DNA of 64,000 nt, from contig CAJNDT010006129.1 in assembly GCA_905221615.1 (NCBI GenBank), forward strand, positions 310,001 to 374,000. Reading direction: 5' to 3'. The stretch's first letter is position 1. Every line of letters begins with the position of its first letter. The notes beneath the pieces are model-generated. The model was not told the DNA's origin and ran no database searches. It saw nothing but the letters and a program-made list of their open reading frames with translations. This document shows positions 1 to 64,000 of the stretch, in pieces. The position numbers were made by a program, and so were the translations under genes. The DNA is from Symbiodinium sp. CCMP2592 (lineage: Eukaryota > Sar > Dinophyceae > Suessiales > Symbiodiniaceae).

Positions 1-1675
1 GGTTTCCAGGATCGACAAAAGGACATTCAGCAAACTGATAGTCCTGCTGCGAGTCGCCCAGGCTTCCGCTTGGCGATTCAACTAGCAGCTAACAAGCTGT
101 GGAATCTGACACACATTGATCTAAAGACTGCCTTTCTGCAGGGTGAAGCCTATGATGAGTCGAGTACATAATCTGTCAGATTCCTCCTGAAGCAGGTTAT
201 CCTCCCTACAATTGCAGCGAAGAATGAAGACACCCGCTTATGGACTTAAACGATGCACCCGAAGTGGTGGAACATCGTTGATCAGGCACCTCCTGTCTTA
301 CGGCCTGGTGCCAACCCGTGCGGATCGCTGTACATATGTTCTGTATGGTAAGAAGTCTGCAACAGCAGATTCTGAGCTCAAGAAGTCTCAGCCAAAGACC
401 ATGGAATCATCGATTGATCTATCTCCTAGATCCCATAGCAGGCAACAAGGCCAAGTGGTGACAGGTACATGGAGTAGTCTGTTTACATGTATAATACCGT
501 GGTGCATGGCCGGTGATGTCACCTTTCGTAAGGCCGATTGATTGATCGATCCAAAAGGAGTTTGCAGTCGGTTCTGAAGACACGAACGATATTATGTTTG
601 GAGGACAGAGATTAGTCTGGAAGGATGCTACAGCATCGGTACCAGCACATATCTCAGTAAATCAGAACCTAGCTGTTGAAGCTCTAGAGGAAATTGTTTT
701 TGATAAGAAGCTCAACAATGAGCAACAATGCACACCACAGCAGCACACTGCTTACAGAAGTGTCTTAGGACAGATCAACTGGCTACAAAGCCGGACTCAA
801 GCTCACATCTTGTTATCGCTTCAGTCGGTGTGCGAGTAAGGCTGCCAAGCCTACTATCGGTGATATTCGAGAATTGAACAAGCTTGTTAGGATTTTGAAG
901 TCTACTGAAGTAGAACTGCGTTTTTGGCCGCTGAAAGGAAATCTCAGAATCCTCGGTTACCCTGATGCTTCCTACAGGAACAATGATGACAAATCATCTC
1001 AGAGAGCACATGTTATTTTCCTTGCTGAAGATCGAAATCCAAAGCTAAAGGGAATGAAACAATCAGCAGCAGCTGCTTCTTCCAAGAAGAACGATTTCTC
1101 TGAATCCTCTATTAAGGAAACATCCTCGAGAGGTAGCCTGGTGGATTATGAGTCTCACAAGATTACGACAACCACAATGTCCACAACAGTGGCAGAGCTT
1201 AACGCACTGATGCGTTGCTTTGGTACTTGCCTGTTCCTCAAGGGACTTTGGGCAGATCTCTCATCAGAGACCGTACCCATACATATCAGAACAGATGCGA
1301 ACAATCTTGTGACAACAGCAGGCACGACACACCTTCCAGAGCAGAAGGAAACTCACCACCTCATTCAGATGCTTCGTAAGGAATCCAACTCTGGATCTTT
1401 AGATGACCTAGCTCATGTAAGCTCGAAGTACTGCCTAGCTGATGCTTACAAAGCACTCGGCGCAACCTGATGAGCTTATCAAGGCTCTGGAAAACAGGGA
1501 ATTTACCAGAAACAGACATTCATCCCCCTTCCGTGAACTTCTTCAACATAAAGCTTTCACTGTTCGGTGGATCATAGACAATCTCAAGAATGCCGCCACA
1601 GCGGTAGCCTTCCTTGGAATTGATATCTCAACAGAGAATTTACCGTTATTTTACTGCCAAGGAATATGGTGGTAG
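1..1675 (+). pseudogene. C-terminal part of copia-like ORF1 (RT-RNase H), broken copy
   Basis: This stretch repeats, in the opposite orientation, the RT and RNase H end of the long minus-strand polyprotein at 8883-10556. Recognisable pieces include the RT segment reading LTHIDLKTAFLQG near the start, and the RNase H region with TDANN near 1290 and SSKYCLADA near 1430. Unlike the minus copy it cannot be read through. Small insertions and deletions break the frame at about 168, 205-300, 430-550, 810 and 1445 (GATGCTTACAAAG here against GATGCATTAACAAAG in the other copy). The pattern of clustered 1-2 base differences with long identical stretches between them fits either early decay or uncorrected long-read errors. 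The element continues off the left edge of the window. Confidence 0.85.
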
Positions 1676-3850
1676 TCTCGTTTGCTGGTAGCACAACCAT
1701 GTGCTGGATTTTCTATTTAGACTGTTTTCCGTCTAAAAGAAATTTGTGTCTGCGAGCTGCGTTTTCATTAAGATCGGACATGTTCATGAGAATTATATGT
1801 TCTGTATCATCCGCAGCCGCTTTCAGCCTCGAGCCTACAGCAATCAGCCTTTCGGGCTAACCAAGCGTTCCTGATCCTGTTTGGTCATTGTGCCGTAATG
1901 AGCACACGATCAAACTTCCGTAGCCGTGATGGACACGCCCTACCCAGGGCAGTGCAGGCGTACCATGAGCGACATCCACACATGGATAGCTCGTACCCCG
2001 AGTCCTCGTCGGGAAGCATCACGTCGAAACACCGAACCGGTGGACCGAATTCCACAAACGTGAGAAAAATCACGAGCCCAATTCATCATCATGGGTCACC
2101 AACAGGTGTTCAATCCGCATCCAAGAGATCTTGCTCAATTGATCTCACGATATGGCCATGCGAGTGGAGCAAGGCTCACTCTAAACTCCAGACATGGAGT
2201 CAGGCTCTACGAAGGAGTCCTTCAAGGACCATGGGACAACAGTCCCCTTGTATACTGGGATAACAACGTCGGTAATCACGCTCGTGATCCACGCCAGTTC
2301 TGTACGATGCTTGCAACATCACCTTCAGACAGGCCTCCCACGGAGGTAGAACAATGTGTGAGCCTTGATGGATCCGGAGAATATGACTATTCCTCCTCAG
2401 TGCCAAAACTGGCAGATGTAACAGGTCTCTCACCAGAGATGTGCTTTCCACATTCTTTCCCAGACCAACAGAGTCGGAAGGTGGTTGGCACACTCAACAA
2501 GACACCTTCAGAACCAGCGCCCAGATCTCTTGCTGGCCAACACAATTATCTTCTGGACATGTTCAAGTTGGCCGATGCAGAGCTCGCACAGTATACACCT
2601 CAAGAGATCGCGCTTGGTGTCCTCCTCAACACTAAGTCTAGGTTTGTGGTCACCATGGTTTATAACAAAGATGGCAAGGCCGAAACCACAGATGCCGCCG
2701 TTAACATCCCACCGGATGCAAATGTGGTGACCATGAGCAAAATTTTCCTTTCGGCAGTGGGAGGACACGGTTCACGACGAACTCTACCAAGAGCTGAAGA
2801 ACCAGATCCTGAAGAAGAGAGACCAAGGTCACACATGACCATCTCAGACTTCATGGCAACGGGGAGCAATCCTGTGCAGTCCCATGCACAGCGTCTCTCC
2901 ACTAACGCGCCAAGGCCAGTCGGCATGGAGGATTTTGTTCGACAGAACAACCCTTGTTACATCATGCATGCCACGGACCTACAGGCATTATCCTCAATCC
3001 TGAGGCACGGTCTGGTACCATCAAACCTCCTAGCGCAGGTGGTTACAGCACCAGATTTCCAAGCTCTCGTAAATGAAAACAGTCGTTCCAACAGGGACAC
3101 TGTTCAGTTCTCAACGCTAAACCTGGCGAATCCCAATCCGACCATGTTGCGTGCCAATAAGGCACTGCTTCTGGTATTCGATGCAAATAACGTAGTGAAC
3201 GAGGTCACAAACCTGTGGCAGTCGCAAGTAGGGATGTTTGCTACACCAGGTGTAGTGCATGCCCGTACTCTTAGCGCCGTATTCGCACCCTCTGAAACAC
3301 TCTGGGTATCATCGCAATACGATGAGCTCAAGAGCATCGGACCATGGTGGGCAGACCATTGCTCCGAACAGATGCCGTCAGCGACTTACGAGTCGAAGAA
3401 ATGGTGCGCAAATTACGGCAGAGAAATCGAATCGGCACTTCGAAAAGTGGCAAGGCGAAATCTGCCACCAGAGCCTCCCAAGGCTAGATCTTCTCACAAG
3501 AAGTCTTTTTCTCTGCCAAAGACAGAGGCTGACACAGCTCCAAACCTGGAGCAAACCGCTTCTGCAGGTGAGGTACCTCCGAAAACGGAGCCTACTGCAA
3601 AGGAGATCCATCCGAGATCCAAGCTCGCCCGGCAGGCCGAGGCTGACAAGGATCCGGACAGTCTTATGGGACAGCTCTGGAACTCCGACGGCACCAGAAG
3701 CGCCACCGAAGTTATTAAGATAACGACAGGTCACAAACCTCCAGAACCTGTTCAGGATACTTCCGCCAACGTAGTTCCTCCCAAGGAAGAATCTTCTGGA
3801 ACAGAGACGGAACCTGAGGAACCGGATCCTAACCAGGATCGTGACGAAGA
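1666..3850 (+). pseudogene. N-terminal two thirds of copia-element ORF2, cut by the gap
   Basis: This is the second copy of the ORF2 found intact on the minus strand at 5566-8892. It begins at the same ATGGTGGTAG overlap with the end of ORF1 and runs to the run of Ns, stopping at the acidic segment that reads EEPDPNQDRDE. The Tpt1-like region (HATDLQALSSILRHGLVP at about 2968-3021) is present and in frame. Frame breaks sit near 1990-2090 (several single-base gains and losses) and near 2320. From about 2091 to the gap the frame is open. Differences from the minus copy are few after 2500. Confidence 0.8.
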
Positions 3851-3950
3851 NNNNNNNNNNNNNNNNNNNNNNNNNNNNNNNNNNNNNNNNNNNNNNNNNN
3901 NNNNNNNNNNNNNNNNNNNNNNNNNNNNNNNNNNNNNNNNNNNNNNNNNN
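3851..3950. other. Assembly gap (100 N)
   Basis: There are exactly 100 unknown bases, the usual placeholder for a gap of unknown size. It lies between two inverted copies of the same retroelement: the plus copy enters it in the middle of ORF2, and the minus copy enters it at the end of ORF3. The missing sequence should include the rest of the plus-strand ORF2 and ORF3 and the 3' LTR(s), if the inverted arrangement is real. Confidence 0.99.
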
Positions 3951-5364
3951 ATCTGTGATAGCTACCTTGTGGTTGCTGTCTGTCGTACCAGCTGTTGCCA
4001 GATGAATACATAAATGAGTCTTTGTAATCCCAGTATTCAGCATTACGCTGCTTGTAAGCCTGTCGCTTGTCAGCGATCTTCTGAACCTGTGCATCTGACC
4101 GGTTGTGTTTCCCTTTTGTAAGGATTGGTTGTATCGTGAAGCCCAAAGGGCTGTGCCAATCTTTGTCAGAGGGACTCAACCACAGGTCAAGGTTAGAAAA
4201 AGTTGAATAGTACTGCTTGACTGAGACAAACAGACGGATATCGATATCCCTGTTTCTGTTCATGTCTTGCCACATATCTGAGACTCGTTCCCAGTATGTT
4301 CTTTCGGCGGCAGGTGTAGCATCTCTTGGACTAGGTGACGCCGTGTGCGGCGTTTTACTCCAGTCAAGGATATAACTGTTGATACAGTCGAGGTCAGCAA
4401 CTTTCTTCGCCGGGTCCGGCGTTAGACGATCTGCACGTGCCAGTCTGTGCTGGTCAGAGTTGTTCAAGCAGAGGTGTCGCACTTGTGAGTGCCTTCCTGC
4501 TATTCTGTTGAATGCTGCAAGTCTCTTCTCCAGGTATAGAGAAAACAAACCGTTTCGCGGGTGAACGTCTCCACCTTTTAAGGTGAGCCTCGACGCAATA
4601 TTATTGAGATCCCCCGCAATTACATCCGGTTTGAAAGGGAGATCCTCGTTGAGGAACGCGTTCACCAGTTCGCGCCTCTGTTCTTCCTTATGAGTCATGT
4701 ATGAGTTGAAATGGACGATCGCGATGGTGATGACCTTGTAAGGCCCTTTTGTACACCACATCTCTTCAAGATCGTTTGATGCTTCTTGTGAGAAGATCTC
4801 TGCGTATGACTCAAAGTCTTCCTCTGGTGGCTCATCACCCTCGACATGGCCGTTCCATTCACAGAGAACCGGCGAAGGGTCGAGGTCCGACAGTGTCAGA
4901 CACGCCTCTGGTGAGAGGTAAGATCCATCAGTGGGTCCATCCTTGTCAGGATTTTTACCCTTGAGAGGGTCATATCCGATAATCTTCATGTACTCATCTC
5001 TCGTCATCCTCTGGCCGGAATATGGGTGGACCCATTCTTTTGCCTCCTTGATGGTACTGTGGTACCCAAAGGTGAGGCGGCATACCGCACCGTGGAATGC
5101 CCACAGTCGCTTCTTGGGACCACCAGCCTTAGGCTTCATTGTTCGGTGACGGTAAAAGTGGTGGACGAGAGAGATGTCTGTTGTTGGGTCACCCTTGACT
5201 CCAATATACATTGAGGGTGCCTCAGGCTCCTTGGACTGAGAATGGATTGCATCCCTCTGTATTCGATTCGTCTGCATGTTTGCGACGAATACTTGGGGGG
5301 TGACGCAAGTGCTCCTGCCGCGATCTACGAGGTAATATTGCTGAAATACCAAAGCACGCGTCAT
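3951..5364 (-). CDS. Copia-element ORF3, EEP nuclease-like protein (3' end in gap)
   Basis: The frame is open from an ATG at 5364 to the gap, about 470 residues. The middle reads like the endonuclease/exonuclease/phosphatase fold. A beta strand plus histidine segment (ITIAIVHFNSYMTHKEEQRR, about residues 213-232) is followed about 24 residues later by DVIAGDLNNIASR, matching the catalytic GD(F/L)N motif. A later LWLSPSDKDWHSPLGF resembles the C-terminal SDH-x-P motif with three extra residues. In LINE elements this fold (APE-type) nicks DNA. Ordinary copia elements use integrase and carry no such ORF, so the role here is unknown. ORF3 follows ORF2 after about 200 noncoding bases and probably shares its transcript. 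It could also be a phosphatase- or deadenylase-type member of the fold. The start codon is uncertain, with another Met 29 residues in. Confidence 0.6.
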
Positions 5365-5565
5365 AAGAGGAGTTGTAATCGAATTCCGCTTCTCAGGTTT
5401 GATCTTCCCCCTTTTTGGGATTCCCCTCTGTCAACGCGCTCGATCCAGATTTCCCCAGTTGCATACACTAAGCTTATAGATTGTAACGCTGTCTGTGTTT
5501 TGCCCTCTATTAGTTCTCTCTTTCGTTACCCGGCCATCCTATTACGACCTCTCCGTAATGGTGCG

Positions 5566-8500
5566 TCAGCACCATTTGTCTTCGTAGCCAGTAAGAGAAG
5601 ACAGAGCCGGGTGGCTTGTTCTGGAGTCCTTGATATTGATGTGACCCTTGTTGATGCTCTTGTATTCCTCCAGGGTTGGAGCCTCTGTGGAGCTGGTGTA
5701 AGTATTAGGAGGATTATTCCTAATATCATCAAAGCTACATGGATCAACGCCTGGATGGGCTCTCATGAACGAATTCCTTGCGTGGTCGCAATACATGTTG
5801 ATTTTCTGGACTGCCAAATCTACGTCCTCATGTGTGAGGATGGCCTCGTATAAAACCTGACGCTCTTCTGAGATCATTCCTGCTGACACTTTAGAGGTCT
5901 CGAGGCAATCGATTGGCAAGATGCACTCGCACATCTGTTGTTTACCCTGTGGGGTAAGTCGACAGTCTGCACATACAATCGTACCACAGGAATAGCAAAA
6001 ATAGCCTGTAGGCTGGTTGCAAAGATCGCAGAGAGGATTATCTGGTCGTGTCATCAGCCGTATCCTTTGGTTAAGACTCATGGCTGTCCTGCGTACTCCT
6101 ACAAATCTCTCCTTGGTAGGAGGTGCAGAGGAGGAAGATGCCGAATCTCTGGGTCTGTCCCACTCCTCTTCGTCAGGAGCCTCAGAATCCTTGATCATGA
6201 GTGGACTTCGGATTTTTCGATTCCATCGACTAACCCAGATTCTCTCTTTCATTTCCTGTTGCATAGCCGGGTTAGACGATGACTTCGAGATTCGGTGCTT
6301 GCGATTTTCTCGAAGTCGAGCGCTGATGCGCTCATGTTCTCTTACGAGATCTTCCTCATCAGCAGGTTCCTCGTATTCGAGGTTGAGCTTGCTTCTGTTG
6401 ACTCGATAATAACTTTCTGTTTCAGGATCGAAGAGAACTAGGAATTTCTCCTTCTCCTTTTTAGGAGATTTTGGTTTCTGTGGCTCTTCGTCTGAACTCT
6501 GAACATATTCTGCTTCAGGCTTTGGTTGGTCAAGTTTGACCTTCTTAAGTTTCTCTGTGATCTCTTCCGTGGGAGATTCTTTCTTCTCCTCCGACGCTGC
6601 AGGTGCAGAGTTCGTCTTGTGAGACGGATTAACATCAACTCGGAGTTCTGAGGATGACGAAGATTTTGAGCTCTTTTCGCTTGATGCCGACTCATCGTCT
6701 GATTCTTCGTCACGATCCTGGTTAGGATCCGGTTCCTCAGGTTCCGTCTCTGTTCCAGAAGATTCTTCCTTGGGAGGAACTACGTTGGCGGAAGTATCCT
6801 GAACAGGTTCTGGAGGTTTGTGACCTGTCGTTATCTTAAGAACTTCGGTGGCGCTTCTGGTGCCGTCGGAGTTCCAGAGCTGTCCCATAAGACTGTCCGG
6901 ATCCTTGTCAGCCTCGGCCTGCCGGGCGAGCTTGGATCTCGGATGGATCTCCTTTGCAGTAGTCTCCGTTTTCGGAGGTACCTCACCTGCAGAAGCGGTT
7001 TGCTCCAGGTTTGGAGCTGTGTCAGCCTCTGTCTTTGGCAGAGAAAAAGACTTCTTGTGAGAAGATCTAGCCTTGGGAGGCTCTGGTGGCAGATTTCGCC
7101 TTGCCACTTTTCGAAGTGCCGATTCGATTTCTCGGCCGTAATTTGCGCACCATTTCTTCGACTCGTAAGTCGCTGACGGCATCTGTTCGGAGCAATGGTC
7201 TGCCCACCATGGTCCGATGCTCTTGAGCTCATCGTATTGCGATGATACCCAGAGTGGTTCAGAGGGTGCGAATACGGCGCTAAGAGTACGGGCATGCACT
7301 ACATCTGGTGTAGCAAACATCCCTACTTGCGACTGCCACAGGTTTGTGACTTCGTTCACTACGTTATTTGCATCGAATACCAGAAGCAGTGCCTTGTTGG
7401 CACGCAACATGGTCGGATTGGGATTCGCCAGGTTTAGCGTTGAGAACTGAACAGTGTCCATGTTGGAACGACTGTTTTCATTCACAAGAGCTTGGAAATC
7501 TGGTGCTGTAACCACCTGCGCTAGGAGGTTTGATGGTACCAGACCGTGCCTCAGGATTGAGGATAATGCCTGTAGGTCCGTGGCATGCATGATGTAACAA
7601 GGGGTGTTCTGTCGAACAAAATCCTCCATGCCGACGGGCCTCGGCGCGTTAGTGGAGAGACGCTGTGCATGGGACTGCACTGGATTGCTCCCCGTTGCCA
7701 TGAAGTCTGAGATGGTCATGTGTGACCTTGGTCTCTCTTCTTCAGGATCTGGTTCTTCAGCTCTTGGTAGAGTTCGTCGTGAACCGTGTCCTCCCACTGC
7801 AGAAAGGAAAATTTTGCTCATGGTCAACACATTTGCATCCGGTGGGATGTTAACGGCGGCATCTGTGGTTTCGGCCTTGCCATCTTTGTTATAAACCATG
7901 GTGACCACAAACCTAGCCTTAGTGTTGAGGAGGACACCAAGCGCGATCTCTTGTGGTGTATACTGTGCGAGCTCTGCATCGGCCAACTTGAACATGTCCA
8001 GAAGATAATTGTGTTGGCCAGCAAAGAGATCGGGGCGCTGGTTCTGAAGGTGTCTTGTTGAGTGTGCCAACCACCTTCCGACTCTGTTGGTCTTGGAAAG
8101 AATGTGGAAGCACATCTCTGGTGAGAGACCTGCTACATCTGCCAGTTTTGGCACTGAGGAGGAATAGTCATATTCTCCGGATCCATCAAGGCTCACACAT
8201 TGTTCTACCTCCGGTGGGAGGCCTGTCTGAAGGTGATGTGCAAGCATCGTACAGAACTGGCGTGGATCACGAGCGTGACTACCGACGTTGTTATCCCAGT
8301 ATACAAGGGGACTGTTGTCCCATGGTCCTTGAAGGACTCCTTCGTAGAGCCTGACTCCATGTCTGGAGTTTAGAGTGAGCCTTGCTCCACTCGCATGGCC
8401 ATATCGTGAGATCAATTGAGCAAGATCTCTTGGATGCGGATTGAACACCTGTTGGTGACCCATGATGATGAATTGAGGCTCGTGATTTTTCTCACGGTTG

Positions 8501-8892
8501 TGAATTCGGTGTCCACCGTGTTCGGTGTTTCGACGTGATGCTTCCCGACGAGACTCGGGGTACGAGCTATCCATGTGTGGATGTCGCTCATGGTACGCCT
8601 GCACTGCCCTGGGTAGGGCGTGTCCATCACGGCTACGGAAGTTTGGTCGTGTGCTCATTACGGCACAATGACCAAACAGGATCAGGAACGCTTGGTTAGC
8701 CCGAAAGGCTGATTGCTGTGAGGCTCGAGGCTGAAAGCGGCTGCGGATGATACAGAACATATAATTCTCATGAACATGTCCGATCTTAATGAAAACGCAG
8801 CTCGCAGACACACATTTTCTTTTAGACGGAAAACAGTCTAAATAGAAAATCCAGCACATGGTTGTGCTACCAGCAAACGAGACTACCACCAT
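5566..8892 (-). CDS. Copia-element ORF2: Tpt1/KptA-like region plus cysteine-rich zinc module (1108 aa)
   Basis: The frame is open for 1108 codons. Residues about 430-545 resemble the RNA 2'-phosphotransferase Tpt1/KptA (an ADP-ribosyltransferase fold). They read HATDLQALSSILRHGLVP, then VQFST, then RANKALLLVFDANNVVN, then WQSQVGMFATPDVVHARTLS, which follows the Tpt1 order of HGT...I...GL, an Arg-led strand, and S-x-N/G-V-hydrophobic-T followed by the closing strand. The family transfers a 2'-phosphate to NAD; whether this copy is catalytic cannot be judged. Residues about 560-830 are charged, Ser/Glu/Lys-rich and probably disordered. Near residue 960 a cluster reads CDLCNQPTGYFCYSCGTIVCADC, then CEC further on, probably a B-box or RING-like zinc fold. 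The ATG used here overlaps the ORF1 stop as ATGGTGGTAG, in the -1 frame. An internal Met at about residue 79 (MSTRPNFRSRDGH) is an alternative start. Confidence 0.6.
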   Translation of the reverse strand: MVVVSFAGSTTMCWIFYLDCFPSKRKCVSASCVFIKIGHVHENYMFCIIRSRFQPRASQQSAFRANQAFLILFGHCAVMSTRPNFRSRDGHALPRAVQAYHERHPHMDSSYPESRREASRRNTEHGGHRIHNREKNHEPQFIIMGHQQVFNPHPRDLAQLISRYGHASGARLTLNSRHGVRLYEGVLQGPWDNSPLVYWDNNVGSHARDPRQFCTMLAHHLQTGLPPEVEQCVSLDGSGEYDYSSSVPKLADVAGLSPEMCFHILSKTNRVGRWLAHSTRHLQNQRPDLFAGQHNYLLDMFKLADAELAQYTPQEIALGVLLNTKARFVVTMVYNKDGKAETTDAAVNIPPDANVLTMSKIFLSAVGGHGSRRTLPRAEEPDPEEERPRSHMTISDFMATGSNPVQSHAQRLSTNAPRPVGMEDFVRQNTPCYIMHATDLQALSSILRHGLVPSNLLAQVVTAPDFQALVNENSRSNMDTVQFSTLNLANPNPTMLRANKALLLVFDANNVVNEVTNLWQSQVGMFATPDVVHARTLSAVFAPSEPLWVSSQYDELKSIGPWWADHCSEQMPSATYESKKWCANYGREIESALRKVARRNLPPEPPKARSSHKKSFSLPKTEADTAPNLEQTASAGEVPPKTETTAKEIHPRSKLARQAEADKDPDSLMGQLWNSDGTRSATEVLKITTGHKPPEPVQDTSANVVPPKEESSGTETEPEEPDPNQDRDEESDDESASSEKSSKSSSSSELRVDVNPSHKTNSAPAASEEKKESPTEEITEKLKKVKLDQPKPEAEYVQSSDEEPQKPKSPKKEKEKFLVLFDPETESYYRVNRSKLNLEYEEPADEEDLVREHERISARLRENRKHRISKSSSNPAMQQEMKERIWVSRWNRKIRSPLMIKDSEAPDEEEWDRPRDSASSSSAPPTKERFVGVRRTAMSLNQRIRLMTRPDNPLCDLCNQPTGYFCYSCGTIVCADCRLTPQGKQQMCECILPIDCLETSKVSAGMISEERQVLYEAILTHEDVDLAVQKINMYCDHARNSFMRAHPGVDPCSFDDIRNNPPNTYTSSTEAPTLEEYKSINKGHINIKDSRTSHPALSSLTGYEDKWC

Positions 8893-11800
8893 ATTCCTTG
8901 GCAGTAAAATAATCGGTAAATCTCTGTTGAGATATCAATTCCAAGGAAGGCTACCGCTGTGGCGGCATTCTTGAGATTGTCTATGATCCACCGAACAGTG
9001 AAAGCTTTATGTTGAAGAAGTTCACGGAAGGGTGGATGAATGTCTGTTTCTGGTAAATTCCCTGTTTCCAGAGCCTTGATAAGCTCATCAGGTTGCGCCG
9101 AGTGCTTTGTTAATGCATCAGCTAGGCAGTACTTCGAGCTTACATGAGCTAGGTCATCTAAAGATCCAGAGTTGGATTCCTTACGAAGCATCTGAATGAG
9201 GTGGTGAGTTTCCTTCTGCTCTGGAAGGTGTGTCGTGCCTGCTGTTGTCACAAGATTGTTCGCATCTGTTCTGATATGTATGGGTACGGTCTCTGATGAG
9301 AGATCTGCCCAAAGTCCCTTGAGGAACAGGCAAGTACCAAAGCAACGCATCAGTGCGTTAAGCTCTGCCACTGTTGTGGACATTGTGGTTGTCGTAATCT
9401 TGTGAGACTCATAATCCACCAGGCTACCTCTCGAGGATGTTTCCTTAATAGAGGATTCAGAGAAATCGTTCTTCTTGGAAGAAGCAGCTGCTGCTGATTG
9501 TTTCATTCCCTTTAGCTTTGGATTTCGATCTTCAGCAAGGAAAATAACATGTGCTCTCTGAGATGATTTGTCATCATTGTTCCTGTAGGAAGCATCAGGG
9601 TAACCGAGGATTCTGAGATTTCCTTTCAGCGGCCAAAAACGCAGTTCTACTTCAGTAGACTTCAAAATCCTAACAAGCTTGTTCAATTCTCGAATATCAC
9701 CGATAGTAGGCTTGGCAGCCTTACTCGCACACCGACTGAAGCGATAACAGATGTGAGCTTGAGTCCGGCTTTGTAGCCAGTTGATCTGTCCTAAAACACT
9801 TCTGTAAGCAGTGTGCTGCTGTGGTGTGCATTGTTGCTCATTGTTGAGCTTCTTATCAAAAACAATTTCCTCTAGAGCTTCAACAGCTAGGTTCTGATTT
9901 ACTGAGATATGTGCTGGCACTGATGCTGTAGCATCCTTCCAGACTAATCTCTGTCCTACAAACATAATATCGTTCGTGTCTTCAGAACCGACTGCAAACT
10001 CCTTTTTGATCGATTCAATCACGGCCTTACGAAAGGTGTCATCACCGGCCATGCACAGGTCATCTACATGTAAACAGACTACTCCATGTACCTGTCTACC
10101 CTTGGCATTGTTGCCTGCTATGGGATCTAGGAGATAGTCAATCGCTGATTCCATGGTCTTTGGCTGAGACTTCTTGAGCTCAGCATCTGCTGTTGCAGAC
10201 TTCTTACCATACAAAACATATGTACAGCGATCCGCACGGGTTGGCACCAAGCCGTAAGACAGGAGTGCCTTATCAACGATGTTCCACCATCTTCGAGGTG
10301 CATCGTTAAGTCCATAAGCGGGTTTCTTCATCCTCGCTGCAATGTAGGGAGGATAACCTGCTTCAGGAGGAATCTGACAGATTATGTCTCTCGACTCATC
10401 ATAGGCTTCACCCTGCAGAAAAGCAGTCTTTAGGTCGATGTGTGTCAGATTCCACAGCTTGTTAGCTGCTAGTTGAATCGCCAAGCGGAAACCTGGGCGA
10501 CTCGCAGCAGGACTATCAGTTTGCTGTATGTCCTTTTGTCGATCCTGGAAACCTCTTAGGACCCATCGGGCCTTGCACTTAAGGAAGTTTCCGTCCTTAT
10601 CTCTTTTTAGAGTCAGGACCCATCGACCAGTGACATAATTTCGGATGTTTCCGAGTTTCCGTGTATCGACGAGCTCAAAGACATCATTGTCTAGCCAGCT
10701 CTGATATTCTGCTGCTTTCGCTTCATCAAACTGTTTCTTCATCTCACGCTTTTCTTTGGCGGTTGCCTCCTTCCGTTGTGCCTTCTGGGTCAGATTTGCT
10801 GAGTTCCTGGGGGAACTTAGGGATAAGGCCTTGTCCTCTTCCGTGAGAAGATCATACTCTTCACGGATGTCAGATCGGAACCTTTTGGTGGGTTTATACC
10901 GTGTTCGGTCTGACCTCACTCTTGATGTTACCTCTCTGATGTCTACGGGTCCGCCATGCATGTACCGAGGCATGGAGAAAGAACCTGTGTTACTGCACAG
11001 TTTCTGTTCTTCTGTGAGAAGGATCCAGTCCTTCTCATCTACGACCAGGTCACCTTCCTCATCAGAGTAATACCTTGTGTCTTCTGACTCGGCATCGCTC
11101 TCCGGTTCTGGTGAACCAGAGGTGTGAGGAGGAGCGGACGGTTGTCCGGGGTCGTCCGGGACCAGTTCTTCTTCAGAATCTTCTTCATCTTGTTGTAACG
11201 GAAGAATGGGTCCCTGTGGATGTGCCTTCGGTTTAGGTTTTGGTGTCGGCACCTGTGAAGGTGATTTCTGTTTGTGCGGCGAAACTTTCCTTTCCGATGA
11301 AGACCTTGGCGACACATCACCCCCCAGACGCCGAGGAGACGGAACGCGAGGAGGCGGATGCACGCGAGGCTTAGCCCGAGCAGGAGCCACGGGCTCATCG
11401 GAGGAAACGGCCGGTAGTCGCGGTGGAGGTATGGGAGGAGGAGGACGCGACGGCGGCGTGCCGGGAGGCATCGGCTGATCTGGTTCCGGCATAGAGACAT
11501 CGTCAGATGTGATCCGTGAGCGATTAGTGCTCATGGGTTCTGACGGGTCTGACGGCGAAACCTCTTCGTCCGACATGATAACATCCGGCGGTGTTCGCAC
11601 GGACGGTGAAGTCTTGCCGCCTGTCATCTGGAAGAGCACCCCCGAGAAGGTTGATGGGTGTACTTTATTCCAGGAAACCTGGTGCGGCAAGCAACACGTC
11701 ATAGTCGAATTGGGCTTCTTCTTGTTCCAGAAGACAAGAACGCCATCAGTTACACTGGTGAGTGCTTTGACTGTTCCAAATGTACCTCTGTATAGAGTAC

Positions 11801-14800
11801 ACTGTTCGAAACCAGACCCTGGTAAGAGTCTTGATCTAAGGCGAGTAATGTCTGACACCAAGGCATCAAGGGACGGTGATGGTTTGGAATGATGCAATGG
11901 TAATTCAGTTTTACTCGATAAGGAATTTACTCTAGCAACAAGTGATCTGATTTTCGGATCTTGCAGGAGTTTGGAATCCTTGAGAGGATTTGCTGTCAAA
12001 AGTGAATACTCTTGGTCAAGAAGTTCCGAAAGTCCCTGGAGGCATTCATCTCCAGAGTATCCTAGTATGTCTGTGACTAAAGAAAGATGAGATGCATATG
12101 TATCTCTCTTCAGGAATCTTGCCAAACACGAGGCAAAGGTCTCACAGAATTCATAAGGATACACTTGTGCGAGTTTCGTTTTAAGACCGTAGCCTTGAAT
12201 ACCCTTTTCGTCTCCTGGTGGAGATGTTGGAGATTTCGTTTTGGCAGAATGCCTCTGGAGAGGAGTTAGAACCTGCGGTGGCAGGTTGTGCATGAAAATC
12301 GAGGATTTCGATTCATAGTATCCTTTTGGATCTTTCATGCCATAGGCTTGTAGGTTACAGACCTCATAGCTGATCTTGCGGTTGGAAAACAGGCGTTTTG
12401 CTTCTGGTGAAGACCAGAGCCTGCTGTAGTATGGGTTCTCAAGAACAAAGTAACGTCCGAGCTTCATTTGGTGGTCTGCGACCGATTCACAGAATTTTAA
12501 AACAGAAAGTCTCTTGGCAGAGCCTTTCTTCCACTGTGAGTACCAGCTAGACCACTGAGAGTGATCGGGTGACATAACAATAATAGTAGGTTCTTGTTCC
12601 TTGATGATCCTAAGAAGATTGGAGCGACCTTGCGGTTGCTCAAGATCTAGACCACTACGCAAGTCGACTGGCTGACCTACTCGCAGACCTGACAGGGCAG
12701 CCTTGTGACTCATACGGGGAGATCCACCGTAGAGTTCTAGGAAGTCAATCTTCCCAGTGCTGGTGACCTGCCAGTGACACTCTTGATGCGGAACCGTTAG
12801 GTCTGTCGACTGCAGGGAAGCATCAAAGGTGACCATGCAACTTGCATGGTCAGAACCTTCTGACGTCAGAGTTTCCTCATCAGGCGCGAGAGGAATCTCC
12901 ACATCAGATGTTATGTCATAATTTTTCCTCAGTTTTGAGATATTAACGCGGACGATGCGTGTTCCAAGATCCACACCTACCATGGATCCTCCGAGTTCGG
13001 AGATCACCTTTCCTTTTAGCCAAGATCCATGTTTGGACCCAGTTGATCCAATCTTAGACTTATCCTCTGACCAGTAGAAAACCTTATCTCCCAAAGAGAA
13101 AGGTCCTTCGGTCATTGACAGTCTGGCCGCAAGATCTCTGCGCAGATCATCAGATTGGCGTGCCTCTTGGTAAGCCCTGTTGGCAAGCTCCTTAATGGCT
13201 CTCGCAGTGACTTCCGTATCAGTTGGATTACCTGTCAACTGATTGGGATCAGCGTTCTCTGGTGTTATAACATCTCGAGGACGCCTACCAAAGGCCATTT
13301 CTAAAGGAGTAACTCCTCCATAGGTAATCGAAGAGTTTCTTGCCAAACATGCTTGTCGAACGAGGTTGCCATACTTCATGGTGATTCCGTTATACTGCGG
13401 GTCACCATCCTTCAGGATCTGAAGTATGATCTTAATCTGATGCTTCAGCAATCTTACAGCAGCTTCGGCCCTGTTGGGCCATGGTGTTCCAGGTCCTGTT
13501 GCTACAGGCTTGATATTCTGCCGATTGTAATAAGCCTCCATTTTTGGAGTCATGAATGCTTGATCTCCAACTACAACCTTTGGGTTGATCTGAAATTTCT
13601 CAAAGTAGTCATTCATAATCGACATTGTAGTATGCTCTTCTTTATCCTGGACTACTTCGGAAGTCAACAGGTTTGTTGCTCCGTCATAGAGAATAAGAAA
13701 TATTAAGCGACTATTCTTGCCGGGAATTGGAAGCTCACCGTGATCTACGAAGGTGAGATCACCGAAAGTCTCTGATCTTAAACCGGAAATCTTCGCTCTT
13801 GAAGGAGCTCTCACGTGTTCCTGACAGGCTGAACACTTTTTGACCAGTTGGTCATATAGCTCATATATCTCCTTTGGGATCTGTAAGGCTTTCGTGCGTC
13901 GCTTGAACTGATCCGTACTCATATGACGGTGCTTAAGGTGAAGCTTATAGAGTTCTACAGGGTCCTTAAGCTTCTCATGAATCCTGCGAAGAGCAATGGG
14001 AAGAGATGGCGATGGTTCTGCGACAATCTCTTCACCTGTAGGTGAGTCTGTACCAGGAGCCGGGTATTCTCTTGACTCAAGTGGTCTTACCTCCGTCCCG
14101 TCATCAGCTCCTGGGACCATAGACTTCTCCTCAACAGGAGGTTTGACCGCATATTTGCGGGTTTTCTTCAGAAGGTTTTTAAGACCCTTTGGAGTCTTTG
14201 TCTTCGCAGGTGGAACCTCAAGTCTTTCTTCTTCTGGAGGTTCGTGCGGTGCAGATGATTCTGCAGGTTTGTCTCTAGAGCCTGATGATGGTTCCGATGG
14301 TTCGGAAGGCTCAGGAGCATCACCAGATGGTTCTGGTGGATCAGGTTTCTTGGCAGATGATTCTGCCGGATCAGATGGAAGAGGCTTCTTCTTTCCTGGA
14401 ATGCCCTTCGGTGGTGGATCAGCTGCTCCTTCAGGTGCTTTGTCGCAACCTTTGAGGAACGTATGAGGCTTTTTCTGTCCTGCGCAGGCTGGACAGCGAC
14501 CTTCCGGGATCTTAGTATAAGATCTTCTTTCTTCCTTTGGCTTCTTAGCTCCTAGAGCAGTCTCCGTCGCACTGAACGACGTACCTGACTTAGGGAGATA
14601 CTTCCTGGTGGAAGTGAAGCCTAGAAGGTCCAATACCAAATGGTTATTGGTACTAATCGGAAGGGGGGTTTTGTACAAACCAAAAGCTTCACACGTTGCT
14701 AGGTCAGCTGTGGGACTACACTCGAGGGTCATTCTTAGATTCCTCATCTGTTCGATGGAGAACAAAATGGGAACTCTCCCCTGATCCAGAACCTCGATGG

Positions 14801-16769
14801 TTGTATCTCTTCTTGGAGTTGTGTTGAACCATAGAGTTACACGCTCCTTGATAAGAGCTGTTTCACTATCTGCGAAAGAGAACTTCGTGTTCGAAGGTGA
14901 GAAAGTGAAATCAATCATGCCTGGGGCACGTTGCTTCACGGCCTTGATAAGCCTGTTCACCGCATAGCGGGAACCCATAGCCCTAGTACAACCTGAGTCA
15001 AGTATGACAAAGGTAGGGTTCTTATCAAGATTGATCCGCTCTGTGAGAGCAGATAGGACGGTGTGCTGCAACGGAAACACCGCTGTTGCAGTTTCAACAC
15101 CTTGCCCCTCGGATGGTTCAAAGACCTGGGGCACGTAACTCACTGATGAGTTGAACACGGGTTCTTGGTGCGCGCTCGGATCTGTGCCTCTACCTGATGA
15201 TCCTGCTTGATTTCTTCTCTTCTTTCTCCGTGTTTTTCTTCGTGAGGCTTGTGATGCATAGTATGTATAAGACGTTTGATCGTCATAAGCGGCATAATTC
15301 CAACTGGAGTCAGTATAATAACTGTCCTCATACCATGAATCCCAGCTCGGTGCGGTGGAACTTTCATAGGCCTGTGGAGATCCAGTTTGGTCTCCTTGTA
15401 AGGAGGCAGACTTAGCTGTATCCTTACCTTTGCCTTTTGCCTTTGCGCCTTTGAAGGAGCTTCCTTTATCTCCTTTGTCCTTTCCTTTTCCTTTGCCTTT
15501 TCCACCTTTTCCTTTTTCCTTTCCTTTACCTTTACCGAAATAGCTGGAATCAGTTGGATCATGTTCTGCCTGGTTGGCTCTCCCTTTTCCGCGGTATGAC
15601 CTAAAACGGCCACGTCCTTTTCGCTTGCCACCCTTTGCTCTTCCCGGTGATCCGGGACGCATTCTTGGTCTTCTTCCCTTTTTGAATCTCCTTGCAACGA
15701 AGGCCTCATGGTCATCAACTGTCCAGAAGACAGCTTCTTCATCCTCGGCGGCAAGAAAGCCTTCCTCAAGGGTGTCTTCGTCTTGGAGCCAGAATCCATC
15801 GACTCCATCGTATTCACCCTGATCGAGGATGAGGAAGTTTCGACCTCCGCGTTTACGGCGTTGGTCTCTCCTTCCATGGCGGTCCTTCTTGTGAGAAGAG
15901 TGCCGAATGTTGGGATCCTGCAGACCAGTTCTGGTCGTTGAGAACTGATCGAACATGGTCTGCCGTACCACAGGGTACGTGTAGGTCTCAATTCGGTGAC
16001 CTTGGTTGGTCAATGCTGTTACCAACCTCTCACGTTGCATCTCATTTAGGTCGGACTGCACTAGGAAGAGGAGAGCTAGGAGATTATCGTTCAGAGGAAA
16101 CGCTCTTCGATGATTGTCAAGGCGTTCCTTGTTCCATGTTTCGAAATAGCGTGCGGCATATGTGTCTCTCTCGGCTGCATCCTGCATGCGCAAGAAGGTT
16201 TGGTCTGCCTGCACAGCTTGCATGAAATCTGGATGGGCATCCTCCAGAGCTATCTCTGGTAAGAGATCCATCCATGAGTTTTTCACGCGCTGTAGCACGA
16301 TCTCAAACTTGGCAATCCAAGTCACAAAGTCTTGGTTGCCCTTCCATGCCTTGAATAGGCCGAGGAAACGCCACAGGAAAACGTACTGTTCTCCTTTCAC
16401 GAAAAATGGACGCATCTTCTTCTTGAAGTAATCTACTCCATCTGGGGCTGCAAGCCTTTCTCGGTTCAGTGATTCCTTTTGTACTGCGGCCAATCCGGAG
16501 AGCCTCGTCTTGAGAGACGGACCTCTTTTGGTGTCATCCAGCGTTGTTATGTCGCACCAGTCGTCAATCAACTGTTCATACTCAAACCACGAGGTGGTGC
16601 CATCATAGGCAGGCGCGATCTTGGGCGTTATGCCTAATGATGCAAGCATGCGGTCAGATGTTGCATATGACTGTGCGACATAAGTGGCTGGACCTTGGGA
16701 GGTCTCTTCGTTCTCATATCCCCCGGAGGATTGGGAACTGTCGTCGGCTTCGCTATGCGAGCTCGACAT
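8883..16769 (-). CDS. Copia-like Gag-Pol polyprotein with inserted methyltransferase-like domain (2628 aa)
   Basis: Domains in order, residues approximate. Gag-like helical region 1-300. Lys/Gly-rich basic stretch 380-470. Aspartic protease with LDSGCT, catalytic Asp at 591. A CPAC...C cluster near 757. Integrase zinc HHCC (HLKHRHMS...CSAC) 940-980. Integrase core with Asp in FVDHG near 1006, Asp in VVGDQAF near 1066 and Glu in NRAEAA near 1102. A domain at 1340-1545 resembles a C5 cytosine methyltransferase (see findings). Acidic/proline-rich linker 1600-1900. RT from about 2020, with HVDD near 2233. RNase H with GYPDAS, AELNAL, TDANN and CLADAL, 2390-2560. The order integrase-RT-RNase H is diagnostic of Ty1/copia. 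It is fully open and starts at the first ATG after the primer-site-like sequence. It ends within the first codons of ORF2. Confidence 0.92.
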   Translation of the reverse strand: MSSSHSEADDSSQSSGGYENEETSQGPATYVAQSYATSDRMLASLGITPKIAPAYDGTTSWFEYEQLIDDWCDITTLDDTKRGPSLKTRLSGLAAVQKESLNRERLAAPDGVDYFKKKMRPFFVKGEQYVFLWRFLGLFKAWKGNQDFVTWIAKFEIVLQRVKNSWMDLLPEIALEDAHPDFMQAVQADQTFLRMQDAAERDTYAARYFETWNKERLDNHRRAFPLNDNLLALLFLVQSDLNEMQRERLVTALTNQGHRIETYTYPVVRQTMFDQFSTTRTGLQDPNIRHSSHKKDRHGRRDQRRKRGGRNFLILDQGEYDGVDGFWLQDEDTLEEGFLAAEDEEAVFWTVDDHEAFVARRFKKGRRPRMRPGSPGRAKGGKRKGRGRFRSYRGKGRANQAEHDPTDSSYFGKGKGKEKGKGGKGKGKGKDKGDKGSSFKGAKAKGKGKDTAKSASLQGDQTGSPQAYESSTAPSWDSWYEDSYYTDSSWNYAAYDDQTSYTYYASQASRRKTRRKKRRNQAGSSGRGTDPSAHQEPVFNSSVSYVPQVFEPSEGQGVETATAVFPLQHTVLSALTERINLDKNPTFVILDSGCTRAMGSRYAVNRLIKAVKQRAPGMIDFTFSPSNTKFSFADSETALIKERVTLWFNTTPRRDTTIEVLDQGRVPILFSIEQMRNLRMTLECSPTADLATCEAFGLYKTPLPISTNNHLVLDLLGFTSTRKYLPKSGTSFSATETALGAKKPKEERRSYTKIPEGRCPACAGQKKPHTFLKGCDKAPEGAADPPPKGIPGKKKPLPSDPAESSAKKPDPPEPSGDAPEPSEPSEPSSGSRDKPAESSAPHEPPEEERLEVPPAKTKTPKGLKNLLKKTRKYAVKPPVEEKSMVPGADDGTEVRPLESREYPAPGTDSPTGEEIVAEPSPSLPIALRRIHEKLKDPVELYKLHLKHRHMSTDQFKRRTKALQIPKEIYELYDQLVKKCSACQEHVRAPSRAKISGLRSETFGDLTFVDHGELPIPGKNSRLIFLILYDGATNLLTSEVVQDKEEHTTMSIMNDYFEKFQINPKVVVGDQAFMTPKMEAYYNRQNIKPVATGPGTPWPNRAEAAVRLLKHQIKIILQILKDGDPQYNGITMKYGNLVRQACLARNSSITYGGVTPLEMAFGRRPRDVITPENADPNQLTGNPTDTEVTARAIKELANRAYQEARQSDDLRRDLAARLSMTEGPFSLGDKVFYWSEDKSKIGSTGSKHGSWLKGKVISELGGSMVGVDLGTRIVRVNISKLRKNYDITSDVEIPLAPDEETLTSEGSDHASCMVTFDASLQSTDLTVPHQECHWQVTSTGKIDFLELYGGSPRMSHKAALSGLRVGQPVDLRSGLDLEQPQGRSNLLRIIKEQEPTIIVMSPDHSQWSSWYSQWKKGSAKRLSVLKFCESVADHQMKLGRYFVLENPYYSRLWSSPEAKRLFSNRKISYEVCNLQAYGMKDPKGYYESKSSIFMHNLPPQVLTPLQRHSAKTKSPTSPPGDEKGIQGYGLKTKLAQVYPYEFCETFASCLARFLKRDTYASHLSLVTDILGYSGDECLQGLSELLDQEYSLLTANPLKDSKLLQDPKIRSLVARVNSLSSKTELPLHHSKPSPSLDALVSDITRLRSRLLPGSGFEQCTLYRGTFGTVKALTSVTDGVLVFWNKKKPNSTMTCCLPHQVSWNKVHPSTFSGVLFQMTGGKTSPSVRTPPDVIMSDEEVSPSDPSEPMSTNRSRITSDDVSMPEPDQPMPPGTPPSRPPPPIPPPRLPAVSSDEPVAPARAKPRVHPPPRVPSPRRLGGDVSPRSSSERKVSPHKQKSPSQVPTPKPKPKAHPQGPILPLQQDEEDSEEELVPDDPGQPSAPPHTSGSPEPESDAESEDTRYYSDEEGDLVVDEKDWILLTEEQKLCSNTGSFSMPRYMHGGPVDIREVTSRVRSDRTRYKPTKRFRSDIREEYDLLTEEDKALSLSSPRNSANLTQKAQRKEATAKEKREMKKQFDEAKAAEYQSWLDNDVFELVDTRKLGNIRNYVTGRWVLTLKRDKDGNFLKCKARWVLRGFQDRQKDIQQTDSPAASRPGFRLAIQLAANKLWNLTHIDLKTAFLQGEAYDESRDIICQIPPEAGYPPYIAARMKKPAYGLNDAPRRWWNIVDKALLSYGLVPTRADRCTYVLYGKKSATADAELKKSQPKTMESAIDYLLDPIAGNNAKGRQVHGVVCLHVDDLCMAGDDTFRKAVIESIKKEFAVGSEDTNDIMFVGQRLVWKDATASVPAHISVNQNLAVEALEEIVFDKKLNNEQQCTPQQHTAYRSVLGQINWLQSRTQAHICYRFSRCASKAAKPTIGDIRELNKLVRILKSTEVELRFWPLKGNLRILGYPDASYRNNDDKSSQRAHVIFLAEDRNPKLKGMKQSAAAASSKKNDFSESSIKETSSRGSLVDYESHKITTTTMSTTVAELNALMRCFGTCLFLKGLWADLSSETVPIHIRTDANNLVTTAGTTHLPEQKETHHLIQMLRKESNSGSLDDLAHVSSKYCLADALTKHSAQPDELIKALETGNLPETDIHPPFRELLQHKAFTVRWIIDNLKNAATAVAFLGIDISTEIYRLFYCQGIWW
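12150..12765 (-). other. Methyltransferase-like domain inside the copia polyprotein
   Basis: This segment (ORF1 residues about 1335-1540) lies between integrase and RT, where copia elements normally have only linker. It opens with KIDFLELYGGSPRMSHKAAL, like motif I of C5 DNA methyltransferases (FxGxG). Next come an acidic strand (QPVDLRSGLDL), then IIVMSPDHSQWSSW at the place of motif IV (PPCxxxS), then FVLENPYYSRLW at the place of motif VI (ENV). The catalytic cysteine of PPC is replaced (PDH), so a classical cytosine methyl transfer looks unlikely. Methyltransferases captured by dinoflagellate retrotransposons have been described before; this looks like a divergent relative. Confidence 0.55.
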
Positions 16770-17100
16770 TGTGCTGCCTCTTATCCGCTTGGTTAAGCGT
16801 TCGGCGAGGCCGACCGCTGTAGCGGACTTTGGGAGGCGGGCGGCCCTTTCCGGGCTCCGCTACCAGAAAACTGAGCCGATACACCCACAAGGAAATGCTC
16901 CTTGTTAGGAGGTGTATGACCAGTTTATTCCCTAAGGATCAAAGGGCAGCGCCCTGCACACGGACAGTAGTTGTTTTGTCTTGCTACGCAAGGAGAGCTT
17001 GTCTTGTCTCAATATGGTAAAACCACTGTGAGCCAATGGGCAGCGGAATGTATATGTATGAGCATGCAGCCATTGCTGTAGGTACCTGTTAGAGCTACCC
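16770..17100 (-). promoter_or_regulatory. 5' LTR/leader region of the copia element
   Basis: Going upstream of the ORF1 ATG on the minus strand there is an 80-base leader, a primer-binding-site-like sequence (16850-16865), and then LTR-like sequence. The latter contains an AATAAA at 16929-16924. It also has a small hairpin in which ATACACC (16879-16885) pairs with GGTGTAT (16911-16917) around an inner CTCCT/AGGAG stem. Polyadenylation signal plus hairpin just outside the primer site is what an LTR R region often shows. The outer LTR end cannot be placed. Confidence 0.5.
16850..16865 (-). other. Primer-binding-site-like sequence (initiator-Met tRNA type)
   Basis: The minus strand reads TGGTAGCGGAGCCCGG about 80 bases before the ORF1 ATG. 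Copia-family elements are usually primed by the initiator methionine tRNA, whose primer site begins TGGTA-x-CAGAG or, in yeast Ty1, TGGTAGCGCC. The first seven bases and the following GGAGC-like part fit. The exact tRNA is not known. Confidence 0.5.
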
Positions 17101-18120
17101 CTTTAGAGGTTTACGCAAACAGGGGGGGGGCTGGGAACGCCAGACGCCTGACCATAAATGGTGCCGCGTCGCCGCGTCGCAGGCCCCACCCCCCCCACCC
17201 CCCATGGCATGCCCCCCCCGCCCAAGCCGGGCAGGCTCTCGTCCCAGCAATAAGGCACACGTCATCCGCGTAACTACCCCCCCAAGCCAGGCCTTGGCAA
17301 AAGGAGGGGGCGGGAGGGATAACCCACAACCATGGAAACCACAAGAAAGGGAGCCACAGGGGCGGGGTGGGGAAGGATAAGCCCTTCCCCTTCACCTCCC
17401 CTCGACATACAAATGAGAATGATGGGGATGATGTTGCGCACAATGATGTTGATGTGCTATGCCCAGTGTGACAGTTGGCGGCACCTTTGCTCTTATGTTG
17501 CTCTGGGCTTCGGCAAAGCATGTTCATTTGCTTGGCTTGTGATGTTCTTGCGAAAACTGTATCGATCTTTGTCATTGCAAGCCCAGTCTCGGTTGGGTTC
17601 GCTACAAGTAAGCTTGAGCACGTTTTGGAATGATTCTCATTCGGGACTCTTGAGCAAGGGACCGGAGGAGAGTGCGGATGGGGATCATGACCACCATCTT
17701 CGTCATCATCATTACCATCATATTCATCACTATCATTGGCTTTGGAGCTCAAGGCAGGTCGGAGTTCAGTGGAACTGTATCACATCCTAAGGTCCAAACT
17801 CTTAGCAACCGGACACCCAACCAGCAATGGCCATGGAAGGGGGAACGCAACCACAGGGGGGAGGGGCAGCGGGGAACCCACACCACAGGGAACCACAGGG
17901 GGGGAGGGCGGATACCATGGGGTGGGGGGGGGAGGGGGGGCCTAGCAGCGCTGCACCATATATCCAAGCATGGTCCCTTTATGAGTATGCTATACTATGC
18001 CCAAGAACCTATGCTATTCAGGCCCCTATGGCGCCAGGTCGCTGAAGGTTCGGCATAAATCGCTGGATCGGCTCCATCCAAGAAGAGGGGCCGATAAGCC
18101 AACCTCTCTCGTTTGAGGCG
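17101..18120. other. Intergenic: C-run and G-run rich DNA
   Basis: No gene is recognised. The stretch alternates poly-C and poly-G runs (for example 17120-17330 and 17860-17945) with a short CAT-rich microsatellite near 17690-17735. The open frame on the minus strand contains SYADDVCLIAGT, like an RT active site, but nothing around it supports an RT. Confidence 0.5.
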
Positions 18121-20402
18121 GCAGTTCACCAGCGTCTTAGAACTTTGGTGGTTTCATGGTTGGGCTTAGGGTTTCGGGGCTTCTGTTTCGGGGTTTGGCT
18201 TCAAGGACTGGGAATACTCAGGGCTCGTTCGCTTGTACAGTGCTGGGTTGCGAGTTTTGGGCTTAGGGCCTAGGGTAGGAATTGGACGGACGCATCTCAG
18301 GGCCGCTTTTGAACCGGGCTTCGGGATACCCGGACCCAGGGCTTCAGATTGAAACACGGTTGAGGGCTAAGAGCCTACGTCTCGATGCGGTTCACACTCC
18401 CAGGACCCCTCCGAAGAACCTCTCTACAAGATTCATGGAAGACACGTCAAAAATGAGAATTAGAAACGAAGAAGAAAGCAACGCAAACCCAAAAGATAAA
18501 TGGCCTTTCTACTGGAAAAAGGGAGGCGAAAACAAACCCTATAGATCCCTAAACGGAACCCCTATAAAGGTACCCTTATAGATCCCTTTAAAGGAACCCT
18601 AGGACCCACAGATGAGTGAAATGCCCAGCCACCGATTTGCCAGCCGGTGATCCCGAAGGTCTTCCCTGCCGAGCTCACCTCAGAGACTCCAAGGGCTCAA
18701 ACTAGACGAAGACAATAGAGTTTAGGGTTAAGGGTTCCTTTAAAGGGGTCTACAAGGGTTCCTTTAAAGGGATCAATAAGGGTTCTATAAAGGGGTTTAA
18801 GGATTTGGGCTTCAAGGTGTTGGGTTTCGGGTTTCGACTCTCACTCTCACTGACGCAGGCACGGCTTCTGGGTCTCATTGCTACCAGGGTTTTGGGTTTT
18901 TCGGGTTTTGGGGGTTTTGTGTTTAAAGAACGAAAACTAAAGGATAATGACACTTGCAGGAATTCTCGTAGCGGTTCAAGATGCTACGGGTGTTTTAGCT
19001 TGTAGGGCTTTGGGGCTGTCTGGGAGCCCTAAACCCTAAACCCTAAAACGTAGGGTCTAAGAGGCTTGCGAGCCAAAGAGTCCCACAAGGCGGGGTTGGG
19101 ATGTCAGAGGCTGGCGTCTTGAGGCTCTCAACAGAGAACCCTAAAGCGTGATCACAACATAGGGGCTCCGGGGTTTCGGAGGTAAGGGTTCAGAATTTGG
19201 GATAAAGGGCACGGAGTTTCGGGTTGTGTGGCTGGGCTTGGCCTACGCTGGGGGCATAAACTCCTTTAAGGTTGCTGGGATAACCGAAGGCCTGCGGCTT
19301 GGCAAGGTTTGTCCATCCTGCTTCGAAAGCTATTTAACTTCAATGGCAACGAAGCTTGGAGTTAATTATCTGCTGTACATGTACACAATGGTGTGGACAG
19401 ATAGCAAGCGCTCGCCTCTTCCCGCAGGGGTTAAGGACTTCGACGTCCGCTTTCAGCATAAGGAACCTAACACCTCCTCGATTGGAAGATCTGACCTTGT
19501 CGTTGTGGATGTTTGCCCCAAGAGCAACTTCCTGCCTCCAACCCAAAATAAAATGGGGGCCTTAACAAGTAGAATAGTGTTTGGGGCCGATTCTACCATA
19601 ATTATCATAAGGAACCCCCAAAGCAGTTTTGGTAATTATTTCGGTCCCTATAGTACATCATGAAGCGCACCAGTTACACCCGAACTTGAACTTTCAATTG
19701 CCCCGCAAGGCACACAGTAATTATCTGATGGAAATCGTCACCCCAAGGCTGCCACGGTCAGCGTTCTTTCCCACATGTCCGGAAGCCGGGCGAAATGGAT
19801 GTGGCCTGCTGGCATGTCCTGCAACATCTCTCAGGACTTGGGGCGGAGGGTCGAAACTTCCGGATTCATGGTTCGGGGTCACGGTTCACAGATAAACCCT
19901 CAAACCGTAAAGCGGTCCAGAAATGAGGATTCCCGACTAGCTGCTCAGGTTTAAGAACTCTGAGAAGTCCAGTGTTACTCTTCCACTGGCGACGCTACCC
20001 CAAGCCGCAACCGACATTGGAACAGCACGTCACCAGCTCTTCGCGGCGTTTGAAGCCAAGCAAACCCATGTTGACATACCCCAGAGCCAGGAAACCCTTG
20101 GCGGTTAATAATACGAAAGCAACAAGACCAAGGCCTAGGCCGAAGTCAACAAAACCCGAAGAGCTCTTCAAGGGTTCTACACGGTTCTACGCTGTAGAGC
20201 CCTCATAACTAGAACAGGTTGTTTTCGTGCGGTGTATCACAGTATACCCTGGTGGACACGGGGCATCTGCACAAGGACACTATGCATATTTAGCCTACAA
20301 TACTAATACGACACATCTGGAAAGGCCTGAAGAAACACTCGGTCACAGACTTGCACACAGATGTCTCGAATCTCGTGTGTATAAACAATACTAGTACTAG
20401 CA
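18121..20402. other. Intergenic: degenerate TTTAGGG-like and TTTAAAGG repeats, no clear gene
   Basis: Scattered GGGTTT/CCCTAAA words occur, with an exact short run at 19028-19048. The interval 19260-19560 holds a plus-strand open frame of 145 codons with no recognisable family. It may be an exon but cannot be supported further. Confidence 0.5.
18541..18800. repeat. Imperfect repeat built on TATAGATCCCTTTAAAGG
   Basis: Units such as TAGATCCCTTTAAAGGAACC recur here on both strands (18570-18600, then inverted at 18730-18800). They recur again near 23738-23790 and in a tandem of four at 28228-28338. The core TTTAAA is self-complementary. The repeat travels with TTTAGGG-type repeats in this window. 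Confidence 0.7.
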
Positions 20403-20407
20403 CCTGT

Positions 20408-20465
20408 AATAATAATAATAATATTAATAATAATAGAAACAGCGATCATAATGATAATAAGAAGA
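20408..20465. repeat. (AAT)n microsatellite, interrupted
   Basis: There is a run of AAT/ATA trinucleotides with a few substitutions. Open frames translating it as poly-Asn or poly-Ile are artefacts. Confidence 0.9.
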
Positions 20466-20586
20466 AGCACAATATTGAAAATAATCTTTTTAAATCCGGC
20501 CCTGCGCCCCAAATCCATGCGGCCTTAGCTTTCGCCAGCCCGCTGGGTGGCGGGTCAAAGATCATGTACTTGTAGACCTCTCAAGT

Positions 20587-20679
20587 GGTTGGTTGTCAAA
20601 ATTATGGTCCCTTTTTGGGTCCCTGTTATAACACGGCACCTATTATTTAGGGTACCCAAAAAGGGATCATAACCACCCA
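20587..20679. mobile_element. MITE-like palindromic element, family E
   Basis: Inverted ends read TTATGGTCCCTTTTTGGG on the left and CCCAAAAAGGGATCATAA on the right, with weaker matching outward. A half copy of the same end, reading GACCTTGATTTTGACAACCA, lies at 30196-30215. Confidence 0.6.
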
Positions 20680-20902
20680 AGTTTCAATCCGGTGCAGAGC
20701 TGAGGGAGTGCTTAGAAAGCGTTGCCAGTGCACCGGATGTTCAAAGAAGTGCAGACTTGCTTCGTCTTTACAATATTATATAGACAGTACATGCGTGCAT
20801 CGATGCAGTTCCCTAGCTCTGTACCCTAAACCCAACAGAACCGTAAACCTTCTTGTACCAAAATGCATTCGAAACCGTAAATATGTGCAAAACTGCACTA
20901 AA

Positions 20903-21007
20903 TACGGTTGATGATATAAATCCTGCATGACCCATAATAAGGAATTCACCATAATTCCCATAGTTTAGGGCCCTTAAGGTCATGCAGGATTTGTATCATC
21001 AACCGTA
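20903..21007. mobile_element. MITE-like palindromic element, family F (TA-flanked)
   Basis: Terminal inverted repeats of about 30 bp begin CGGTTGATGATA and end with its complement. The element is bounded by TA on both sides (20903-20904 and 21006-21007), the pattern expected from a Tc1/mariner-type transposase. It has no coding capacity. Confidence 0.75.
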
Positions 21008-21036
21008 GTTCAAAATTAAAAATATTTGTATTCCTC

Positions 21037-21078
<42 letters not shown>

Positions 21079-21085
21079 GTACTAG

Positions 21086-21120
<35 letters not shown>

Positions 21121-21164
21121 CTGCTGCTGCTGCTACGACTACTATTCCTGCTGCTGCTGCTACG

Positions 21165-21209
<45 letters not shown>

Positions 21210-21290
21210 GCTACTGCTACTGCTACTATTACTGCTACTAATACTGCTACTACTGCTACTACTGCTACTACTCCTACTCCTACTTCTACC
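21037..21290. repeat. (CTA)n trinucleotide array
   Basis: About 250 bases of CTA/CTG/CTC-type triplets abut the 3' end of the ankyrin pseudogene. Long Val/Ala or Leu open frames over it are repeat translations. Confidence 0.95.
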
Positions 21291-21714
21291 ATTTTTATAT
21301 TACATAGACGTGGCCTTGATTAGAAGCTGCACTCAGAGCAGTCATGCCAGTGCGGTCTACCAAGTCCTTGTTGGCAGACGCATCTAGTAGCAATCGAACA
21401 ACGTGGCCGTGGCCAGCATAAGAAGCTGCCAGCAGAGCAGTCATGCCACTGTTGTCTGACAGACCTTGTCATGACGACTAGCTCCTCTCAGAGCGTTGAT
21501 GCCTCTGTTGTTTGCCAGATTCGTGTCTGCAGACGCATCGAGAAGTATTTCAACAATTTCAACTTGGCCTGAATGGGAAGCTGACATCAGGGGAGTGATG
21601 CCAGCTTTGTCTGCCAAGTCCTTGTCGGCGGACGCATCAAGTAGCAACCGAACATATTTAACCTGGCCTTGATGAGTAGCTGCCTCCGGGGCAGTGTCAC
21701 CACTTCACTAGATA

Positions 21715-22499
21715 GGATTGTCAAGCCGCGGACAGCCAGCAGGCTTTTTCAGCTACAGGGGCTTCACGAGTACCGGTTTCGGCATCAAGCCTTGTTCAAC
21801 CCTCCCCTGGTGGCCAAATGCCTGCATAGCACAGGCGATGTTGGCTGCTTGTGAATTGTTTTTATAAAAACACTGACCCTCCCACCACCCTTTCAGTGTA
21901 GAGGTGCTACCTCCAGTTGTCATGGTAATGCAGTCGAAATGCATTTCGCTGTACAGTAAATGCCAAGTGCAAAGAAGTATCATGTTTGAAAATGCCTTTG
22001 AGCGCCCGAGCGTGTTTGCTGAAGCAACTCTTCAGGACTTTTGATGGAACAGAACTACTGTACTTCAGAACAAAGAAGAACTTTCTGTGCTCGGTGTTGC
22101 ATGACCGTCCACTGGCTTCGAGTTTAGCCAAGGTTTTGCGAATGGTGGCCCAAGTGTCTTGGAATGCATAACCTCTCATCGCCAGTCGTCGAGCGAAGAA
22201 CTGCAGATTTGACAATAGATCGCATCGAGATTTGTTGATTCTCCACATGCGGTAAGTTTCACCACGAATGATGCTGCTTGAAACCGAACTGGGATGGCAG
22301 CTAGCTTTTGGCAGATACAGGTATCTGTTCAGTGGCTTACGGAAAGCAGCCCCGTGCATAACCCCATTGCAGTGGGACAGCTGAACGTCGAGGAAGGCAA
22401 CGGAAGGTTCGCCGGACCTTCCGTTGCCTTCCTCGACGTTCAGCTGTCCCAATGCAATGGGGTTATGCACTGGGCTGCTTTCCGTAAGCCACTGAACAG
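21715..22499 (-). mobile_element. Penelope-like (or related) reverse transcriptase fragment inserted in the ankyrin gene
   Basis: The minus-strand frame at 21907-22430 reads FLDVQLSHCNGVMHGAAFRK, then YLYLPKASCHP, then IIRGETYRMWRINKS, then FARRLAMRGY. This succession (FLD-x-h...FRKP.N.YLYL...S.HP...S...GE..R) is typical of the region after the RT active site in Penelope-like elements. It is a 5'-truncated piece with no upstream RT motifs. Its 5' end carries an inverted duplicate of itself. The left edge is approximate, where ankyrin coding resumes. Confidence 0.7.
22325..22499. repeat. Near-perfect palindrome, arms about 84 bp
   Basis: The left arm, beginning CTGTTCAGTGGCTTACGG, is repeated inverted on the right, ending at 22499. 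Only a few mismatches and about 8 central bases (TCGCCGGA) separate the arms. It marks the 5' junction of the retroelement fragment. Confidence 0.9.
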
Positions 22500-23000
22500 T
22501 TGTCTGCCAAGTCCGTGTCGGCAGATGCATCAAGCACCAATCGAACAGTTTCAACCTGGCCTCTGACAGAATCAAACATCAGAGCAGTCGTGCCATATTT
22601 GTCTGCCAAGTCCTTGTCGGCAGACGCATCAAGTGGCAATCGAACAACTTCAACATAGCCTCCGAAAGAAGCTGCGATCAGGGGACGGTTGCCCTTTGTG
22701 TTGGAGGCAGCTGCAGCCATGCTTCGACTTCAGATGTGGAGCCGTTCAAGCAGTCACCAGCTCGTCCGCTTGTGTCTGGGATGCGGCAGAGTACGTAAGC
22801 ACCACGAGTTGTAGGTCCATGGGCGAGTCAAGCTCGACAGAATCGTCCACAGGGTTGCCACCGAGAAGCAGCCTTTGTCTGAATCGCGAAGGAAAGCCAT
22901 GTAGTCGATGCAGTCGCAGCTTCAGTTCCTTCACGTCCCTCAACACCCCAACCGGTATGCTGGCCACCTCTTCCCCTGACAGGATCCTGATGTGCAACAT

Positions 23001-23395
23001 TGCAGTGGGAGACTGCGCGGCACAAACTAGCGATCGGCTCTATGCTGCTTCTGCCGTGCAACAAGGAGACAAGTATCCAGCATCCTCCTCTTACTAAACC
23101 CTGACGCTGCAAGCTTTCTGAGTGCATGTGTTCCCCGTGGTGGTGCACGTTGTCCTGCTAACCCCCATAGCATCTCATCTTTTCTTCAGAGGCTTGAACC
23201 CGTGGGAGTTGGCTTGAGCCATAGCCATGTGGGTTCAGGGCTTAGGATTGTGTCTGGGGCCTGTGAGCTTTTGGGGTTTGGAAGTTCCGGATCCGCCTCA
23301 TCGCTGATCACCAGGATGTTGGGATGTTGGCGCACCAACTCGGCGATGGCCTGGCCGCGGCCAGCCGGAACTGTGCCAGAGTTCTGAGCAAGGAA
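23001..23395. other. Intergenic, nothing recognised
   Basis: This is upstream of the ankyrin pseudogene on its strand. No promoter motif or gene could be identified. Confidence 0.4.
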
Positions 23396-23502
23396 CCCAG
23401 AGACTCCAATATCCCTTAATTAAGGAAAATTCCTTACATCATATTGAGGATCCTACAAAATTTAAGGAATATTCCTTAATTAAGGATATTGGAGTCTCTG
23501 GG
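23396..23502. mobile_element. MITE-like element, family A, copy 1
   Basis: Inverted ends read CCCAGAGACTCCAATATCCC on both sides, around an AT-rich TTAATTAAGGAA core. It is flanked by AA on each side. Family A has eight copies in this window. Confidence 0.85.
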
Positions 23503-23605
23503 AACCCCCCCAAATCCTTAGCCCAGATAACCCCTGGACCATCCTTTGAGCCGTGGGCAACCATAACCACGAACCCGGAGATTTCGCCACAATCCCGAAT
23601 CCTCA

Positions 23606-23812
23606 CTTGGAGGGTCTTTAGGGGAGGTAATAAGTAGACTTATAAGTACCCTAAAAGGGACCCTAATTGGGGTTATGGTACTTATAAGTCCTTAAAATAA
23701 CCAGTTACTAAGTCCCCCTAAACCCTAAACCCTTATAGAATCCCTATAGATCCCTTTAAAGGGGCCCTTAAAAGGAACCCCTTATAGTTACTAAGTCCCC
23801 CGACACTCCAAG
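23606..23812. mobile_element. MITE-like element, family C, copy 1 (enlarged)
   Basis: It begins CTTGGAGGGTC and ends with the complement, with CA on both flanks. It shares with the copy at 30060 a core that reads TAAGTAGACTTATAAGTACC. An extra 80 bases of CCCTAAAC/TTTAAAGG repeat sit between a duplicated right end (CTAAGTCCCCC at about 23710 and 23791). Confidence 0.7.
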
Positions 23813-23886
23813 CATTCCTTCAACCCGAGACTCTGGACCTCAAGAACCGCTCAGGCCTGCGGGGCTTTCAGGACTCTGGGGTCCCA

Positions 23887-23941
23887 ACTTAGGTACGGCC
23901 CCCTTACAGTAAGAGTCTATAATAGGGCTACTATTAAGGTC

Positions 23942-23978
<37 letters not shown>

Positions 23979-24089
23979 ATCTATCTATCTATATATATAT
24001 ATATATATATATCTATCTATCTATATATATATATATATCTATATTATGAATATTATTCAACTATTACTGAGTGGGAGCCGTACCTAAGT
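23887..24089. mobile_element. MITE-like element, family H, swollen by TA/ATCT microsatellite
   Basis: Inverted ends read ACTTAGGTACGGC(C/T)CCC. The flanks read CCCA on both sides, suggesting a 4-5 bp target duplication. The middle (23950-24046) is a (TA)n/(ATCT)n microsatellite. Confidence 0.7.
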
Positions 24090-24204
24090 CCCAACAGTCT
24101 CTCTCGCACGGTGAGTCAGTGATCAAGGCTTCTTGCGCAGCAGAAGGCCAAAAGTTTGAAGTTACAGGTCTGGGAAGACGAGCCTGTGTCGTTTGGACAC
24201 CTGG

Positions 24205-24314
24205 TAGTGTAGGCACCTGATTAAGTAACCCTGGCCCTGTAACCCCAAAAAAGTAGGATTCATACTAAGCACCCTAGTAAGGACCCAAGGTTTCTTAGCC
24301 AGGGTCCTACATTA
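24205..24314. mobile_element. MITE-like element, family D, copy 1 (TA-flanked)
   Basis: Ends read GTGTAGG...ACCTGATTAAG on the left and the complement of ATGTAGGACCCTGGCTAAG on the right, with TA at both edges. It is related to the better preserved copy at 34480. Confidence 0.7.
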
Positions 24315-25016
24315 CATTGCTCGAACACAGATTTCGCAACATCAGGTTTAAGGGTTTGGGTTGAGGGATTAGCCTTGCTGAACTGCGTTTCGCGTTCAAG
24401 GTTTTTGGGTCTTCTTTTGACCCAGCGTCTAATGCAAGAGAAAGGCCCGTCATCATGAATAACGGAATGCCTGAAAACCGTGGCCGATTCTTGCACATGC
24501 CCCGAAAAAGCAGCATCCTATACCACAAACGAAACCCCACAAGCCTTTGCAGAACCGTTATATCCCTCATAGAGCCCTCAACCCCTAAACCCCCTGAAGC
24601 CCTGAAATCCAGAGAGGCCTCCAGCTCGGACTCTTCGAAGGCCTTGCCAGTGGGATTGTGCCTGGAACCGGCTCAGCGGCTTTCGTTTCACGGGAAATTC
24701 AGAAACGAGGCCCGAAATACGAGGAAGCGGGAGTAGGATCCTTACAATCTGTTGCCAAAAACGGAAGCCGTGACCATAAGAAACTTGGACCGTCTCTTGC
24801 ATTGCAAGGTGGGCGACTACCACCCGCTGCTCAAGGGTTTACAGTTGAGGGTGTTGGGTCTTTGAGCGGCTATGGAGTTTCGGGTTTACGTTGTAGCGTA
24901 AAGACAAGACATGGCAACTGCACGAGCCTGCAACTGGTGTGCCTGTTTAAGACTTCCCCGAACTCTCACCCCCAAACCCCTAACCCTCATACTTTAGACA
25001 ACGAGCCCTCATATAT

Positions 25017-25660
25017 AGGGTTTAGGGTTTAGGGTTTAGGGTTTAGGGTATACCCAAAGTAGCAGTGACCCCACTGTTCGCCCCCAAACCCACCAGGCCC
25101 CAGGCGGCGTGTTGACGATCAAGGCCGCCGTCTGCGGGCCCAAGGACGATGCCAGGGCCTCTTCGCTCTTTAAGGGCTTCAGGGTTTAGGGTTTAGGGGT
25201 TTAGGGAATTAGGGTTTAGGGTTTAGAGAATGCGAGTTTACGCTCTCCCAACTCGGACATGCCAGACGAGGTCTTTGGTGCGCGTCGGTTCTACAAACGG
25301 TTCCCTCGATCCCAACATGCATCACACAGCCACCAACACCAAGGTAATGCCACTCAGGACAGGATCAAAGTACGCCGTTTCGAATTCATCAAGGGAAGGC
25401 TTTGGGACACAACTGCAAAGAGCCAAGCTACGCTACAGTCTACCCCCAGTTCGGCATCCAACCAACTGAAAACAGCTACAACAGAAGGTGAAGCCGAGTT
25501 TAGGGTTTAAGGATTTAGGGTCTAGGGTTTAGGGGTTTAGGGTTGAGGAATTAAGGGGTTTAAGGATTTAGGATTTAGGAATTTACGCTCTCGCAACTCG
25601 GACTGGCCAAGGGTTTAGGGATTTAGGGATTTAGGGTTTGGGGTTTAGGGTTAGCAGGGC
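25017..25660. repeat. Interstitial telomeric-type (TTTAGGG)n arrays
   Basis: Exact TTTAGGG runs occur at about 25018-25047, 25185-25222, 25497-25560 and 25606-25650, separated by unique or dispersed-repeat sequence. Other runs lie at 19028, 23717, 27484, 28195, 28406, 30472, 31425, 31535, 32010, 34450, 36715-36800, 38250 and 44317. TTTAGGG is the plant-type telomere unit also found in dinoflagellates. As both flanks are ordinary sequence, this is not a chromosome end. Confidence 0.9.
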
Positions 25661-27480
25661 TTTGTGGCGGCTCTATACTGGGCACTGGCGAAGGCGTTCG
25701 TCTGAGAACTCCTACAGATACACATCTACGAGGGTGTTTCGTCAGGGAGGACTCCGCGGTGTAGTGTTTACGGTTTAGGATGAAGGAGACTCCCAGTGGA
25801 TGCGGGGAAATTGGCTCAGTTTACTGCTGACGAACATGGGGCGGAGGGCTTCGGATGTCAAGGTGGGGCCGTCTGCAAATGAGGGTTGAGGGTGAGTGTA
25901 ATGCTTCAGAGCTGTCCACTGTCAAATCGTCGAGTAGATCTCGGGTTGCCTAAGCTTTGCAAGTTCTGCCAGATCACCTCAAGGACCTGATGCCAGGAGT
26001 GGCCGAGCACCTAGTCCGCTGACTTACTTACTTCAATCCTCCGGCAGCCCGCTGGCGGATTTCAAGACTCAACCCCTCAACAATTTCATCCATCAAAAAA
26101 TTCGTGTCCCCTTCAACTACACTCCCTCCCCGGCGTTGCCCACCTCGATATCCAGCTCGAAAGAATGCTTGGCCTCAACTGCGTTTTGCGCTTCAGCCCG
26201 GTCTTATGCTTCTGCAGCTTTCTGTACATTCCCTTGTGTTCGTTTCTGAAACCCAGAGAGCCCAATACTCCTTAATTAGGGAATATAGCTGAAATCAGGA
26301 TATGGATCCCCGTATGGAAAGTATATTCCTTCATAAAGGGGTATTGGACTCTCTGGGAATATCTGCACTCGTTCTCCACACCTTCCAGCCTCCTGGGACC
26401 CTTGAAACTGCGTCTCCAGGATGTAAAGCTGAAGGCCTTCATGCCTTTAGAAGGGGGGGCCTTAACAAATCGAAGAGGGTCTTTGGCATAGTAGAACTGA
26501 AAGAGGGAATGATATCCGCCGAGGCCGGCCTGGGTCTAACTTGGCTCCAAGGAACATGTTTTGCTGCCCCATCCCTTGTCCCCTCCACCCGCCTCCTCCC
26601 TCCCCGCTGCCCTAACTTCTTCGCAAGCTCTGCCCCGCCGCAGCGACCGTCCCCGAGGCGGCTCTCATGCATGCACTGCTTGTGATGAACATGCTGCTTG
26701 AGGCCTCCGGACAGCCTACAAAGTCAGGCTCGTGAAATGCCCTTCTAACATCTTCAGACTCTCTTGCTCGAACAAAACTGCGCACTCCCAAACGCCCATC
26801 AACACGATTGAAACCCTCGAGGTGAATGAAAAGTATGACGCACAGGCGCTTGGAACAAGCGAATCCATGTTTCCCTAGACCCAACATGACCCAACCTACG
26901 TTACCGCATGAACCCAGTCCGCAGGCCTCGTCGAAACGTAGCGGAACACTGCGGAAGTCGGCTCCCAAGCCGTGCGCCTCGTGCAGACGCGCTGAGCCGC
27001 CGAGGTTGAGGTTTTCTGGGTTTTCCTTGGTTTTTTTGCCACCCGCCCAGCTGAACATGTCCTTGGCTTAGGAATCAGAGCTTCTGCACAGGTTGCGAGG
27101 AGGAAGCGATGCGAGGTACTTGAAGCGTACGAGACGGCTTGAGATTCGTCATGTCTGGCAAGCGAAGTGTATCACCGCGGTTGGCAAAGTGATAATCTGC
27201 ATGCACTGATGCTTTGTGAAGTTTCTAGGGTTCAGGGCCGTGTAAGATTATAGGCTCACCCAGCGGTCAACTTGCTAAGCTCAAGAACCACAGACGGTAA
27301 TCCTAGCTCAGCACCACAATGGCACTATCTGTATCCAGGGATGTCTAGAACGGCCCAAATCGTGTCCCACGGTCGCTGGTGAAGCTATGGACTCAAACAC
27401 GACACCAAGTCGAAAAAACTGCTTTAAATACGAACACAGGATATGATAATTTGCCAGGACTAGGCTGACAGACTTGGTCA
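25661..27480. other. Intergenic, no supported gene
   Basis: Apart from the family A element at 26252-26357 nothing could be assigned. A minus-strand open frame at 26612-27058 (148 codons) has no recognisable family. Confidence 0.4.
26252..26357. mobile_element. MITE-like element, family A, copy 2
   Basis: Ends read CCCAGAGAGCCCAATACTCC and the complement of CCCAGAGAGTCCAATACCCC, with AA on both flanks and the shared inner word GAATATAGCT. Confidence 0.85.
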
Positions 27481-27720
27481 CGTTTAGGGTTTAGGGTTCA
27501 GGGTCTTCGGCTTTCCACTCGTTCCAGCCTATGCGAGGCTCTTCGATGCCACTGCTCTCTGCACGAACCCCCTTTGCACGTTGGAAATGGGCATCCGCAG
27601 ACGGACGAGACCAAGGGCCATCTCCGCCACCCTGCCCTGCTCGAGCCCACGTTCCGCAGGTGGGGTGATGCCGAAGAGAGTTGTCACTACTCCTTAGTCT
27701 ATCCTGGGAAGGAGCAGCCC

Positions 27721-27723
27721 CAG

Positions 27724-27758
<35 letters not shown>

Positions 27759-28029
27759 AAAAAGCAGGAGTAGCGGTGGTGTCAGCAGTCGTCGTCCTCT
27801 CCATCGTCGTCGTGGTGGTGGCACTTTTTTGTCACCCACGTGGCACGCCTCTGACAGCTCCGCGGGGACTTAACTGGTAACTAGTCACAACGGATCTCAA
27901 GTAGCAGTGGTGGTAGCAGTAACAGTAGCAGTAGCAGCAGCAGCAGCAGCAGTAGTTGTAGTAGCAGCAGCAGCAGGAGTAGTAGTAGTAGTAGTAGTAG
28001 TTGTTGTTGTTGTTGTTGTAGTAGTAGTG

Positions 28030-28070
<41 letters not shown>

Positions 28071-28102
28071 TGTAGTAGTAGTAGTAGTAGTAGTAGGTAG
28101 AA
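27721..28102. repeat. (CAG)n and (TAG/CAG)n trinucleotide arrays
   Basis: There are about ten CAG units at 27727-27757, and a longer array of CAG, TAG and TTG triplets at 27904-28102, separated by about 150 bases of ordinary sequence. The long Tyr, Leu and Val open frames here are repeat translations. Confidence 0.95.
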
Positions 28103-28189
28103 ATAGTTATAGTAATAGTTGTCGGCACCCACTTCTCCTTCATCACCTTGTCTGCTACTGGACTCCAGTCTAGCCAGACTCCGAAACCG

Positions 28190-28430
28190 CCTAAACCCTA
28201 AACCCCTAAAACCCTAAACACAAAACCCCTTTAGATCCCTTAAAGGAACTTAAACCCCTATAGATCCCTCAAAGGAACCTAAACCCCCATAGATCCCTCA
28301 AAGGAACCCCTATAAATACCCGTCAAAGGAACCCAACATTGGTCGCAGGACGAAGGCCGATGGCTTTGAAACCCTGCAAACGTGTTTGCCGACTTCTTAA
28401 GAAGCCGGTTTAGGGTTTAGGGTTTAGGAA
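28190..28430. repeat. Telomeric-type units plus tandem AGATCCCTYAAAGGAACC repeat
   Basis: CCCTAAACCCCTAAAACCC leads into four near-identical units of roughly 30 bases (28228-28338), each containing TAGATCCCT(T/C)AAAGGAAC. A TTTAGGG run follows at 28406-28428. Confidence 0.85.
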
Positions 28431-28529
28431 GACTTAAACCGAACCCAAAACGCAGAAGCCTTATGTCGATCCAGCACAATAACCGCATCATAGTCCAGTA
28501 TCAATCAGAACATTGTTGGGAGGCTACTC

Positions 28530-28720
28530 TAGAAGACTGTATTAGGCTATGTTATACCCAGCTTTGTTATACTGTACTCCTGTATACTACAATATGCTAC
28601 ATTATAGAGTACTATAATTAATATACTCTACTTTACCATACCATATTGTACTGTCGTAAAATATGTTGTGCTATACTACTATACTGCTACTATGATATAT
28701 TATACCTTACTATCATGGGG
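28530..28720. repeat. AT-rich degenerate TATACTA-type repeat
   Basis: Words such as TATACTA, TATGTTATAC and CTATACTACT recur without exact periodicity. Similar patches occur at 31868-31950 and 42640-42800. Confidence 0.6.
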
Positions 28721-29837
28721 CCTGGGAACGGTAAAGCTCGAAGAAAGGCTCCAGGGCGACGATCCTCAGGGTTTGGGCTTTCAAGGCTTCAAGGCTTATG
28801 TAGGTTTCGACTCGCACACTCGCTCTCGCAGGCACGGCTTATGTAGGTTTAGGATTTAGGGTAGGGGTGTGAGGCTTGGCCTTTTGAGGATTTACGGGTT
28901 TCGGACTGGGTTGGCTTGGGATTTCCGAGAATTCGAGCGAAACGGCATACGTCTGGGTGCTGGGCTGGGGTGTAGGGCTGAGCACTTAGAGGCAGGTCGG
29001 GCGAGGGATGAACGTCTCCACGTCTGCCCAAGAAGCATCTCACATGCAAGTGTTGAATGGGGTCTAGAAACAGGCCATGGAAGGCTCAAAGTTTCCCGCT
29101 TTCAGAGACTTAAGGCTCTGAGACCATGTAAGGTATTCGGAGTACTCAGCTTCAGCTTTGTATTTAATGGCTTGGCATACTCGTCAGGATTCTGTTCGCG
29201 CTCCTGGTCATTCTCGGCATCCTCACCCCGGTAGGGACGGAGGGCCCGGGTGCCCGATGAACGCTACCAAGCTTCCTCTCAAGCTTTTGGCGGATAAACC
29301 TCGAGAATAAGAGCCCGAAGTGCAATACGAGAGCTCAGAGACATCATCCCCGCAGAGTGTTGCCGTCTCCAAGCTCGAAGAGCGACAGAAGGGCCAAGCA
29401 GAGAAAAGGCTTTGGCGTGGAGGACTGAAGACAAAATCAATAACCCAAGCGCGGGACTCAAACATTTCTGCATGCTTCTGACTGACAGGTTGGTGTCCGA
29501 AGGATAGTTTGAGCTTGCGACCTAGGCTTAAGGGCCAAAAAACCAGGTCACTAGGCAAGACACTCATCGTTGAATCACCGCCGGAAGGCCCAAGACCAAA
29601 ACTCAAAACCCATATCCAGAAACCCTAAACCCAGCAAATCCGGTAAATTCGTACGACGCGGGGAAGGCCGCTGGGTCAAAACCTGAGACACTGGAACATC
29701 TTCGAAAGTGGAGTTTCAGAACATACCCCACCCCGACTTGCCCGGTCAGCGACCCGTAGAATCCCCAACAGACGAACCCCCCTCCAACAAAAAAACAAAC
29801 CGAACTCCAAGCGAACGCAACAAAGCCAGAAAATCTT
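28721..29837. other. Intergenic, no supported gene
   Basis: A minus-strand frame of 127 codons at 29223-29606 and smaller frames show no family signature. Confidence 0.4.
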
Positions 29838-29947
29838 CCCAGAGAGCCCAATACCCCTTAATTAACGAATATAGCTTAAATCATAATATGAATACCCTTA
29901 TCATTTAAGGTATATTCCTGTAATTAAGGGATATTGGGCTCTCTGGG
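29838..29947. mobile_element. MITE-like element, family A, copy 3
   Basis: Inverted ends read CCCAGAGAGCCCAATA, nearly perfect, with TT on both flanks. The inner half shares GAATATAGCTTAAATCATAA with copy 5. Confidence 0.88.
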
Positions 29948-30059
29948 TTCCTCTTCAGGCAGCCCTGAAAAGAGGCGAGGCGCTCTCTCGCTTCGGGAGA
30001 CCGCGACAAGGCCGCCTCGCCACTTCCCGGTTTGAGGTCTATCTTACCTTTGGTTAGTA

Positions 30060-30190
30060 CTTGGAGGTCGGGGGACTTAGTAAGTAGGTAGTAAGTAGAC
30101 TTATAAGTACCCTAGAAGGGACTCTAATTGGGGTTATTGTACTTATAAGTCCTTAAAATAACCAGTTGCTAAGTCCCCCGACCCTCCAAG
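30060..30190. mobile_element. MITE-like element, family C, copy 2, nested
   Basis: Ends read CTTGGAGGTCGGGGGACTTA on the left and the complement of CTTGGAGGGTCGGGGGACTT on the right, with TA at both edges (30058-30059 and 30191-30192). It sits between the left end of a TTACCTTTGG palindrome (30044-30059) and a half copy of family E (30193-30220). Confidence 0.82.
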
Positions 30191-30269
30191 TAGGGACCTT
30201 GATTTTGACAACCACCCAGATAGTTGGGGCTTCCGGGCCCCTGAAGCCTGAACCCCTGCCATGGAATTA

Positions 30270-30360
30270 CTTACCTTTGGTTAGTAGGGAATGCAAGAAT
30301 GGTAGTAATAGTAGTTATAACTGTACCCCATTCCTCCATTCCCTACTAACCAAAGGTAAG
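30270..30360. mobile_element. Short palindromic element with perfect 24-bp arms (family I)
   Basis: The left arm (30270-30293) begins CTTACCTTTGGTTAGTAGGG. The right arm (30337-30360) is its exact complement, with 43 bases between. The same left-arm sequence occurs at 30043-30059. Confidence 0.8.
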
Positions 30361-31629
30361 CTATACAAGGCTTAGAGTATAGGGGTTTGGGGTTTAGGGT
30401 TTTCGTCCCTCACTCTGGAATTGAGAGGCAAGGCTCCGCGCGAGTCCACACTTCAAGCTACTCACATCGTTTAGGGTTTAGGGTTTCAAGGTGTTTTAGG
30501 GTTGGCGGTGGAACTTGGTTTTGGTTCAGGCTGTAAGTCGTGGGCTTGTTAAGGTCCGTTGCTGAGTTGATAAGCCCCACAAAGTGTACACTTTCAGCCT
30601 TATAGTGGGTTAATATTATCGCAAAAAGTGTAAAGTGTATCCACTCAGCTACTAAGAGGTTGGAGTTTTGCTTTAGGCACGGAGTGGTGAAGGCTTCGGC
30701 CTTGTGCGATTGGCAGAGTTTCGTGGGGCTACAAGCCATACGTTGAGCTCGGCGGTGGTTCGCGATGTGAAGCAAGTATAGGTGTTCATCATCCGATGTA
30801 TATGCCCACGGCATTCACAAGGAGCACTATATACGTATATGGAAACGGCAATATAGGCCCTACGGCACTTCAAGTTCTGCATCTAGGATGACGTGGAGGT
30901 TGCTCTCGCTTCCTTTTTTGGGGGGCTTATGGTTTGTGATTTTGGGTTTGGGGTTTTGGATCTTTTGCTTGAGCTGTTAGCTTTTGGGTTTCGGGTAAAG
31001 TTTGGTGTTTAGACTCAAGCTGAGGTTACTGCTTCGGTGGACATTCAGTAAGACGTGGGATTCGGGCGTCTGCATTCTCTGGTCTTTGACATGTGAATGC
31101 AGGGCAATCCTCCGACTGTCCGGCAACAATCCTGATCAAATCCTGTAAACCGTATAGTAGAAGCAAGAAAGTGGAACATGGCTTTGGGAGGATTAGTGCT
31201 AGGATGCCTGGTATTACCTTCAAGGCATCAGGATGATGATGATGATGATGATGCTTGACTTTATGGCTTCTACTATAAGCCCCAAAAGCCTGAACCCTGA
31301 GGGCGGTCCCTCTGCAGCCTTAGAAGATCCATGATACTCGGCCCAACACTTCTCGAAAAAGCAACATCCACATTTCCTCCGTGGTTTTTGGAGGAACACC
31401 AGAGGAGAAAGAAAACGAAGAAGAAACCCTAAACCCTAAACCCTAAACTCTAAACCATAATAGGGACAGCACAAGGGGAGGAGAATGACGACGGAGCGGA
31501 GGATGAGCTTTACCATCCTTGCCGTCATCACCGCGGTTTAGGGTTTAGGGTTTAGGGAGCACAACATCTTTTTGCTTCTCACACCGGCCAATACACGAGA
31601 ATAACTAACTAATTGCTACTACCTCACAT
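30361..31629. other. Intergenic with short telomeric-type runs
   Basis: TTTAGGG or CCCTAAA runs occur at 30472-30486, 31425-31447 and 31535-31556, and a (GAT)n microsatellite at 31229-31253. No gene was identified. Confidence 0.5.
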
Positions 31630-31742
31630 GGGAGTTTCCGAAATTTAGGAGTACCCTTTTTTGGGGGTCCTTATAATGAGGATCCTACTATTTAGGGTAC
31701 TACATTAGGGTCCCCTAGTTTTCGGAAACCCTCACATCCCAA
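31630..31742. mobile_element. MITE-like element, family B, copy 1
   Basis: Inverted ends read GGGAGTTTCCGAAA and AGGGTTTCCGAAAA, with CACAT duplicated on both flanks (31625-31629 and 31743-31747). Confidence 0.82.
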
Positions 31743-32637
31743 AAACCCTAAACCCCGGCATGGTCCCTTGTGCACCTGCATCGCGAGAAAGAGAGCATTC
31801 GTGGCGCCCACTGTAACAGCGACCTGCCACCAGTTGTTCTAGGAATTGTGTCAACCAAATGGTACCATTTCTTTGTGCTATACTAGATTGTATCGTATCA
31901 TACACTACAAACTCTCATGTTATACCGCTGCACCATATCATGTTGTAATGGATGCAGGGCTTCAGGTCCAGAGTCCAGGAGTCTTTCGTCTGGGTTTAGA
32001 CACCAGGTATGACTAGGGTTTAGGGTTTTGGGTTTAGGGTTTAGGGTTTAGGGGTTAAAGGGCTGTGGCTTGAAAATCACGGGATCGTCCCGAGTCCCGG
32101 ATCGTCCAACTCAAAACCCACCCAGAAACGTGGAAGTGCCTCCTGTATCTCCCACTACGGCTGGGTCTTTCTGAAAGCTGCATCCAGCCTGAAACCTCAA
32201 GACTTCAGAGCCGCAAGACTTCGTGGGAAAAGCACCTAATCTTGTTCGAAGGAGCACCTGGAGGTTCATGGGCAGCAATACATGGGGTTACAAGTCCCTT
32301 GATGTGGGACATGACTGTAGTTATCCTGCTTATAACCCTTGTTTCCAGACCCCCTTCATGGAACCCCAAGGCCACCTCCTTGAGGGCATCCAGCGGCCGA
32401 CCTAGGTGGCCGCTGTACCGCTCAGCCAAGACCTGTTTGTTTGGGATGGGATTTCGGCGCTACACTCGGACGAGCCAGGCAAGGTGGGAGTTAGGGTTTA
32501 GGACTTAGGGCTTGGGGCTTGCAGGGGATGTTGAGTTCATGCAAGTTGGAACGGCTCCATTGGGGTCTTTCAAAAGTGCTGCTTGGGTCAGGATTCTGGC
32601 TTCGTGAGGACATTGTGGCTCCTTAGGTAGCCTTAAA
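31743..32637. other. Intergenic; possible minus-strand exon near 32205-32429
   Basis: A TTTAGGG run lies at 32010-32052. The minus frame at 32205-32429 reads ERYSGHLGRPLDALKEVALG and onward like ordinary coding sequence, but it has no family match and no partner exon was found. Confidence 0.3.
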
Positions 32638-32813
32638 CCCAAAGACTCCAATACCCCTTCATTAAGGAATATTCCTTAAATTATAGTAGGACTCCTATTA
32701 TGATTTAAGCAACATTCCTAATTAAGGGAGATTGTGTCATTGATCATGGTGATCTTTTTTCTTCAATAATTTTTGATACCTACCATGCACATTTCACATG
32801 TTGTGTCTCTGGG
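32638..32813. mobile_element. MITE-like element, family A, copy 4, with a nested insertion
   Basis: The left end reads CCCAAAGACTCCAATACCCC and AA flanks both sides. The right inverted end is split: TTGTG occurs at 32732-32736 and again at 32801-32805, bracketing 64 bases of foreign AT-rich DNA. Removing one TTGTG and the insert restores a right end close to the other copies. Confidence 0.75.
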
Positions 32814-32905
32814 AAGGGTTTCAGGGTCAAAGGGTGCACTGCGAATGCGAAAACCCCCCGGTTTTCTGAGTCGCTCGAGGCGAGCTCGGGGCTTCCTATC
32901 CGGGA

Positions 32906-33050
32906 CCCAGGAGAGCCCAATACCCCGTGAAGTAAGGAATATAGCTTAAATCATAATAATCATCATAATAATAATTAATAGTACGAATAATATGAATCCC
33001 CTTATACTTTAAGGTATATTCCGTAATTGAGGGGTATTGGGTTCTCTGGG
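32906..33050. mobile_element. MITE-like element, family A, copy 5
   Basis: Ends read CCCAGGAGAGCCCAATACCC and the complement of CCCAGAGAACCCAATACCCC. An AAT/ATC-rich expansion makes it the longest uninterrupted copy (145 bp). Confidence 0.82.
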
Positions 33051-33718
33051 CATTCCCATGTTCGGAGGTCAAAGACTAGATTTTCAAGCCATGAACCCGT
33101 ATCCAAGAGCCCTGCCACACCCTCGATCCGGTTCCAAATTACGGTCCCCCACGCTGTTGCCCGCATGGTGAACTGCTGTTCATCCATATGCCTGCGTTGG
33201 GGCCGCAACGCAGAAGAAGCCCCAGAAAGTGAACTCCATAGCCCCTGCTTGAATAAACTTCGGGCTCCGCAGGCCTCCACCAGAGGCACGTGCCCTGCCG
33301 TCCTGCACCCAGAGACTATCGAAGTGTGCACATTCCGGAATTTTGATTTGAAGCCTACCGCTTGGAGGTTGCTTGTTGAAATGGGTTTGTTCTGCCCCGT
33401 AGCTACAACGATGCAAAGCGAGTTGTTCTTTCGGTTCTCGTGCCAACCAAGTGCATCTCGGAGCTTTAGGCTTGGAGCTGGGGATTGGGACGAGCCTGGC
33501 TCTTGCCTCGACAGGCCAAGTAAGTGACAAGGACTTGAGTTCATTCTTTCACACATTCCTCAAAGTCTCGGCTTTAGATTCCGAACCATTGGAGTCAGGC
33601 TCGCGGTGAACGCTGTTGGGCCACTGCTCTGGCTCTGTGCTGCGAACAGCTCCGCCAAGGGCGCAATTTCAGCTCGTAACGTCGTATCTCCGCTCCTGCG
33701 GCGCACATCTTCCTAAAT
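33051..33718. other. Intergenic, no supported gene
   Basis: Overlapping frames of up to 184 codons are open on both strands, but none has recognisable motifs. Confidence 0.35.
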
Positions 33719-33822
33719 GAGAGTTTCCGAAAATTGGTGGACCCCAATGTAATACTTTAAATGGTAGGATCCTTATTATAAGGACTCCGAAAAAAGGTAC
33801 CCCCCTAATTTTCGGAAGCTCC
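33719..33822. mobile_element. MITE-like element, family B, copy 2
   Basis: Ends read GAGAGTTTCCGAAAATT and the complement of GGAGCTTCCGAAAATTA. TAAAT (or CCTAAAT) is present on both flanks at 33714-33718 and 33823-33827. Confidence 0.8.
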
Positions 33823-33955
33823 TAAATCAGTCCAAGCACCGACTCCCCAAACCCAGGTTCCCCGTTCCAGCCGCCTGGTGTACTGGTGGCGGGTGCGAAC
33901 CTTGCCCTTGCCCGTGCCATCCAGCTCGTCGCGAAGAGCCTCATGTTCGGTCGTG

Positions 33956-34064
33956 CCCAGAGAGCCCAATAGGCCTTAAATAAGGAATATACCTTAAATT
34001 ATACGGGGACACATAATATGACGTACGCTATATTCCTTAATTAAGGGGTGCTGGGCTCTCTGGG
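33956..34064. mobile_element. MITE-like element, family A, copy 6
   Basis: CCCAGAGAGCCCA inverted ends are flanked by TG on both sides, with an inner TTAAATAAGGAATATACC. Confidence 0.88.
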
Positions 34065-34479
34065 TGAAGGTCTCGGACCCTACAAAAAGCCGTTTGAATC
34101 CTCAACCCCACAGGACGACCCGAGATGTCTCAAGCTCTCCCGAACTTTCACAACATGCCGCGCCCACGCGCTGCCAGAAGACAAGCACCACCACAACCAT
34201 CAGCAGCATCAACTTCAGCTGCCTTAGGCCCTTTCAGACGCCGACATGCGGAGATCATGATGACCGGAAGCTTCGATCTTCCCCCGGTTTCGGAACCCGA
34301 AACCCTAAAAGAAAAAAAACTAAGGCGCAAAGACGGACGGCCCCCTCCCTTTTCAGGGCACCTGCACGACGAAGTCGGGAGGATCGTAGTTGGGGAAGCC
34401 CTGGCCCAAGTCCACACAGGAGTCGCCCAGCATCCTCCCGATTCGGGGCTTGTTTAGGGTTTAGGGTTTACGGCTTTGA

Positions 34480-34590
34480 TAATGTAGGAACCTGATTTAG
34501 AAACCTTGGGCCTTGATTAGGGTTCCTGATATGAATCCTACTATTTTGGGGGTTAGAGGCCCAAGGTTTCTTAATCAGGTTCCTACATTA
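34480..34590. mobile_element. MITE-like element, family D, copy 2 (TA-flanked)
   Basis: About 32-bp inverted ends begin ATGTAGGAACCTGATTTAG, then AAACCTTGGGCC, bounded by TA on each side. Confidence 0.85.
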
Positions 34591-36529
34591 CGGAATTTGG
34601 GACGGCCTTCGCGTGCTTGTTGGATTATTTTCCCCGAGAGTTGGGTTTTGGCGACGCCTGACTTCTGCTCCATGACGTAGCACCCAGGATCTCAAGTCCC
34701 GCAGACGAGCATACTCATACGAGTATGCGGTGACACGCGGTGCGGTGGCACGGCATGCGCAGCAGCGTGCATGAGAGATGTGCTGTTCTCGCGAGGCGGA
34801 AACGGGTGTGCGTGAGCTACTCGAAGCGGAAAGCGCACGGGATGTTTCGAAGTGCACTGCTGGGGTTTCGGGTCACGTTTTTTTGCACATTTTGCACACT
34901 TCCATGTGTCCCCACAGGCCCCAACCAGATTCAGCAGAATGTGATTTGGTTGCTTATTCGATTTTGGCGAGCGCTGTTTTAGGCCGACTTGTGAGGTTTC
35001 CGGTGAGATTTCAGCAAATTTGGATGCTTTCTGCCTTATCACCCAGAATCGAAACGGATTTGTTGGCTGGTGGTGCTATAGATTACATGTCTAAGTAAAT
35101 TGACTTGAATTTCAACTTGCTTTGCCTATCAATGTTTCTCAACATATCTCACATGATCCTGGCAGCGGTTTAGGAATTTAGGCTTTAGGGTCATGGGCTC
35201 TAGGGTTTCAACTTTGCGTTTGGGGATTCAATTTTTCTATGGGTTCGAGGTTTAGGATCTATGCTTTAGTACAGTAGGCTTTCTTCTTTGAAGGACCCTT
35301 TTCCGTCTCGCGAGATTCAGAAAGTGAATGTACTCTGGGCCTTTGGCAAAGCTTGTTGTAAGCTATACCGAGTGTAGTAGGCTTTCCGCTCTCACAACTC
35401 GGACAATGCCAGGCGAGGTTCTTAGGTGCGGAGCCGGTGTGAAAAGTCATGTCAAGGCGATTCCCACTGTAGTGTAGTAGGCTTTACAGTAGAAGCCCAA
35501 AAGTTGGAAACCCAATAGCCTCAATCCTTAAGAGTCATGTATAAGGGATCCCAGCACTAATTGTCCTTAATCCGATTTCCAGCTTTTTGGGGTTTACTGT
35601 AGGGCTTTGGGCTTGGGTTTGGGGATTTCGGGGCTTTCCCAGAAACGGTCGCCGACCTCGCGAGCCCGCTAAACTCCCCGAAGACGCTCTTCGGCTGAGC
35701 ACCTGCACTGGGTTTTGACTTGGTGCACTTCTCGGTTTGTGAATGGTTTAGGATTTAGGGGTTTGGAGTTTAGGGATTTAGGGGTTTAGGGGCTTCGGGT
35801 TTAGAGGTGCGCCTTGCTATCAGCGGCTGTGCTGCAAAGGCTACAAGGATATGGGTCGCGACAAAGATGACAAAAAGGGCGGGAAAGCGGACCACATGGC
35901 AACACCGTGCACATCCTCCACTGTAGTCGGCCTAGCAACTGGTTTTCTGTCTTGATGAATGTTCTTGAGAAACCAGTGGCAATATTCTGATTCTGAGCGG
36001 ACCGTCGGGCTGTGGACTGCATCTTGAAGTACTGGGCGGCGTGTCGACTAATGGCTCAAACATATGCAAAAGCCCATGTTAAGGCATCTCTTCTCGAACG
36101 TCAAGGTTCCCATACCTTCAAGGGCCAGGGGCTTGATTGCTCGTCATCAAACCGCTTTTGTATTGAACAATTATTGAGCCCGGTGCTGGAGAGTCGTAAG
36201 TTGAAGGTCACGCATGACGAACAATAAGTATGCCTTTGGGACGGACTCCTAGCCGCACCGAATTAATTCTCCTGTATACACCTATTATTTCCGAAGTGAA
36301 TTATTTAATCTTAATTCTATATACCTTTCTGGTTATTGATTAGGATATGAAAAGGCGAGTTTAAAGACTCACGACTTCCTTTGGGGAGACTTGTCTCGGA
36401 TCACACTGGTTGGTCGGAGCTCTAAAGCCCAAAGCCTACAACCCAACGCCCTACGTAAGACTCGTAACGATAAAAACAACCACGGGAACAATAACAGTCG
36501 CTCATTCACAATCCCAAGAGTCACAAATA
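34591..36529. other. Intergenic, no supported gene
   Basis: Only short open frames without family features and occasional degenerate TTTAGGG words (35165, 35750-35790) are present. Confidence 0.4.
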
Positions 36530-36810
36530 ACGTAGTAGCAGTTGCGGTAGGAGTAGGAGTAGGGGTAGCAGTAAGAGTATGAGTCAGAGTAGGAGTAGTA
36601 GTAGGAGCCGGAGTAGGACTACTCCTACTACTACGACGACGACCAGCACGAGTACTAAAAAAACGAGTACTAGCACTAGCCCCAGCACCAGTACTGGTAA
36701 CTATACCCTGAACCTAAAACCCTAAACCCTAGTAACGATACCCTAAACCCTAAACCCTAAACCCTAGTAACGATACCCTAAACCGTAAACCCCAGTAACT
36801 ATACCCTTTT
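36530..36810. repeat. GTAGGA-type repeat followed by a composite telomeric repeat
   Basis: Imperfect GTAGGAGTAG units (36535-36620) change to AGTACTAG-type words. A tandem follows in which CCCTAAACCCTA alternates with GTAACGATAC (36710-36810). Confidence 0.85.
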
Positions 36811-36978
36811 TACCCTAAACCCCACAAGGTAGGCGCCTGGGCTCTTGACCTCGGGATCTGGCGACTCCATCGGCTCGTCGTCCTCAGCTAAGGCAGCCTC
36901 GCTTTCTCCGACCTCAGCAAGCTCCGGGGGTGGAAATGCAAAGTTCGGGGCTATGGTTAAGGTTTAGGGTTTAAATGT

Positions 36979-37079
36979 GGGAGTTTCCGAAAATAGGCGA
37001 CCCTAACATAGTACCTAAATAGTAGGGTCCTTATTATAAGGACCGCAAAATACGGTACCCCTGATTTTCGGAAACTCCC
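36979..37079. mobile_element. MITE-like element, family B, copy 3
   Basis: Near-perfect ends read GGGAGTTTCCGAAAATAGG and the complement of GGGAGTTTCCGAAAATCAGG, with ATGT on both flanks. Confidence 0.85.
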
Positions 37080-37100
37080 ATGTTGTGCATCTTCTTTGCG

Positions 37101-37207
37101 CAGAGACTCCAACATCCCTTAATTAAGGGATATACCATCTAGCAGGATCCCTCATATGATTTCAGGAGTATTCCTGACTTTACTTAAGGGATATTGTAGT
37201 CTTTGGG
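37101..37207. mobile_element. MITE-like element, family A, copy 7
   Basis: The left end CAGAGACTCCAACATCCC has lost the first two C. The right end is the complement of CCCAAAGACTACAATATCCC. Confidence 0.78.
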
Positions 37208-38421
37208 TGGCTTTTGGGCCACTTTTTCTCCATTCTCAGATTTACGGTTTTTGGAGCTTGTGTTCAGGCCGGGGGCTGCGCAATGGAACTTCAACCCTCG
37301 TAGGGGCCTGAAGAAGAATACGTTTTGAAGGATAGTATGCTAGCGTCTTTATCCGAGGCTCCTCGTGCAGTCTCTGCTCCCCTCTCTTAGACCAGAACAT
37401 TCAAGCATACCCACCGTACCCAATGGACCCAAAGAGAGCAAAGCTGGAGTACATATGGGAGCACTCCTCATGGCCCAGGTGACGGTAGTGCCGAGTCCAA
37501 ACTCTGCCCAGTCACGCTGGCCAAACTGACTGACTCACCTGCCAGTAGGACCCCCTGTCGGATCCTTGAATTTCGACGGTGGTGGATTTCATCCTCCGCG
37601 TCCGACAGAACCCTAATCTTGATTCTTTGGCGAACGACTGGCTAACCATCCCTGGAATAACTGAAGGATTCCTTGCCAAGCAGCACATCCCCCGCGCAGG
37701 AACCCCCGGCTAGGTTTACGGAGTATGGCATGACATAAGGACTGCTTCGTAATGAAAGTCTGGAAAATGCTCCAGTGGATGGTTTCTAGGTTTTTTCAGG
37801 GGTCGCCTTAACAGTGATGCCTCTGTGATGTTACTTTGGGGTCCTAGGAGTCTCTGAACCGCTTCTATGGCAGACTCAACTCTAGGACCACAGGGACCCT
37901 AATGCCTTCATGTAACAAATCATATATGTAGCTTCAGTCAGAACACCAGTCTCAAGACGACGGATGAAAACTCACCGAGGACTAGCTCAGCTGAAACGGA
38001 AACCTAGGCCCGGCTGTGCTTTGCAGCCGGGCTGTCCCAAGATCCAACGGTAAAAGGAGGGACCCTTAATAAGGACCCCTATAGGTATATACCCTTAATA
38101 GAGCTATTATATACCCATTATGTAGCCCATTATAGGGTAGGGGTCCGTCCGCATTAAGGGTCCCTCCTTTTCCGCTTTGACAAGATCCAGGCTCCACCTG
38201 GGGCCTTATAACTAGCTGCCTTCGGCAAAGACCATGGCGCAGGGATCACCCAGGGTTTAGGGGTTTAGGGTTTAGGCTTATAAGAGTGAGTACCACACCT
38301 CTGGCTTAGGGATGATTAGGGGCGGGTTGACATACATACCTCGCGAAGGATCGGGTGTCCCTGCTCACTCGGAGCCCCAATCCAGTCTCATAAACCCAAG
38401 ATTTTCCGAACTTCCGCGGGG
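37208..38421. other. Intergenic, downstream of the channel gene
   Basis: It contains one palindromic element (38048-38174) and a short TTTAGGG run at 38253-38270. The part nearest 38421 should hold the 3' untranslated region of the minus-strand channel gene. Confidence 0.5.
38048..38174. mobile_element. MITE-like palindromic element, family G
   Basis: Inverted ends read CGGTAAAAGGAGGGACCCTT on the left and the complement of CGGAAAAGGAGGGACCCTTA on the right. The interior is rich in TATACCC/GGGTATA. Confidence 0.7.
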
Positions 38422-40544
38422 TCAGGAGCCTGACTTCTCCTCCTGTTCCTCGGCCAAGGTGGCCACCCAAACGACCTCGACGTTTTTAAGATGACTGCGG
38501 TCTCCACATGATTGACCCGGGCGCAACGCCCGAGAAAGGTTCCGGTATGCGTAGGATGCCAAGTAATGATGGTACAACTGCGTCTTCCGCTCCACCGACT
38601 TCCCATAGAGCTCTCCAAGCAAGCCGATGTAGACGTTCAGGAAAACAACGTTCACTGCGAGGCTCAGCGCTACGAACTCGGCACGCAAGCTCCTGTGGAA
38701 GTCCCTGTCGTAAGCTTCTTCGTCAACCTCACCATCAAAAGTGTGGTCCGAAGAGAAAGATCCGTGAAGCTGATCACCGAGACCCTCTAGCTCGCTGAGG
38801 CTGAAATCCCCAAGAATTTCGAGCCGGAAGATCTTCAAGAAAGTGTTCAGGACATGGGTTAAGCTGCCTGTGTTCTCCTTGATAGGGAAGACGTAGTACG
38901 CATGGAAGGAGCCAAGCACGATGATGAAGAGGAAAAACAGGAAGGACAGGGACTCTGGCCTCGAAATGGCGTGAACCACCGGCACGACATTGCGGCCCAG
39001 AAGCTCGACCTGCAGTAGGCCGATGCCCAGCTGCGTCCACCGGACCAAAACCAGGAACGAGAGGAAGCCGGGATGCTGGCGGAAAAGCGTCCATGCACCT
39101 CGGCTCCCCTTGATGAAAGGATAATAAAACCCAAGAGAAAAAGGGCAAAAGGACACTACCGGGCAACCTAGGCACCCTCATCGGCATCGTAGACCACATA
39201 GATGCAAAAGCGGAATGCGAAGTAGGTGGAAAACACCTCGGACGAGGACATGACCAAGTTCCAGAGCGTCGCATGCTTGATCACGCCAGCAAAGAAACCG
39301 CGGCAGGCCCCGCATCGGGACCAGAACAGCCGAAGCCCACCATAGAGTTTACATAAGAGTGACAAGGCGACCCATAGGCTAACGATGAAGAAGCACACTT
39401 GCACTGTCTTGAGGGGCTTGCGGCGGGAGTTGACGGCAATGGCCAACAAGAGCAGGATGACAAGGTATAGCATGTCTACCAACCAATCTGCGGCCCGTGC
39501 CCATGAAGTCCTTATCAGTGCCTCATCGAGGAGCGCCTTGGAGACAACGGTTGTGAAGCACTGACTCTCCCGCCCGGCATCTACGAGCACCTTGAGCATC
39601 AGGCTCAGATCGCTGTCATTGGCGTTCAAGAGCTGGACTGCCGGGATGATACTGTAGCTGATGCGAGAAAGGCTCTGGCCGGCAGCGGCAGAAAACAGAA
39701 CACGCCCACAGCTCTGGGACGTGTCAGTGCTTTCGAGATCTTTAGTCAACTTGCTCAACAAAGTCATCTCCGTCCTTTGCTTGAAGACGATGCGGAAGCT
39801 GCCAAGACTCTTTCCTAGCCAATCCCAAGGCTTGGACCGATCCCATTCACTCAATTTCGGGCCAACCCACATTCTTGCGTCTTTTGGAAGGCTCCCCACG
39901 CGACGATTGGCTCCGAATAGGCTTAGATCCATGCTCAAACTCTCCATGAAAATATTTAGACTTTGCTGGCCCTCCTCCACAACCAAGGCGGCCACGGTCT
40001 GCATGAAGCAAGCAGGTGTCAATCCGTTAAGCCTCTTTACCCAGTCGTCATACATCTTGTCTAGGGCTTTCTGCCCGAGGTTCGCCGCAACTTTCTGACA
40101 CTTCTCTTTTGTCATCTTGTCGTCTGTGAAGTCGTCCTTGCCGACAAGGATGGAGGTCAGGGGTTCGAGACTTTCCAACTCCTTTGCCGCTGTCTTTTGC
40201 TGCTCCTTGGTCTCGTGGGAACGCCGTGCCCACTTCACATCCCCTATATCCCGTTCACCTGCGGGAGTCTTTCGCGCTGGCTCGTCAGGGAGTGCCTTCA
40301 GGTTCTCAAGAGCTTCGTAGAACCGAGCACGTCTTTGCAGCATCCAGAAATCCTCCGCCATTTCGAAGGCTTCGTCTCGAGACTCCTGACTCTCGGGTGT
40401 TGTGGACATCAGCTGCAGCCAGTCGATTTCCTCCACCTCTTGGTCTGGGCCTTCGCCTTCGCCGGAGTCCATGTCGGAGGAAAGCCGCGAGGTGCGTGAA
40501 CTACCAAAGGACTCCACGTCTCGGCTGCTCACCTTCCTCGCCAT
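38422..40544 (-). CDS. Six-transmembrane cation-channel-like protein (TRP/polycystin type), two exons
   Basis: Exon 1 (40544 to about 39174) begins MARKVSSRDVESFG and encodes a soluble N-terminal region of about 340 residues. Three membrane segments follow (WLVDMLYLVILLLLAIAV; VQVCFFIVSLWVALSLL; a third ending FRFCIYVV). Exon 2 (about 39108 to the stop at 38422) continues with segment four (FLSFLVLVRWTQLGIGLL) and segment five (LSFLFFLFIIVLGSFHAYYV). It then has a pore-like stretch FLKIFRLEILGDFSLSELEG and segment six (ALSLAVNVVFLNVYIGLLGE). The FRL.ILGDF filter region and NV..LN..IG in the last helix are typical of TRP/polycystin-like channels of protists. The two exons lie in different frames, 65-85 bases apart. 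A phase-0 join needs a GC or GA donor. There are no ankyrin repeats. It is the best-preserved host gene here. Confidence 0.75.
39109..39173 (-). other. Intron of the channel gene, non-GT donor likely
   Basis: The acceptor is ...TTCATCAAG before GGGAGCCGA. The only frame-preserving joins use GCCTAGG (GC donor at 39173) or a GATGAG/GAGGG (GA) donor slightly upstream. The nearby GT donor breaks the frame. GC and GA donors are known from dinoflagellates. Confidence 0.55.
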
Positions 40545-40974
40545 GGCCCACAGAGCTTCTCAGGATTTCGGGCTCAGGATTTTGGTGCGAAAACACACGG
40601 ACTGCGCGAACTTGCTTGGGCGAAATGGCCCTCGGAAGCCCGCGAACAAGAATCAAGCGAAGAACTGCTCAGGACATCAGGTTTTTGCGGATTTGGGCTT
40701 AGCGGTTGGGGTTTCTGACGTGGCTGAAGAAAACTAGCCGAAGCTTCCAGAACTTTGCAGGTCCCAACCCTGCCTGCATGCCTTATTGCAGCTTAGAGAC
40801 GCTAAGGGACTAGATTGAACTGTGTAAGCGCTTCCCGCCAGTACTTGTTACTTGGGGGAACCTATTCTGGCCATGCTTCTGACATGTGCCAGTACTTGAG
40901 TGACAGCATGTTCCTCCTGAACCTTGCGGAACCCGGGAAGAAACAATACTAAGAACAGCCACCGAGTGTAAACA
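40545..40974. other. Upstream region of the channel gene
   Basis: No recognisable promoter element was found, and plus-strand open frames here are shadows of the gene. Confidence 0.4.
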
Positions 40975-41225
40975 GAAGCGAAGAACTTACGAAGCTAGGA
41001 TGTCGCGAAGCCCAGAAGCCAAGAGGCACACAAAGCCAAGGAACCCAACAAAAGAAAGCCAAACGAGAAGCCAAGGAGCCGGGAAGCCGCATAATCGAAA
41101 GACAAAAACGAGAAGCCAAGAAGAAAGCCAAGAAGCCGAGAAGCCAGCAAGCTAAAGAAGCCAGGAAAGGAAAAGAGGCCAAGAATCTAGGCAGGCGAGA
41201 AGCCCGGAAGCCAGGAAGGAAAGAG
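40975..41225. repeat. Purine-rich degenerate repeat, AGAAGCCAAG type
   Basis: About 250 bases of imperfect 10-12 base units such as GAAGCCAAGAA and GCCGAGAAGCC are present. One strand is almost entirely A, G and C. Confidence 0.75.
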
Positions 41226-42639
41226 CTTGGCAAGAGCCCCATCCAAGAAAACGAAAAAACTTTTGCCCACACGAGCAATATCAACTCAAAAAGACACCCC
41301 GGTGCTGTTGCTAACACCGCTTTGCTGTACTGTTACTATGATTCTCATACTGGTTTGGATAACTTCGGGTGCCATGAATTACTAGAATATATGCTTTCCC
41401 TGTGTTGCCAGGCTCTGGGTCAAGCCCTCTTACAGCAACCACAAGGGCCTGGTGCAGGCACATTTGCGCCCTAGCGCATGTTCACGCAAAAGCTGGTGCA
41501 GCATGCGAGACAAATTACTGCTGCCAGCATTGCTATACTACTTCGTCCCTCACTCTATTGCTATACTTTTTCGGTACCACGAACACCATGACTTGCAGCG
41601 ATGTGTCCTTTGATGCTCTTGTCTTATTCTTCCAAATGCCAGGGGCCAGGCCAGCTTCGTAGCCACTCGAAGCAGCTCACGCACTGCGCTGTCCACATCG
41701 CCGTCCACGGAGAGAATCGTGGAATCCCACTGGAAGGAGCCATACTCCTTCTTAGAGCTTTTTGAACGATTTAGGCGAACAGGTCTGGGTTCCAGGGTTA
41801 GCTTGATAGGGCAGGCTGACACATTGCTGCGGCAGCAGCGCAAGTTCCACAACAAAGAGGTGCTGGGTGCTCGCTGTACTACGACATGTAGCAATGGCCC
41901 GACCGTGAAGGCCACCCCGTGCATTCACCCCACCCATGCCGTCTAAGGCGGCCAAACCACACAAAATAGCTCCGCTTAGGGATCAGAGCCAAGTTCAGGC
42001 CCCAAACTTGTTGAACCTTCTGGGCCCACTGGGTGGCATCGGATGCATAGGATGAGCTTCTGAGGTTCGTGTTCCTGGTCTTCAACCGGAGCTCGACCCA
42101 ACAGGCCTGTCGGAAACGCACGGAAGGAATCCAAGCTCCATCCGACAGGCTTCAGTGGGGCGGCTTAGAGCATCGGGGTTTCGAATCTTTAGGGCTTGGG
42201 AAACAAGCCGGTCCTTCATCTCCCGGCGTGCGGTCTCGAGCCTCAGATTGCCAGGTAGGCATTTAAGGGTGGGGAGATGTGGGTTTCTTTCTGCCTCCTG
42301 CATTGCTGAGCGATTCACTAAGCACGGGGTTGCGGGGTTACGATGCGTTAAGGCGCGCGCCAGGAAATTGAAGGTTTGGGTTTCAGAATCGAGGAGCTGA
42401 AACGTTTTCTGAAGCCAGGGTACTGGGTCAGAAGAAGCCATGGCCCCCGAAGTATGCTAAGTAGGGTGGCAAAGTTTCAAAGCAAACCGTGAAGAACAGT
42501 TTCGGGATTCCATGTGCAAACGCGCTGCAAGCAGCCCAGGTCCCAAATTGGGACCACAATGCGAGAACCCAGAGCACCCTCAATGAATCAAAGTGGAGCC
42601 CGACACCCAAAAACCCAGACTCCAAAGCCCGAAAGCCTC
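41226..42639. other. Intergenic; possible minus-strand exon at 41640-41770
   Basis: The minus frame reads SFQWDSTILSVDGDVDSAVR, then LLRVATKLAWPLA, and looks like ordinary coding sequence. It has no recognised family and no partner exon. Confidence 0.3.
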
Positions 42640-42890
42640 TATTACATACTACCACACTACATCATCTTATCAAAACAGAATATAATATACCAGAAAAGAT
42701 AACATGACAGAACACAACATAACATAACATCGTATCATAACATAACCGAATATAACACAATGCAATGTGATATGATGCATAATATGCTATAGTGTGATGT
42801 AAGGTATTGACAGCTGCTACATCCAATATTAATACAAGTACATATATATATATGTATATATGTGTGTGTATATATATATATATATAACAT
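42640..42890. repeat. AT-rich ATAACAT/TATA repeat patch
   Basis: Words such as CATAACATAACAT and AATATAAC recur to about 42800, followed by a (TA)n/(TG)n tract at 42842-42887. Confidence 0.75.
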
Positions 42891-45051
42891 GCGTAGATAG
42901 ACAAATACACAGATACAGACTTGCCTCCCTCTCCCACTGAACCTACGCACCCCAGAGCTTCACATCTACAAAAACGCAGAGGGGTCTCTACGCACTTTGG
43001 CACACCAATAATTCCAAAACCATGAGAGGTTGTTTTCAGGGGATTTACCGGTCCAGGACACGGAAGGCCCCACCGGCCGGCGCCCCTTTCAGACTCTCAA
43101 ACATTGGAACGGAACCCCTTTTGCAAAATACCCCACGCCCGAAAGCCTGTACACCAGAAAATTAGCCTACGAAAAAAAATTACAAGAAGCCATCAAGTAG
43201 CCGGGTCTGAAGCTCGGCTTCGTCACCGCCGCCTTGTTGAGGGGCTTTAAGCGTTTTGGAGGTTCGCACTTAGCAGGAAAAGTTAAAGCTTCGGGTCTAC
43301 TGGGCGTACGGTTTTAGATGTCGGATGTCGGTTTGAGCCGGAAGCTGTCAGGCTCCCCTCTGTTCGGATTTTTACGGTTGCTGTTGCCTCCCACCTTTTG
43401 CGCTGGTTCCTAAAATGAGTTTGTGGTGTTTCATGGAGCCCCTCCACTTGGGGCCCTCAAGCGTTTTCGACCCCATTGCCTCGCAGCTTCAGGCTCCGGC
43501 TTCTCCGACACCCCAACCCGAGAAGCCTTCACAAAACCCTCCAACTGCGGGTGCGGTAGCTCTGCCAAACTTTAGCCTCGCCGAAGGCTCTAATCACCAG
43601 GAGACAAATCGGAGGGTTTTGGTGATTTCTAGTTTGGGCCTAGGCGCACTCCAACCACTACTTCGGTTGCTCGTCCTTGGATAGTCACGAAACTTCGAAT
43701 CAGATTTTAATGGGAGTGGCAACTATCAGAAGGAGCCGAAGCCCTAGACCCTCAACACCACATTCTTCAAGCCCCTATAAAGCCTGCAACCCCAGAAGTG
43801 TTCCAGAGCCAACACCTTATGCCAGCCCTGGCCTCTTGCACGGAGCCGGGATTCCAGCCTTCAGTAGGGCTTTCAGGAATGTTGGGAAGACTGGAGAATC
43901 CCCAAAAGCTTCGGCCATTCAGACGGACACCTCAAGCAAACAAGACTCCATGCTGAAACTGCCAGTCGCAACCATCCCTTCGTGCAGAGACCTGTACATG
44001 CCCGTAACCATTCGTTTTGAACCCGGAGCTCTATCCAAAAACCCTAAACCCCAACAAACGTTGCACCCGAGAAGCGTTGCCAGGCCACCTTCTGGGAGAA
44101 CCTTCTCGCGCAATCGTTTGTGGCTCAGGGCGTCTGTGGTATTGGGGATGAGGTCTAAGGTTGAGAACTTAGCATGCATACGGTTTTTGCGACAAGATGT
44201 GTTCCTAAACGGCGCACCAGGAAACCCGAGCTTCTCTAGCTGCTTTTACCTGCCACAAACCCCTGCATCTCTGCAGCTACTGCAAGAACTTGGAAGTTGC
44301 AGCGTCCTCCACCCCAAACCCTAAACCCTAAACCCTCACAAGAAAACGCAATCAAAATTTAACGTAACGATGATACGCGGCGAATTATTTTCGGAGATTA
44401 TTGTTAATCTCTACATACCTGAGAGTGTACCACGTCTGCGAACACAGAAGCTGAGCCCTGACCAAAGCCCCAAAGACAAAACCCCAAACCCTCGTAGGCT
44501 TTCTGAATCTTTCTGAACCCAGAACTCTAACCTCGCAGAACTCTGAAACCACAAAGACACCCAAGCCGCAAAGCAAAGGATGCGTTGGACGGATCAGCCC
44601 TCAGCTCAAGATCGATCGGGAGTCTACAACCGGCCCGCGTAAATCCTGGACCAGAAACCCTTAAAGTTTCAGGCCCAACCCTGAAACATCGCCCACCAAG
44701 CCCTACGGCCACAAACAATGGCACCGGGATTACGGGGAGCACAGCTTGGCTTCTTCAAAAACCTGGAAGGTTGTGGGTACCCCCTTTCGGATTCAGTCTT
44801 CATTTGGGTTCAAGGGTTGAACGTCCAGCTCAAGGCTTCAGCCCTGGATGGCCTTGGATTTTGGCAAGATTGAAAGATAAGGGTTTATGGCTCACGGACT
44901 TTATAATGCCCACCTCGACGAAGTGAGCTTGGTTGTCCTTCCAGAGTCTTGACCCTCTGGGGTAAATCTCGAAGTTAGCGTCACACTTGGGCAACGCAAG
45001 CGGGAACATGACAAGGAACATAGAACAAGGCGTTGTTCACTTCGCCAAGGA
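42891..45051. other. Intergenic, no supported gene
   Basis: The longest frame (43677-44324, plus strand, 215 codons) has no family features. A short CCCTAAA run lies at 44317-44335. Confidence 0.35.
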
Positions 45052-45138
45052 CCCAGAGAGCCCAATATCCCTTAATTAAATGAATCCCCCTACAATTTGG
45101 GCTATATTGCTTAATTAAGGGCTATTGGGCTCTCTGGG
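45052..45138. mobile_element. MITE-like element, family A, copy 8
   Basis: Perfect CCCAGAGAGCCCAATA ends are flanked by GA on both sides. At 87 bp it is the shortest copy and the farthest from the others. Confidence 0.88.
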
Positions 45139-46465
45139 GAGTGCTGCTGACCTTCCACTCAAATGCCAGTGAAACGATCGCTTCGATGCTCGGGCGGTTC
45201 TCGTCTGACGGGAACTGATTCCGAAAGCAGGAACCCAACCAAGGCACCTTATGTTTAAAACTTACGATTTCGGTAATGTGGTGGTCGGTGCAGAATTTCG
45301 CCACATTCGGCCGGAACCATGCACTCTTTTTCTTGCATTAGTCAGAAATCAAAGCCACTGAGTCCACTGTGTAATCATGTAATACTTGCCAGTCGAGTTT
45401 TTCGGCTTCTTGGACATAGATCTTGTTTGCATCTTTCTGCTCGCTGTTCCGCTTCTTCCGACTGTCGGCCTAATCACTACGTGCGATCTGCAATGACTGC
45501 GCTTTGTCATGCCTGCCGACGGGGGGGTACTTCAGTGGGTGCCTGCCACTTGCCGCAGCCGGCGGCGAGCCTTTCCGAATGCGTCTCCTGGTCTTTTTTT
45601 CTCATTGGGAGGGACCGCCGTGGGCTTGGACGTGGCAATCCCGCAAAGCTTGATTTGCAACCTGATGCGCCTACCAGAAATAAGGTTACAAACCTTTTCC
45701 CCGAAGGTGGGCTCGGCAAAAAAGCTTTGGAACCTTGGTTAGGCATCCTGCCCTTGTGGCGGCACTGGTGGAGAGGCTGCCTACCGGAAATAAGGTTACA
45801 AACCTTTTCCCCGAAGGTGGGCTCAGCAAAAAGGTTTGGAACCTTGTTTAAGCATCTTGCTCTTGCGGCAGCATTCGTGGAGCGGCTGGAGCGGCGGGTG
45901 GCTCCGCAGGAACCAGCTGAAGCTCCGCGGCCAAAGTTGTTGGCGGAGCGATGGTTCTGCCAGAACAGCCGGCGTCTGGCCTGACAGACAACCCGCTAGG
46001 GGATGGCTGCAGACGTTGGAGTTGGGGCTGACGCTGCTGGAGTTGGAGCTGGTGCGTGGACCGGCGTGAGTGCTGAAAGCAACGTGCCCGGAGCATTCCC
46101 GGAGCGAGATCACCCGAAATGGGTCCGACATGCTTCTGAATCTTTGGGCATTTGCACAAGAATGAAAAGCCTCGCGCTGCCGTTGAGGCCTGATGCTGTG
46201 TCCTAGCCGTTTGCCAAAGGCACAGGAATGGAAAGTCTCGCTCTGCCGTTGCGGCGCTGCTCACGTTAGACTCTAGCGAAACACTAGGTTGCAAAGATAA
46301 GGGTCCACCAAAATTGCTTAAATCTACGGACCCCCACTGCGTTAGCTTCCCCGATCGTTGCACGCGACTCCGTATTATACATACTTCACTTCCACTTCCG
46401 CACTGCAAAGCTGTCCGTGATCTTTGCGGGTGAAGACGGGACAAGGCGTATTACGCCCCGGTATA
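45139..46465. other. Intergenic with a 110-bp tandem duplication
   Basis: There are open frames on both strands but no family signature. The missing 3' part of the guanylate kinase was looked for here and not found. Confidence 0.35.
45671..45890. repeat. Tandem duplication, two 110-bp units
   Basis: CTACCAGAAATAAGG at 45671 is repeated as CTACCGGAAATAAGG at 45781, and the similarity runs through both units with scattered substitutions. Confidence 0.85.
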
Positions 46466-46825
46466 TTATACATACATACATACATACATACATACATACA
46501 TACATACTCCCCATGCATATACATATACATAAACATAGACACAGACATAGACCTATACCTATACCTAGACCTATACCTATACCCATACCCATACCTATAC
46601 CTATACGTAAACATAGACATCTACATCTACATCTTTCTATACCTGTACTTATACCTATACTGATTATACCTACACCTATACCTACACCTATACCTATACC
46701 TATACCTATACCCTATACCTATGTATACCTATACGTTTACGTATACGTAGACATAAACACAAACATAAACATGGACATAGACATAGACATAGACATAGAC
46801 ATGGACATGACATGGACATAGGCAT
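46466..46825. repeat. (CATA)n then hexanucleotide array (CATAGA/TATACC)
   Basis: About ten CATA units (46466-46506) are followed by some 300 bases of six-base units that drift from CATAGA to TATACC and back to CATAGA/CATGGA. Confidence 0.93.
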
Positions 46826-47066
46826 ATATGTGCGCGTGTGTACATGCACATTCAAACAGAACCACACCGTTACTCTGAGCACAAAGAGAAATCCCTCGGA
46901 ACGCAACCTGCAAGTAAGCATTGCAAGCACAAAAAAAAGCTCCCTGGAACTTAGCTAATTCCCAAATTCCACGAAAGTTCAGGGTTCGAGGTTCCAGTTT
47001 AGGGGCTTAGCACTGAGGTCTAGGGTTCATGAGTTCAAGTGTAAGGTTTAGGTACGACGTAGTCCA

Positions 47067-48363
47067 TCAGTAGTCCTTGTCTTGCAGATATCTATGCAAG
47101 CTTCGCACCCCCGCGATGTCAATGTCCAGGATGCAGTTGTGACCATGATCACAGATATCCTCTGCAAGTCACTAACCCATTCCACATGCACGAGCCTTCA
47201 AGTTCAATATTGGTTTCAGCCAACAACTGCCCACAGCTGCAAGAAAAAGTGCACGGCAAGCCCTGAACCCAGATGTTGAAAAAGAAACCCTTCGTCCTGG
47301 ATTGCTGCAAAGGATGTCCCGTACAAGTTGCCGTGGACTTCGGCATGTTCCAAAAACAATCCTCACACAGTGTGGCAAGCTTCCCCGGTGTAGCGCAGCA
47401 AATGAGCTGGCTAGCAAGAACCGTCTCTACCAAATCATACCGACCCAACTTCTAGCCTTCAATCATGTTGCCGGGAAGCTTTCAAGTACCACCCCATAGC
47501 GGGTGGGATTCTCACGAACGAGTGCATACGTATGCTTACGTCATGACGGTCGTTCAGTTTTACAATTCTTCCTGATGGCTCGTACTGCTCTGCCAATGTA
47601 GGCCCTTCCTGCCCTCTTGTTGCTCTTGAGAAAAATACGTGGTCTGCAGTCGTTGCGCTGTCTTCCTGGTTTGCTTTTCGTGCTTACGGTTACAAGCAAA
47701 CGGGTGGATGCGGGCGCCATCGGCCGTGCTTGATCGTGAACCCACATTGCCGTAACGGCATATGCATCTCGCAATGCAAAAAGCACCAGAACTAGACCAT
47801 GACAGAATCAACATTGTCGCTTCAGACTTGTGCCAGGGAACCGTTTGCAATCATCTGCTCCATCTTCTCCCTGCTTACGAAATGGTATTCCACACCATCC
47901 TGCCCACCAGCACTGAAAAGCACATGGTCCTGCAAGCCTTTCTCGGAAAATCTACCTGGACCTATGCCCGACTACAACTCTGTGACAAGGTATGATCACG
48001 TATGTTTACCTCCTGCTGTTATCAAATACCCGCTTCTTCCCGTCCCACGCAACACATGCTACACCACGCGACCCCTTCTCTCGCTGCACTCCACCCCTCT
48101 GAGTCCTAGCAAGCAGCACCACTTGATGCCGAGAAACCGTCTCGGAAGCTCGCGGCTCCCGAGTGGTGTGCGAAACCACCAAACCAAACTGGCTGCCTAA
48201 TGTTTCATGACCTCGGCGCTGCTCCGCACATTTCCCCATCAGACTGCGCATCGAAATGTTTCGATCAGTTGCCATGTGATGAATGCAGCCGAACGACCCA
48301 ACAAGTGTTTGACCAGCGTGCTCTTGCCGACGCCAGAAGGCCCACAGAGGACCAGCAAGCCGC
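47067..48363 (-). CDS. Guanylate kinase, five exons recognised; 3' end not found
   Basis: Exons on the minus strand, found by following family motifs. A, about 48363-48298: LLVLCGPSGVGKSTLVKHLL, the P-loop. B, 48196-48138: SQFGLVVSHTTREPRASET, the GMP-binding SHTTR-x-PR. C, 47899-47842: DGVEYHFVSREKMEQMIANG. D, 47361-47297: LFLEHAEVHGNLYGTSFAAI, ending at Q. E, from 47159: DICDHGHNCILDIDIAGVRS, then an in-frame stop at 47067-47069. All five join in frame. Introns A-B, B-C and C-D are GT-AG; D-E needs a GA donor. The enzyme phosphorylates GMP to GDP with ATP. About 70 C-terminal residues of the usual ~200 are missing, so either another exon lies further left or the gene is truncated. The N-terminus before the P-loop is also unsettled. 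Confidence 0.82.
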
Positions 48364-48889
48364 CTGCCAAAAGCGTGCGGAAATTCCCGTGTGTCTTGGA
48401 CTTAAATGCGCCCAAATGCCTGTCACACCTGGCTCCGCAGCTGCAGTAGCCAGTCGAGCTGTCCATGATGGGGTCAGGTTCTGAGCTGCACATCATGCCC
48501 AACCCGCATGATTGCTGGTGATGCAAGTTCACGAATTCAGTCCTTTTCTCGTACACGCTTTCTCCACGTTCGCAAGGTTGCACCGATCACCGCCGACACA
48601 GTGACCTTGGAACACCTTAGTGCAGGCCAATGTGTGTATCACGTCTTTGGGACTCTTGTTCTATTTTGTCATCGAGTGATGGCTCTGGTGCACGATGCGC
48701 GGGCTCAGGCGTCCACGTTCTGGTCTGTGATGCACAGGCCCGGTGTGGCGGTGCAGTAGCATGCTGGGGCACACCTGCTTTCGCTGTTAAGCAAGAAGGA
48801 TCCGGAAGGTCATCAGTTATTCCATGTACACCCCATCCATCCCTGTTGGGAAACAATGGGAAACAAACTGCGCGCCGCAGCTGCTGGTT

Positions 48890-49253
48890 GCTCGGCCGCG
48901 CTTAAGAACTGCGGCGTGAACCTGCGCGACAACCATTGTTGCGGCACGACCCGACCTTCCGGACCGACCGCCTCGCGAGCGACCTGAACCCACGCGCTGT
49001 CAACGACGAAACCACTGCAGCAGCCGCGTGCGGGGGCAGGCGAGGTGGTGGTGTCGGTCTTCTGCGCCACAGCGCGGGCGCCGTGAAGGGCAAGGGCAGC
49101 CGAAGGCGGCGCCTCATTGCAGCGCGCATCAGGTCGGGTGCAAGGAAGGAATTGCCGTAAGCCACATATCGGCATGCGGACCTGATTGAAAACGGAGAAG
49201 GGCGCAGGAGCCGAGGCCGGAAGTCCGACACGCCAGGTCAAAGATCTGGTCAA
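48890..49253 (-). pseudogene. Fragment of an RT/restriction-like-endonuclease LINE
   Basis: Two minus-strand frames together match the element at 51265. One reads MRRRLRLPLPF, the other AWVQVAREAVGPEGRVVPQQ, against ALRRRLRLPLPV and AWIRVVREAVGPEGQVVPQQ there. The cysteine/histidine cluster between them is lost, and frameshifts separate the parts. Confidence 0.8.
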
Positions 49254-49930
49254 GTCGCCTGAACGCCCGAAGGCGGCCCTTTAAGGGCACAGGGAAAACA
49301 ATCTAACTATTTACAAAAATACGTTGTCAATCGGTCTACCGCTCATTTTTAGAAGGATCATGGCATCGTCGCTAGAGGAAAACCATGCGATTGCGTGTAC
49401 GGTGTCTCGTGGGCATGCCTGTGAAATCGAACATCAATTTGGGGCATGGCTGGTTTGGACATGCTATAATCCCACTGATCGCTATTATGCATTTTCGCAT
49501 CGAAGGTATGCGTCATGTATCCTCATGCGTTATGATGCCACTGATGTGACTATTGTTTCGCTGGCATGCTTGTGAAATCGACCGTCTACGTGGAAGTTGG
49601 CCGAATGCCACGTGTGTTCGAGACATGGATCACGCGGGGTTGTCGCACAGGCATCACAACAGGTCCAAACCAGATAAACCAGCGCCCCCACATATCCGTG
49701 TCATTACAGCGTCACCACAATGTATCATACCCGGCCATTCCGGATCGAGACACGCACCCGTGGCCAGCCCATGGCATCACTACACATCAATACAAGCCAT
49801 GTTTCCATGTAAATCCAGATGGTCGTTGCCTCAAGGTGACGCTGGCGCAGACAAAGCATGCAACATGTTGTCACAAAAGCCGGGTCTATGGTTTGACAAT
49901 ACGTTTCCGCATGGACAAACAAGCATGCAA
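49254..49930. other. Intergenic, no supported gene
   Basis: A short internal repeat (GGCATGC(C/T)TGTGAAATCGA at about 49414 and 49562) is the only feature seen. Confidence 0.4.
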
Positions 49931-50092
<162 letters not shown>

Positions 50093-50439
50093 AGCAATGC
50101 ATTGAAGAGGCTGACAATACTCTTCTGCAAGGTGGCGCAGTGCGGAGGAAAGTTGGGCGGAAACACTGCGACGCATGAACGTTCGGGTATCCTCTGCTCT
50201 CACGCAAAATCCAATGTCCAAGGCCCGTCATGCTAATCAGCAATAATCAGCACCGGTTCGTGATGAACCTGGCTGTGAAAAATGTTGCTCCGTGATGTGC
50301 TGCAACCTGGAACCCCCCGTCCCAGCACAATTGTCGAATGTTCGCCAACGCGATTGTAAGGTCGCCTCTTCAAGCGATGGGATAGTGAATACAACAAGTT
50401 TATGATGTCGCGATTTTTTTCGTGGCCTTGACTGCGAAA

Positions 50440-53390
50440 TGTATTGGTGCAGCTTGCTACCATTTCACACAATTAGCATGTTAGATTGGAAGCAAGCATT
50501 CGATAAGATCGATCATGAATCCATGCACGTGGGCGGGTATACCCTGTATGTCTGGAAATCATCAGGCATATGTATACCTGCCCAACGTTTTGCACATCTG
50601 CCCCAAACGGCACGCACACAGGAATACCTCAGGGATGTCCACTCAGCCTTTATCTTTTCATAATGGTCATGGCAGTACTCCTTTCCGACGTACATGCTGG
50701 ACTCAGAACTCATGGGGTCCCGCAGAAATATGACTTAGAATATGCTGACGACACATTATTTATGGGGGTCACAGGCACGCAACTAGAAGAGATCCTCCAA
50801 CATGTTCAAGTAGACACCACTCTATATGGAATTGAGCTTAATTCAAACAAAACCGAAACGTTTCGTACACTGCTGCCGTAAAAAGAAAGGTGCGTGGAAA
50901 AAAAAACCGAACCACTCCGCCACCCCACCCAACCAGGTCATCTCCACTGCGCCGACAACTCCCCACTTCCCCCAAACACGAAACTAAGTACCTCTAGGTG
51001 CCATCACCGCACGAGCCATCAAAGCTCACGCGGCCTTCCTAGAACTCCAACATATTTGGCAGAGTAGGATACCCCAACTTGTAAAATCTAGCTTCGTCCA
51101 TTCTTGTTTAGTCCCTGTCTACGCGCTTGAAACAATTACCCCGGAAAACCACCACTTCCGTACCATAGATGGTTGGTACTTTAAATGCCTCACAAAAGCC
51201 ATTAACATAAACGCCTCTTATTATTTTACTTTTCCAGAATCCCCAACAAAACCGTGTGGACTGCCAACACAATGCCCTCGTTGCTGCCGACGAGCGCCTG
51301 CAACCGGGTGAATGCTTGGCCGCCTTCCTCGATGACGTTTACGTCGTGACCACGCCTGCGCGTGCGCGGGAAGCGCTCGACGTCGTCACCACGTCGATCC
51401 AGGACCGGGCAGGCGTCGCCGCCAACTTGGGCAAAACGCGCGTTTACAACCGCGCAGGCGGTCCTGCGCCCGCAGGCATTGCTGAACTCGGCGAAGCGGT
51501 CTGGACCGGTAACGCGATCGAAGCGCAGCGAGGGTTTCTCGCCTTGGGCACGCCCATCGGCCACCCTGACTACGTTGCGTCGCACACAGACGCTCGCCTC
51601 AGGGAGGAGACCCGGCTGCTGCAGGAGCTCCCCCTGCTGCCGGACTTGCAATGCGCGTGGCTCATCCTTGCCATGTGTGCCGCCCCGCGTGCAGACCACT
51701 TGCTGCGCACCCTGCCTCCCGACCTCTCGGCATCGTACGCAGGCGGCCACGACGACGCAGTTTGGCAGTGTTTGCGCGAGCTTCTTGGTGAGCCGGACGA
51801 CCAAGATCCTGAAGTCGCTGCCGCGCGACACCTGGCGCTCTTGCCGGCACGCCTCGGCGGACTCGGACTCCAATGCGCGGAGCGCGTCGCTCCTGCCGCG
51901 TACTGGGCCGCGTGGGTTGACGCTTTGCCTGTTTTGCGGCTGCGTCGCCCCGAGGCTGCTGCGCGTTGCCTGGCCGAACTCGAAGCCGGACCAGCCTCCT
52001 TCGCGCTTTGCCTGCGCGCCGCCGCTGCCGGTGCCCACCTCACCCACGCAGGATGGGAAGGTCGGCCCGAGTGGAGCGCTATCCATGACGGCCTGCGACC
52101 GGCCCAATGCGACCTGCCAGAGCCTGGCGAGCGGTGCCAGGGCTGGCAGCATCACGGTTCTCGCGCTTGTTCAACCCGTTTTCGCGACACCGAGTTGCTG
52201 CCGGCCCTCGCACCGCCTGCACAAGCCCTGCTGCGTTCGCAGTCCGGGCCGCGCGCTGCCGCCTGGCTCGGCACCGTCCCCAGCGAGGCCGGCACCACAA
52301 TACCGCCAGGCCGCATGCTCATCGCTTTGCGGCGACGGTTGCGCCTACCGCTGCCCGTCGCGCCAGGCAGCTGCGGGGCCCATGGACCCGGCTGCGGCGC
52401 CGCGGTCGACGTTTACGGTGATCACTATGCTGCCTGCCCCCGCACCGGCCTGCTCGCCCGGCGAGCCAAGCCACTCGAGCACGCGTGGATCAGGGTCGTG
52501 CGCGAAGCGGTCGGGCCGGAGGGCCAGGTCGTCCCGCAACAGTGGCTAGTACGGACGCCTGCCGCAGGTGTTGACCCCGACGATCGCCGGCGTCTCGACT
52601 TCGTCGCATATGGTGCCACACAGCTTGGCGAAGCACTGTGCTGCGACGTAACCCTGGTCTCGCCGCTTACCCGCGACGGCCGCCCGCAACCTTCCTCGAC
52701 CACCAGGGACGGTGCTGCACTGGCCGTCGCCGAACGCCGCAAGCGCGCTGCCCACCCCGAGCTTTTTCGGCGAGGACCGCAAAGGCTGTGCGTGCTCGCG
52801 TGCGAGACCGGCGGGCGCTGGAACGACGAGTCGCTCCGCCTTGTCGCGCAGCTCGTCCGTTTGCGTGCCCTGCGAGCCCCTGCTCCGCTCCGAGGAGCTG
52901 CCACCCAGGGCTGGTGCAGACCCTGGTGGGGCCTACTCAGCGTGGCTGTGCAAAACACGCTTGCTGCCACTCTGCTCGGGTCGCCGCCCGTCCATGCCCC
53001 TATGCCTGGCGCGCAGGCACCGCCTCTGCAGGACGTCCTGCACGACGCGTGCCCGCCTTTGCCCAGCTGCCTGCCGGCTCGCTGAGCCGCTGCAGCCCCT
53101 CTCCTATGCCGTAGTTCGCAGGTGCACTGGGACCGCGCGCGGATCGTTCGAAAAGTCCGTTGGAAAAAAAGAAAGACTGCGGCTGGCAAAAACCCCATTC
53201 CCTCCCAAACACTGTTATCACAGCACTTCAAGCCCTGATACAAGCCGCGACTATTCCGCCTCACCTCCACTACATCATGTAGTGATTTCCCCAAGACACA
53301 AAGACCGCATTAAATTCACTAAATCACGTCACAGAGGCCACCCAGCCAGATATTGGATCGAACTCATCTCCCCGCGGCACGCATGAGCGT
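50440..53390 (+). pseudogene. Older non-LTR retrotransposon RT, frameshifted and split by a later insertion
   Basis: RT motifs run in order on the plus strand. Motif A reads LDWKQAFDKIDHESM (about 50485). Motif B reads TGIPQGCPLSLYLF (about 50610). Motif C reads YADDTLFMG (about 50740) and is followed by YGIELNSNKTE. At least one frameshift lies between A and B and another after 50880. Sequence around 51110-51250 still shows the connecting region (FKCLTKAININASYYF). It stops at 51264 and resumes at 53181, where TAAGKNPIPSQTLLSQHFKP and HKDRIKFTKSRHRGHPARYW complete the C-terminal end. The 5' end is missing. Confidence 0.8.
51265..53174 (+). mobile_element. 5'-truncated RT/REL-endonuclease LINE nested in the older RT
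   Basis: The open frame (through 53085) starts inside an RT with ECLAAFLDDVYVVTTPARAR (motif C, FLDD) and NLGKTRVYN. It continues through a long thumb/linker, then a CCHH/CCHC-like cluster (CGAHGPGCGAAVDVYGDHYAAC split over about 22 residues) and a restriction-like endonuclease core (DDRRRLDFVAYG then LCCDVTLVSPL). This is the layout of early-branching non-LTR elements that cut DNA with a PD-(D/E)xK-type nuclease. GACTGC is duplicated at 51259-51264 and 53175-53180, and a short A-rich tail (53163-53174) precedes the right copy. Base composition is visibly GC-richer than its surroundings. There is no own start codon; it is dead on arrival through 5' truncation. Confidence 0.85.
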
Positions 53391-55609
53391 ACCTCAGATA
53401 CCATCTAGACCAATCCGCCCAGGAACATGGGAGGCACTTTTTGGGTTTCAATCAAATGCTACAATTAAACCAGCTCTTCCGCGATCGCTGAATTACTGCG
53501 CCTACGCGCGCTTCACATGTTTTCCAGTTGTACAGACAGACGGTCGGCAGCCCTTGGCACTCATAAAATAAAACAATTAGCACGACAGCGACCGACCGTT
53601 GTCCCACGTTTTGAAGAGACCGTCGTCTTCGTGAATCGAATAAGCAAAGTGCCAAGTGCAAATGCAAAAAAGGTCCGCCGCGTCGTCCCGCTTTCGCTGG
53701 GCAGCACGACGTTTTGTTGCATTTGCATGGGGAGGAAAGCAGGCGCGCCCATAAACCCGCAGCACGAAGCAAACGGAAACCAACTGGCAACAAGCCAACC
53801 AAGCAGTTCGTCAACAGCCGCGGTTGGTTCACCACGTGGCCGCCTTCACAAGCAACGTCCGGGATCGTCAGGGTTTAAACGAACGGGCTCTCAGACAAAG
53901 ATAATTGTGAGATTGCATTACCAAAAAAGGCAGAAGCGGTCTTTGCAAAAGTTGGCGCGGGGCAAGCGATGCCCAATTCGAGACGATAAATGACGATAAG
54001 CTGGGCACGTGCGATGGCGAGTTTGTGCCCCCAAGGGTATCGCGTCGACAACCTTGAGATGTGCATGGCAGTGCGGTGCATTCAATATCAATTTCTTTGC
54101 AGAAGACACTGTAGACCGAAAAGAAAAATTCACGACTAGCGTCCACACACGCTGTAACTGCCGGTCCTGGTTCCATAGCACAGCACGCGGTTGGGCGTGT
54201 CTGCGGCCAGCTTCGAATTCATTTTCAGCGTGCGATGGCTGCTTTGCACAATTGTTTTTCATTGGCCTGCCTGCGACTGGAATTCCGTGTTCCCGTGCAG
54301 GAGGGTAACATGCCTTTGCATGCTGTTTCAACGATGTCGTTGTCCTCCGCGCTGGGGTCCAAAGCTGCAGCTCAAGGGCGGCGGGGAGGGTTGGCAACAG
54401 CTGGGGCATCACTGCTAAGAAAAGGCTGATCGCGTTCAACATTTGCGGTACCGGCAGCGGAAGACCAAGGAGGTTCGCACCGAAAGCACACAGAAGGCGA
54501 GCAAAGCAAACCATCGGGAGGTGAAGGCAGCTATGGTTGCAGGCCGTCACGGGCGGGCGAGGTGCAGCAGTGGGCGAAAAAGGCGCATGATCCTGACCTG
54601 CGAGGACAGCAAGCCGGCACTTCGACACTGCCGCTGATTCTTGTGCGCAGCTCCCCTGGCATCGACAGGGGCAATTTAGGATTTTCTCGACAGCAAGCTG
54701 CGCTCTGCCCCCAATCGGAAGTTCGTTGGCGATGGTGGCGATGACGTCGATGCGGAGGTCATCGAGTCGCTGAGGGTTGATGTTCAAGTCATGCAATCAT
54801 GCATCAAATGCTGCGCGCAACGGAGGCCCTGGCTTCGCTAGAGGCGAATGGGACGGCGGCAGGGACAGGCCACGGCGTCGGGCGGCAGGGGTAGGCAACA
54901 ACAGGGTTCGGAAAACAGGCAGTCCAAGCTGAGTTCGCAATGAGATCCTGTGGATCCTCGTCGCAAACGGCTCACAGCTCACATGGAGATTCCAGCAGGA
55001 CAAAGGAAGGGGACAAGCGATGCAAGGAGGTGGCCGGCGAAGCAATTGTCGACGGTACAAAAGCCGCCGCTGTGGCAAGAAGTCTGGTGCCACCGAACAA
55101 GTCGTGCTGTGCTCCTTCAAAACCAGAGTATAATTGCATCTTCGTGTACGTCGAATTAAAGGATGGGTCGAGGCGCGACCTTGGGGGAAACGACTTCCAC
55201 GTCCTGGGTCGACCTGGCACAGCGCTACTCGTTAGGGTCTGCAAAGGCCACGGGGGTTGCAGGGCTGAATGCGGCAAGTTGGAAGCCAACAGCACCAGCG
55301 AGGGTGTTCACACGACAGGACGCAAGCAAGCCAGTGGAAGTCGAGACATCCGCGGGGAAAGGCGGATCAAAATCAAGATCGGTGGTAGTCTCCGATTGAC
55401 GCAAGGCCGCAGCAATACAGAAGGCAGGGCCTCCCAATGCATGCCTCCGTCTGCGGCAGGGAACGAACAAAGTCTTGGCGCTGGGATGTCTGTGATTGGC
55501 CTGGAGGATGGCCCGAGGACGCGGAGCGAACGGTTGGCATCGCAGCACAGTGACAACGCACCTTCCGAATACTTATTTCGCTACTCCTTCTGTTAGCATC
55601 AATTTACTT
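53391..55609. other. Intergenic, no supported gene
   Basis: Long frames are open on both strands (minus 53918-54796, plus 54940-55596), but neither shows domain motifs, and both are probably shadows of GC-rich composition. Confidence 0.35.
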
Positions 55610-56340
55610 CTTCTTCCTTCTACTTCTTCCTCTACTGCAACTACTTTTGCTATTGCTATTGCCATTGCAATTGCTATTACCATTACCATTACTGTCACTG
55701 TTTCTATTACTATGACTATGACTATTACTGTTACTGTTACTGTTACTGTTACTCTTACTCTTACTCTTACTCTTGCTCTTACTCTTACTCTTACTCTTAC
55801 TCTTACTCTTACTATTACTATTACTATTACTATTACTATTACTATTACTATTACTATCACTATTACTATTACTATTACTATTACTATTCCTATTCCTATT
55901 ACTATTACTATTACTATTACTGTTACTATTACTATTACTATTACTATTACTATTACTATTACTATTACTATTACGATTACCATTACCATTACCATTACCA
56001 TTACCATTACCATTACTATTACTATTACTATTACTATTACTATTACTATTACTATTACTATTACTATTACTATTACTATTGCTATTGCTATTGCTATGAC
56101 TATGACTATGACTATTACTGTCACTATTGCTATTGCTATTACTATTACTATTCCTATTCCCATTCCCATTCCCATTACCCTTACCCTTACCCTTACCATT
56201 ACCATTACCGTTACCATTACTATTACTTTAACTATTGCTACTATCACTACCACTACTACTATTACTAGTACTAGTGCTCTTACTCGTACTCTCGTAATAA
56301 TGTTACACTCACTCGATTTCGGTTACTCCTACAGTAACTA
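55610..56340. repeat. (ACTATT)n hexanucleotide satellite with variant blocks
   Basis: About 600 bases of ACTATT with blocks of ACTGTT, ACTCTT, ACCATT, GCTATT and CCCATT are present. The Thr/Ile, Val/Ile and Leu frames are repeat translations. Confidence 0.97.
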
Positions 56341-58424
56341 ACTATTAATCTTGCTCTTTCTCTGACTCTCACTGTTACTCTTACTTTTGCTCTGTCTCTT
56401 GCTATGAACACTGCTTTTCCCTTTATTAGTACAACTGCTGTTGCAAATACGATCTCTTTTGAGACTACCATTACGAGTACTATCATGATTTCAATTCTGA
56501 TTACATTTACGATTGCGATTACGAAAACGGTTACGATCATTAGTAATCACTAGTACTACTTCTAGTGAGCGTCCAAGTACTAGTACTAGCACCCAACACA
56601 AGTACTAGTACAAGCTTTAGCACTGGTACCAGCACCAGTACCAGCACCGGAACTGGTACTGGTCTACCGAGTCTACTACTCCCATAATCTACTCCGACAC
56701 AAGAGCTTACGCCGACCCTTACTTGCCCTTGCCCTTACCGGTTACCCTTGCGTTGACAACTACGATTACTATGATCATGACTATGCCCATGACATATCCT
56801 AATCGTCATCCTTTTAATACTACTACGATTTCTATCCTTGCCCTTTACTTTGAATACCGCTACTACTGATACTCCTCACTCCTCTTCAAACTTTCAATTG
56901 TGATTCCTACCACAGTCTGCATAGCATTACAGCAACTGCCTGCCTGCCGCTCCTCTTCCAGAAAGAAGGAGAGGGTGCCACGTGGGCACGGCCAGACGTT
57001 CCATGGCTCAGGATTTTCGCTTTTGGGAGCCCAAAGTTGGCGTCGAATCGCTGACCATGTTTGTTCACTATTGCTGGTCAAGGACTGATGCGGTGTGGTG
57101 TGTTTGGGTGAAGGTGAGGGCTGAACTCAAGTCCGGAGAAGCCAACTTCCAACTGAAAGATGCAGCCTAAACACTGACCATGGAAACAGAACCATGCTTC
57201 CCATGGTAATTTTGATACACCCCGAAACGTAAGCTTTCTGTTGAAACTTGTTGAACTAACTACCCAAGTCTGGATGCCTATCATGCAGGCTCTGTCAACT
57301 CTACGCTTGGAGGGAAAGGTAGAACGAGCAGGCTGTTGATTGCACATTCCACGTGCTTCGCTTTAGTGAATGTCCTGCAAAAGCAACATCAAAGCGCTGA
57401 GAATTCAAATAGCCTCGAAACAAATCATCTCACAACTTCTGCCTCACCTTCAAGAAGAGACCTCACCTCACACATTGCATCCAAACTTGTCACGACTGGA
57501 CATTTACGAAGCGCTTTGCAAACGTTCGAGGGCCATCAAAAATCAGATCAGGTCTGCGAAAGGAAGGGCGTTCGAGCCGATTGACCGCATCAACAAGCCG
57601 AAGCAATCAAACAATGGTTCCACATGCTATTTCCAGCTGAACGAACATTGTTGTTGCAAACATGAGCTTCGCTCTCCGGCTGTTGATGCAACGAACGACA
57701 GACTTATACAGACTGTTTGCCACGATGCTTCTCGCTCTGTGGCACACACCTGAAAATTGTCGTGTTGTTGCCACTACACAGAACAACAACCTTGGATTTT
57801 CCACAGCTGCGGTACCCTTGTTCCAAACATCATGACCACGCAGCTCCTCGAACCGCGCTATGCGGCTATGACTGCTATCACGAGTTGAAAGCTCTTTGCA
57901 CTTCCAATCACGCCGCCGTTTTCCAAGTTTTCCACACTGACAACTGACAACTGGCGGCAGCATTGGGTGGATGGAAACAGCTTGTGATGCTGTAGCACAT
58001 GTTGCTGTGGATCTGCGCAAAATTTTTTCAAGGGTCTAGAATCCGCTGGGAAAAGTTGACATAACCAACCCGATGTGATGGTAAATTCGTATGCTTCGCT
58101 TGGATGATCGCGGAAGCTACTTCTGGAGAATCAAACTACGACGTCCCTCGTCACTTGTGAGGCACCAGCACTACGGGGTCCCACTGCCTTGTACAAATCT
58201 TGTCCAGCGCACACCGACAGCAAAGCCCCTCGGCCTTCCACTGTTTAGCCTCAAAAGTACAAGTGCTGCAGGACTCGAAAGCAAATTGCCCTGAAATCAA
58301 AAAATGCTACAACGTAACAAAAACATAACGTCTCCCTGCAGAACTACTCAAACAGGGGGTGCGGTATTCTTAAACCCAACATCTTGTCTGCCAAACTGCT
58401 GTTGAAACTAGAACGATTAGAACT
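56341..58424. other. Intergenic, no supported gene
   Basis: The first 300 bases are still TAC/ACT/AGTACTAG-rich. The rest has only short frames without family features. Confidence 0.4.
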
Positions 58425-58614
58425 TTGTAGGAACCAGCAAAGCGACTGGCAAAGAAACATATCAGGAAAACATAAAAATCGAGAATCAAATATCTTTCCA
58501 ATATAAATCCAACGAGGCTTCGGACTGAGGACTCAACATTTTTCCGGATGTCCAGATCGCGCCGTAACAGCGAGCCGAGACCGGGTCCCCATTCGGGGAC
58601 CGGCCTCCACCCAT
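58425..58614 (-). repeat. DIRS-like element: terminal direct repeat, outer copy (B2)
   Basis: About 190 bases match 58918-59109 almost exactly (CATATC here against CGTATC there is one of very few differences). It contains a hairpin, GGTCCCC/GGGGACC around ATTC. It ends at CTTTGTAGGAACC on the plus strand. Confidence 0.88.
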
Positions 58615-58917
58615 AGCTCAAACTAACATCCCACCGGCGCAAGGTAAAATTCTAGGGCGGGATGGGTGGGACTAAAACTTCTAAGCTCCCTCCTCCGGAG
58701 CCTCTATTTCACGGATATAATCGAATCAGTCATCAGAGCACTAAAGCAGTGCAAGTCAACATGAGAAAGCATGTGAAAGACCTACAGCAATCACATGAAA
58801 GAAACGTGCGGAAAATCGGAAAAGAAATCGTATTGATAAAATCAATTAAAACTTTCTTTTGGGGCCCACCCTCCTCCCCTTTGCATCCTACAAACCCCTT
58901 TGGGCAAGCCCAAGAAG
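58615..58917 (-). repeat. DIRS-like element: unit between the direct repeats (A2)
   Basis: Some 300 bases lie between the two repeat copies. In split-direct-repeat elements (A1-ORFs-B1-A2-B2) this unit should be repeated as A1 at the 5' end, which would lie beyond the right edge of the window. Confidence 0.5.
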
Positions 58918-59109
58918 CTTTGTAGGAACCAGCAAAGCGACTGGCAAAGAAACGTATCAGGAAAACATAAAAATCGAGAATCAAATATCTTTCCAATATA
59001 AATCCAACGAGGCTTCGGACTGAGGACTCAACATTTTTCCGGATGTCCAGATCGCGCCGTAACAGCGAGCCGAGACCGGGTCCCCATTCGGGGACCGGCC
59101 TCCACCCAC
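58918..59109 (-). repeat. DIRS-like element: terminal direct repeat, inner copy (B1)
   Basis: It begins 17 bases after the pol stop codon and is the partner of 58425-58614. It shares the GGTCCCC/GGGGACC hairpin. Confidence 0.88.
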
Positions 59110-59125
59110 CAACGCGAGGATCGCT

Positions 59126-62100
59126 TTACCACTTCGTCTTGGTGGCCAACTTCTGCTTCTTTGTCAAAGGAGCTGATGGGGCACTTCCTTCTCCCCCTTT
59201 TCGCCATTCGAGCATCTCAGAATGAAAGCTTGCCAAATCAAGAAGAAGCTTGCACGGCACATCAGAAAACTTCGCATCAATCCGAAGAGCTAAATCGAAG
59301 GCGCTGAACCGTTCATTCGTCAAGTCATCTGCCTCAGTATTGAGCTCACGCGGTCGCCAGTTCAAGTTCATATGGCCCCCGCAGCGGAACAAATCGTACT
59401 CCAGCTGCATATACACATACGTCAATGGGAACTTCGTGGTTCCCTGGCGGCGCATGACCAGCTCATTCGCCAGGTTGTCGGTCCCCGCAGAGACCGTGAA
59501 ACTCTGCCCAGTCCCATCCAGCCATCCGAACAAGTGCAGCCCCAGCCACGTGGCCAGAAGCTCGGCAACTGTGCTCATTCCTTTCGCCGTCCCTTGTGCA
59601 TTGAACACGAATGGATAATCAGCGGCAGTGACCCGGACAGAGAACCAACGGCACTTCTTTGGCTCAAAGCTGTGCAGAGTTTCCCATCCACCCAGTACGA
59701 AAAAATCATCCTCTGCTTTCGCGTCCGTGCGAAATGCTTCGCGAAGCATCAAAGGTGGCGACTTACAGCAGACAAGATAATGCTTCTCTTGCAGCAAGGT
59801 CAAGATGTAGCGAAGGACCACCATCACCATACGAGGTACCAAGGCCACAGTTCCTGGAGTGATGGCGGCTTTCCAGCGATGAAGCGGTCCCATGAACGGT
59901 CGGAGCCAGTACAGAACTTGCCCAGCATAGACCAATCGCCCCACAAACTCGGTGAAGCGCCGATGCTCAATCATCCCTCGGCCCCTCTGCAGATCCGTGA
60001 TGAATTCGATGAGCCAGTTCGCCCGACGCTCCGACAGTCCCACTTTGAACCGGAAGTAATCAAAATAGAAACCAACATAATCCAAGCAAACTCCCCCACG
60101 AAACTTAGACCACTTAAAAGGAGTGCCAACCATAAGCCAGTAGAGGAGCACCACCCAAAGGTCGTGGTACTTCTGCTCTCCACCCGCCATGATCTGCAAG
60201 TCATCTGCGAAGAGCATCTGGAAAAGCGAGGCCTGCAGTGCAATGCGAAGAGCTCCACGGCCTATCAGCCCTGCCAACCTGGCGAAGTGATAAGCAGCGC
60301 AAGCCACACCGAACGTTCCCACCCGGTTAATCCAGATCGGGCCGTCTGGCCTGGCCCGACAACCAAGGTAACCATGATCCTCGGGTGCATGCTTGTATCT
60401 CCGATGTGCTTTTGCAATGTCCGCAGCGATTCCTATCAGGAGTCGATGACCATCTTCTTGCTGGATTTCCATGGCCCGCGCGGCATTCGAAGGTGTAGGG
60501 AATTCAAGCTTATCAGAGATCTTAATCATGTTGTTCAGCTTGACGGAGTGAGTGCCGTCAAAGAGGGCTCGCACTGAGCCATCGTCCTTTATGATAGCTC
60601 CGAGACTTGCCACCCGCAGCGTCTCTCCAAACCGCCGTCGCGCCTCCTTCTCAGACAAGGGGTACATGAATCCAAGGGCCTCCTCCTCCTCGAACTGCTT
60701 CTCCAGCTGCTCGGGCACGGCCTTGGCCGAAGAGTAGTTCTCATTGATTGCCTGAAACTCAGACTCGTCATACTCTCGCCATTTCCCCTTCGGCCTGAAG
60801 ACCGCCACTACGCGAGGAAAGGGCCGGTCCACTCCCAGTCTCCGCCCACGAGCATAGTTGTCCTCTGCACGGGTGAGAACCTCCCAGTCCTCATCTCCCA
60901 TAGCCCGACAAGTCTGCGAGAGCGCCTCCAAGAAGAAGGGTTGCCCAGGCTCCTGGTGAGCGGCCGCTGAAGGATCCTCCAGCAGAGAGAACCAAGACTT
61001 ACGAAGACGATCCATGGCCTGAGCAGAAAAAGGAGCTTCCTCGTACTTGCCCAGGGCCAACATGAAATATGCCCGCTGGGGATCCCCGATCTCAGTCCTG
61101 ATGAAATCATCCAGAAGACTCCGAAGAGCATTCACGAACTCGTCAGCTTCCTTGGTGAGCCCCCTGCCCCGGGCGGTCGGGCGCCAGCGACCCGGACTGT
61201 TAAGTCCGCAACCATCAACGAAGGAATGGACCTTGCCTCGCCATTGCACGGTGATAGGATCGCCGAAGTTGTCCTTGCGAGCCTGGACCAGATGACCATG
61301 GAAGGTGTCACCCTCCTCTCCAGCTCCCCGCTCGAGAAGACGGACTGATGGTGTAAGCCCGCCCGAAACCGCTTCATCCGTCTGCGACACACCCTGCAGT
61401 CCTGAGATCCTTTTCCAGGTGTTCCTCAAGGTACGGCTAGCTTTCGCAGGCTCTCGGATCGAGAACCCAATGATCACGGTCCGCACGCCCTTCCAAGACA
61501 TCGTAGCATGGAGTCGACGAGGATCCAGAAGTTGAGGACCCGTGGCCACCGGAAGAATTTTGCCCCAGCGCTGCTCGCCCTCGTACTCCATGGGCTCGAG
61601 TCCGCCATCCACTTCTTGCCAGACCCCTCCGCCCTTAAATCGGGAAGCTGGAACCAGCAGGTTCCAAGTGTTGGCACCATTTTGGCTGTCGCAATGTGGA
61701 AGCACTTGGCGGTTCCTAGACACCACCACCGAAGTAAAAGCGTAACCTGGAAATGCAGCGCGAAGAATTCCGCAAAGAAGTGCCGTAACCCAGGGGTGGC
61801 TGGACACATGCGTGCGAAGCCCGATGACTCCGCCATGTTGAAAGAAACCACTCATGAAAGTCTTTGAGGTCAGATCCCCGGCTGTAGCGCGGACCTCGAG
61901 GTCCGACGGCAGCAGCCCACAGAGCTTTTCGAAGTCTCCCACAGTGACCCTGCCCTTCTTGAGGAGTCGAGCCGCGAAACTTTCCGCATCCGAAGTTTCC
62001 CCTGCTGGGGGCCAAGAGCCCGCCGGCAGCTCCAGTCGCAAGGACGAGAGCTCGAAGTCGTCTTTCGGTCCCTCCCCGTCCGAGGAGTCATCTGAATCCC

Positions 62101-63016
62101 AGGTGGCCTGCTCCAACGGCCTGCGCCCAAAAGTGGATGCGTCCCCAGCCCCATCAACGCGACAGAGACGCAGCATGCTTTTGGAAAGCCAGGCGCACAT
62201 CAGCGAAGGATAAGCTGCCGAGGCGGTGGCCCAAGTACCTGCGGGGTCTTTGCCCAGTAGAGAACGATCATGACGATGACCACAGGAGGGCGGAAGAGGC
62301 CCGCGATATCGTCCATCTGCCGCAAGCTCAGGCGGCCCCGTAAATAGGGCAGCTTCGCACCAGTCCAGACGGCTCCATAAAAGGCGAGTGGGCTTACTCG
62401 AAGGTGCACCCCACTGACACTGAAAGAAGGCAGCCGTTTGCACCCCATCCAGAAGAAGAAGCTGCTTGAATTCATCGAAGTCCCAGACCGAAGCAGGAAT
62501 GAAGTCGTTAACCGCGCCCAGTTGTTCCGGGTGCTCAAAGATGAATGGCATGCAAAGCTCAAGGCGAATGAAACAAATTTCGAAGCACTTCAGCACCCCG
62601 AAATTAGCCTCCTCGACCGTAGAACGATCTTTATCCGACAGCCAAGGAAACCCGAAAACATACTGTAAAGAGCGAAGCGGCCTGGGCCCACCGGCGGTGC
62701 GCCAGTGAGCTTTAGCTCTGCTGAAGGTGCTGACCCCGGGGACCAGCAAGATCACGGAGGCTTCCTGTATCAACAGTTGCAATTCCGCACTGAAACCTGA
62801 TCCAGTGTCGCTCTTAAAGGAGGTTCCCATAAGATCAACTTCCAGACCATACAATCGAATTCCAAGTGATTTGGCTTCTCGCTCCAAACATTCCCGGACA
62901 TTGGAATGGCGACGACCGCCTGAGTAAAAGTGCAGAAAACGAAAGACCCTGTCCGATTTGACCGGTTCCAGATCCCAGCACTCCCAAGCAGATGAAACGG
63001 CCACATCCGTTGCTAG
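59126..63016 (-). CDS. DIRS-like Pol: methyltransferase-like, 2OG-Fe(II) oxygenase-like, RT, RNase H
   Basis: The frame is open for about 1296 codons from just after an in-frame TGA; there is no ATG at its head (63004 is GTG). Residues from 63004. About 20-160 resemble a C5 methyltransferase: FLHFYSGGRRHSN, GLEVDLMG, ILLVPGVSTFSRA (no PPC cysteine), FIFEHPEQLG. About 420-515 resemble a 2-oxoglutarate/Fe(II) dioxygenase: LPHCDSQNGANTWN (His437, Asp439), FKGGGVW, RRLHATMSWKGVRTVIIGFS (His499, Arg508). RT follows, with ADIAKAHRRY near 860 and LFADDLQIM near 930, then RNase H with GTDNLAN near 1172 and ELNTEADDLTN near 1222. The RT/RNase H style and 3' split repeats fit tyrosine-recombinase retroelements, but no recombinase is visible in the window; it may lie further upstream or be absent. 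Confidence 0.8.
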   Translation of the reverse strand, partial: LATDVAVSSAWECWDLEPVKSDRVFRFLHFYSGGRRHSNVRECLEREAKSLGIRLYGLEVDLMGTSFKSDTGSGFSAELQLLIQEASVILLVPGVSTFSRAKAHWRTAGGPRPLRSLQYVFGFPWLSDKDRSTVEEANFGVLKCFEICFIRLELCMPFIFEHPEQLGAVNDFIPASVWDFDEFKQLLLLDGVQTAAFFQCQWGAPSSKPTRLLWSRLDWCEAALFTGPPELAADGRYRGPLPPSCGHRHDRSLLGKDPAGTWATASAAYPSLMCAWLSKSMLRLCRVDGAGDASTFGRRPLEQATWDSDDSSDGEGPKDDFELSSLRLELPAGSWPPAGETSDAESFAARLLKKGRVTVGDFEKLCGLLPSDLEVRATAGDLTSKTFMSGFFQHGGVIGLRTHVSSHPWVTALLCGILRAAFPGYAFTSVVVSRNRQVLPHCDSQNGANTWNLLVPASRFKGGGVWQEVDGGLEPMEYEGEQRWGKILPVATGPQLLDPRRLHATMSWKGVRTVIIGFSIREPAKASRTLRNTWKRISGLQGVSQTDEAVSGGLTPSVRLLERGAGEEGDTFHGHLVQARKDNFGDPITVQWRGKVHSFVDGCGLNSPGRWRPTARGRGLTKEADEFVNALRSLLDDFIRTEIGDPQRAYFMLALGKYEEAPFSAQAMDRLRKSWFSLLEDPSAAAHQEPGQPFFLEALSQTCRAMGDEDWEVLTRAEDNYARGRRLGVDRPFPRVVAVFRPKGKWREYDESEFQAINENYSSAKAVPEQLEKQFEEEEALGFMYPLSEKEARRRFGETLRVASLGAIIKDDGSVRALFDGTHSVKLNNMIKISDKLEFPTPSNAARAMEIQQEDGHRLLIGIAADIAKAHRRYKHAPEDHGYLGCRARPDGPIWINRVGTFGVACAAYHFARLAGLIGRGALRIALQASLFQMLFADDLQIMAGGEQKYHDLWVVLLYWLMVGTPFKWSKFRGGVCLDYVGFYFDYFRFKVGLSERRANWLIEFITDLQRGRGMIEHRRFTEFVGRLVYAGQVLYWLRPFMGPLHRWKAAITPGTVALVPRMVMVVLRYILTLLQEKHYLVCCKSPPLMLREAFRTDAKAEDDFFVLGGWETLHSFEPKKCRWFSVRVTAADYPFVFNAQGTAKGMSTVAELLATWLGLHLFGWLDGTGQSFTVSAGTDNLANELVMRRQGTTKFPLTYVYMQLEYDLFRCGGHMNLNWRPRELNTEADDLTNERFSAFDLALRIDAKFSDVPCKLLLDLASFHSEMLEWRKGGEGSAPSAPLTKKQKLATKTKW

Positions 63017-64000
63017 TCAGTTTGGCTGATTGTCCTCAGCACCACCCTTGTATTTCTGCAGTTTGCAGCTTTTGCGAGAGTGTGGCTTCAGGCATAATTG
63101 GCAGACGTGCACTCGACCGCAATCGCCTTTGCAAGTGCCGTTGTTGTATGCATAGCAGATCTGTCGCCCATCCGGCGTGCTGCTAAACACGAACCCCCTA
63201 GCCGAAGGATAGCCGATGCGGAGGCTGCTTTTGCCCCCCTTTCCGCGACCTTTGCCACCCTTACCCTTTGCACTTGCTTCTGCACCTGGTACATGATCCT
63301 GAAGCCGGAGCCACTTCGCTGGCGGAGGCGGTGCCGTGGAAGAAGATCCTCGACTGGCCAGCTCCAGCGCCAACGGTCCCACAAAGTGGTCTCTTTCAGT
63401 GCTGCATCCGTCCTGACTTCCGCCAGTGTTGTGGAGATATCTCGATTGTCCCTGCAAGCACGCTTGTAAGCTTCTTTGCGGAGTCGATGCTCGAAGTCCA
63501 ACAAGAGAGTCCAAGAAGGATTGACCGATTGAGTGCCCGAGGCGCCGTCAGGCCGAGACATTTGCAGAAGAAAGATCTTATCTCCCAACACATAATCGAC
63601 GTGCTTTGTAAAGTCGTGCACCCGGAGGTCCACAAACCAGGGCTTGGTGCGGAACCTAGCAGCCAGCATCAGAAAAAGCATGACATTCAAGACGTAGCCG
63701 CGCTGACGGAGCTCCTTCGAAGTAGCTGGAAGCTTGGCCTTCTTGCGCTCCTTCACAAGCCGTAACCGGCCCGATGAGTCCACTGAGGATTGGAACTGAG
63801 CATTGACCTCATCGGAGACGCTGGTCACCTCATCAAGTACCGCAGCACGGAGTTTTCCGCCTCAACTTCCTCCAATTTCAATGCAAGATACGTGGAGCTA
63901 GGTTCGTCCTTCTCCTTCAAGGCGCCAACAACCCTCTCAAGTGCGTGACGCATACCCATCCGATCGTTCGATGGAAGCGGCTTTGGAAGACCAAGAACAT
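63017..64000 (-). pseudogene. DIRS-like Gag, frame-broken, continuing off the window
   Basis: Three frames together make one gag. 64000 to about 63835 reads MRHALERVVGALKEKDEP, then LKLEEVEAENSVLRYL. 63828 to about 63390 reads VDYVLGDKIFLLQMSRP, then LLLDFEHRLRKEAYKRA and EVRTDAALKE. 63390-63017 reads HFVGPLALELASRG, then CYAYNNGTCKGDCGRVH (a C-x7-C-x3-C-x3-H zinc finger) and CQLCLKPHSRKSC (a zinc knuckle). The breaks at about 63832 and 63388 are single small indels, either decay or sequencing error. The last frame ends in TGA (63019-63017), and pol continues in the same frame. Confidence 0.72.

What the first reader, a model, noticed from the sequence alone, without database searches (positions are those of the whole stretch)
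59126..63016. Retroelement Pol that joins a methyltransferase-like domain with a 2OG-Fe(II) dioxygenase-like domain, RT and RNase H
One intact frame carries, in order, a C5-methyltransferase-like region (FLHFYSGG..., VPGVSTFS, FEHPEQLG), a dioxygenase-like core with H437-x-D439, H499 and R508 in the expected order, an RT with LFADD, and RNase H. TET/JBP and related dioxygenases oxidise the methyl group of thymine or 5-methylcytosine, and dinoflagellate DNA is rich in 5-hydroxymethyluracil. A mobile element carrying both kinds of base-modification fold could read, mark or unmask its own DNA. The motifs are seen in the sequence; the function is inference.
Basis: partly seen in the sequence, partly recalled or inferred. 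Interest (0 to 1): 0.9.

Follow-up and report, generated by a model that had tools for sequence, protein, structure and literature searches.

The report
Retroelement carrying a TET-like DNA oxygenase
A dinoflagellate jumping gene carries, fused to its reverse transcriptase, a probably inactive relative of a DNA methyltransferase and an apparently intact relative of the enzymes that oxidise methyl groups on DNA bases, so it may chemically mark or unmask DNA.

The parts
59126..63016 (-). Pol open frame, 1296 aa, stop to stop
62162..62944 (-). C5-methyltransferase-like domain, residues 25-285
   Evidence: model pLDDT 85.3, all 50 listed second-look rows are C5-MTases
62732..62740 (-). motif IV site, residues 93-95, PGV in place of PPC (nucleophile lost)
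   Evidence: Cys in 31 of 34 aligned rows, Val in window and P0003; P0002 also PGV
61400..61999 (-). TET/JBP-like 2OG-Fe(II) dioxygenase domain, residues 340-539
61679..61696 (-). H441-x-D443-x-x-N446: two iron ligands and the TET-type base-reading position
   Evidence: 18 of 19 rows; D+3 role in TETs from passages
61508..61510 (-). H503, third iron ligand
   Evidence: 19 of 19 rows
61481..61483 (-). R512, expected 2OG-binding arginine
   Evidence: 19 of 19 rows; role inferred from order and spacing
59987..60856 (-). reverse transcriptase, residues about 721-1010, with LFADD at 935-939
   Evidence: RVT_1 in 17 of 34 members of A1, best E 5.2e-6; weak in the window itself, E 0.26
59297..59986 (-). 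RNase H, residues about 1011-1240
   Evidence: alignment profiles find RNase HI chains in the PDB, best E 0.005
63013..63019 (-). TGA-CTA-G at the gag-pol junction, same frame on both sides
   Evidence: UGA CUA G named the high-readthrough motif in PMC12233894
63020..64000 (-). gag-like region (5' part lies outside the window), broken by two frame changes near 63858 and 63390-63418 in this copy
   Evidence: tblastn with relatives
58913..59108 (-). direct repeat copy next to the Pol stop (B1 if the element is DIRS-like)
58614..58912 (-). 299-nt stretch between the repeats (A2 if the element is DIRS-like)
   Evidence: matching A1 would lie outside the window
58419..58613 (-). second direct repeat copy, 99% identical, likely element end

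Best explanation
This is the 3' part of a dinoflagellate (Symbiodinium-like) DIRS-like retrotransposon whose Pol carries a TET/JBP-like dioxygenase between a C5-methyltransferase-like domain and RT/RNase H. Shown: the domain order, the folds as predicted, the conserved iron and 2OG ligand positions, an Asn at the TET2 base-reading position, and loss of the methyltransferase nucleophile in this subfamily. Inferred: Pol is made by readthrough of a leaky gag stop codon and travels with the element's RNA and cDNA. The dioxygenase oxidises the 5-methyl group of 5-methylcytosine or thymine in element DNA, during or after reverse transcription, so that copies carry 5hmC or 5hmU and escape or alter methylation-based silencing. 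In this subfamily the inactive methyltransferase domain would serve as a binding scaffold (as inactive DNMT3L does for its partners), and the oxidase would use methyl groups put there by others. In sister lineages with an intact PPC motif the same chain could first methylate cytosine and then oxidise it.
Confidence: 0.62

Rival explanations
1. The dioxygenase is AlkB-like: it removes N-alkyl groups (such as m1A, m3C or m6A) from the element's RNA or cDNA, as AlkB domains of some plant RNA viruses are thought to do (recalled).
Against: No AlkB-type Pfam family is listed for any of 19 members (E<=1) or 9 trimmed members (E<=5), while Tet_JBP is. The AlkB signature RxNxTxR (recalled) is absent: the window has R512-T-V-I-I-G-F. 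The D+3 residue is Asn, where AlkB has Glu136 (recalled numbering; the mutant name E136H is).
Confidence: 0.2
2. The domain oxidises a protein (a Gag, host chromatin or capsid side chain), like prolyl or asparaginyl hydroxylases, and has no role in base modification.
For: PHD2 and bacterial P4H are among Foldseek hits at E 6e-4 to 2e-3; several viral hits are named aspartyl/asparaginyl or proline hydroxylases.
Against: The 50 rows listed in the second look are mostly nucleic-acid oxygenases, led by TET and AlkB; the domain sits beside a C5-MTase fold and RT.
Confidence: 0.1
3. The non-RT domains are passengers or relics without catalytic function; in this copy both are inactive, and the dioxygenase is a structural remnant.
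For: The MTase nucleophile is lost in P0001-P0003, P0090, P0094 and P0063, and 72 of 94 proteins show no dioxygenase, so neither is needed in all elements.
Against: Iron and 2OG positions are kept in at least 18 of 19 rows while the rest diverges, and the domain is better kept than its linkers.
Confidence: 0.08

Closest known systems
SymbioDIRS-Dnmt3 and SymbioLINE-Dnmt retrotransposons (de Mendoza et al. 2018, PMC5890265; abstract and sections 6, 7, 15 read)
   Same: Dinoflagellate retrotransposons with a C5-MTase domain; in SymbioDIRS-Dnmt3 it shares the Pol ORF with RT, and the element ends in a B-A-B repeat order like the one seen here.
   Different: Their DNMTs were found with PF00145 and keep the key residues; here the MTase-like domain is too diverged for that profile and lacks Cys in this subfamily. 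No dioxygenase is described in the sections read. No tyrosine recombinase is seen here.
TET/JBP-bearing fungal DNA transposons (Kojima 2025, PMC12730594; abstract, passages and section 4.2 read)
   Same: Mobile elements with a TET/JBP-type dioxygenase, read by the author as a counter to methylation-based silencing.
   Different: DNA transposons and Helitrons of fungi; [quoted passage not shown] Here it is fused into a retrotransposon Pol with a C5-MTase fold.
Phage C5-MTase plus TET pathways (as told in PMC12730594 section 4.2)
   Same: A cytosine methyltransferase and a TET/JBP dioxygenase encoded by one mobile genome.
   Different: Separate phage proteins, with glycosyltransferases; here one polyprotein with RT, and no glycosyltransferase seen.
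NgTET1, TET2, CMD1, CcTet
   Same: Predicted fold, HxD...H...R order, Asn/Asp at D+3.
   Different: Sequence identity only 14-15% in the structural alignment to NgTET1; no His at R+8; fused to RT.

Membership tests
TET/JBP dioxygenases | double-stranded beta-helix 2OG oxygenase fold with HxD, H and R in order | tested here: met
   predicted model and structural matches; ligand positions 18-19 of 19 rows
TET/JBP dioxygenases | Asn or Asp three residues after the HxD Asp, contacting N4 of 5mC | tested here: met
   N446 in 18 of 19 rows; role from passages
TET/JBP dioxygenases | His contacting N3 of the base (H1904 in TET2, H297 in NgTET1) | tested here: inconclusive
   by recalled spacing the place is R+8, where the column holds T, I, V or P; CMD1 is not listed with such a His in the passage seen
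TET/JBP dioxygenases | Pfam Tet_JBP at its curated cut-off | tested here: not met
   13.3 bits against 34.9 in P0093; no match in the window
TET/JBP dioxygenases | oxidises 5mC or thymine in DNA | not testable with these tools
   needs an enzyme assay
AlkB family | RxNxTxR signature (recalled) | tested here: not met
   R512-T-V-I-I-G-F in the window
AlkB family | AlkB-type fold | tested here: inconclusive
C5-cytosine methyltransferases | class I MTase fold of the C5 type | tested here: met
   all 50 listed rows, predicted model
C5-cytosine methyltransferases | motif IV Pro-Cys nucleophile | tested here: not met
   V95 in the window; Cys in 31 of 34 rows of the family
C5-cytosine methyltransferases | motif VI Glu | tested here: met
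   E161 in 34 of 34 rows; equivalence to ENV is inferred
C5-cytosine methyltransferases | Pfam DNA_methylase match | tested here: not met
   none for the window; 7 of 34 members weakly, best E 0.034
DIRS-like retrotransposons | RT followed by RNase H | tested here: met
   DIRS-type affinity of the RT is recalled, not tested
DIRS-like retrotransposons | tyrosine recombinase gene | tested here: inconclusive
   no Pfam match in Pol, two gag frames or five long relatives; most of the 5' side is outside the window
DIRS-like retrotransposons | split repeats A - coding - B-A-B | tested here: inconclusive
   B-x-B seen at the 3' end; the 5' repeat is outside the window
SymbioDIRS-Dnmt3 | DNMT of the Dnmt3 clade | not tested
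   their sequences were not at hand

The most novel reading that the evidence does not exclude
Dinoflagellate retrotransposons carry a one-chain write-and-oxidise machine (C5-methyltransferase plus TET-like dioxygenase plus RT) that hypermodifies their own cDNA, a retroelement counterpart of phage MTase-TET systems; and these element-borne oxygenases are a source of the 5hmU or 5hmC found on repeats in dinoflagellate genomes. In the window's subfamily only the oxidising half would remain active.
Probability: 0.22. Interest if true: 0.95.

Novelty: new variant of a known kind. Interest (0 to 1): 0.82.

Why it matters
Methyltransferases in retrotransposons (2018) and TET enzymes in DNA transposons were known separately; [quoted passage not shown] Dinoflagellates replace a substantial part of their thymine with 5hmU (PMC6680887 passage), in Breviolum enriched over most repeats, and the passages seen name no enzyme that makes it (TET and JBP do not occur as words in PMC11071213). 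This family offers concrete enzymes with which to test whether mobile elements make or use oxidised bases.

Tried and rejected
Single-sequence Pfam and PDB searches of the whole Pol found nothing useful. The dioxygenase profile A3 (9 of the 19 rows of A2) found no relative among PDB sequences (one chance hit, E 1.3), so sequence support for TET rests on Tet_JBP at E 0.0029-0.049. Foldseek against the PDB gave no hit at E<=0.001 for the MTase-like model; after its first twelve hits esterases and other folds mix in.

Chance fusion or a private artefact was rejected because the order recurs in separate RT clades. Tree caveats: quick method, 85 of 94 proteins, long branches; the label needs 5 changes, or 4 on the 77 rows left after eight rows truncated before the dioxygenase were taken out. 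One gain with several losses, several gains, or exchange between elements all fit. P0083, one of the four places, is a long branch.

A link between Cys loss and the dioxygenase (5 of 13 dioxygenase-bearing proteins with a readable motif IV against 1 of 56 others; 25 of 94 unreadable) is not claimed: by eye it is about three loss events, two of them in dioxygenase lineages.

CpG observed/expected of the element (0.86) is not below the rest of the window (0.77), so self-methylation leaves no depletion here; this says little either way. The Copia-type ORF at 8883-16769 was tested for the same domains and has no significant match. No DNA of relatives was found in viral contigs or genome contigs (9 pattern matches, none confirmed), so Ka/Ks could not be computed.

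Paper searches: those asking for all terms found 8, 2, 0, 0, 8 and 2 papers; one search listed 10 of 11 and one search listed 12 of 169, none of the 12 with the term 2OG-Fe. Preprints and most subscription papers are not held.

Full report
What is there. The finding lies on the minus strand, 59126-63016, a single frame of 1296 aa open from stop to stop. The best-named homologs are predicted proteins of Symbiodinium sp. CCMP2592, one of them (P0002) 98% and 100% identical over its two aligned parts; others are from Polarella and other Symbiodinium. A whole-protein search gave 83 proteins at E<=1e-3 among 8000 scored candidates, a capped number. Two searches with dioxygenase regions returned 3 and 11 proteins, 10 of them new.

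Layout of the family. Many homologs match residues 25-285 and about 560-1296 and skip the segment between. Profiles built from aligned pieces were run against all 94 proteins, the window's included: 82 carry the MTase-like domain and 22 the dioxygenase, some only in part (P0084, P0091, P0092, P0083). Of the 84 from the first search, 12 carry the dioxygenase. The set is not a random sample, since two searches were aimed at the dioxygenase. In P0046, P0088 and P0089 the MTase-like domain is not found; they begin in or shortly before the dioxygenase.

Ligands. H441, D443 and N446 are in 18 of 19 aligned rows; the exception, P0083, has the stretch deleted. H503, T505, W508, G510 and R512 are in 19 of 19, while the commonest residue averages 51% per column. 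The motif by itself is not evidence: a loose version arises in 1178 of 2000 shuffles, a strict one in 35 of 2000. Passages on TET structures say that Asn1387 of TET2, Asp234 of NgTET1 and Asp350 of CMD1 bond to N4 of 5mC, and that mutating H345 or D347 of CMD1 abolishes iron-dependent activity (PMC7854593, PMC11040006). N446 sits at the same D+3 place and is Asn, as in TET2. The CMD1 authors reasoned that Asn there might bond to O4 of thymine, but their D350N mutant had very little activity on 5mC and none on T. So the residue fits 5mC and does not exclude thymine.

Selection. Against P0003 the dioxygenase keeps 136 of 181 residues, more than the linkers on either side (22 of 49; 18 of 37) and less than RT (266 of 290). 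Against P0006 the numbers are 72 of 181, 9 of 49, 6 of 37 and 207 of 290. This speaks for purifying selection on the domain, but no DNA of relatives was available for Ka/Ks.

Distribution. On a quick tree of 85 RT regions the dioxygenase label (16 rows) needs 5 changes, or 4 on the 77 rows left when rows truncated before the domain are taken out; 0 of 500 shuffles were as low. It sits in the window's clade, with P0030/P0034, in an eight-member clade (P0040, P0046, P0085, P0087, P0088, P0090, P0092, P0093) and with the distant long branch P0083. The order MTase-dioxygenase-RT-RNase H is therefore old or repeatedly assembled, not a local accident.

Element. Upstream lies a gag-like region that matches 9 of 10 relatives queried; in this copy it changes frame twice. 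Its last frame is the frame of Pol, and the two are separated by one stop in the context AAC-TGA-CTA-G; UGA CUA G is called the high-readthrough motif in PMC12233894 (passages). Readthrough is inferred. Downstream, 17 nt after the Pol stop, two direct repeats of about 195 nt, 99% identical, flank a 299-nt stretch. This resembles the B-A-B end of the A-coding-B-A-B order described for SymbioDIRS-Dnmt3 (PMC5890265 section 6), but the 5' end and any tyrosine recombinase lie outside the window, so DIRS membership is open.

Compared with what is known. De Mendoza et al. described hundreds of Symbiodinium retrotransposon DNMTs found with PF00145 (PMC5890265 abstract and sections 6, 7, 15). The domain here is too diverged for that profile, and those authors note that Symbiodinium DIRS RTs align poorly with Pfam, so this family may have been passed over. 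[quoted passage not shown]). The paper searches made here found no report of the combination; the longest list showed 12 of 169 papers, and subscription papers and preprints are mostly not held. In Breviolum 5hmU is enriched over most repeats, and its authors suggest that it may modulate repetitive elements (PMC11071213 passages).

Mechanism. Shown: architecture, predicted folds, conserved ligand positions, loss of the MTase nucleophile in this subfamily. Inferred: readthrough Gag-Pol, travel with the element RNA, and oxidation of 5mC or T on cDNA or inserted copies. An inactive MTase as a partner or scaffold has a precedent in DNMT3L, called enzymatically inactive in the abstract of PMC11740433 (search listing). 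The AlkB-like rival cannot be excluded by fold. The bold reading, a one-chain methylate-then-oxidise system in lineages with intact PPC, is given as the novel case.

Noticed in passing
8883-16769, minus strand: A 2628-aa open frame with a Copia-type reverse transcriptase (RVT_2, E 1e-16); it shows neither the dioxygenase nor the MTase-like domain.
   Followed up: partly
5566-8892, minus strand: A 1108-aa open frame with a weak B-box zinc finger match (E 5.6e-5, just under the curated cut-off), beside the Copia-type frame.
   Followed up: no
59294-60577, plus strand: A 427-codon stretch is open on the strand opposite the RT part of Pol; probably a by-product of codon usage.
   Followed up: no
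relatives P0001-P0003, P0090, P0094, P0063: Loss of the MTase nucleophile is seen in 5 of 13 dioxygenase-bearing proteins with a readable motif against 1 of 56 others; few independent events, but worth testing on whole genomes.
   Followed up: partly
P0079, residues 1413-1545: This relative of Pol is continued by a peptidase M16 domain (E 2.2e-6), perhaps a gene-model fusion.
   Followed up: no
55642-56284: A 643-base array of TACTAT units, about 107 copies, a few kb from the element.
   Followed up: no
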